Of a DNA stretch of 34,597 nt, positions 1 to 34,597 are shown piece by piece. How positions within the stretch are numbered: the stretch's first letter is position 1; every line of letters starts with the position of its first letter. This DNA is from Deltaproteobacteria bacterium (GTDB lineage: Bacteria; Desulfobacterota; RBG-13-43-22). The DNA lies in NCBI GenBank assembly GCA_016219225.1, contig JACRBX010000228.1:1-34597 (forward strand), written 5' to 3'. Under the pieces are notes generated by a model. The model made no database searches. It saw only the letters and a program-made list of their open reading frames with translations, and was not told the DNA's origin. The position numbers and the translations under genes were made by a program.

Positions 1-1011
1 AAATCCATGACCACTGAAACCGGTACAGAAGACAAAGCCCGGCACCTCGCTGGTCATCCCTAAGACAGGAATCCCATCCGACATCTGGTCAATCAGTCCG
101 GACCACATACGAATGACCTGCAAATTCTTGAGGACCGGAAAATAGTCCAGGACCATCCGGGAAATGGCCGGCCCGATAAAGTTAAAAAGGGGTTTTCCTT
201 CCCGATAGATGAAGTTCTCCGTCCCCACAAATCCCCCCCAAAAGAAAGAGCCGTGAAGGGTCTGTCGTCCGTAAAAAAGACCCCGGGCATGACCGAGCAT
301 CTGTTTAAAAAGAGGGGGATAGGGTTCGGTAATCAGGGCCTCGGTGAAGACCGGTTTCATAGGATAATCCAAACCCACCAGATTGGCGATCTTCCGTCCG
401 CCGATCCCGGCGGCGTTGACGACCAGATCGGTATCGAAGACTTGCCTATTGGTAACCACCTGGGTAACCCTGTTTTTTTTAAGCTTGATATCAACCGCTT
501 TCTCCTGGGTAAAAAACCGGGCCCCGAGACGTTTGGCCTTTAGAAAAAAACCGTAGGTGACCAAAAAAGGATTGGCGTGGCCGTCGGTAGGGCAATAAGT
601 GGCCCCGACTACCCTTTCCCCTACGAAAGGGTTAAGATCAAGGACCTGCTGACGGTCGATCATCTCCAGTTCCAGCCCGGCCGTCTTCTGATTCTCCACC
701 GATTTCCGCATGGTCACCAGGTCCTCTTCGCTGGTGCAGAGGCGGAGGTTTCCCCCCCGCACATATTCCACATCCATTTCCAGTTCTTCGTGAAGATGAC
801 CGAATAAACGGATGCTCTCCATGGCCAGGGGCATTTCTTTAAGGTTCCTGGCCGACTGCCGGACCCCACCGCCATTACTGCCCGAGGCCTCGCCGCCGAT
901 ATCCGACTTTTCAATCACCACGGGTTTAAGGCCTTCTTTGGCCAGGTTATAGGCCAGCGCACATCCCATAACCCCTCCGCCTATAATTACCACATCGGCT
1001 GTATTTGGCAT
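1..1011 (-). CDS. DadA-type FAD-dependent amine/amino-acid oxidoreductase, 3' end cut by window edge
   Basis: The reading frame runs without a stop from ATG 1011 to the left edge (337 codons). The N-terminus has a Rossmann FAD-binding motif, VVIIGGGVMGCALAYNLA, followed by the DAO-family second signature around residues 40-50 (EASGSNGGGVRQS). Near the cut end comes GFCTGFSGHGF, typical of the DAO/sarcosine oxidase/HcnC group. Family members are about 375-390 residues, so some 40-50 residues are missing. An AGGAG Shine-Dalgarno lies just upstream of the ATG. These enzymes oxidise secondary or primary amines and amino acids to imines with FAD. This is the last visible gene of the BMC operon. 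Together with the BFD protein, the [2Fe-2S] protein, the FAD/NAD protein and the ferredoxin it makes a full HcnABC / dye-linked proline dehydrogenase type enzyme set. The substrate cannot be read from sequence. Confidence 0.88.
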   Translation of the reverse strand, partial: MPNTADVVIIGGGVMGCALAYNLAKEGLKPVVIEKSDIGGEASGSNGGGVRQSARNLKEMPLAMESIRLFGHLHEELEMDVEYVRGGNLRLCTSEEDLVTMRKSVENQKTAGLELEMIDRQQVLDLNPFVGERVVGATYCPTDGHANPFLVTYGFFLKAKRLGARFFTQEKAVDIKLKKNRVTQVVTNRQVFDTDLVVNAAGIGGRKIANLVGLDYPMKPVFTEALITEPYPPLFKQMLGHARGLFYGRQTLHGSFFWGGFVGTENFIYREGKPLFNFIGPAISRMVLDYFPVLKNLQVIRMWSGLIDQMSDGIPVLGMTSEVPGFVFCTGFSGHGF

Positions 1012-1030
1012 CTTATCTCCTGAATTATTA

Positions 1031-1059
1031 GTGGAAACAGCCGAGGGCGGCTGTGCCAC
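1031..1059. repeat. Intercistronic hairpin before the DadA-type gene
   Basis: ACAGCCG (1037-1043) and CGGCTGT (1048-1054) are perfect inverted arms with an AGGG loop. An outer GTGG/CCAC pair (1031-1034, 1056-1059) extends the stem. It lies between the BFD gene and the DadA-type gene, in the transcribed 230-bp gap. It has no following T-run, so an mRNA processing or stability role is more likely than termination. Confidence 0.5.
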
Positions 1060-1070
1060 ATAAAACAAAT

Positions 1071-1200
1071 CCTATTTTCGAATCAAGCCCTCATGGACGC
1101 TTTCGACAGGCACCACGAAGGATGAAAAACCGAATATCGAATATCGAATATCGAATATCGAATACTGAATGTCGAAGGAAGGAAAAAACTACGAAATTCA
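1071..1200 (-). repeat. Interspersed repeat copy: palindromic element plus 7-bp tandem units, reversed
   Basis: On the minus strand this holds a CTTCGTGGTGCC...GAAAATAGG element like those at 16439-16720. Beside it is a tract of four ATTCGAT-type heptamers and a CCTTCGACATTCA segment shared with 9395-9545 and 16490-16590. It fills most of the gap between the BFD gene and the DadA-type gene. No gene is visible in the gap. Confidence 0.7.
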
Positions 1201-1241
1201 ATGTTCGATATTCTTTTTTCGATCCAAATCCCAGGACTTCC

Positions 1242-1904
1242 TTATCCCGTAGCCAAAACCGACAGGGGCAGGGGTCTCACCGGGGCCCGGGCCGTCATCG
1301 GCTCCAGGGCAGCGGGTGTCTGGCCCAACTCACGAGCCAGGATTTGGGTCACCAATCGCTCACAAGTCTGACCCTGACATAATCCCATGCCGGCCCGGGT
1401 AATTCGTTTAATCCCGCTTACGGTCTTAAGTCCATTTCGAATGGCTTCTTTGATCTCTCCTTTAGTGATCTCTTCGCAACGGCAGATGACCAGATCGTCG
1501 TCGTCAGCCGTTGCAGAGACTTTTCCCTCCTGCCTGGGAAGACCCTCCAGCCCTTTGAGTTTTTTAAAACGCTCAATGACCAGATTGACAATCCGATCAA
1601 CTTCTTCTTCGGCCATGGCCGTGTCTGTGGAAGGTTCAACGGTTGGATCAGGTGATGAGGTCCGGGCCTCCCTCTCTTTTTCCGGCCTTTGAGAGGTTGC
1701 CTCCTGTTTGCCGGGTCCGTCCGATGATTGATCCTTATCAGAAGGGGCCTCGGATAGGGGCTTATAAATAATCTCGATGTGATGTTCCCGGATTAAATCC
1801 AGGGCCGCGGCCGAAAGACGAACTTCTTCTCCAACCTCTATCGTCTTTTTACCTTGTCGGACGATCTCTTCTATGTCCTGGTAGAATATGAAATCAGGTG
1901 CCAT
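1242..1904 (-). CDS. BFD-type [2Fe-2S] protein with putative BMC-targeting N-terminus
   Basis: 220 aa from ATG 1904, chosen because AGGAG sits 6-7 nt upstream; an in-frame start at 1940 lacks this. Three parts are visible. Residues 1-50 form a beta-alpha-beta segment (VGEEVRLSAAALDLIREHHI) resembling the 'TPLARD' segment at the end of the neighbouring flavoprotein-like gene. Next is a Pro/Ser/Glu-rich linker, then an amphipathic helix (EEEVDRIVNLVIERFKKL) like known BMC encapsulation peptides. The last part is a BFD domain with CxC (VICRCEE) and C-x4-C (LCQGQTC) ligands. BFD domains relay electrons within HcnABC-like dehydrogenases. The likely role is to carry electrons from the FAD subunits and to bring the complex into the shell lumen; the second point is inference. 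Confidence 0.85.
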   Translation of the reverse strand: MAPDFIFYQDIEEIVRQGKKTIEVGEEVRLSAAALDLIREHHIEIIYKPLSEAPSDKDQSSDGPGKQEATSQRPEKEREARTSSPDPTVEPSTDTAMAEEEVDRIVNLVIERFKKLKGLEGLPRQEGKVSATADDDDLVICRCEEITKGEIKEAIRNGLKTVSGIKRITRAGMGLCQGQTCERLVTQILARELGQTPAALEPMTARAPVRPLPLSVLATG

Positions 1905-1972
1905 GGTTTTCTCCTGCGAATAACTTCCTATCGTAATCACTGGATCGTTGGGCCTTCATGGACCGATAATCC

Positions 1973-2590
1973 TCATTCTTTGCGGCCTTTAAGGCCGGAG
2001 AGGGTCTCCACCACCTTACTGGCCGCGGCCAGAACTTCCGATTCCGTCCCGGCTAAGTAGAGCCGTCCGGCGGCACCAAAAAAGGAAATATCGACCAGGC
2101 GCACATTACAGTGTTTTTCCGCTTCATTGGCAGCGATCGAAGAATAGGCCGCCGGGGTCACTTCCAGCAGATAAACATCATCGTTCCCTAATATGAGCAT
2201 ACCCCGGCTGTTCCGGTTGATAATGACCGCCTGGTAGGGATCGATTTTGTTGACAATACTGGTGGCCAGGATTTTAGGAGACAGCCGGTCTTCTTCCTTG
2301 AGCCCGATTTCATCCAAGATCATCCGCCCGGCATGGAGGACTTCTTCCTGATCAAAGGAGTGAATTTCCAGCATGCCGTATCTTCTTTCCACAATCATTT
2401 CTCCTGGCCGGGCGTTGGTCACTTTGAGAGCAATGTCGGTCAGACGGTTAATTTCGATGCCCGGCACTACTTCCACAAAAAGGGAGGCCATTCCCTCCAC
2501 CGGAAGAAATCCCCGGCATCGGCAGGCAAACAGGGAGGCAAATTGAGGCTGCAGGCGGTCAAGATGGCAATAGGCACGTAGCTCAGGCAT
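1973..2590 (-). CDS. BMC-T (tandem BMC domain) shell protein
   Basis: 205 aa. Two BMC-like units can be seen. The first runs roughly over residues 36-95 (SLFVEVVPGIEINRLTDIAL ... VERRYGMLEI). The second runs roughly over residues 130-200 (VYLLEVTPAAYSSIAANEAE ... FFGAAGRLYLAGTESEV) and matches the BMC pattern of strand-helix-'AAneA.kaanV' and 'GRlyLaGteaeV'. It is not the PduB, EutL or PduT type; it looks like a separate trimeric BMC-T class. It lies between the flavoprotein-like and BFD genes. Trimeric BMC-T proteins form pseudohexameric tiles, often with gated pores. The family call is from the pattern only, so a structural check would be needed to rule out a different fold. Confidence 0.75.
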   Translation of the reverse strand: MPELRAYCHLDRLQPQFASLFACRCRGFLPVEGMASLFVEVVPGIEINRLTDIALKVTNARPGEMIVERRYGMLEIHSFDQEEVLHAGRMILDEIGLKEEDRLSPKILATSIVNKIDPYQAVIINRNSRGMLILGNDDVYLLEVTPAAYSSIAANEAEKHCNVRLVDISFFGAAGRLYLAGTESEVLAAASKVVETLSGLKGRKE

Positions 2591-2717
2591 GGACGAATCT
2601 CCTTATAACGATAGATTCTGATGTTACGGATTGCGGGTTGAGAAAGTATAAATTTTTTTAGACCACTCTTAACGCGCAACGCGCAACAGAAAAATTTCAA
2701 ACATTTTTGAATAGGAC

Positions 2718-3515
2718 TCATGTCTCATCAACAACGATCCCGAGTTCTTTGATTAAATCCCGGGCCAAGGGGGTGATGAGACCCCCAGGGACCAGTCTGA
2801 TGACCTTCTTCTGCCCCTCAGCAGCCAAACGGACCTCCTTGGCTGTGATCAACTCCAGCCCAGGAGCATTTTTTTCTTCTGAAACCTCGGAAGGACTTGT
2901 CGATCCGGGTAAAGGGTTTCCCGTTGTCAAGCGTACAAAGGTCTCCGCCAACTGATGGGTCGGGCAAAAGGTCATCCCAAAACGTTCCAACTTTTTTAAT
3001 TGGTTCTCGATTTCCTCTTTTATCGCTTGATTGACCAGCAGGTCGCAGACCATAAAACCGTCCCGGCAGGCCAGCACTTTTTTGCCCTGGATCAAGGCCG
3101 AAAAAACCAGCCGGGATTCCGGGTCATCACAGCTCAGATGGGCCACCTTGGAAGCCACCGTCAGGCATAAGGTGGGCAGTACCAGCCAATCGGCCCGGGC
3201 CAACACCTTTTCCAGACCTTCCGGTTTAACCGTGTCCAGGATACACGGGGTCCCGGCGCGATTGCGCACATCAGACCCGCAGACCCAAGAACGGGCCGAG
3301 GGAGCGGTATAGACCCCGGACCAGCCGGCCGCGGCTTCCAGGGCAGGCAACTGTTTCAAGGCATCTTCCAAACGACGAACACCGGCCTGAAATATGATCA
3401 AGACCCGGGGACCGTGGGGCGTTTGAGAAGGTGACCTGGCCTTGCCCCCTCTGTTCAATTCAGAGAGGACTTCCAAGACCAGCTTCCGGATTTCTTCCTT
3501 AGTGATCGTGACCAT
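2718..3515 (-). CDS. BMC-associated flavoprotein-like protein with N-terminal encapsulation-type helix
   Basis: 265 aa. It starts with an amphipathic helix, ITKEEIRKLVLEVLSEL, the standard look of a BMC encapsulation peptide, followed by a Ser/Gly/Pro-rich linker. The core (GPRVLIIFQAGVRRLEDAL ... ADWLVLPTLCLTVASKVAHL ... ALIQGKKVLACRDGF) resembles the flavoprotein/PF02441-like proteins found in several BMC loci. The C-terminus carries GGLITPLARDLIKELGIVV, a segment recurring in BMC-associated proteins. The stop is 127 nt upstream of the next gene; the start is 18 nt from the end of eutJ. Its function is unknown. A flavin-binding lumen protein is the best guess, and I see no catalytic residue that decides it. 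Confidence 0.7.
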   Translation of the reverse strand: MVTITKEEIRKLVLEVLSELNRGGKARSPSQTPHGPRVLIIFQAGVRRLEDALKQLPALEAAAGWSGVYTAPSARSWVCGSDVRNRAGTPCILDTVKPEGLEKVLARADWLVLPTLCLTVASKVAHLSCDDPESRLVFSALIQGKKVLACRDGFMVCDLLVNQAIKEEIENQLKKLERFGMTFCPTHQLAETFVRLTTGNPLPGSTSPSEVSEEKNAPGLELITAKEVRLAAEGQKKVIRLVPGGLITPLARDLIKELGIVVDET

Positions 3516-3533
3516 AATGGTTTCGCCTCTCCC

Positions 3534-4385
3534 TCAAGAGGCCTTGGAATAGGATGTAAAGATAATTTTTTCTTCCAGACAGGAAAGGGCGATACCATAG
3601 GGAGTTATCCCCTGAGGGGCCTCGGGCCGAAAAACTTCCAGGCCGAGATTCTCGGCTACCAGTTCGGTCAACCCCTCCAATTGGCAGGTCCCTCCCACCA
3701 GACAGATCTTTTTAATATTCCCGAATCCGTTCAGGGCTGAGCGGATAATAGTGGAGATCTTGTCAATCACCGGACGGACGATGGGCAGGCATTCCTGTTG
3801 CCGGGCCTGGTCGGTTTTAATCCTTTCGGCCTGTTCAAAGCTGATCTTCAAATGTCCGGCCAGGACCAGGGAAAGGTGGACCCCGCCGGTAGCCTCATCG
3901 CAGGTCCGGATGATCCTGCCGTCCTGGATCAGGGCCACCCCGGTAGTGCCACCACCCACATCGACAATCGCCCCGTCTTCCAGATTGAGAACCCGGTTGG
4001 CGGCTGTAGGTTCATCAAGGACATTGAGCACCTCCAGACCCGCCCCCTGGAGGATATAGGTGGTGGTATGGATGTTTCCGGATTCCGTTTGAGGGGGATA
4101 GGAGGTAGCCCCTTTTTCAATGGGCAGGGGGCTGCGGGTTCGGATCTCGGCCATTAATTCCTTCAACAGGGCGAGTGTGCCCGGATAGTCAATGATCAGT
4201 CCGCTGCCAATTCCTTCGGATTGCCGCATAAGGGCTGCCCTCGGGAAGCCTTGCTCATCCACCACGATGACCTTGCTCTTACAGGTCCCCAGGTCCACAC
4301 CAGCCCATAATTCCCCCGCCCCTGAAAAATCCCAGTGTTCCGGGCGATTCATGATTCGATTGAGGGTGTCGAGGGGCTTCATCAT
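3534..4385 (-). CDS. eutJ: EutJ-like actin/DnaK-fold ATPase
   Basis: 283 aa from ATG 4385, close to the roughly 280 aa of EutJ. The open frame extends further upstream to 4673, but that part is low-complexity Arg/Gly-rich shadow sequence overlapping the pduT-like gene. The ATG 4385 start overlaps the upstream stop as ATGA (4382-4385). ASKHA landmarks are present: phosphate-1 GVDLGTCKSKVIVVDEQG, EPTAANRVL, phosphate-2 AIVDVGGGTTGVALI, and the adenosine motif CLVGGTCQLEGL. EutJ is a chaperone-like protein of ethanolamine and other metabolosome operons; its exact role is still unclear. Its presence supports a metabolosome-type rather than a carboxysome-type BMC. Confidence 0.88.
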   Translation of the reverse strand: MMKPLDTLNRIMNRPEHWDFSGAGELWAGVDLGTCKSKVIVVDEQGFPRAALMRQSEGIGSGLIIDYPGTLALLKELMAEIRTRSPLPIEKGATSYPPQTESGNIHTTTYILQGAGLEVLNVLDEPTAANRVLNLEDGAIVDVGGGTTGVALIQDGRIIRTCDEATGGVHLSLVLAGHLKISFEQAERIKTDQARQQECLPIVRPVIDKISTIIRSALNGFGNIKKICLVGGTCQLEGLTELVAENLGLEVFRPEAPQGITPYGIALSCLEEKIIFTSYSKAS

Positions 4386-4933
4386 ATCAAATTGGGATAG
4401 AGTTCCCGGCTCAAGGAAGGGATGACCACATGGCTCAGGATCAAGCCTTCCTCTTCCAGGGCCTCCAACCCGGCGCTGACGGCGGCCTGGACCGAGCCCA
4501 CATCCCCGGTCAGGGTCACATAGGATTTTCCGGCCAGACCGGTGGCACAGCGAATCTCGATGATTTCCACCTCGGCTGCTTTGACCGCCGCATCGGCCGC
4601 CATGATACAGGAGGCCGACGAAAAGGTTTCTATAATCCCCAGGGCGCCTATTCGGGGAATCGGGGTCGCACAACTGAGGGCCGGAAAAATGCTCGGGTGC
4701 ACATTGGGAATAACAAAAGAATCCACCAGGAATTCACCGGCCGTTTCTTTGCCCACCGCTACTGAGTTCTGGACCGAACCCACATCCCCGGCGATCATGG
4801 CCAGATAGCGGCCGGGGCAGACCGGACGGGCCATGATGAGTTCCACGCTGGCCGCCTTGATCATTTCATCGGCGGAGTGGATCCCTTTGGCCACGCTGTT
4901 GAGTTCAATCAGTCCTATGGCTTTGAAATCCAT
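4382..4933 (-). CDS. pduT: PduT-like BMC-T shell protein with pore [4Fe-4S] cysteine
   Basis: 183 aa with two BMC domains (residues 4-85 and about 95-175), matching PduT in length and sequence, including VHPSIFPALS after the first domain. The key cysteine of PduT is conserved as Cys39 in ARPVCPGRY. In PduT three such cysteines, one per subunit, hold a [4Fe-4S] cluster at the trimer pore. The gene is 78 nt downstream of the pduS-like gene and overlaps eutJ by 4 nt. Known PduT and PduS act together, and the cluster is thought to pass electrons across the shell. Here that would allow electron export without an NAD-recycling alcohol dehydrogenase. Confidence 0.93.
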   Translation of the reverse strand: MDFKAIGLIELNSVAKGIHSADEMIKAASVELIMARPVCPGRYLAMIAGDVGSVQNSVAVGKETAGEFLVDSFVIPNVHPSIFPALSCATPIPRIGALGIIETFSSASCIMAADAAVKAAEVEIIEIRCATGLAGKSYVTLTGDVGSVQAAVSAGLEALEEEGLILSHVVIPSLSRELYPNLI

Positions 4934-5011
4934 GGTCTATCCTTTAATGAGAAAATACCGTTCGTCGTTGAGCGTTCGGCGTAATAATTTTCATCGAATT
5001 TTTCATGCTTT

Positions 5012-6358
5012 TCAGCGCCCTCCGGGGCTCACCTGTTTGATAACGACCTCTTCCCCGACCGAAACGACCACCCCACTCAGACTGGCATGGATCCTGGCTC
5101 CCAGGGCCTTTTCCGGGATCTCGCCTATCAGGTCCCCTTTTTTAACCCGGTCGCCGGGTTTGACCACCGGCACGGCCGGGGCCCCCAGGTGTTGTTTCAG
5201 GGGAATCCTGACCTGGTCTATCCGGATTTCCAAGGGGAATAAATTTGGATGCACATCATAGCGCCCGATCTGCAGCCGTTCCATCAGCCGTTTGGTAGGG
5301 ATCTTCCGTCCTTCCCTAAAGGCCGAGGGATGGTAGGCCTCCCGTTTCGGAGAACGCTTTATGCCCTGGGCCAGCAAACTTCTTTTGATCTGGGCATTCA
5401 CTTCCCTGGGAGAGATCATCATAGGGCAGGCATATTTCTCGCACACCCCGCACTCTGAGCAGATCAGGGTATCCTTCTGGACCTCCAGTGCCGCTGGAGC
5501 AGCGCCTAATTGTCGCATAATTTTGTGAGGGGCCAATGTGTGTCCTAACAGGCTCCGGGGGCATAGATCCGTACAGCGGGAACATTGACAGCAGACCAGG
5601 CGGGTGATGTTCCGAAGCCGGTCCGGGTCCTTGATTTTATCGGCCACCACCGGGTGATCCGGGGCCAGGACCAAAACCCCGCTGGTCGTCTTGGTTACCG
5701 GCGCAGTCAGGTCCGAGACCACCTGGCCCATCATGGGTCCGCCCAGGACGACTTTATAATCCGTGATCAAGGCTCCCCCGGCCAGGTCGATAACCTCCCC
5801 TACGGAAAGGCCGATGGGCACTTTCAGGATGCACGGCCGGGCCACTTCTCCCCCAACGGTCAGGTACCGGTCTACCACAGGTTTTTTTTCATCCACGGCC
5901 CGGGCAATATTCAAAAGGGACTCTACGTTACTGACTACGGCCCCGACCTGAAGTGGAAGCCCCCCCTCGGGGACCACCCTTTTCATGACCTCATAGACCA
6001 GGACCTGCTCATCCCCGGCCGGATAAAAGTCGCCCAATTCAAAAACATCGATCCCCTGGAAAGGCCCTTTGCCGGCCTTCTCCCGGGCCGCGGCCATGGC
6101 CTCCCGGTGCTTCCCCTTTAAACAGAGGGTCCCCTGAACGGCCCCGGTGCACTCCATGACCAGGCGGAGACCCCGAAGGAGGCGATCGGCTTCATGCTCA
6201 ACCAGATAGGGATCACTCATCAGCAGCGGCTCACAGGAGGCCCCGTTGCCCAGGACCCGTTCCACCCGGGCCTGTAATTTGACGTGGGTAGGAAAACCGG
6301 CCCCTCCGGCACCAACTACCCCGGCTTCCTTTACCCGGTCGATAATCCCCTGGCTCAT
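5012..6358 (-). CDS. pduS: PduS/RnfC-like flavin and Fe-S oxidoreductase
   Basis: 448 aa, the usual PduS length. The N-terminus has the Gly-rich nucleotide/flavin motif GVVGAGGAGFPTHVKL. A SLBB-like segment follows near residues 170-200 (GEVARPCILKVPIGLSVGEV). Two [4Fe-4S] motifs are seen, CCQCSRCTDLCP and CSECGVCEKYACP. The C-terminus is a biotinyl/lipoyl-like barrel (VKPGDRVKKGDLIGEI), as in RnfC. The start codon overlaps the eutN stop as ATGA (6355-6358). PduS reduces cobalamin in propanediol BMCs, but no B12-dependent enzyme is visible here. An electron transfer role between the lumen dehydrogenase and the PduT cluster is the better reading; this is inference. Confidence 0.93.
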   Translation of the reverse strand: MSQGIIDRVKEAGVVGAGGAGFPTHVKLQARVERVLGNGASCEPLLMSDPYLVEHEADRLLRGLRLVMECTGAVQGTLCLKGKHREAMAAAREKAGKGPFQGIDVFELGDFYPAGDEQVLVYEVMKRVVPEGGLPLQVGAVVSNVESLLNIARAVDEKKPVVDRYLTVGGEVARPCILKVPIGLSVGEVIDLAGGALITDYKVVLGGPMMGQVVSDLTAPVTKTTSGVLVLAPDHPVVADKIKDPDRLRNITRLVCCQCSRCTDLCPRSLLGHTLAPHKIMRQLGAAPAALEVQKDTLICSECGVCEKYACPMMISPREVNAQIKRSLLAQGIKRSPKREAYHPSAFREGRKIPTKRLMERLQIGRYDVHPNLFPLEIRIDQVRIPLKQHLGAPAVPVVKPGDRVKKGDLIGEIPEKALGARIHASLSGVVVSVGEEVVIKQVSPGGR

Positions 6359-6651
6359 GATTGACCTGATTTTTTCTGATCCTTGGGCATCTCCAGGCTG
6401 TCCACAATCCCCACCACTGCGGCATCCACGGGGATCAATTCCTCTTTGTTAAAGGCCTGCATGGCCGGGCTGCCCTGGGTGACAAGGACCAGTTCTCCAA
6501 TACCCGCCCCGATTTCATCTGCCGCCACCAGGATATCGCCGGCCGGCATCAGTCCCTTGCCCAAAGGTTGTACAAAGAGGAGCCTCAGGGCGTGGATCTT
6601 GTCATTTTTTTTGGTGGACCAAACGTTTCCCACTACTCGCGCGATTTTCAT
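6355..6651 (-). CDS. eutN: EutN/CcmL/PduN-type BMC-P pentameric vertex protein
   Basis: 98 aa, typical for the family. Landmarks are MKIARVVGNVWSTKKND at the start, LLFVQPL, VAADEIGAGIGELVLVTQGS in the middle, and PVDAAVVGIVDSL near the end. These pentamers cap the vertices of the icosahedral shell, so this gene together with the BMC-H and BMC-T genes shows that a closed shell can form. It is translationally coupled to the pduS-like gene. A repeat copy lies in the gap on its upstream side. Confidence 0.95.
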   Translation of the reverse strand: MKIARVVGNVWSTKKNDKIHALRLLFVQPLGKGLMPAGDILVAADEIGAGIGELVLVTQGSPAMQAFNKEELIPVDAAVVGIVDSLEMPKDQKKSGQS

Positions 6652-6701
6652 AAAACCCTTCCCGATAACCGGATATTCTGATCCAGGCCGAATCCTTTTT
6701 G

Positions 6702-6800
6702 AATTAGGACGCAGATTTTCGCCGATACTCGCAGATAATTATTCTATTTTATCCTGTCAATCTGCGTTCATCGGCGTCCAAAATGGAAATTCCTATACTT
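6702..6800 (+). repeat. Interspersed palindromic repeat, copy 1 of 3 (GGACGCAGATT family)
   Basis: About 100 bp with inverted ends GGACGC (6707-6712) and GCGTCC (6774-6779), inner AGATTTTCGCCGAT and CAATCTGCG arms, and the tail GGAAATTCCTATACT. Copies 2 and 3 are at 28227-28330 and 30441-30546 in the same orientation. This copy lies inside the BMC operon between the permuted BMC-H gene and eutN. No gene is seen here. Confidence 0.85.
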
Positions 6801-6830
6801 TTTAATTACGGAAACAGGCCCCGAAAGGGA

Positions 6831-7136
6831 TTATCCCAATCCGTCCTGGGCTTGAATGGCCTCCAGACTGGCCTTAACGGCGGCAATCTCCCCGAATATC
6901 CCGATCATGGTCAGGTGCTGGGGACAGCTTCCTTTGAGGTCGACCACGTGGACCTCAGCGGCCTTTTCGGCAATGTCGGCCGCGGCGATCATATCCACCA
7001 GCCTCCCCTGGACCAATCCCACGGCACTGAAGCTGAGGATGTCCAGCGTCTTCTTGCCGGCCGAACCCATGCGGGTCATGAGGATGTCAATTACCCCCGG
7101 ACCGGGGTGGGTAATAAACTGGATATTCAACGCCAT
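6831..7136 (-). CDS. Circularly permuted BMC-H shell protein (PduU/EutS-like)
   Basis: 101 aa with the PduU/EutS order: an N-terminal strand region (NIQFITHPGPGVIDILMTRM), then a Gly/Ala hinge, then the main BMC part (AVGLVQGRLVDMIAAADIAEKA ... HLTMIGIFGEIAAVKASLEA). It is shorter at the N-terminus than PduU and lacks the extra strands that form PduU's beta-barrel cap. Hexamers of this type tile the facets. It follows the PduA-like gene by 22 nt and shares its likely transcript. Confidence 0.87.
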   Translation of the reverse strand: MALNIQFITHPGPGVIDILMTRMGSAGKKTLDILSFSAVGLVQGRLVDMIAAADIAEKAAEVHVVDLKGSCPQHLTMIGIFGEIAAVKASLEAIQAQDGLG

Positions 7137-7158
7137 GGTTAACCTTTATTTCCCGGCG

Positions 7159-7440
7159 TTATTTCTCGGCCTTGGGAATAATGAACTCGATATCGCCGTG
7201 GGGTCTGGGAATGACATGCACAGACAGGAGTTCTCCGACCCTTTTGGCCGCGGCCCCGCCGGCATCGGTGGCCGCTTTGACCGCTCCCACGTCCCCCCGG
7301 ACAAATATGGTCACCAAACCGCCGCCCACATGTTCTTTACCGACCATCTTGACGTTGGCCGCTTTGACCATCGCGTCGGCCGCCTCGATGGCTCCGACCA
7401 ATCCTTTAGTTTCAACCATACCTAATGCTTGTTCAGCCAT
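7159..7440 (-). CDS. pduA: PduA/EutM-type BMC-H hexameric shell protein
   Basis: 93 aa and very close to PduA through the whole domain ([20 protein letters not shown] ... [19 protein letters not shown] ... [11 protein letters not shown]). The pore loop reads HVGGGLVT, so the residue equivalent to PduA Ser40 is Gly40, as in EutM-like proteins. That changes pore chemistry and could matter for which small molecule enters. Hexamers of this protein form the bulk of the facets. It is the first shell gene after the ferredoxin gene (24-nt gap). Confidence 0.97.
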
Positions 7441-7463
7441 GTTTTCTTACCTCCTGCTTTTAT

Positions 7464-7976
7464 TTATCTTTTAAATTTAAAGGCCCTGGCCTTCATGGAC
7501 CAGGCTTTCGGCACTTCAATGGTCACCACGGCGGTCTGATCCATTTTCTCGCTTTTCCGGACCGCCGCTACCTGTGCATCCCCTAATACGGTCCCGGACC
7601 GATCCAGGGCCAAAACCGTTTCTCCCTTTTCCGGTAAGGGTAGAAATTCATAGGGCAGGCTTACCGCGGCGCGATCCTCCGGGAGGCTCTCGTCCACCAC
7701 AAAGATGGCCTGACCCGGGCAGATGGGGATACAGGATTGACAGCCGATACATTTTTCCCCCTCCAGCCGGGGCAGGTTGGTTATATCCTGCCCGACCGAA
7801 ATGGCCTCCACCCGGCAACTGGCCTCGCAGGGATTGCAAGGGATATGCTCGGTACATTCGATGACCGCCACCGGTCCTTTCCGACGTCTTTCCTCGGAAG
7901 GGACCCCGGGACCGGCCCCTAATTCTTCTTCTGAAAGAAAGCCTGTTTGGGATAATCCGTGAGCCATAGCCTTCAT
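7464..7976 (-). CDS. Two-cluster [4Fe-4S] ferredoxin subunit of the amine dehydrogenase
   Basis: 170 aa. One cluster motif is unusual in spacing, CTEHIPCNPCEASC (C-x5-C-x2-C-x3-C), and the second is the classical CIGCQSCIPICP. The N-terminal LSEEELGAGPGVPSEERRR and the roughly 80-residue C-terminal beta-rich part are of the kind seen in ferredoxin subunits next to HcnB/HcnC-like dehydrogenases. The start overlaps the stop of the FAD/NAD gene as ATGA (7973-7976), so coupling is likely. It probably carries electrons from the FAD subunits towards the PduS-like protein. Confidence 0.85.
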   Translation of the reverse strand: MKAMAHGLSQTGFLSEEELGAGPGVPSEERRRKGPVAVIECTEHIPCNPCEASCRVEAISVGQDITNLPRLEGEKCIGCQSCIPICPGQAIFVVDESLPEDRAAVSLPYEFLPLPEKGETVLALDRSGTVLGDAQVAAVRKSEKMDQTAVVTIEVPKAWSMKARAFKFKR

Positions 7977-9061
7977 CCTTGCATAAGGGCATATACTGTG
8001 TTTTTATTTTCTTTGCGGGTCTCCCCGTACGGGCCGCTACGTAACCCGGCCATACTCTCTAACTGCTGGCTCCGCTGAGATTCAAAGGCCGAAGTGTCAA
8101 GGTATCCCAGACTATGGGCAATGGCCAGACCGGCAATCCGGCCCTCAATAATGGCCGTGCTGGCTTCCTCGATGCCGGAAACATCACCGGCCACATAAAT
8201 CCCCGGAATAGAGGTTTCCTGGTTCAAATTATGAGCCGGTACATTTCCCCCCAGGGCCGGAAGGTTGGCCATTTTACATTTGGCCATGCGCAGGAGCTGG
8301 GTCATGGGATTGAGGCCCACGGCAATGCAGATGGTGTCCACCTCCAGGTGTTTTTCGGTTCCGGCCATCGGTTTCCATGATGGATCCACTTCGACGATAA
8401 CGGCCCCTTCTACCTGGTTTTTCCCCTGGGCCTCTTTGATGGTATGGGACATAAAGAAGGGGACGCCAAATCTGGCCACCTTGGCCGCATGGACCCCGTA
8501 ACCCCCGATCTCGGGTGCGGCGTCGATAACCGCCACTACCTGGCATCCGGCCTGAAGGAGCTGAAAGCTGACCACCACCCCCACGTTGCCGGAGCCCACC
8601 ATGAGAATTTTATTCCCCGGTCGCACCCCGTGGATATTGGCCATGGTCTGGGCCGCACCGGCCCCGATTACACCGGGAAGGGTCCAGCCCGGGAAGGGGA
8701 TCATGTTCTCCGAGGCGCCGGTGGCCACCAGAATCCGTTCGGCCTTGACCTCTTCGATCTTATCCTTACACCAGACATTCATGGTCTTATTCTCATAGAT
8801 CCCCAGGACGGTGGCTTTGAGGGCCACTTCCACCCCGAGCCGGCGGGCTTCGTCCAAAAGGCCCTGGCCGATATGGAAACCCCGCTCCTGGGCGTGATGT
8901 TCCCGGGAACCGAAAAATTTATGGATCTGTTTAAAGAGCTGGCCCCCCGGACGCTCGTTTTCATCAAAAACCACCACGTCCACGCCGCAGCGGGCCGCTT
9001 CAATAGCGGCCGAAAGACCGGCCGGGCCGGCCCCGACACAGATCATTTCATAGCGTCTCAT
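7973..9061 (-). CDS. FAD/NAD(P)-dependent oxidoreductase, HcnB/sarcosine-oxidase-alpha-like
   Basis: 362 aa from ATG 9061, which overlaps the upstream stop as ATGA (9058-9061). The open frame reaches 9202, but the extra part is a shadow of the [2Fe-2S] gene. Two Rossmann sites are visible: MICVGAGPAGLSAAIEAARCG near the N-terminus and ILMVGSGNVGVVVSFQLLQAG in the middle. ATGASENMIPFPGW lies between them, and GIYVAGDVSGIEEASTAIIEG is the C-terminal FAD motif. This matches the FAD subunit of HcnABC, opine oxidase and dye-linked proline dehydrogenase. The [2Fe-2S] domain usually fused or adjacent is the separate gene just upstream. No GcvT domain is attached, unlike sarcosine oxidase alpha. Confidence 0.92.
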   Translation of the reverse strand: MRRYEMICVGAGPAGLSAAIEAARCGVDVVVFDENERPGGQLFKQIHKFFGSREHHAQERGFHIGQGLLDEARRLGVEVALKATVLGIYENKTMNVWCKDKIEEVKAERILVATGASENMIPFPGWTLPGVIGAGAAQTMANIHGVRPGNKILMVGSGNVGVVVSFQLLQAGCQVVAVIDAAPEIGGYGVHAAKVARFGVPFFMSHTIKEAQGKNQVEGAVIVEVDPSWKPMAGTEKHLEVDTICIAVGLNPMTQLLRMAKCKMANLPALGGNVPAHNLNQETSIPGIYVAGDVSGIEEASTAIIEGRIAGLAIAHSLGYLDTSAFESQRSQQLESMAGLRSGPYGETRKENKNTVYALMQG

Positions 9062-9381
9062 AGTTTCACCGGTAAAAGGTCCGGCCCTTTGCCAACCTGG
9101 ATTCGAACCGCCATGCCGGCCTTTAGGGGAACGACACAGGTCCGCACATTGGGCACGCCGTCCACGACCATGATACAATCGGTGCACCGTCCGATGGCGC
9201 AAAACATCCCCCGGGGTTCATTTCTTTTGGGGGTATAGCGATGGATCAAGATCCCGTTGCTCCGGAGGGCCATGGCGATGGGTTCTCCTTCGAAACCCTC
9301 CATAATTTTTTCTTCAAAATGAAACTGGACCTTTTGACCTTTTTCAAATTTTCCTAAAATGGGATGTTCCTGAATACGCAT
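9058..9381 (-). CDS. [2Fe-2S] plant-type ferredoxin-like subunit (HcnA/Fer2_4)
   Basis: 107 aa from ATG 9381, with GGAAAG a few bases upstream; a TTG at 9393 in frame is possible but less likely. The cluster motif is FCAIGRCTDC followed by C after VPNVRT, as in the N-terminal domain of sarcosine oxidase alpha and HcnA. IRSNGILIHRYTP-like sequence precedes it. It overlaps the FAD/NAD gene by 4 nt. It is the smallest subunit of the proposed amine dehydrogenase. Its upstream gap is a repeat, so the split between the Gln/Glu genes and the dehydrogenase genes may mark a later join. Confidence 0.9.
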   Translation of the reverse strand: MRIQEHPILGKFEKGQKVQFHFEEKIMEGFEGEPIAMALRSNGILIHRYTPKRNEPRGMFCAIGRCTDCIMVVDGVPNVRTCVVPLKAGMAVRIQVGKGPDLLPVKL

Positions 9382-9394
9382 GACACTTTCCAAT

Positions 9395-9546
9395 TTCGGA
9401 TTTCAGATTTCGGATTTCGGATTTCAGATTTAGGAATTTAAAAGCCTTCCTTCGACATTCATTATTCGATATTCGATATTCGACATTCGCTTTTTTTCTG
9501 GTTCAAAGCACCCTCCTGGACATGAAGGTTTAACACGAAATAGGGT
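9395..9546 (+). repeat. Interspersed repeat copy with two 7-bp tandem tracts
   Basis: Contains (ATTTCGG)-like units from 9395, then GGAATTTAAAAG, then CCTTCGACATTCAT and (ATTCGAT)n, then CGCTTTTTT and a weak copy of the GTGCC...GAAATAG palindromic element. The same order is seen at 16490-16637. It separates the glutamate-synthase-like genes from the [2Fe-2S] gene inside the operon. Confidence 0.75.
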
Positions 9547-9548
9547 GC

Positions 9549-10871
9549 TTAACAAAACCCAAACCTTTCGGTAAAGGTGAAGTTGGTTCCCACCAGGGGG
9601 ATGCCGGTCATGGCACAGGCCTCCAGGGTGAGGGAGCGGATGTCTTCCCTCTCCAGGTTGGCCAATTTGGTCTTTCCCGTGGCCTTGGCCAAAAGAACGG
9701 TTTCGTAGGTCATGGCTTTTACATAGTTGGCCACCCGCAAGGCCGCCGCATCGATGTCGAGGTTTTTCCTCAATTCCGGGTCCTGAGTCCCGATGCCAAA
9801 TGGACATTTCCCTTCATGGCACTTGAGGCAGACCACGCATCCCATGGCCACCATGGCCCCGGTACCAATGGCCACGGCATTGGCCCCTAAAGCCAGGGCC
9901 TTGGCCACGTCGGCCCCGTCCTTGATTCCCCCGGAGACGATCAGACTGACTTCGTCCTTGACCCCCATTTCCTCCAGGGCCCGGACGGCCTGTATCAAGG
10001 CCGGAAGGGTAGGGATCCCTAAATGTTTGGAGGCCATGACCGGGGCTGCTCCGGTGCCTCCCTCGGAGCCGTCGATGACGACGCCGTCGGCACCGGTTTT
10101 GACGGCTATTTTTACATCTTCGCGGACCCGTCCCGCGGCCATTTTGATAAAGATGGGGATCTGGTAATCGGTGACATCCCGGAGTTCCTGAATCTTCAGG
10201 ACCATGTCATCGGCCCCGAAGATATCCCCGTGACGGGGATGGCTGTGCAGATCGATCCCCTCCGGCAGTTGCCGGAATTGGGCAATCTCCTTGGTGATCT
10301 TGCTGCCCATGAGGTGTCCTGACAGGCCGGGTTTGGCCCCGATACCGGTAATCAGTTCCAGGGCGTCGGCGGCTTCGATGTTGGCCAGGGAAAAACCCAT
10401 CCGGCTGGGGGTGATCTGTACCACCTGTTTATAGGAATTCTGCCGCTCCTCGGGCAGCAACCCCCCTTCGCCGTTGTTAATGGAGTTCCCCACCAGCTGG
10501 GTGGATTTGGCCAGGGCAATCTTGGCCTCTTTACTCAAGGCCCCGTAAGACATACCGGAAATCATAATGGGGGTCTCAAGAACCAGGGGTTTTTTGGCGT
10601 ATCGGGCGCCTAAGACCGTCCGGGTAACGCATTCTTCACGATAGGTGTCCACGGACAGACGGGAAAGCTGGGCCGCCAGGATCAGCAGGTCATCGAAGTT
10701 GGGATAGCGGGAGGTGGAGCCACAGCCCCGGATGCGGTGCTTTCCGGTAAAGGCCTTGTACTTGACCTCGGCCACGGTCTCGGCATTCCAGACCCCGCGC
10801 TGCACATCTTTGGGTTTAGGTGCCTTCCCCTGTTCCACGTACTGTTCCTGATATAATTTTTCATCTGACAT
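9549..10871 (-). CDS. FMN/[3Fe-4S] glutamate synthase domain protein (MgsC/GlxD-like)
   Basis: 440 aa, equal to the central FMN-binding domain of GltB as a separate protein. Visible features are MISGMSYGALSKEAKIALA, the FMN barrel with GLSGHLMGSKI, DLHSHPRHGDIFGADD, VIDGSEGGTGAAPV and LIVSGGIKDGADVAKALALG, and the Fe-S motif CVVCLKCHEGKCPFGIG. Stand-alone proteins of this kind are N-methylglutamate synthase subunit MgsC and rhizobial GlxD. Its start is 2 nt from the GXGXG stop. With the two upstream genes it would form a glutamate-synthase-like enzyme using 2-oxoglutarate and ammonia or an amine. Which amine donor is used cannot be read from sequence. Confidence 0.92.
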   Translation of the reverse strand: MSDEKLYQEQYVEQGKAPKPKDVQRGVWNAETVAEVKYKAFTGKHRIRGCGSTSRYPNFDDLLILAAQLSRLSVDTYREECVTRTVLGARYAKKPLVLETPIMISGMSYGALSKEAKIALAKSTQLVGNSINNGEGGLLPEERQNSYKQVVQITPSRMGFSLANIEAADALELITGIGAKPGLSGHLMGSKITKEIAQFRQLPEGIDLHSHPRHGDIFGADDMVLKIQELRDVTDYQIPIFIKMAAGRVREDVKIAVKTGADGVVIDGSEGGTGAAPVMASKHLGIPTLPALIQAVRALEEMGVKDEVSLIVSGGIKDGADVAKALALGANAVAIGTGAMVAMGCVVCLKCHEGKCPFGIGTQDPELRKNLDIDAAALRVANYVKAMTYETVLLAKATGKTKLANLEREDIRSLTLEACAMTGIPLVGTNFTFTERFGFC

Positions 10872-10873
10872 GG

Positions 10874-11572
10874 CTACGACCCCGCTTGCTGGTGTGTGGG
10901 TTTAAACAGGAAATATTCATGGCGGCCCAGGACCTTGGGGACCACGCTCCGGAAATTTTCCACCCCCTGCTCCAGGCCGTATTTCTTGAAAAGGCTTTCC
11001 ACGGCCCGTTTCTCGTCATCGGAAATGGGAATGAGGGAGGCATTTCCTCCCAATTTTTCTTCCGCGGCAGGGTCCAGGATGTGAATGACCCCGTTGTACA
11101 TGGACTCCCCGATGACCGGTCCCATTTCCCCCAGGACTATGATCCGCCCTCCCAGGGTCATATAACCGGTCCAGCGCCCCACGTTTCCCAAAATAATCAG
11201 ATTGCCCCCCTTCATCCCCAGGCCGGCCCGGCTGCCGCTGTTGCCTTTTACCAGGATGGTGCCCCCCAACATAGAGGGACCGCAGTTGCTGCCTGTATTC
11301 ATCTCGATAATGATCTCGCCGGCCTTCATGTTGTCCCCGGTGTACCAGCCGGTATTTCCCTTTATCTTCAGGGTAGGGCCTTCCAAAAAACCCCCGGTAT
11401 AAAAGCCCGTGCTCCCCTGAACGGCGATGGTGCCTTCCCCCTTCAGGGCCGTGGCGAAATTGTGGACCGAATGGGGATTTTCAATGATGATTTCCTGATC
11501 CTGTTGAATAACCTCTTTGAGCTTTCGATTTACATCCCGACTGCTCATGCCGGCGATATCTATACGGACCAT
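10874..11572 (-). CDS. GXGXG-domain protein, glutamate synthase domain 3 (MgsB/GlxC-like)
   Basis: 232 aa. It is made of repeated right-handed helix units of the GltB C-terminal domain: GEGTIAVQGSTGFYTGG, LKIKGNTGWYTGDNM, GGTILVKGNSGSRAG and NLIILGNVGRWTGY. The N-terminus IAGMSSRDVNRKLKEV is typical of the family. It has a good AGGAGGTG Shine-Dalgarno and overlaps the amidotransferase gene by 13 nt. In glutamate synthase this domain is structural and helps to form the ammonia tunnel. As a free subunit it occurs in MgsABC and GlxBCD systems. Confidence 0.93.
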   Translation of the reverse strand: MVRIDIAGMSSRDVNRKLKEVIQQDQEIIIENPHSVHNFATALKGEGTIAVQGSTGFYTGGFLEGPTLKIKGNTGWYTGDNMKAGEIIIEMNTGSNCGPSMLGGTILVKGNSGSRAGLGMKGGNLIILGNVGRWTGYMTLGGRIIVLGEMGPVIGESMYNGVIHILDPAAEEKLGGNASLIPISDDEKRAVESLFKKYGLEQGVENFRSVVPKVLGRHEYFLFKPTHQQAGS

Positions 11573-12459
11573 ACCTTCACACCTCCTGGTTCCATTTCCG
11601 TGGCATAGACATCAGAGACGATAGGGGTTAAGCAGATCTGCTCCGATCCAAAGAGGACAGTCCCATCTTCCCGTTCAAAAAAGAGGACCGGCTTGAATCC
11701 CAACCGGTCCCTGAAGGCCCCGATTTGGTTTCGGGTACTGGCCAGGATGGTAAAAACGCCGTCAAAGGCATCCAGGGCCTGGACCATGGCCCCCTCGAGG
11801 TCCTGGCCTTTTTCTTTCATTTGAAAGGCCAGATAATGAGCGGCCAATTCGGAATCATTATTGGTTTTAAAGCGCACCCCTTTATTTTCCAGACTCCTTC
11901 TCATGTTGAAGTAGTTGGTGAATTGTCCGTTGTGAACGATGGCTAATTCCGGAACCAGACAAGAAATAAAGGGGTGGGCGAAATTGATGTTTTCAACCGT
12001 TTCGGTGGCCAGGCGCACATGACCGATGCCATGGGTGCAGGGACCCACCCGGATATCGTGTGCGCGCTGTAAATCCTCGGCCGATCCCTGATCTTTATAG
12101 ATCTTCAGGTGTTCTCCCAGCGAATGGACACACAGATTGGGGTGGGTATCGATATCCCAATGGAGTCGGGAAATCTGGGAGGAATCCATATCGATGGAGC
12201 CCTCATAAAAGTGAAAGACCCCCTCCCCATGATAACTGCGGGCCTTCCTGACCCGGCCGAAAAGGGCTAAAATTTCCTCCAGATCCTTTTCGTAACAGGG
12301 ATCGGTCAGGGCAACCCTGACCTGGATATCCTTCCTGTTTTCGTACACGGCCAGGCCGGTAGCGTCTCGGCCCCGGTGGACCAGTTCTTTGAGCATATTG
12401 ATCAGGTCCTGCCCCAGGGTGGGGGAATTTTTTCCGATGATTCCAGCGATCCCGCACAT
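11560..12459 (-). CDS. Class II glutamine amidotransferase (MgsA/GlxB-like)
   Basis: 299 aa. MCGIAGIIG at the start gives the N-terminal nucleophile cysteine after Met removal. Also present are VHRGRDATGLAVY, the glutaminase-type segments IGHVRLATETVENINFAHPF and LAIVHNGQFTNYFNMRR, and NNDSELAAHYLAFQ. These match the glutaminase domain of GltB and Pur/Asn class II enzymes. Length and order match MgsA of N-methylglutamate synthase and GlxB. AAAGGAG lies 8-9 nt before the ATG. It supplies ammonia from a glutamine (or perhaps gamma-glutamylamide) side chain to the FMN subunit. Confidence 0.93.
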   Translation of the reverse strand: MCGIAGIIGKNSPTLGQDLINMLKELVHRGRDATGLAVYENRKDIQVRVALTDPCYEKDLEEILALFGRVRKARSYHGEGVFHFYEGSIDMDSSQISRLHWDIDTHPNLCVHSLGEHLKIYKDQGSAEDLQRAHDIRVGPCTHGIGHVRLATETVENINFAHPFISCLVPELAIVHNGQFTNYFNMRRSLENKGVRFKTNNDSELAAHYLAFQMKEKGQDLEGAMVQALDAFDGVFTILASTRNQIGAFRDRLGFKPVLFFEREDGTVLFGSEQICLTPIVSDVYATEMEPGGVKVWSV

Positions 12460-12524
12460 AATAGGTCTCCTTTTCCCTTGGGCAGGCCTATCTCGGCAAA
12501 AAAACGAGTTCGACCTCTCCGCTG

Positions 12525-13865
12525 TTAAAAATGAAAGGAATACTCATTGAACTCCCAGTCGGTTACGGCCTTGCGAAACCGTTCAAGCTCATGCTCTTTA
12601 ACGGCCACAAAGGCCTGGATCAGTTCAGGCCCCAAGGCCGTACAGAGGGTCTTATCGGCCTTCAACTCGGCCAGGGCATCCCGGAGATAAAGGGGAACAG
12701 TGGGATAGGTGCCCGGTTCGGCCCCGTAGATATCCCCTTCAATGGGCTGGCCCGGATCTATTTTGTTTTCAATCCCGTCCAGGCCGGCGGCAAAGGCCGC
12801 GGCATAAACCAAATAGGGATTGGCCGAGGCGCAGGGGGCGCGGTTTTCGATCCGGGTCGCCGGCCCTCGTTCGCCGGGGACCCGGCAGTAGACTGTCCGA
12901 TTATCCAGGCCCCAGACGATAAAATAGGGGGCGAAGGCGTTGGGCACGTACCGCTTATAGGAATTGATCGTGGGGGCCAACAGGGCCGACATCCCTTTGG
13001 CATGGGCCATCAACCCCCCCAGAAAATAGCGCATCAGGTCAGACATCCCCCAGGCTTTGCTCTCGGGATCGTGGAACAGGTTTTTCCGCGAAACCGGATC
13101 GCTTAACGAAAGATGGATATGAAAACCGTTTCCTCCGCTTTCGGTCTTGGGACGGGACATGAAGGTCAACAGCAGATCATTTTGAAAAGCAATTTCTTTG
13201 CAAACATATTTAAAGGTAAAGGTCTGATCGGCCACATCCATGGCCTGAGCGTACTTCCAGTTGATCTCGAACTGTCCGGGGAAAAACTCGTGGTTGGAGT
13301 AGATGATCTCCACCCCCAGGTCCAAAAAGGTATTTTGCAACTTTCTCAGGAGTCCGAGACGATCCACGCGGGGATTGGCCGTATAGACGTTGGAAAGGTT
13401 GGGGTTATACGGCCCGCCCACCCCGGCGGCGTCCAGATTGAAGACAAAAAATTCCAGCTCGGTGGCGGCCACCGGCCTTAAATTTTTTTCCTCGTATTTT
13501 TTTAAGATCCCCTGGAGTACGTTTCGGGGATCGACCGGGTGGGGCACTCCATCCCGCTGGGCACTGGCGATGAAACGGGCGGTCCCCTCCAGGTGGGGCA
13601 ATACGGCAAAGGTGTGGGGATCGGGGATCAGGGTCATATCACGCCATTCGATTTCCGGCCCCATACCGGTCCCCATGGCCACATCGTTGGCCAGATCGAT
13701 AGCATAGATGGCCTGGGCGAAGTTGATGCCCTCGTGGAGGACCTCTTCCAGCCGCCGGGCGGGAACCAGTTTACTGCGGCAGATTCCGAACAAATCCGGA
13801 AAATCAATTCGAAGGGTGTCGATGTGATGCACATTTATTTTCTCTTTAATTTCATCTAGCTCCAC
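12525..13865 (-). CDS. Glutamine-synthetase-family gamma-glutamyl ligase (GlnA3/GlnT/PuuA/GmaS type)
   Basis: 446 aa from a GTG at 13865 with AAAGGGGG just upstream. GS-family signatures are EFFPGQFEINW (metal/glutamate site), GGNGFHIHLSL (ATP site), APTINSYKRYVPNAFAP, and the glutamate-binding RIENRAPCASANPYL. The C-terminus DWEFNEYSFHF resembles PuuA/GlnA3 proteins and lacks the usual adenylylation segment of GlnA. These proteins join glutamate to ammonia or to amines such as methylamine, putrescine or ethanolamine. Being next to split glutamate synthase genes is the arrangement of gmaS-mgsABC and glnT-glxBCD. It is the first gene of the BMC operon, with the promoter directly upstream. Its amine substrate is unknown. 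Confidence 0.9.
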   Translation of the reverse strand: MELDEIKEKINVHHIDTLRIDFPDLFGICRSKLVPARRLEEVLHEGINFAQAIYAIDLANDVAMGTGMGPEIEWRDMTLIPDPHTFAVLPHLEGTARFIASAQRDGVPHPVDPRNVLQGILKKYEEKNLRPVAATELEFFVFNLDAAGVGGPYNPNLSNVYTANPRVDRLGLLRKLQNTFLDLGVEIIYSNHEFFPGQFEINWKYAQAMDVADQTFTFKYVCKEIAFQNDLLLTFMSRPKTESGGNGFHIHLSLSDPVSRKNLFHDPESKAWGMSDLMRYFLGGLMAHAKGMSALLAPTINSYKRYVPNAFAPYFIVWGLDNRTVYCRVPGERGPATRIENRAPCASANPYLVYAAAFAAGLDGIENKIDPGQPIEGDIYGAEPGTYPTVPLYLRDALAELKADKTLCTALGPELIQAFVAVKEHELERFRKAVTDWEFNEYSFHF

Positions 13866-13913
13866 GATTCCCCCTTTCCTTGCCTTCGTCTATCGGTTGC
13901 CTTTTTGAAATTG

Positions 13914-13930
13914 AAATGTTCATAACATTT
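13914..13930. promoter_or_regulatory. 17-bp palindrome, candidate operator of the BMC operon
   Basis: AAATGTT-CAT-AACATTT is a perfect inverted repeat with 7-bp arms. It lies right after the predicted -10 box at 13941-13946, covering about +4 to +20 of the minus-strand transcript. That is a common site for a repressor. No regulator gene for it is visible in the window. Confidence 0.5.
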
Positions 13931-13940
13931 TTTTAATTGG

Positions 13941-13970
13941 ATTTTATTTTTCTTTCATGGTAAATGTCAA
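13941..13970 (-). promoter_or_regulatory. Sigma-70-type promoter of the BMC operon
   Basis: On the minus strand TTGACA (13970-13965) is separated by 18 bp from TAAAAT (13946-13941). It is in an AT-rich gap about 75 bp upstream of the GTG start of the glutamine-synthetase-family gene. Confidence 0.6.
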
Positions 13971-13996
13971 GCTAAAAATGGTTTAATTTTGACTTG

Positions 13997-14026
13997 TTGA
14001 ACTTTTTTCTAAATTCTTAATAATAT
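13997..14026 (+). promoter_or_regulatory. Possible promoter for the class I amidotransferase-like gene
   Basis: TTGAAC (13997-14002), 18-bp spacer, TAATAT (14021-14026) on the plus strand, about 150 bp upstream of the ATG. The gap 13866-14175 is AT-rich and divergent, with no gene. Confidence 0.35.
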
Positions 14027-14175
14027 TAATTTGTTAGCCGGAAGGGTGGTTTCTCGAAACCCTTCTTCGAAAAAAACTTGAATTTATTTCCTTATCCTTT
14101 GATAATAACTAAAAGGATTCGCATCCCATCGTTTTCCGGCCTAGTGAAGCCGGAGGCCAGGGTGAAAATAGGAAT

Positions 14176-14886
14176 ATGAAGATTCATTTAATTGAACACG
14201 ATCCCGGACACTCTCCGACCAATATCGAACCCTGGGCCCGGGAAAGGGGGCATTCCCTTTCTAAAACCGAAATCTTTCGAGGGGAGCCTTTTCCAGCAGC
14301 GGATACTTATGATTGGCTCATGGTCATGGGCGGATCGCAGCATGCCTGGGAAGAACCCCTCTATCCCTGGTTGGTGTCTGAGAAGGAAGGGATAGCCCAA
14401 GCCCTGGCCCGGAAAAAGATCATCCTGGGCATTTGTTTCGGGGCTCAGCTTTTAGCCGAGGCCCTCGGAGGAAAAGTGTTCCCCAACCGGCAGAAGGAAA
14501 TTGGCTGGTATCCGGTGGTTCAGACCCCGGAGGGCCGATCCTCCGTGTTTTTTCAGGATATCCCCGAGCGTTTCACTACCTTTCACTGGCACAGCGATCA
14601 TTTTGATCTTCCGGCCGGCGCGGTGCGCTTGGCCTTCAACGACTGCTCGACCAACCAGGCCTTCATCCACCCGGAATATCCCCTGTTGGTGCTCCAATTC
14701 CATCCCGAGTACACCCGGGAAATGGTCAGGCATTACGCGGGAGAATTCGGGACCGACTGGCTTCCGGGGTCCTTTGTGGCGGGAAAGGATCAGACCCTGG
14801 CACAGACCGAAGTGCTCCCGGAGACATACTGGCTGATGGAAAAAATATTAAACAACATGGAAAGGGCCTTTGGATTGGACCCTTGA
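14176..14886 (+). CDS. Class I glutamine amidotransferase-like hydrolase
   Basis: 236 aa. The triad of the class I (GMP synthase/GGP-like) family is visible: nucleophile Cys87 in GICFGAQLLAEALGG, and His176 and Glu178 in LQFHPEY. It has no synthetase domain, so it is a stand-alone type 1 amidotransferase. Some proteins of this group cleave gamma-glutamyl bonds (plant GGP1). The unrelated-subfamily PuuD does the same in putrescine breakdown. It is divergent from the BMC operon and shares its regulatory gap. A role in removing a gamma-glutamyl group made by the GS-family ligase is possible but inferred. GTGAAAAT-type sequence precedes the start, with only a weak Shine-Dalgarno. Confidence 0.85.
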   Translation: MKIHLIEHDPGHSPTNIEPWARERGHSLSKTEIFRGEPFPAADTYDWLMVMGGSQHAWEEPLYPWLVSEKEGIAQALARKKIILGICFGAQLLAEALGGKVFPNRQKEIGWYPVVQTPEGRSSVFFQDIPERFTTFHWHSDHFDLPAGAVRLAFNDCSTNQAFIHPEYPLLVLQFHPEYTREMVRHYAGEFGTDWLPGSFVAGKDQTLAQTEVLPETYWLMEKILNNMERAFGLDP

Positions 14887-15070
14887 ATGGCTATGGAAAA
14901 TGCCGTGCGTCAGCGCACTCAAAATCTCCGGGGCTTATTCTTTCAAACCTTAAAAAATTCCGTTGACGGTCGGTCCGTCTTTGGGCACATTAAATCGCAA
15001 TTTGACAAACCCGTTAAAACACTAAATAACGCAACTTTGAGACTGAACCTAAATTTGAAAGGGGTAACCG

Positions 15071-15463
15071 ATGAAATTCTTGGTTGGATTTGATGGTTCA
15101 AACAGCGCCAAAGCTGCTCTTGCAATGGCACGCACTTACGCTAAAACATTCAATGCCGGCATCGTGGTAGTTGCTTCAGTGGAAGGAGATATTATAAACC
15201 GAGACGCTCAGTTGGAGAAAGCCAATGCAAACCTTACCTACGCAGCTCAGTTTCTGGCGGAAGAGAGTATCCCCACCGAGATAGAGATACTGGCCCGGGG
15301 ATTTAAGCCTGGCGAGGACATCGTAAAATTTGCCGATGAAAACGAGTTTGACGCCGTTTTTATCGGTTTGAGGAGACGTTCCCGGGTTGATAAGCTGGTT
15401 TTCGGATCAAATGCGCGGTACATCATTGTATATGCGCCCTGCCCGGTTATCTCGGTGAAATAG
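15071..15463 (+). CDS. Universal stress protein (UspA family)
   Basis: 130 aa, single Usp domain. It begins KFLVGFDGSNSAKAALAMA. The usual G-2x-G-9x-GS nucleotide motif appears as GLRRRSRVDKLVFGS, with Arg in place of the second Gly. It ends in the family-typical CPVISV. AAAGG lies 8 nt before the ATG. A second usp gene follows after the short glutamate dehydrogenase fragment. Usp proteins respond to starvation or redox stress; this one may be of the non-ATP-binding or altered type. Confidence 0.88.
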   Translation: MKFLVGFDGSNSAKAALAMARTYAKTFNAGIVVVASVEGDIINRDAQLEKANANLTYAAQFLAEESIPTEIEILARGFKPGEDIVKFADENEFDAVFIGLRRRSRVDKLVFGSNARYIIVYAPCPVISVK

Positions 15464-15614
15464 TTTCCCGGGTAGGCACTTTAACTAAATCTACCAGCCG
15501 TCGTCGATTACAAGGAACAGGGGCTGGTCTTTTTCTCCTAAGCTGAGCATTGAGCCCCCCCGCGGGCCCAGAGCCGGCCAAAGATAACCCTTTTTGCGAA
15601 AGGAGGTTTTCAAC

Positions 15615-15815
15615 GTGGAGAACAATCCTTATCTCCAGGAACTCCTCTGGGATGAAGAGGAAGTATCGAATCGTCTTCAAAGAATCATGTCCAAAGCCTT
15701 TAGGGAAACCCTGGAGATTTCCCAGAAGGAAAAGGTCCATATGCGGACAGCTGCCTATATCCTGGCCATAGGCCGGGTTGCCAAGGCCATGTCCTTGCGA
15801 GGGCTTTTCCCCTGA
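15615..15815 (+). pseudogene. Free-standing C-terminal fragment of glutamate dehydrogenase, possibly a translated small protein
   Basis: 66 codons from GTG 15615 to the stop at 15813-15815. The product (LQELLWDEEEVSNRLQRIMS ... MRTAAYILAIGRVAKAMSLR) is almost identical to the last 60 or so residues of the complete glutamate dehydrogenase ending at 25146, and close to the one ending at 30415. No upstream dehydrogenase sequence is left. However, AGGAGG (15601-15606) lies exactly 8 nt before the GTG, the frame is intact and a stop is kept. It is therefore either a recombination scar between the usp genes or a small expressed protein. Confidence 0.75.
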
Positions 15816-15884
15816 GAGTTTCTATGATCAGGGTAAGGAAATGCTTAGCGAGTGGTTTGCTATTTCGAAAGGAGCGGTGCTGGA

Positions 15885-16373
15885 ATGAGTGAAATACAAA
15901 AAATAATGGTGGCGGTGGATTTTTCGGATTATTCCCACCGGACGATTCAATACGCTGGTCTGCTGGCCAAGGCCTGCCAGGCTGGCCTGATTCTGGTGAA
16001 TGTCATTAATCAACGGGATATTGATATGCTCCACAACATTAAGACCAGAGGGATCAATATCTCGGTTCATGGTTATCTGGAAACCCAGTACGCTGAACGA
16101 GAGGCCCTGTTCCTTCAATTTTTCCAAGAGGCTGGCTGTGGAGATATGACCTGCACCCGAATTATTCGGGTAGGAGTTCCTTGGGTAGAACTTTTGGCGG
16201 CCGCCAAGGAGCAACAAGCGGACCTGATTATCATGGGAAGCAAGGGTCGGACCAATCTGGCCAATACCCTCTTTGGTTCCACGGCCGAAAAGGTTCTTCG
16301 CAGGTCGCCTATACCGGTTCTGTCCGTTCGCGGCCAGGAGCATACTAAAATTCTGGCTTCCAGGACTACCTGA
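15885..16373 (+). CDS. Universal stress protein (UspA family), ATP-binding type
   Basis: 162 aa from ATG 15885, preceded by AAAGGAG with a 10-nt spacer; an upstream in-frame start at 15852 is not supported. It begins [21 protein letters not shown] and carries the full nucleotide motif [16 protein letters not shown] (G-2x-G-9x-GS). It then ends with [11 protein letters not shown], usual for the family. The middle ([20 protein letters not shown]) is an insertion seen in longer Usp proteins. Probably stress-responsive and ATP-binding. Confidence 0.9.
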
Positions 16374-16399
16374 ACCTGTTTAGTATGAAAATAACGTTC

Positions 16400-16491
16400 A
16401 GGGATCGGGGGTCAGGGATCGGGGGTCGGCGAAAGACATTTTCATTCTTCGTAGTGCCCGACCCGGGCATGAGCGCTTAATACGAAAATAG
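16400..16491 (+). repeat. GGGGTC direct repeats and palindromic element copy
   Basis: Two direct copies of CAGGGATCGGGGGT start the segment. Then comes CTTCGTAGTGCCCGACCCGG followed by a GCATGAGCGCTTAATACGAA arm ending GAAAATAG. The left end (ATTTTCATTCTTCG) and right end (TACGAAAATAG) are partly inverted. This is the first of three neighbouring copies in the 497-bp gap between usp and ridA. Confidence 0.65.
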
Positions 16492-16586
16492 ATTCCAATT
16501 TCGGATTTCGGATTTCGGATTTCGGAATTTAAAAGAAACTCTCCTTCAACATTCATGATTCGATATTCGATATTCGATATTCGCTT
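16492..16586 (+). repeat. Heptamer tandem repeats (ATTTCGG)n and (ATTCGAT)n
   Basis: Four ATTTCGG units, GGAATTTAAAAG, a CTCCTTCAACATTCATG segment, then three ATTCGAT units. The same order and similar sequence occur at 9395-9485, and reversed at about 1130-1195 with four ATTCGAT-type units, so the copy number varies between sites. Confidence 0.75.
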
Positions 16587-16720
16587 TTTCATGTTTCGTG
16601 GTGCCCTCAGGGGCATGAGCGCTTAATACGAAAATAGTATCCGTCTTCCAAGGAGCCTATTTTCATGCTTCGTGGTGCCATGCCCCAAAAGGCGGGGCAT
16701 GGCGGTTTAGTATGAAATAG
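16587..16720 (+). repeat. Two further palindromic element copies, one with a 10-bp perfect hairpin
   Basis: Copy one: TTTCGTGGTGCCCTCAGGGG followed by CATGAGCGCTTAATACGAA and AATAG (16594-16637). Copy two: CTTCGTGGTGCCATGCCCC, loop AAAAGGC, GGGGCATGGC, then TTTAGTATGAAATAG (16669-16720). In copy two the arms GCCATGCCCC (16677-16686) and GGGGCATGGC (16694-16703) pair perfectly. The ends read CTATTTTC and GAAATAG or GAAAATAG, as terminal inverted repeats would. Confidence 0.7.
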
Positions 16721-16785
16721 TATAGACCCTGCTCGTTGGCTGGGGTGATGTGGGACCGGTAATGCTGGGGAGGGGCAGACCCATC

Positions 16786-16803
16786 CCCGGATGTTTATCC
16801 GGG
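16786..16803. promoter_or_regulatory. Hairpin in the leader of the ridA operon
   Basis: CCCGGAT (16786-16792), loop GTTT, ATCCGGG (16797-16803) are perfect arms. It is about 70 nt before the ridA ATG, and a short T-rich stretch (GTGTTTTTA) follows 8 nt later. It may be a weak terminator or attenuator, or only an mRNA structure. I could not match it to a known riboswitch. Confidence 0.35.
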
Positions 16804-16870
16804 TCAGGCGGTGTGTTTTTAATGATGATTTCAGGTATCGCTTCGGCGGGCAATATTAAGGGGGGGTTCA

Positions 16871-17287
16871 ATGGAACTTTTCAGGAGAGTGAATTATTCC
16901 TCAGGCGCACCCATGGAGGAAAAGGCGGGCTACAGCCGGGCCGTCAAGGTCGGCAACTTTGTCTTTGTCGGCGGTACGACCACCACCAATCCGGACGGGG
17001 TAGTGGAAGCTGAAGGAGACGCCTACCTGCAAACCAAAATCATACTTCAGAAGATTGAAGCCGCTTTAAGCAAAGCAGGGGCTCATCTGGCCGAGGTCTA
17101 CCGGGTCCGTATTTATGTGACGGACATTAAACAGGCGGCCGACATTATGCGGGCTTATTCGGAATTCTTTAAAGAGATCAAACCGGTGATCATAATGGCC
17201 GAAATCTCGGCCCTGGCCCGGCCGGCCCATCTGGTGGAAATTGAGGCCGAGGCGATTATCGGTTCCTATCTGGTCAGGAGTGAATAA
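16871..17287 (+). CDS. ridA: RidA/YjgF-family imine/enamine deaminase
   Basis: 138 aa. Family features are YSRAVKVGNFVFVGGTTTT, KIEAALSKAGAHLAEVYRVR, IYVTDIKQAADIMRAYSEFF and the C-terminal SALARPAHLVEIEAEAI. That last segment has the conserved Arg and Glu of the active site. AAGGGGGG precedes the ATG. RidA-family proteins hydrolyse reactive imines or enamines formed when amines or amino acids are oxidised or dehydrated. As first gene of an amine-type catabolic operon, and close to a BMC with an FAD amine dehydrogenase, an imine product of that enzyme is a natural candidate substrate (inference). Confidence 0.9.
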   Translation: MELFRRVNYSSGAPMEEKAGYSRAVKVGNFVFVGGTTTTNPDGVVEAEGDAYLQTKIILQKIEAALSKAGAHLAEVYRVRIYVTDIKQAADIMRAYSEFFKEIKPVIIMAEISALARPAHLVEIEAEAIIGSYLVRSE

Positions 17288-17393
17288 CAATTGAAAGACT
17301 CCGACATCGTTATGATGAATGCCAATTGGAGTGGGATTTCAGGGGAAAGTGTAAACAGACGTCAATCAATTTTTTAAGTAAAAGGAGGTTGCT

Positions 17394-19106
17394 ATGGACA
17401 AAATGAACTCTGTCGACCTAATCCTTATCAATGGCAAGGTGTTGACGGTCAATCAGCATTTCGACATCGTTGAAGCGGTGGCCGTTAAAAACGGACGGAT
17501 AACCGCCGTCGGCGGCAACGATATGGTCAAGGCGTTGGCCGGGCCTGGGACCAAGGTCATCGACCTGGCCGGAGCGACCATGCTGCCCGGCATCAACGAT
17601 GCCCATCTTCACACCCCCTTCTTCGGGGCGACCCGGCCGCCGTTGGCCCTGGATCTGGCTTTCCCGGCCGCTCAATCCATTGGAGACATTGTCGAAGCCG
17701 TACGCCGGAAGGCGGCCGAAGTCAAACCGGGAGAATGGATCCGAGGCTTCGGCTGGAATCAGGGCGCTCTCAAAGAATGTCTGGAGGACCCATCCGTTTT
17801 CCCCCGACGATCCGATATCGACCCGGTTTCCACGGACAATCCGGTCATTCTCATTGATTTCTCCGGACACACCATCCTGGTCAATAAAAAGGCTCTGGAA
17901 ATAGCCGGTCTCCATAAGGGTTCCGCCAACCCGGTTTCTGGAGAAATGGAGCGGGACTCCCAGGGAGAACTGACAGGGATTTTCAAAGAATTAGGAGCCC
18001 AGGCCCTGGTAACCTCCCATGTGCCGATCCTCACCCGGGAGGAAAAAAAGATCGCTTTATTGAACGCCATTTCCATCCTGAACTCCCACGGAGTAACCAG
18101 CTTTACCGATGCGGCCATCGGCCCCGGTGGTGAAGCTTACGGCTTTGGCGTCATGAGTGCCGAATTCATCGATATTTACCGGGAATTTTTAGCCGAAGGA
18201 AAACTGACGGCTCGGGTGAGCATCCTGCTCCTTTTGGGCGACTATGGCGCCCTGACCTACGAGGATCTTGAAAAAGGACTCCAAACCTTCAAAGTACCGA
18301 CCGACCTGGACCGGGAATGGCTTCAATTTCCCGGCGTCAAAATCTTTGCTGATGGCATTCCACTGACCTATACCTCCTGGATGAATGACGACTACATCAG
18401 CGGGAATTACGGCCACGGGGTATCGGTCATTCCAGGAAAAACCGACCAGGATCAGCACGACAACCTGGTGGCCATGATCGACCTGGTTCACAGTCATGGC
18501 TTCCAGGTTGGCGTCCACGCCACCGGGGACCGGGCCATCGACGCCGCCGTAGACGGGTTTGTCCTGGCCATGAAGAACAGGCCGGGCGGTGATCCGCGTC
18601 ATTACCTGATCCACGGAGATTTCATCAGCGCCGAGACCTGCCGGCGCCTGTCCGCCATTAATGGTGGGGTGGCCATGCAGCCGACGATCGAGGCCATGAT
18701 CTCCGATTTCGAACCGTCCGTGGTCGGTGAACAGCGGGCCGCTTATGAGTGGCCCATGCGCACGGCCCTGGACTCTGGAGTCAATTTAACCAGTAGTTCG
18801 GACGCCCCCATCACCGTGCCGAACTGGATCCTGGGTGTAGAAAACGCCGTCCTGCGGGAAAGCTTGACCTCAGGAGCGGTCAGCGGTCCGGAGGAGGCGA
18901 TCACCGTCAAAGAGGCCATCAGGACCTATACCATCAACGGAGCCTACCAGGATCATCTCGAAGCGGTCAAAGGATCGATCGAAGTGGGCAAGATGGCCGA
19001 CTTCTGTATCATCGACCAGGATATCCTTTCCATCGATCCCCATTTGATCAGGACCACCAGGGTTCTTAAGACCATCGTTAACGGCCGGGTGGTTTACGAG
19101 GGCTGA
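17394..19106 (+). CDS. YtcJ-type metal-dependent amidohydrolase
   Basis: 570 aa, full length for the YtcJ-like amidohydrolases. The N-terminal beta-sandwich (ILINGKVLTVN) is followed by the metal motif NDAHLHTPFFG (His71, His73). Also visible are FSGHTILVNKKAL, VKIFADGIPLTYTSWM, VGVHATGDRAID, YLIHGDFIS, and SSSDAPITVPNWILGVENAV with the late Asp ligand. AAAGGAGG lies 7 nt before the ATG. Enzymes of this group cut amide, formamide or cyclic amide bonds, but individual substrates are poorly known. Placed between ridA and liv transporter genes, it may hydrolyse the imported compound to an amine or amino acid. Confidence 0.9.
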   Translation: MDKMNSVDLILINGKVLTVNQHFDIVEAVAVKNGRITAVGGNDMVKALAGPGTKVIDLAGATMLPGINDAHLHTPFFGATRPPLALDLAFPAAQSIGDIVEAVRRKAAEVKPGEWIRGFGWNQGALKECLEDPSVFPRRSDIDPVSTDNPVILIDFSGHTILVNKKALEIAGLHKGSANPVSGEMERDSQGELTGIFKELGAQALVTSHVPILTREEKKIALLNAISILNSHGVTSFTDAAIGPGGEAYGFGVMSAEFIDIYREFLAEGKLTARVSILLLLGDYGALTYEDLEKGLQTFKVPTDLDREWLQFPGVKIFADGIPLTYTSWMNDDYISGNYGHGVSVIPGKTDQDQHDNLVAMIDLVHSHGFQVGVHATGDRAIDAAVDGFVLAMKNRPGGDPRHYLIHGDFISAETCRRLSAINGGVAMQPTIEAMISDFEPSVVGEQRAAYEWPMRTALDSGVNLTSSSDAPITVPNWILGVENAVLRESLTSGAVSGPEEAITVKEAIRTYTINGAYQDHLEAVKGSIEVGKMADFCIIDQDILSIDPHLIRTTRVLKTIVNGRVVYEG

Positions 19107-19184
19107 CCTATATCCTTGAAAACGATCACCGGTTAGGAAGTATAGCGCGGTTAACTTTTATTTAATGGAATTCAGGAGGACTTT

Positions 19185-20381
19185 ATGAGACGAAGAAAGG
19201 TTCTGGGGGTAGGACTGGCTTTATTTGTTTTCATAGTAGGATTCGTGCTTTTTCCGGGCATAACTCGGGCCGCCGAAACGCTCAAGGTGGGGATGATTAT
19301 GCCTTTGTCCGGGCCGATCAGTATCGTCGGGGTCGGTTTGACCAGGGCGGTGGAACTTTATTTTGATAAGATCAACGAGGAAGGCGGCCTAAAGTTAGGC
19401 GGGAAGACCTACCAGCTCAAATTGATCGCCGAAGATGATAAAACCGATCCCACCGTGGCCGCCGCAGCCGCCAAGAAGCTGGTCTACAAGGACGGGTGCA
19501 AATTTGTCTTCGGGGCCATCACCCCCCCCTGCGCCGCCGCCATCTACCAGGTTTGCGCCAAGGCCAAAGCCCTTCATCTGATCACCTGGATCGACGCTCC
19601 TGGCTTACCGGGCGATGTCAGCAATAAGAAACCTTATGCCGTCCGGCTCTGCATCTCCTCGGACGCCGGCTGGGAGATGGACTACGATTATCTCAGAGCC
19701 ACCTGGCCCGAGGCGAAACGGCTATTTATCGTCGTTCCCAACGTGGGCATGCCAATCGATCGGGCTAAGAAGCTGGCCCAGGAACGGGGGCTGGAAGTGG
19801 TCGGCGTAGAGACGTGGGACATCGGAACGGCCGATTTCCTGCCCTTTTACACCAAGGCCTTGGCCGCTAAACCGGACGTTATCCAGGCCATGTGTTCGGC
19901 CCAATCCGGCTACCAGCTCCGGGCCGCTCGCCAGTTAGGCTATAAGGGAGCCTTCATCTCTGATGCCCCCACAGCGCCGGCGCTCATTCTTTCTCTGGTC
20001 GGTCCGGAGGGAGCGGACAAGGTCATCAGCAATGGCATGGACCTGGGACACCCGACGCCAAGCATGCAGGAGTGCATGGACCGTTGGAAAAAGAAATATA
20101 AGGAGCCCTTCTTCTCCGACTCGATCATCACCTGGGCTGAGGCCGAGGTTTTCATCCAGGCCCTTAAAAAGGCTAATAGCATCATGCCGGAAAAAGTAGT
20201 CGCCGCCTTTGACGCGATGACCGCGCCGGGCAGCTTCCAGACGGCCTTCGGTCCGGGCAACATGGGCGGGAAGAACCGTTTAGGGGTCAACCGGGTCGTA
20301 GTTCGCCCCATGCCGATCAGTCGATTGGATAAAGGGGAAATATCTTTTGTCGGCTTCAAGATGCCTGTGGTCGATAAATAG
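19185..20381 (+). CDS. livK: Branched-chain amino acid/amide ABC transporter periplasmic binding protein
   Basis: 398 aa with a Sec signal peptide: RRRK start, hydrophobic core to about residue 26, probable cut after ITRA before AETLKVGMIMPLSGP. The mature part has the type I periplasmic binding protein pattern (GVGLTRAVELYFDKINEEGG, KLIAEDDKTDPTVAAAAAKKL). AGGAGG lies before the ATG. These proteins bind amino acids, amides, urea or aromatic acids. The ligand is not decided by sequence, but the operon points to an amide or amino acid derivative. It is the first of five transporter genes. Confidence 0.92.
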   Translation: MRRRKVLGVGLALFVFIVGFVLFPGITRAAETLKVGMIMPLSGPISIVGVGLTRAVELYFDKINEEGGLKLGGKTYQLKLIAEDDKTDPTVAAAAAKKLVYKDGCKFVFGAITPPCAAAIYQVCAKAKALHLITWIDAPGLPGDVSNKKPYAVRLCISSDAGWEMDYDYLRATWPEAKRLFIVVPNVGMPIDRAKKLAQERGLEVVGVETWDIGTADFLPFYTKALAAKPDVIQAMCSAQSGYQLRAARQLGYKGAFISDAPTAPALILSLVGPEGADKVISNGMDLGHPTPSMQECMDRWKKKYKEPFFSDSIITWAEAEVFIQALKKANSIMPEKVVAAFDAMTAPGSFQTAFGPGNMGGKNRLGVNRVVVRPMPISRLDKGEISFVGFKMPVVDK

Positions 20382-20394
20382 CCAATCCAATGGC

Positions 20395-20422
20395 GGCCCG
20401 GAAGGAACCTCTCCTCCGGGCC
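20395..20422 (+). promoter_or_regulatory. Intercistronic hairpin between livK and livH
   Basis: GGCCCGG (20395-20401) pairs with CCGGGCC (20416-20422), and AGGA (20403-20406) with TCCT (20412-20415), leaving one bulged A and a 5-nt loop. It follows the livK stop and sits at the edge of the livH Shine-Dalgarno (GGAGGG at about 20423-20428). Such stems often protect the upstream mRNA, so the binding protein is made in excess over the membrane parts. Confidence 0.55.
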
Positions 20423-20435
20423 GGAGGGTAGCATC

Positions 20436-21305
20436 TTGGAAATTTCGCCGGCCTTAATCTGGCAAGGGACAATCAACGGGCTGGCCCTGGGGTGGATCTA
20501 TGTCCTCATGGCCCTCGGTTTGACCCTGATCTTCGGCATCATGCACATCATGCAGTTCGCCCACGGCGAAATCTACATGATCGGAGCCTATATTGTTTAT
20601 TACCTGATCGCCTCTTTCGGGCTGCCCCTTGTTTTAGCCACCCTCATATCCATGCTGGCCATGGCTTTAACCGGTGTATTTCTGGAGCGGTTTTTATTTC
20701 GTCGGCTCAAGGGGCAGATCTTGTCGGCCATTGTGGCCACCACTGGCCTGACCCTGATTATTCAAAGCGGGGCAGTTGTCCTGTTCGGCCTCTACGAACG
20801 CTCTATCCCTTTGCTGGCCACCGGCCCCCTGACCCTGTTGGGCAGCGCCGTTCCCAAGGACAGGATCGTCGCCGTAGCCGTATCTGTCATCCTGAGTCTG
20901 TCCCTCTATGTTTTTCTGAGGAAGACCAAATACGGCCAGGCCATGGTGGCCAGCGCCCAGAGCCCCGAGGGGGCTATTCTGCAGGGTATCGGCCCGGATA
21001 AGATGGCCGCTCTGGCCATGGTCATCGGCTGTGCCCTGGCCGCCGCGGGCGGCATGCTGGCCGGATCACTTTTCGCCTTGAGCCCCTACATGGGTTTAGC
21101 GCCCCTGGTCAAGGGGCTGGTTATCATCGTCCTGGGCGGCATGGGCAGCCTGGCCGGGGCTTTTCTTGCCGGGATGATCCTTGGCTTGATTGACGGGCTG
21201 GTGCCCATCCTTTTCGGGCATGCCTGGGCGGCCATCGGGCCGCTGCTCCTCGTAATCCTCGTTCTGGTAGTAAAACCACAGGGACTGTTCGGGCATGCGG
21301 AATAA
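20436..21305 (+). CDS. livH: Branched-chain amino acid-type ABC permease LivH
   Basis: 289 aa from TTG 20436, with GGAGGG about 8 nt upstream. Several membrane segments and the LivH pattern are seen: GLALGWIYVLMALGLTLIFG at the start, MQFAHGEIYMIGAY, and the EAA-like loop LVKGLVIIVLGGMGSLAGAF. It overlaps livM by 11 nt. It forms the inner-membrane channel with LivM. Confidence 0.93.
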   Translation: MEISPALIWQGTINGLALGWIYVLMALGLTLIFGIMHIMQFAHGEIYMIGAYIVYYLIASFGLPLVLATLISMLAMALTGVFLERFLFRRLKGQILSAIVATTGLTLIIQSGAVVLFGLYERSIPLLATGPLTLLGSAVPKDRIVAVAVSVILSLSLYVFLRKTKYGQAMVASAQSPEGAILQGIGPDKMAALAMVIGCALAAAGGMLAGSLFALSPYMGLAPLVKGLVIIVLGGMGSLAGAFLAGMILGLIDGLVPILFGHAWAAIGPLLLVILVLVVKPQGLFGHAE

Positions 21306-22305
21306 TCGTTCTGTAAAGGCGTTCATGGGCTTTGGATCGGCGGTTGTGGTCATCGCTGCACCCCTGTTCCTGGATAGCCAGTATTGGACCTCGGCCCTGA
21401 CCGTAATAGCCATCAACGTCCTTTTAACAGCCAGCCTGCGAACGGTTACCCTGATCGGGGAGTTCTCCCTCGGTCATGCCGGCTTCATGCTCGTCGGCGC
21501 TTATACCGCCGGGCTTTTATCGATGCAGGCCGGTCTGCCTTTCGGGGTGACGGTGCCGGCCGGAGCGCTTCTGGCCGGATGCCTGGCCTTGGCTCTGGGC
21601 TTCCCTTTCATGCGCGTCAAGGGCATTTATTTCGCCATCCTGACTGTGGTCACCTCAGAAAGCTTGCGGGTTTTGGCCTGGAATTGGGAAAGTCTGACAG
21701 GCGGTTCCAAGGGCCTGGTCGGTATTCCGGAACCGGGGACGATATCTATCCCCACCTGGGGCGAAGTCAATCTCGGCGATTTTTTAGCCTACTACTACCT
21801 GGTCGTCATCGTGGTCTCTGCAGGTCTGGCTATCCTCTATCTTCTGGAAAGATCCAGACTCGGGTTTACCTGGCTGGCCATCCGGGAAGCGGACAAACTG
21901 GCCGGGGCGGTCGGGATCAACGTCTCCTGGTATAAGATCATCTGTTTCAGCACGGCCAGCTTCTTCGCCGGTCTGGGGGGGGCCCTCATCGCCTATCAGG
22001 AACAGGCCATCAGCGCCGACCAAAATGCTACTTTCGGGGTAATGCAAACGATCTACCTCCTGGTTTATATGATCGTTGGCGGCGAACGGCGCTTCTCCGG
22101 ACCGATTGTTGGCGCGGTCCTCCTGTCTTTGTTGGCTGAATTCACGCGATCGGTTCAGCACTATCAGCCGATGATTATTGGGGCCACCGCTCTCGCCGTG
22201 GTTCTGTTTCTACGTCAGGGTCTGGTCGTTCTTCCGATCAGGATTCTCACCCTCTGGTCCAATTCCTCATCAGGCGTCCGGTCGGCCCGGACAGGGCAGG
22301 AGTAA
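21295..22305 (+). CDS. livM: Branched-chain amino acid-type ABC permease LivM
   Basis: 336 aa, many membrane segments. LivM features are GEFSLGHAGFMLVGAYTAG, FPFMRVKGIYFAILTV, the WESLTGGSKGLVGIP segment, and the loop VYMIVGGERRFSGPIVGA. The start overlaps livH, indicating coupled translation. The tail after about residue 315 is basic and Ser-rich. Confidence 0.93.
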   Translation: MRNNRSVKAFMGFGSAVVVIAAPLFLDSQYWTSALTVIAINVLLTASLRTVTLIGEFSLGHAGFMLVGAYTAGLLSMQAGLPFGVTVPAGALLAGCLALALGFPFMRVKGIYFAILTVVTSESLRVLAWNWESLTGGSKGLVGIPEPGTISIPTWGEVNLGDFLAYYYLVVIVVSAGLAILYLLERSRLGFTWLAIREADKLAGAVGINVSWYKIICFSTASFFAGLGGALIAYQEQAISADQNATFGVMQTIYLLVYMIVGGERRFSGPIVGAVLLSLLAEFTRSVQHYQPMIIGATALAVVLFLRQGLVVLPIRILTLWSNSSSGVRSARTGQE

Positions 22306-22309
22306 ACCT

Positions 22310-23104
22310 ATGGCGCTGCTTTTAGTTGAAGGTTTAACCAAGCTGTTCGGCGGTCTGGCGGCAGTCGTCGATCTGGACTTGAGACTTGACCCGGGTCAGA
22401 TCATCGGCTTGATCGGTCCCAACGGGGCGGGCAAGTCGACCGTTTTAAACATGATTGGTGGAACGTATTTGCCGAACAAGGGCCGAATCACTTTTAACGG
22501 CCTGGAGATTTCTCGCCGACCGGCCCACTATCGGGCCCGGTTGGGGATCGCTCGAGTCTTTCAAGAGAATATCCTCTTCAAAGAGTTGACTGTCCAGGAA
22601 AACGTCATGGTCGGCTTCCATCTTCAACACCGGATGAGTCTTTCTGAATTTTTTCGCTTCTCTCCCAGCCGGACCGGTTATGGGGAAAAGTTCCTGGCCC
22701 AAGGCCGGGCACTGCTGGAGCAGGTCGGACTGACCGGCGACCTGGAAACTACCGCCGGCAACCTGCCCCACGGGAGGCAGCGTATCCTGAGCCTGGCCAT
22801 CGGCCGGGCGACCGGGGCCCGACTGCTGCTGCTGGATGAGCCGTTGACCGGTCTGAATGCCGAGGAAATTTCCACCATGTCCGACCTCATCCGGACGATG
22901 AAGAGGGATCACGGTCTTACCTGTTTAGTGGTGGAGCATAATGTCAAGGCAATCATGGGGCTGTGCGACCGCATTTACGTGTTGGACTTCGGCTGTCGGA
23001 TCGCCGAGGGGACTCCAGATGAGATCGCCCGGCACCCTCAGGTCATCAAGGCTTACTTAGGGGCTGAAGAGGATTCGGACTGGGCCGGGCGGCTGACCGC
23101 CTGA
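22310..23104 (+). CDS. livG: ABC transporter ATPase LivG
   Basis: 264 aa from ATG 22310, 4 nt after the livM stop; an earlier in-frame start at 22178 lies inside livM and is a shadow. Walker A is GPNGAGKST, Walker B LLLLDEPLTGL, and the H-loop LVVEHNVKAIM. The signature region reads LPHGRQRIL rather than LSGGQ, a common LivG variation (LPYGxQR). It powers the transporter with LivF. Confidence 0.94.
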   Translation: MALLLVEGLTKLFGGLAAVVDLDLRLDPGQIIGLIGPNGAGKSTVLNMIGGTYLPNKGRITFNGLEISRRPAHYRARLGIARVFQENILFKELTVQENVMVGFHLQHRMSLSEFFRFSPSRTGYGEKFLAQGRALLEQVGLTGDLETTAGNLPHGRQRILSLAIGRATGARLLLLDEPLTGLNAEEISTMSDLIRTMKRDHGLTCLVVEHNVKAIMGLCDRIYVLDFGCRIAEGTPDEIARHPQVIKAYLGAEEDSDWAGRLTA

Positions 23105-23124
23105 GTGCCCTGAAGGAAGGAGGA

Positions 23125-23838
23125 ATGAACGCACTGCTTACGATCACCGATCTTAAGGTCCGGTATGGAGGAGCCGAGGTACTCAAGGGCGTCTCCCTTA
23201 CAGTGGGAGAAGGCGAAATCGTGATGTTGATCGGCTCCAACGGTGCCGGGAAGACGACCACGCTGAGGACCATTTCCGGCCTGAAGCGGGCCTGCTCCGG
23301 AGAGGTACTCTTCGAAGACCGACGGATCGATTTCCTGAGCCCTCAAGATACGGTCAAGGCCGGCATCGGCCATGTGCCTCAAGGTCGGGCCCTTTTCCCC
23401 TACTTACCGGTGAAGGAAAACCTTCTGCTCGGAGCCTATCTGAGACAAAACCGGGGGGCCATCACTCGGGACATGGAAAGGGTCTTCGAACATTTTCCCG
23501 TTCTGGGGGACCGCAAGCGTCAATTGGCTGGCACCCTCTCCGGGGGCGAACAGCAAATGTTGGCCATCGCTCGGGCGTTAATGGGCCGGCCCAAATTACT
23601 AATGCTTGACGAACCGTCCCTGGCTTTATCGCCGATTTTGATCCGGGAGATCGGCCGGGTAGTCGTCGAAATCAACCGGGCAGGGACCAGTATCTTATTG
23701 GTCGAACAAAATGCCCACCTGGCCTTCAGCCTGGCTCAACGGGGCTATGTATTGGAGACCGGGCAAATCGTCGAATCCGGGTCAACGGCCGAACTAATGA
23801 GTGATAACCGGGTTAAACGGGCCTACCTTGGCAGGTAA
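23125..23838 (+). CDS. livF: ABC transporter ATPase LivF
   Basis: 237 aa. Walker A GSNGAGKTT, signature LSGGEQQMLAIARAL, Walker B LLMLDEPSLAL, H-loop LLVEQNAHLAF. GGAGG precedes the ATG. It completes livKHMGF. It ends 57 nt before glutamate dehydrogenase, which suggests that the imported compound yields glutamate. Confidence 0.95.
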   Translation: MNALLTITDLKVRYGGAEVLKGVSLTVGEGEIVMLIGSNGAGKTTTLRTISGLKRACSGEVLFEDRRIDFLSPQDTVKAGIGHVPQGRALFPYLPVKENLLLGAYLRQNRGAITRDMERVFEHFPVLGDRKRQLAGTLSGGEQQMLAIARALMGRPKLLMLDEPSLALSPILIREIGRVVVEINRAGTSILLVEQNAHLAFSLAQRGYVLETGQIVESGSTAELMSDNRVKRAYLGR

Positions 23839-23852
23839 CTTGTTATTAGGCA

Positions 23853-23876
23853 CTATAAATCGAAATTTATTTATAG
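23853..23876. promoter_or_regulatory. AT-rich inverted repeat upstream of glutamate dehydrogenase
   Basis: CTATAAAT (23853-23860) and ATTTATAG (23869-23876) are perfect arms with an 8-nt centre. The site ends 7 nt before the AGGAGG of the dehydrogenase gene, in the livF-gdh gap. It may be an operator, a promoter part or an mRNA stem. Confidence 0.35.
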
Positions 23877-23895
23877 AGATTTAAGGAGGAAAATC

Positions 23896-25146
23896 ATGCC
23901 GTCTTTGAACTCTTTTGAAATTGCCCAGCAACAGGTGGACATTGCCAGTCCCTTTTTAAAGGTGGACGATGGAATCCTGGACATGCTCAAACAAACCAAA
24001 CGGGAACTGGTGGTCCATTTTCCTGTAAAAATGGACGATGGAAAGACCCAGATCTTTACAGGATATCGGATCCTCCACAATCCGGCCTTAGGACCGGGAA
24101 AAGGAGGTATCCGCTACCATCCTGATGTAAATTTGGACGAAGTCCGTGCCCTGTCCATGTGGATGACCTGGAAGGCCGCCGCGGTTAACATTCCCTTTGG
24201 CGGGGCCAAAGGAGGGGTCCGGTGCAATCCTAAAGAGATGTCCCTCTCCGAGATAGAAAGATTGACCCGCCGGTTTACCTGGGAAATCGCCAGTTTTATA
24301 GGGCCGGATAGCGACATCCCGGCTCCGGATGTTAATACCAACCCCCAGACCATGGCCTGGATCATGGACACCTATAGTATCCTCAAAGGCTATTCCGTAC
24401 CAGGGATGGTTACCGGCAAGCCCCTTGAGTTGGGCGGTTCGGTGGGCCGCTTAGAGGCCACGGGGAGAGGGGTTTTTATTTCCGCTCTTGAAGCGGCCCG
24501 TCATCTGGGCTTGAAGATCGAAGGGTCCCGGGTAGCCATCCAGGGTGCCGGAAATGTCGGGGGCATAGCCGCCCAATATTTTCATTCGGCCGGGGCCAAG
24601 GTTATCGCCATCAGCGATTCCAAGGGGGGCCTTTATAATCCCGATGGACTGGATCTCGTTGAGACCTTATCCTGCAAACGCAACTATCAGTGTTTTTTGA
24701 CCGATGTCGTCAAAGCTGATTCGATCACCAACCATGAGCTGTTGGAGATCGATTGCGATATTTTAATTCCCGCCGCCTTAGAGAACCAGATTACCGGAGA
24801 GAACGCCCCCAGGCTTCGGTGTCGATTAGTAGCCGAAGGAGCCAACGGGCCGACTACACCCGAAGCCGATGCCATCCTTTTTGATCGAGGCATTTTTTTG
24901 ATTCCCGATATCCTGGCCAATGCCGGCGGGGTTACGGTTTCTTATTTCGAATGGGTCCAGAATCTCCAGGAACTCCTCTGGAGTGAAGAGGAGGTATCAA
25001 ATCGTCTTCAAAGGATCATGTCCAAAGCCTTTAAGGAAATCCTGGAGATTTCCCTGAAGGAAAAGGTCCACATGCGCACAGCGGCCTATATCCTGGCCAT
25101 AGGTCGCGTTGCCAAGGCCATATCCTTGAGAGGGCTTTTCCCCTGA
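23896..25146 (+). CDS. gdhA: Glutamate dehydrogenase (Glu/Leu/Phe/Val family), copy 1
   Basis: 416 aa. Features are GPGKGGIRYHPDV, the catalytic lysine in PFGGAKGG, DIPAPDVNTNPQTMAWI, and the Rossmann motif IQGAGNVGGIAAQ with ISDSKGGLYNPDG after it. AAGGAGG lies just before the ATG. It interconverts glutamate with 2-oxoglutarate and ammonia, probably NAD-linked. Copy 2 (29165-30415) is closely similar, and a third C-terminal fragment lies at 15615-15815. In this operon it would handle glutamate made from the imported substrate, or feed the glutamate-using enzymes of the BMC locus. Confidence 0.95.
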   Translation: MPSLNSFEIAQQQVDIASPFLKVDDGILDMLKQTKRELVVHFPVKMDDGKTQIFTGYRILHNPALGPGKGGIRYHPDVNLDEVRALSMWMTWKAAAVNIPFGGAKGGVRCNPKEMSLSEIERLTRRFTWEIASFIGPDSDIPAPDVNTNPQTMAWIMDTYSILKGYSVPGMVTGKPLELGGSVGRLEATGRGVFISALEAARHLGLKIEGSRVAIQGAGNVGGIAAQYFHSAGAKVIAISDSKGGLYNPDGLDLVETLSCKRNYQCFLTDVVKADSITNHELLEIDCDILIPAALENQITGENAPRLRCRLVAEGANGPTTPEADAILFDRGIFLIPDILANAGGVTVSYFEWVQNLQELLWSEEEVSNRLQRIMSKAFKEILEISLKEKVHMRTAAYILAIGRVAKAISLRGLFP

Positions 25147-25168
25147 AACCGTCCGGGGAGAAGACATC

Positions 25169-25318
25169 ATGGTTTTGTTCCGAGAGGGGAAGAAATGCCA
25201 AGCTGTGACCAAAGCTCCAGTAAGGTTTAAACTGGATGCCAGCGGCTGTTATCTCACGGACCTCATCACTTTTGGAGAAACGTCGAGTCTGGTCTTCACC
25301 GAATCAGGGAAAGGATGA
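25169..25318 (+). CDS. Possible small protein, 49 aa, unknown
   Basis: An ATG at 25169 with GGGGAG 8 nt upstream opens a 49-codon frame ending at TGA 25316-25318. The product is basic at the start (FREGKKCQAVTKAPVRFKLD) and then beta-strand-like (GCYLTDLITFGETSSLVF). It follows glutamate dehydrogenase by 22 nt in the same direction. I do not recognise it. It could be chance, as the codon use was not tested. Confidence 0.35.
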   Translation: MVLFREGKKCQAVTKAPVRFKLDASGCYLTDLITFGETSSLVFTESGKG

Positions 25319-25453
25319 GCCATGTTTGTTTCTTTGATCAGAATAATATGAGTTTTGAGGGGAGGTAGTAACATTTTCAGAAAGGATCTGCCATTAGGCC
25401 TGACGTGAACATTTCAGCGAAGAGCAACGATTGTTAACGATAAGGAGATTATC

Positions 25454-26812
25454 ATGGAAGAACTTAGAAAGGGAGTACTCGGTTTTCCATCTCTGCTTTC
25501 AGTAGCCGTGGGGCTGGTGGTGGCTTCCACCACCCTGGTTTCTCTTTGCCAGGGAATGGGACTGGGAGGTTATGGCTTTATCCTGGCCATGCTTATTGCC
25601 TGGGTCCTTATGATCTTTCAAGCCTTCACCTTTAGTGAACTGGCTATCGCTATGCCCCGGGCCGGAAGTATCAGCTCCTATACTGAAGTCGCCCTCGGAC
25701 ATTTTCCCGCCATTATTGCCACCATCGCCGGATATATCATCGTTCAGCTCCTGGCCGGACCGGCGGAGATCGCCGTGGCCAGCATCGTCATGAAAAATGT
25801 TTTTTTCCCCGGGCTCTCCCCTACCTTGATCGGCATTCTCATGTTACTGCTTTTTATGCTACTAAACCTGCTGGGTGTTGATGTCTTTGCCAAGGCTGAA
25901 ATTATTTTTACCATCATCAAGATTATTACCGTGGCCGTGATCGGAATCGTTGGGATCGTTGCCCTTGGAAATCCTCAGATAAAATATGTCGCCCCTTCGT
26001 TGGGAATAACGGACGTATTCGGTTTTGTCGCTCTCGGGGTCTGGTTACTCATCGGCACCGAATTTATCTGTCCCTTAGTGGAAGAGGCCAAAAACCCCAG
26101 AAGGGATTTGCCCCTGGCCATGATTGTCGGACTGGTTATCATCTTGTTGTTAAATCTTGTTTTTGGCATTGCTGCGGTCCGCTTTGTTCCCATGAATATT
26201 CTATCGACCTCGCCCACTCCCCATGTGGATGTCGCCTCGGCTATCCTGGGGAAGGCCGGTTTATACTGGGCCGGAATTGCCTCCTTTTTTGCCACGGCCG
26301 GCGTGATCAATACCCTTTTGGCTTCCGTCCCGAGGATGCTTTATGGCATGGCCCATGCCGGCCAGGTCCCCTCTATCTTCAAATGGCTCCACCCGCGATT
26401 CCGTACTCCCTGGGTAGGTATTATTATTCTGGGGTTTGGCATGTTTATTCAGATCTTAATCGGCATATCGACCGTGGAGACCATTGTCGTATTTATTGTT
26501 GCCTCTGCTTTTTCCTGGCTCCTGGCCTACATCATCGCCCATGTCGACGCCCTTATCTTGAGAGCCCGATATCCTAATCTGGAGCGTCCCTTTAAAACGC
26601 CCTTTTTCCCTGTACCTCAAATCCTGGGTATTTTGGGAATCATCTTGGTGATGATCTTTATTTTTCCGGATCCGAAGATGAAAATGGAAATTTATCAGTA
26701 TGCCCTTTATTTTCTGGGGGGTGGCGGTATCTACGCCTTCCTCTGGTGCACCTTAAAAATGAAAAAAGGCCTGTTCAGGCCCGTAAAATATGAAGAAGCG
26801 CTGAAAGAATAA
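25454..26812 (+). CDS. APC-superfamily amino acid permease
   Basis: 452 aa with about 12 membrane segments. The first helices carry the APC motif (LLSVAVGLVVASTTLVSLCQ), then SELAIAMPRAGSISSYTEVA, LLIGTEFICPLVEEAKNPRR and MLYGMAHAGQVPSIFKWLHP, all usual for amino acid-polyamine-organocation carriers. AAGGAGAT precedes the ATG. A second uptake route for an amino acid or amine next to the ABC system. The substrate is unknown. Confidence 0.92.
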   Translation: MEELRKGVLGFPSLLSVAVGLVVASTTLVSLCQGMGLGGYGFILAMLIAWVLMIFQAFTFSELAIAMPRAGSISSYTEVALGHFPAIIATIAGYIIVQLLAGPAEIAVASIVMKNVFFPGLSPTLIGILMLLLFMLLNLLGVDVFAKAEIIFTIIKIITVAVIGIVGIVALGNPQIKYVAPSLGITDVFGFVALGVWLLIGTEFICPLVEEAKNPRRDLPLAMIVGLVIILLLNLVFGIAAVRFVPMNILSTSPTPHVDVASAILGKAGLYWAGIASFFATAGVINTLLASVPRMLYGMAHAGQVPSIFKWLHPRFRTPWVGIIILGFGMFIQILIGISTVETIVVFIVASAFSWLLAYIIAHVDALILRARYPNLERPFKTPFFPVPQILGILGIILVMIFIFPDPKMKMEIYQYALYFLGGGGIYAFLWCTLKMKKGLFRPVKYEEALKE

Positions 26813-26820
26813 ATCCTTCA

Positions 26821-27423
26821 ATGAACCTTGATAAGAATCTAATCCCATTTCTGCGGACCGATTCGGAATATTTCATTCAAAATTTGGGAGAACCCCAGGA
26901 AAACGGGGAGGGGTTCTCCTTTCCGGTTCAAAACCTTCCTTTCTCCAGTTTTAAAATCCATTATGGCCTGGAGAAAAAATTTCTCGGAAAGATTTACGTC
27001 ATGGTCCTGGAAGGACAATTTCCGGGAAAGCGGCCTTTCTCCGCTCCAGAAGACCTTGAACTTCGTTATTCCGGTTTCATAAAAAAAGGAAGGCCTTTTT
27101 TTTCCCCGCCGGGTTCCAAAGAAATGGGAAACAATCGAGATGGAGTGGACCAACTCCTGAATCAAGATCAAGGCCTTCTTGAGGAATGTTGGAAATTGGA
27201 GATCGAATTTCTAAAAATACGATTTGATCCCCAGAACCAGATTTGGAAAATTCAGGTCAGACCTTATGGCGGCTCCTTTCTTAAAATTTTACTACCTCCC
27301 CTGAAATATCATGTCATTCTGATCAAGGACCAAGCGGTGCTCATCTTTTCCGTGATGAAGAAGATAGCCCACTTATTAACTAATCGTTTCCACCGAGATT
27401 CCGGAAATTCCGGAGCCCGATGA
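26821..27423 (+). CDS. Unknown cytoplasmic-looking protein, 200 aa
   Basis: It starts 8 nt after the permease stop, so it is probably in the same operon. No signal peptide or membrane helix is evident. The sequence is rich in Phe, Lys and Pro, with an alternating beta pattern (FSSFKIHYGLEKKFLGKIYV) and a C-terminal VILIKDQAVLIFSVMKKIAH. I do not recognise the family. The intact 200-codon frame and its spacing support a real gene. Confidence 0.7.
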   Translation: MNLDKNLIPFLRTDSEYFIQNLGEPQENGEGFSFPVQNLPFSSFKIHYGLEKKFLGKIYVMVLEGQFPGKRPFSAPEDLELRYSGFIKKGRPFFSPPGSKEMGNNRDGVDQLLNQDQGLLEECWKLEIEFLKIRFDPQNQIWKIQVRPYGGSFLKILLPPLKYHVILIKDQAVLIFSVMKKIAHLLTNRFHRDSGNSGAR

Positions 27424-27563
27424 ATCACCGGAATCCTTCTCCAGACGCCTGGCCAGAAGGAAAACAGAGCTTGTTTCCGCCGTCTATTTCAATCAATCGG
27501 TTTTAGGAGGCGACACTGTGGGAATCCCGGAAGGATCTCTATTTGGTAAACCCGGTTCCACCC

Positions 27564-27968
27564 CTATTTCCGCTCGGTCGGATATTTTTTTCGATCCCAT
27601 TCAACCCAGCCGCCTTTCAGGGCGTAGACTTTATTAAATCCCAGATGAACTAGTTCCTGTGCCACACGGGCACTGGTCGCTTCATCATCTCAAGCGCAGT
27701 AAAGAACAATGGTTTTCTCCTTGGCATATTTAGGCGCCCAGGTCTTCACATCCTCCGGATCTTCCCGAACCGCCCCTTTGATTTGTTTCATCTTCATCTT
27801 TCGATCCAATGCGATCCGGACATCAATAATCACCCAGTCCGGATTTCCAAGCATCGGTTTGAGTTCCTCTTTGCTGATTCGAGGGATATCCACAGCCCCT
27901 GCGCTTACGACCCGGACCCCCAAAACCATAAAGACCATCGCCATCCAAACCATCACCTTTTTTACCAT
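27564..27968 (-). CDS. Secreted rhodanese-domain protein, probable selenoprotein (UGA read as Sec)
   Basis: From ATG 27968 a signal peptide (KKVMVWMAMVFMVLGVRVVS) is followed by a rhodanese start (PDWVIIDVRIALDRKMK, IKGAVREDPEDV). At KTIVLYCA the frame meets TGA (27692-27690). The same frame then goes on with DDEATSARVAQELVHLGF and ALKGGWVEWDRKKYPTE to a TAG at 27566-27564. That second part is the normal rhodanese C-terminus. Related proteins read YCACPxEATSARVA here, so the UGA falls on the second cysteine. A SECIS-like hairpin follows at 27676-27656. Read as Sec, the protein is 134 aa and complete. If not, it is a truncated pseudogene ending at 27690. Likely a periplasmic sulfur or selenium transfer protein. 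Confidence 0.8.
27656..27676 (-). promoter_or_regulatory. SECIS-like hairpin downstream of in-frame UGA
   Basis: On the minus strand, 5'-CC-A-GTGCC-[CGTGT]-GGCAC-A-GG. Seven base pairs with one A-A mismatch close a 5-nt apical loop. The loop starts 21 nt after the UGA and has G at its second position. Both fit the bacterial SECIS pattern (loop about 16-37 nt after UGA, G in the first two loop positions). Confidence 0.7.
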
Positions 27969-28226
27969 CTTTTTCCTGCCTTTCCTGTATATAGCATCCT
28001 AAAAATTTCACCATACGTCATTTCGAGAGAATCTAAACAAAATCCAATGGCTTTCCTTATTACTTTAAAACCCATTATGGATAAAATCAACTTCTTTAAA
28101 TAGGCCGGGATCCGTTCTGCCCGTTGTTTCAATTTACCCGGATCAACGGGGTGGTGGCCGAAAAATTAAAAGGCCGGACTGTTTTTGTCCTTGACCCCCT
28201 TGCCTGCCTCATTTTATACTGATTTA

Positions 28227-28330
28227 AATTAGGACGCTGATTTTCGCCGATACCCGCAGATAACTATTCTTTATATTCAAAATCTTGACAATCTGCGTCG
28301 ATCTGCGTCCAAAAAGGAAATTCTTATACC
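28227..28330 (+). repeat. Interspersed palindromic repeat, copy 2 of 3 (GGACGCAGATT family)
   Basis: Starts AAATTAGGACGCTGATTTTC, has inverted ends GGACGC (28232-28237) and GCGTCC (28305-28310), and ends with GGAAATTCTTATACC. It lies in the gap before yggS. The rest of the gap 27969-28362 shows no convincing gene. Confidence 0.85.
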
Positions 28331-28362
28331 ATCCAGTTAGAAAACCTTATGTTAGAAAAGAT

Positions 28363-29052
28363 ATGACCATGGATGCCTTGCCCGACAGCATCGAACAGGT
28401 ACGCAACAGAATCGAATCGGCCTGCCTGCGATCAAAAAGAAGGAAGGAAGATATCCTTCTGATCGCCGTAACCAAAACCATTCTGGTCGAACGTATCCAA
28501 CAGGCCCTGTCGGAAGGATTGACCCATTTTGGAGAGAACTATATCCAAGAAGCCCAGCAAAAGATCGACTCCATCCAGCAGGGGACCTGGCATTTTATCG
28601 GCCATCTGCAAAAGAATAAGGCCAAATATGCGGTCAAACTCTTTTCCATGATCGAAACGGTCGATCATGCCGCCCTGGCTCAGGAATTAAATCGTCAGGC
28701 CTTGCAGGCCGGGAAAACCCTGGAGATTCTCATCCAGGTCAATGAGGCCGGGGAATCCACCAAATCCGGATTACCCCCCGAACAGGTTCCCTCCCTATTA
28801 CAAGAAAGCCCGGCCTGGCCGGCCTTACGCATCCGGGGGTTCATGACCATGCCGCCCTATGATCCCGACCCGGAAAAATCCCGGCCCTGGTTTCGCTCGC
28901 TTTATCATTGGCAGGCAAAATGGCGGCAAGAATTCCCCGAAATGGACCTGACCCATCTTTCCATGGGCATGTCTCATGATTTCGAATGCGCCATCGAAGA
29001 AGGGGCAACCATCATCCGGGTGGGTACGGCCCTCTTTGGGTCCAGGGCGTGA
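28363..29052 (+). CDS. yggS: YggS/PLPBP-type pyridoxal phosphate homeostasis protein
   Basis: 229 aa from ATG 28363 (28369 is an alternative). The earlier in-frame start at 28285 lies inside the repeat. Family motifs are the PLP lysine in LLIAVTKT, LTHFGENYIQEAQQK, WHFIGHLQKNKAKYAV, ILIQVNEAGESTKSGL, IRGFMTMPPY, and HLSMGMSHDFECAIEEGATI with IRVGTALFG. It binds PLP and keeps free PLP and amino-acid pools in balance. It is followed by glutamate dehydrogenase copy 2, and both lie between two direct repeat copies. Confidence 0.94.
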   Translation: MTMDALPDSIEQVRNRIESACLRSKRRKEDILLIAVTKTILVERIQQALSEGLTHFGENYIQEAQQKIDSIQQGTWHFIGHLQKNKAKYAVKLFSMIETVDHAALAQELNRQALQAGKTLEILIQVNEAGESTKSGLPPEQVPSLLQESPAWPALRIRGFMTMPPYDPDPEKSRPWFRSLYHWQAKWRQEFPEMDLTHLSMGMSHDFECAIEEGATIIRVGTALFGSRA

Positions 29053-29164
29053 TGAAAACAAATGCGGATTTCGGAATTCGGAATGCGGAGTTCGGAATTA
29101 ATACTCAATCCCGAACCCTGACCCCCGACTTCCGATCCCAGAAAAATCCGAAAGGAAGACTTTT

Positions 29165-30415
29165 ATGGAAACGCTGAATTCGTTCCAGATCGCTCAGGAG
29201 CAGGTCGAAATTGCCAGTCGCTATCTCCAGGTGGATGAAGGCGTCATAGAGATGCTTAAACAGACCAAACGTGAGGTGATCGTTCATTTTCCGGTAAAAA
29301 TGGATGATGGCAAGATGCGGATCTTTACCGGTTACCGGGTGGTCCATTCTCCGGCCCGGGGCCCGGCCAAAGGCGGGATCCGCTATCATCCGGATGTGGA
29401 TCTGGATGAAGTCCGCGCCCTGGCCATGTGGATGACCTGGAAGACGGCCGTAGTGAATATCCCTTTTGGAGGGGCCAAAGGCGGGGTCCAATGCGATGTC
29501 AAGGAAATGTCCTTAAAAGAAGTGGAAAATATGACCCGGCGCTTCACCTGGGAAATTGCCCCTTTTATCGGGCCGGAGAGTGATATCCCGGCCCCTGATG
29601 TCTATACCAATCCCCAGGTCATGGCCTGGATCATGGATACCTACAGCATTCTCAAGGGATACTCCGTCCCCGGGGTGGTTACCGGCAAACCGATCGATTT
29701 AGGGGGCTCATTAGGCCGGTTGGAGGCCACCGGGAAAGGGGTTTTCATTACGGCCTCCGAAGCGGCCCGTCTTCTCGGATTATCCATAGAAGGGGCCAGG
29801 GTAGCCATCCAGGGGGCCGGCAATGTCGGGGGCATAGCGGCCCAATTTTTTCAGGCCGCCGGAGCCAAGGTCGTGGCCATCAGTGATTCCAAGGGGGGCC
29901 TTTATAATCCCAAAGGTCTCGATATCCATCAGGCCTTATCCTGCAAAAAACAATACCAGTGTTTCCTGACCGACAAAGTCCATTCCGATGCGATCAGCAA
30001 CCAGGAACTCTTGGAGCTGGATTGCGATATTTTGGTTCCCTCCGCTTTAGAGAATCAAATCACCACCGGGAATGCCGCAAAGCTCCAGTGCCGCATGATT
30101 GTGGAAGGGGCCAACGGACCGACCACCCCCGAGGCCGATGCCATCCTCTTTGGTCGGGGAATTTTTGTGGTCCCGGATATCCTGGCCAACGCCGGAGGGG
30201 TTACCGTTTCTTATTTTGAATGGGTCCAGAATCTCCAGGAGCTTCTCTGGAGTGAAGACGAGGTATCGGACCGCCTCCAGAAAATCCTGTGCCGGGCCTT
30301 CCGGGAAACCCTGGAGATTTCTGAGAAGGAAAAGGTCAACATGCGGACGGCCGCCTACATTTTGGGGGTGGGGCGGGTGGCCAAGGCGGTGCAGCTTCGG
30401 GGAATCTACCCATGA
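29165..30415 (+). CDS. gdhA: Glutamate dehydrogenase (Glu/Leu/Phe/Val family), copy 2
   Basis: 416 aa, the same length as copy 1 and closely similar along its whole length. It has PFGGAKGG with the catalytic lysine, DIPAPDVYTNPQVMAWI, and IQGAGNVGGIAAQFFQAAGA. AAAGGAAG precedes the ATG. Differences from copy 1 are mostly conservative (for example RYLQVDEGVIEML against PFLKVDDGILDML), so this is an older duplication or an imported paralogue rather than a recent copy. The gap upstream (29053-29164) has TTCGGA-type short repeats. Confidence 0.95.
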   Translation: METLNSFQIAQEQVEIASRYLQVDEGVIEMLKQTKREVIVHFPVKMDDGKMRIFTGYRVVHSPARGPAKGGIRYHPDVDLDEVRALAMWMTWKTAVVNIPFGGAKGGVQCDVKEMSLKEVENMTRRFTWEIAPFIGPESDIPAPDVYTNPQVMAWIMDTYSILKGYSVPGVVTGKPIDLGGSLGRLEATGKGVFITASEAARLLGLSIEGARVAIQGAGNVGGIAAQFFQAAGAKVVAISDSKGGLYNPKGLDIHQALSCKKQYQCFLTDKVHSDAISNQELLELDCDILVPSALENQITTGNAAKLQCRMIVEGANGPTTPEADAILFGRGIFVVPDILANAGGVTVSYFEWVQNLQELLWSEDEVSDRLQKILCRAFRETLEISEKEKVNMRTAAYILGVGRVAKAVQLRGIYP

Positions 30416-30440
30416 TAAAAGGAGCCTGAAAACGGGCCTG

Positions 30441-30546
30441 AATTAGGACGCAGATTTTCGCCGATATCCGCAGATCACCATTCTGTATATTCAAAATCTT
30501 GTCAATCTGCGTCAATCTGCGTCCAAAAAAAAAATTCCTATACTAT
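30441..30546 (+). repeat. Interspersed palindromic repeat, copy 3 of 3 (GGACGCAGATT family)
   Basis: Starts AATTAGGACGCAGATTTTCG, has inverted ends GGACGC (30446-30451) and GCGTCC (30519-30524), and ends with AAATTCCTATACT. Same orientation as copy 2. Copies 2 and 3 bracket yggS and glutamate dehydrogenase copy 2 as direct repeats. Confidence 0.87.
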
Positions 30547-30583
30547 CAGGTTAGTTTTTCATATCCAAACGAGGAGGTCGGTC

Positions 30584-31876
30584 ATGAGAATCAGAAAAAT
30601 TTATCTAACCAGGAATCGGTTGATCTTCACCCTGCTGTTAATCTCGGTCTGCATTGCTTTCCCCTCTTTGGCAAAGGATACTTCGAAGGGCTTCCCTCTG
30701 GTTAAACCGGAGGCGGTCGGTCTCTCTTCCGAACGTCTGGAAAGGATTGATAGCGTCTTAAAAGCCGACGTCGACCAGGGGAAAATCAATGGTGCGGTGC
30801 TCCTGATAGCGCGGAAGGGAAGAATCGCCTACTTCAAGAATTTCGGCACCCGGGATGCCGAAAAAAAGTTGCCCATGGAAAAAGACTCGCTATTCCGCGT
30901 TTACTCCATGACCAAATCCGTCATTGCCGTGGCGACCTCTATCTTATTGGAAGAAGGAAAGCTGTTGCTTTCCGACCCGGTCGCCAAATACATCCCCTCT
31001 TTTAAGGATATCCAGGTGGGGGAGATCAAAAAAGACGAAACGGGCAAAGAAGTACTGACCCTGGTGAAACCAAAAAATGTGATGACCATCCAGGATCTTC
31101 TCTTACATACTTCGGGATTGACCTATTGGTTCTTTCCTCCCCAAGCGGTGCAAACCCTGTATCTGCAAGCCGGGATGAACAATCTCACTAATTTAACCAA
31201 TGCCGAAGTCTGTGAGAAATTGGCCAAACTACCCCTGGTCGCCCACCCGGGGACCCGATACCAATACGGTCGATCTTATGATGTCTTGGGCCGGGTCCTG
31301 GAGGTTGTTTCCGGCATGCCTCTGGACAAATTCCTTGAAGAACGTATTTTCAAACCGTTGAACATGAAAGATACCGGATTCCCGGTAGAAGGAAAAGGGG
31401 TGGACCGTCTGGTTTACCTGGACCCCAAATGGCCCCTCTACACCGATCCGACCAAACCGCAAAAATTTTTAAGCGGGGGCGGCGGTCTGGTATCGACGAC
31501 CATGGACTATGCCCGTTTTGCCCAGATGCTTCTCAATGGCGGTCAATTGGAAGGCAAACGACTGCTGGGCCCAAGGACCGTAGCCTTCATGACCTCGGAT
31601 TATTTGGGGCCCCTGGGCAACCGCGACGATGCCCTGTATGTACCCGGTCGTGGTTATGGAGGCGGCTTCGATTTTTATGTTCGCCTGGCAATAGGACAGG
31701 CCTACTTTCCCGGTAATGCCGGCGAGTATTACAAAGGCGGGGCCGCCGGGACCATTTTCTGGGTCGATCCCAAAGAAGACCTGGTTGCGGTTTTCATGGT
31801 CAATACGCCGACCCTCAGAGAACATTACCGGTTCTTGATAAAGACCCTGATTGTCCAGGCGATCCTCAATTATTAG
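30584..31876 (+). CDS. Serine beta-lactamase/esterase-family protein, secreted
   Basis: 430 aa with a signal peptide (basic start, hydrophobic core LIFTLLLISVCIAFPSLA). The active-site SxxK is S108-M-T-K111 in RVYSMTKSVIAVATS. A Tyr-containing second motif is at RYQYGRSYDVLGRVL, and a Gly-rich third motif at FLSGGGGLVSTTMDYARFAQ. This is the class C beta-lactamase / EstB / penicillin-binding-like family, where members act as esterases, peptidases or amide hydrolases. AGGAGG precedes the ATG. Nothing links it clearly to antibiotic resistance. Probably periplasmic. Confidence 0.9.
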   Translation: MRIRKIYLTRNRLIFTLLLISVCIAFPSLAKDTSKGFPLVKPEAVGLSSERLERIDSVLKADVDQGKINGAVLLIARKGRIAYFKNFGTRDAEKKLPMEKDSLFRVYSMTKSVIAVATSILLEEGKLLLSDPVAKYIPSFKDIQVGEIKKDETGKEVLTLVKPKNVMTIQDLLLHTSGLTYWFFPPQAVQTLYLQAGMNNLTNLTNAEVCEKLAKLPLVAHPGTRYQYGRSYDVLGRVLEVVSGMPLDKFLEERIFKPLNMKDTGFPVEGKGVDRLVYLDPKWPLYTDPTKPQKFLSGGGGLVSTTMDYARFAQMLLNGGQLEGKRLLGPRTVAFMTSDYLGPLGNRDDALYVPGRGYGGGFDFYVRLAIGQAYFPGNAGEYYKGGAAGTIFWVDPKEDLVAVFMVNTPTLREHYRFLIKTLIVQAILNY

Positions 31877-31900
31877 ACAGGATTTACTGGATTACCTGGA
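31873..31900 (+). repeat. Short AGGATT-type repeat
   Basis: GACAGGATTTACTGGATTAC then CTGGATT matches, in opposite orientation, CCTGGTAATCCTGTAAATCC at 34382-34401. Both sit right at gene ends, outside coding sequence. Confidence 0.5.
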
Positions 31901-31901
31901 T

Positions 31902-31930
31902 TTTGTGCCTTTCCGGAAGAAAGGCACAAA
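31902..31930. terminator. Strong hairpin, probable bidirectional terminator
   Basis: TTTGTGCCTTTC (31902-31913), loop CGGAA, GAAAGGCACAAA (31919-31930) is a perfect 12-bp stem between the convergent beta-lactamase-family and LytTR genes. The A/T pairs at the stem base supply short U-runs on both strands, and CTTTT follows 6 nt later on the plus strand. Confidence 0.6.
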
Positions 31931-32023
31931 CGAATCTTTTGAATCCCCCCAAGACCGCCTGTTCATGAATAATCCCGGTTCGACGGGGCCGGATTTAGCC
32001 GGACGGCAGAGCAATACTATCAG

Positions 32024-32788
32024 CTACATTTGTTTAAAAAGATGGATGAAATTTCGGCTCACGGTGAGCAACTCGGACCTCCCCTTCAATTTTAAAGCCC
32101 CACGGCCGGTTAAGGAACGGCTGACTTGATCGATTTTCGATAAGTTTACTATGCAACTTCGGTGGATCTGCCAAAATTGGGTTGGGTCCAGTTCCTGGAC
32201 CAATTCTTTGATGCTTTTTCGAATCAAAGACTCCCCATCTTTGGTGATAACCAGGGTGTATTTGTCTTCGGCCTGGAAGTAATCCACTTCCTCTACCGGG
32301 ATCAGGCGGATACTATCTTTATATTGAGTCCTGACCCATCGCAGAAAATCAACAGGTCCTTTCCTTTTTAAGGAGGAAAGGACCTGGTCCACAATCTCGC
32401 TCAGTCCGGTGGAAGGCTCCGGGGAAGCGTTGATTTGTTTTTTGAGACGCTCGGCGGTCCGGGCCAATCTCTTTTTGGAAACCGGTTTGACCAGATAATC
32501 CACCGCTTCTCGTTCAAAGGCCTCCACCGCATACTGATCATAGGCGGTTACAAAAACGATGCGGCAGACCCCGGCGATTTTTTGGGCCGCCTCCAGGCCG
32601 GAAAGACCGGGCATCCGGATATCCAGAAAAGCAATCTGTGGATGCTCCGATTCCACTAAATCCAGGGCTTCCTGGCCATTTTTAGCCTCCCCGCAAATGA
32701 TCAGCTCCGGCCAAACCTCGGCCAATAAAGATCTGAGGTAGGTTCTCAATTCTCTTTCGTCGTCGGCGATTATGGCTTTATAGATCAT
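32024..32788 (-). CDS. LytTR-family response regulator
   Basis: 254 aa. Receiver domain about 1-120 with acidic residues at D9/D10, the phospho-acceptor Asp56 in AFLDIRMPGLSGLEAA, and the lysine in YLVKPVSKKRL. A charged linker follows. The LytTR DNA-binding domain lies at about 150-254 (IRLIPVEEVDYFQAEDKYTL, LVQELDPTQFWQIHRSCIVN, LLTVSRNFIHLFKQ). It pairs with the LytS-like kinase at 33268-34359. The two genes are on the same strand but are split by a plus-strand lipoprotein gene. Target genes are unknown; nearby candidates are the lipoprotein and the barrel gene at the edge. Confidence 0.95.
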   Translation of the reverse strand: MIYKAIIADDERELRTYLRSLLAEVWPELIICGEAKNGQEALDLVESEHPQIAFLDIRMPGLSGLEAAQKIAGVCRIVFVTAYDQYAVEAFEREAVDYLVKPVSKKRLARTAERLKKQINASPEPSTGLSEIVDQVLSSLKRKGPVDFLRWVRTQYKDSIRLIPVEEVDYFQAEDKYTLVITKDGESLIRKSIKELVQELDPTQFWQIHRSCIVNLSKIDQVSRSLTGRGALKLKGRSELLTVSRNFIHLFKQM

Positions 32789-33054
32789 TTCAGGATCTCA
32801 TTATATTCCGTCGTTAGGTCGTCATTATCTTAATCCGTCTTTCCTTTTCTAACAAGATCTATTCTTTTCCTTTTCAGATTTTAGATTCTAAGACTCGCAA
32901 TCTGCGCATTTATCCCTCACTTTTTCAGGGGAGTATAAGGATAAAATACGTAATATTTTTTAAAAAAATACTGTCTTTATCGTATTTACGCAAAAGGTTT
33001 ATTGAAATTAATATATATACTACGGGAACGCGTTAGAAAGTCGAGGAATCACTA
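32789..33054. promoter_or_regulatory. AT-rich divergent regulatory gap between LytTR gene and lipoprotein gene
   Basis: 266 bp without a gene. The right half is very AT-rich, with ATAAAATACGTAATATTTTT near 32941 and the partly inverted CGTATTTACG at 32981-32990, then TTAATATATATAC near 33007. These could be promoter parts or regulator sites. I could not define exact boxes. Confidence 0.35.
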
Positions 33055-33249
33055 ATGAAAAAATATTTAGCCTTTATATTATTGCTGGTAATCGCTGGAT
33101 CATCCGGTTGTTATTATCACGGTCGAGGTCATCACGACCAGGGTTATTATTATAATCGAGGAAGCCAATACGGTTATTACGACCGCGAACGGGGCCGCAA
33201 TTTAGAACCCCAGGATTGGGATCTTTTGCCCGATTTCTATAAATATTGA
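33055..33249 (+). CDS. Small Tyr/His/Arg-rich lipoprotein
   Basis: 64 aa. A basic start and hydrophobic core (KKYLAFILLLVIAGSSGC) end in a lipobox-like SSGC, so Cys19 is the probable lipid-bearing residue. The mature part is YYHGRGHHDQGYYYNRGSQY and onward, rich in Tyr, His, Gly and Arg, and ends acidic and aromatic (WDLLPDFYKY). GAGGAA lies 7 nt before the ATG. It lies between the kinase and response regulator genes on the opposite strand. No family is recognised. The His cluster could bind metal (inference). Confidence 0.75.
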   Translation: MKKYLAFILLLVIAGSSGCYYHGRGHHDQGYYYNRGSQYGYYDRERGRNLEPQDWDLLPDFYKY

Positions 33250-33267
33250 AACTTTATTCCCTGAGGA

Positions 33268-34359
33268 CTACTCCGCCTTCGGCACTTCGATAATCACTAT
33301 GACCCCGCTGGGCTTGTTCTCTTCCAGGATCAACCGTCCCTTGTCTCCATAAAGCAGTCTTAGCCGTTCCCGCACATTACCTATGCCCACGCCGGCCTCA
33401 AAGTAGGCATGAAATCCTATGCCATTATCCTTAATTTCTATTCTGATGAAACCATCCCCTTCTTCGGCCTTGATCAGAATCTCTCCTCCTTCGATTTTGG
33501 GATCCAGTCCGTGTTTTACGGCATTTTCAACCAGAGGCTGCAGCAACATGGGCGGAAAGGGCTGTTGTCTGAGGGCATCGGAAATTTCAATCCGGAAATG
33601 GAGTCTTTCATCCATTCGAATCTTCAGGATATTAAGATAGGCCTTGATGATCTCCATCTCCTGCCCCAGGGTAATCAGGTCATGGCGTGTCCTGGAGAGC
33701 GAAGTGCGCAGGTAATGAATCAGGTCCTCCAGCATGGACTTGCCCTTGGTCCGGTCGGTGTCTATCAGACTCAGGATATTGGACAAGGTATTGAATAGAA
33801 AATGGGGTTCGATCTGGGCCTGGAGCAGACGCAAGTTGGCCTCCAGGGCTTCTTTCTCTTTGGAAAGGCGCTGTATCCTTTCCTGCTGAATTTCCTCTTT
33901 GGTGACTTTTAACTCGGCCTTGGAAAAGAAAAAATAACTGACAATGCTGCCGAAGGTGATAGCCAATACGATCATCTGAAGTAAACTCTTCGGCGCCTGG
34001 GCCAAGGGGATGGAAAATACCTGCCGGAGGACAAAAGGGCCTATTTGCATACCGGACAGGGTGCCACCGGCCACTCCGATGATTAATATAAAAATAAAAG
34101 AGGCCGGTTTGACCGGTTTAAACATCCAGAGTAAAACCATAATAATTGAACAAATGGAAATCCCGAAGGATTGGGAGATGACCAGATTGACCAGAAAGGT
34201 CCCACCAATCCCAGTCAGGGTTAAGAAGAGGCCGATCAAAGCGGATATGATCATGGTATAGAAGAGGTCAAGAAAAATATTTCTGGGGGTGATATAATTC
34301 CCGATAAAATCCACTTTTAAGGCCACCCTTGAGTCACCTGACTGTTTGCATCTTATCAT
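33268..34359 (-). CDS. LytS-type sensor histidine kinase
   Basis: 363 aa. About four membrane segments lie in the first 145 residues (YTMIISALIGLFLTLTG, LVISQSFGISICSIIMVLLW, FIFILIIGVAGGTLSG, MIVLAITFGSIVSYFFF), followed by a coiled-coil-like stretch (EEIQQERIQRLSKEKEALEA). The kinase part has His186 in AQIEPHFLFNTLSNI, the N-box Asn279 in LVENAVKHGL, and DNGIGF. This is the His_kinase/HATPase arrangement of the LytS/YehU group that pairs with LytTR regulators. The stop is 18 nt from the convergent lipoprotein stop. The exact start is uncertain. Confidence 0.93.
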   Translation of the reverse strand: MIRCKQSGDSRVALKVDFIGNYITPRNIFLDLFYTMIISALIGLFLTLTGIGGTFLVNLVISQSFGISICSIIMVLLWMFKPVKPASFIFILIIGVAGGTLSGMQIGPFVLRQVFSIPLAQAPKSLLQMIVLAITFGSIVSYFFFSKAELKVTKEEIQQERIQRLSKEKEALEANLRLLQAQIEPHFLFNTLSNILSLIDTDRTKGKSMLEDLIHYLRTSLSRTRHDLITLGQEMEIIKAYLNILKIRMDERLHFRIEISDALRQQPFPPMLLQPLVENAVKHGLDPKIEGGEILIKAEEGDGFIRIEIKDNGIGFHAYFEAGVGIGNVRERLRLLYGDKGRLILEENKPSGVIVIIEVPKAE

Positions 34360-34381
34360 TCCGGAAAATCCCCTCTCAAAT

Positions 34382-34403
34382 CCTGGTAATCCTGTAAATC
34401 CTG
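34382..34403 (-). repeat. Short AATCCTG-type repeat
   Basis: CCTGGTAATCCTGTAAATCC then TG is the inverse of the repeat at 31873-31900. It lies in the 45-bp gap between the barrel gene stop and the kinase start. Confidence 0.5.
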
Positions 34404-34404
34404 T

Positions 34405-34597
34405 TTAAAAGGTCAATTGCACGCCGATCATCCATTGAAAATCCAGAATGCTCCCGAACTCGCTATCCTTGCTCCCCCCATTTACAGTACCAACGGAGAA
34501 CAACTCCCAATGATTACCCAGTGAATATGACACAAGGGAGGTGAATTGACAAGATCCGTCATCCAGATTCTGGGTCCAACGCAAGGTCAGGTCGAGG
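34405..34597 (-). CDS. C-terminal end of a probable outer-membrane beta-barrel protein, 5' cut by window edge
   Basis: An open minus-strand frame from the right edge to TAA 34407-34405, 63 complete codons. The product has alternating polar and non-polar residues (CQFTSLVSYSLGNHWELFSV) and ends FQWMIGVQLTF. A terminal Phe after such a strand is the typical C-terminal signature of outer-membrane barrels. It lies just upstream of the sensor kinase gene and may be co-regulated. Too little is present to name a family. Confidence 0.65.
   Translation of the reverse strand, partial: LDLTLRWTQNLDDGSCQFTSLVSYSLGNHWELFSVGTVNGGSKDSEFGSILDFQWMIGVQLTF

Follow-up and report, generated by a model that had tools for sequence, protein, structure and literature searches.

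A predicted exported rhodanese selenoprotein of the rhodanese_LYCAU family in a deltaproteobacterial genome and its double-selenocysteine relatives

Identification of the selenoprotein gene

The DNA analysed (the window) is a stretch of 34,597 nucleotides from a deltaproteobacterial draft genome, and it carries a gene that very probably encodes a genuine selenoprotein, with a UGA codon that would be read through as selenocysteine (Sec). The gene is a member of an already known, computationally predicted selenoprotein family, NCBIfam NF041203 'rhodanese_LYCAU, rhodanese-related (seleno)protein'. The read-through product scores 165.2 bits against this model over residues 11-134, where the cut-off is 115, and 157.7 bits in a scan of the genome. 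The family appears in Table 1 of a 2026 review as 'Rhodanese-like domain-containing protein form 3', with the motif CxU and one Sec (PMC13188914). The window protein resembles the other members in its match over the whole protein, its LYCAU motif, its single Sec and its nature as a short exported rhodanese; no difference sets it apart, and within the family it is unremarkable. Standard gene-calling programs would cut it short at residue 92. The positions of the features are given in Table 1.

Table 1. Features of the rhodanese_LYCAU gene in the window
Feature	Position	Strand	Basis
rhodanese_LYCAU family (NF041203) selenoprotein gene, predicted	27564..27968	-	ATG start at 27968, stop at 27564-27566; read-through translation
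Predicted signal peptide, about residues 1-24: MVKKVMVWMAMVFMVLGVRVVSAG	27897..27968	-	Read from the sequence
Catalytic rhodanese Cys codon (C91)	27696..27698	-	Position after model strand 86-90; conservation in homologues
Predicted Sec codon UGA (U93)	27690..27692	-	Shared UGA in 78 of the 90 loci scored at this column
SECIS hairpin core GUGCC-CGUGU-GGCAC, 5 bp, loop CGUGU	27659..27673	-	Conservation of pairing and covariation

The product and its fold

The minus-strand reading starts MVKKVMVWMAMVFMVLGVRVVSAGAVDIPRISKEELKPMLGNPDWVIIDVR and contains one in-frame TGA; when this is read as Sec the product has 134 amino acids, the C-terminal part of which runs from KTIVLYCAUDD through ALKGGWVEWD to KYPTERK. 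An earlier note on this DNA, which gave no strand, had described a rhodanese frame continuing beyond the TGA. This is confirmed, with 41 sense codons and a stop following the TGA and with the Pfam Rhodanese domain (PF00581) recognised in the read-through product as a single domain at residues 33-126 (54.1 bits, E 2.3e-14). Read as coding sequence, the plus strand of the same interval holds no protein of interest.

The AlphaFold2 model of the read-through product is one rhodanese fold with a mean pLDDT of 88.2. Solved rhodanese structures, GlpE (1gmx) among them, are matched by the model in Foldseek, the best at E 2.8e-08. The LYCAU motif occupies residues 89-93, which places Sec two residues past the catalytic Cys, and the Cys-x-Sec pair (CAU) proposed in the note is found in it as C91 and U93. 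In the model C91 comes directly after strand 86-90, at the mouth of the active-site loop, and U93 lies within this loop ahead of helix 97-108.

A signal peptide had also been anticipated, and one is predicted from the N-terminal sequence, which has a basic N-terminus, a hydrophobic core and a cleavage site of the VSA type. The confidence of the model is low over about residues 1-25. N-termini of the export type are common to the homologues, some being of the lipoprotein type. These features suggest that the rhodanese would be exported to the periplasm. A scan for promoters and terminators around the gene gave nothing useful above chance. A list of the other UGA-extended frames in the window was looked through, and no second case stood out in it.

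Conservation of the UGA codon

Homologues were sought in a sample of 395 genomes of the phylum at E <= 1e-15 and were found in 65 of them. Of 91 homologous loci read in total, 90 were scorable at column 93. UGA is present there in 78, Ser or Ala in about nine, and Cys in two (L080 and L086); in one further locus (L114) the UGA is one codon off the column. The catalytic position is Cys, or Sec in the UxU forms described below, in 89 of the 90. With the NF041203 model, 83 places in the phylum sample are above the cut-off, and 74 of these have TGA. A collection of named genomes was searched with the Sec column masked and the best 80 loci were kept; all 80 have UGA at the Sec column, a figure that is no measure of the frequency of Cys forms. 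These best 80 loci are chiefly deltaproteobacterial or from Thermodesulfobacteriota, and others are from Nitrospirota, Methylomirabilota and Aminicenantes. The genome that contains the window has a paralogue on another contig (C156), 69% identical in sequence and with UGA at the same codon.

Read from these codons, Sec is the usual state in the rhodanese_LYCAU family and Cys is the exception. The earlier note had the UGA standing where relatives have Cys. This was mistaken, as most relatives have Sec, although Cys homologues do exist and are rare.

The SECIS hairpin

The distance from the UGA to the first loop base is 21 nt, and G is the second base of the loop. These values and the loop CGUGU had been given correctly in the note; its 7-bp stem is not seen, the stem being five contiguous pairs (GUGCC/GGCAC) followed by an A.A mismatch and then two more pairs. 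Conservation in the family is limited to the five-pair core, the outer two pairs not being conserved. The bSECIS model asks for 3-9 nt in the apical loop and 4-16 bp in the upper stem, with G within the first two loop positions, a UGA-to-loop spacing of 16-37 nt and a minimum free energy (MFE) <= -7.5 kcal/mol (PMC13188914). The window hairpin fits it, with a 5-nt loop, a 5-bp stem, G in second place, 21 nt and an MFE of -9.6 kcal/mol. Compared with shuffles, this stability has a z of -1.23, which is not unusual for a single sequence, and the case for a SECIS rests on comparative data.

All five pairs are formed in 75 of the 78 UGA homologues, against 3.1 +/- 1.7 expected from synonymous recoding, in which the amino acids of each homologue were fixed and synonymous codons were drawn from the family's own usage. 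The recoding test ignores kinship between the sequences; the effect is likely to be far beyond what kinship would explain. When the register is slid, all five pairs are present in only 0-1 homologues. Where paired third-codon positions fall in a Ser AGY codon and an Ala GCN codon, they covary (T-A 44, C-G 24, C-A 1, T-G 1). Among the loop types listed for the UGA homologues, all have G as the second base. Only one of the 12 homologues scored without Sec at column 93 has kept all five pairs, and the two Cys homologues have no intact SECIS stem. On this comparative evidence the hairpin is a real bacterial SECIS, selected as RNA.

The conservation of both elements also bears on two readings in which no Sec is involved. 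A UGA is by default a stop, and no intact selC is present in the assembly, as would suit a decaying pseudogene that ends at a chance nonsense mutation. However, the paralogue has the same UGA, as do homologues throughout the phylum, the frame 3' of it is conserved and the SECIS is selected, and chance nonsense, which the note had also argued against, is exceedingly improbable. A base-calling or assembly error could have made TGA out of a Cys codon (TGC or TGT), the assembly being a draft of 353 contigs and Cys homologues (L080 and L086) being known in the family. Against this, TGA is found at that place in independent assemblies of many species, and the Cys homologues lack the intact SECIS stem that the window gene has. 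The chance of such an error is tiny; the note had named it as a concern at this codon, and the paralogue on a separate contig and the same-column UGA in many genomes exclude it.

Selenocysteine machinery

The genome encodes a full-length SelB (C54), SelA (C320) and SelD (C203), all above curated cut-offs. In SelD too a UGA is read through, close to the start of the protein (ARAAGUASK) and at the Sec position known for SelD. The Sec genes that the note had suggested looking for are present in the case of selA, selB and selD, and selC is represented only by its 3' 66 nt (C145:159-224), which are identical to the intact selC of a relative (G003) and are preceded by an unrelated 5' part. An intact selC was not found in the draft assembly, nor was one with the diverged selC of G004 as query. 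The match on C145 was rejected as selC, as its 5' half is missing and ARAGORN does not accept it, and the best Rfam tRNA-Sec matches in the genome are ordinary tRNAs (Trp, Ser, Leu, Tyr and Gly). An intact tRNA-Sec is present in each of the four other genomes from the order. We infer that selC falls in a gap of the assembly, next to a repeat derived from selC.

Copies of tRNA-Sec with the 3' part only were seen at L124:145-224 (on C145), at L134 in G003 and at L135 in G001; one such copy in G001 is near a tmRNA gene. They look like attachment-site duplicates of elements inserting at selC.

Comparison with other rhodaneses

Besides the window gene and its C156 paralogue, two rhodanese genes with UGA codons are present in the same genome. 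On C174 there is TsoB (NF045694; 1013.8 bits), a rhodanese/DsbD fusion with two UGA codons and the motif UxxxxU. It shares with the window protein a rhodanese domain that contains Sec and whose active-site loop has two reactive positions. It differs in having Sec in place of the catalytic Cys, a second Sec five residues on and a fused DsbD-like membrane domain, and its model gives the window protein 27 bits. The other gene, on C341, encodes a GlpE-like rhodanese and has UGA in place of the catalytic Cys codon. The single-domain rhodaneses GlpE and PspE of E. coli share the fold and the catalytic Cys with the window protein; unlike it, they use Cys only, have no Sec, and their active-site loop is shorter. 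Selenoprotein rhodaneses of forms 1, 2 and 4 have the motifs UxxS/UxxG (PMC13188914). These forms and the C341 protein are, like the window protein, rhodanese selenoproteins. In the C341 protein, however, Sec is at the catalytic Cys position itself and not two residues beyond it, and the motifs of forms 1, 2 and 4 suggest the same for them.

Double-Sec and cytochrome-linked relatives

UGA is found also at the catalytic Cys (Y-U-x-U) in 11 of the 90 scored loci and in 4 of the best 80 named loci, some genomes being shared between the two sets. The tree includes 12 distinct UxU sequences. The UxU loci are L032, L035, L042, L043, L059, L062, L069, L088, L089, L095, L108 and L160. In these forms 27 nt separate the first UGA from the same SECIS loop, a spacing that the SECIS model still allows, so a single hairpin could serve the two UGAs. 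On the tree, which was built without the two active-site columns and has low resolution (26 of its 146 branches starred), eight changes between UxU and CxU are needed. The UxU protein of G004, from the genus of the window, nests with both CxU proteins from the genome that contains the window (trio 99%, pair 94%). The review table gives one Sec for the rhodanese_LYCAU family and does not list UxU (PMC13188914). No description of a UxU rhodanese was found in the literature searched, which is weak evidence as many subscription papers were outside its scope. The UxU and cytochrome-fused forms appear to be less documented than the CxU family.

In four homologues the rhodanese is joined in one protein to an octahaem hydroxylamine-oxidoreductase-like (HAO-like) cytochrome c with eight CxxCH motifs. 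Three of these (G044, G079 and G270) are UxU and one (G005) is CxU; the G005 fusion protein matches the HAO-like structure 4n4j at E 5e-21. The fusion loci are L136:539-2146, L137, L138 and L139:629-2236. The C156 paralogue and its counterpart in G004 are directly upstream of a gene for a cytochrome c with seven CxxCH motifs, which on C156 is followed by Rieske and cytochrome b genes. At this locus (L128:589-5491) the paralogue is between a MarR regulator and the cytochrome c/Rieske/cytochrome b cluster, after which comes a PCYCGC/CYCXC-type protein. The window copy has no cytochrome neighbour. A general cytochrome neighbourhood was not found; a multihaem gene is nearby in only 2 of the best 80 named loci, and the link to a redox partner is therefore confined to a few lineages.

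Possible function

By the known bacterial pathway, SelB with Sec-tRNA would bind the SECIS hairpin and Sec would be inserted at residue 93. The fold and the anatomy of the active site suggest that C91 would take up sulfane sulfur as a persulfide. The selenolate of U93 may then attack this persulfide, releasing sulfide and closing a C91-U93 selenenylsulfide. A thiol or electron carrier of the periplasm could reduce this bond again, in a few lineages perhaps a cytochrome chain. This cycle is proposed tentatively, with rather less than even confidence. In this reading the protein would be an exported sulfane-sulfur or thiol redox enzyme and not a classical cyanide-detoxifying rhodanese. The resolving step by U93 is not needed in every member, since about nine homologues have Ser or Ala there.

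It is quite conceivable, if short of probable, that the selenoprotein is real and has another job, as a classical thiosulfate:acceptor sulfurtransferase or as a protein that handles selenium or metal(loid)s. Sec would then tune the Cys persulfide and no selenenylsulfide would form. The fold and the catalytic Cys are of the sulfurtransferase type, there is weak similarity to ChrE, GlpE and MoeB-type rhodaneses, and a resolving thiol or selenol is dispensable in the members with Ser or Ala, which leaves room for a plain sulfurtransferase role. Yet Sec is kept in most members, which would be costly for mere tuning of a persulfide, and the Cys-x-Sec and Sec-x-Sec pairs, the cytochrome operon and the fusions favour the redox turnover of the proposed cycle.

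A wider reading would join an undescribed UxU form, with selenium as both of the active-site chalcogens, Cys/Sec switching over short distances (once in the genus of the window) and a periplasmic selenium-based sulfane-sulfur reductase that passes electrons to or from multihaem cytochromes in some lineages, including by way of rhodanese-HAO-like fusions. As a whole this reading is rather unlikely. The cytochrome operon and the fusions hint at where the electrons go, and the natural series CxU, UxU, CxC and CxS lends itself well to studying what sulfane-sulfur chemistry gains from selenium. Of specialist interest are the relatives with two Sec residues or a cytochrome fusion, the window gene being ordinary for its family.

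Other features of the window

Just downstream of the selenoprotein gene and on the opposite strand is an open frame of 200 amino acids (26821-27423, strand +), which has no match in Pfam or NCBIfam. Genes for BMC shell proteins, for a Complex1_51K/RnfC-like protein and for glutamate-synthase-like and glutamine-synthetase-like proteins are present at 1242-13865 (strand -); these genes probably specify a bacterial microcompartment that handles an amine or amino-acid substrate. A pair of similar Glu/Leu/Phe/Val dehydrogenase genes, at 23896-25146 and 29165-30415 (both strand +), encloses both the selenoprotein gene and an amino-acid permease.
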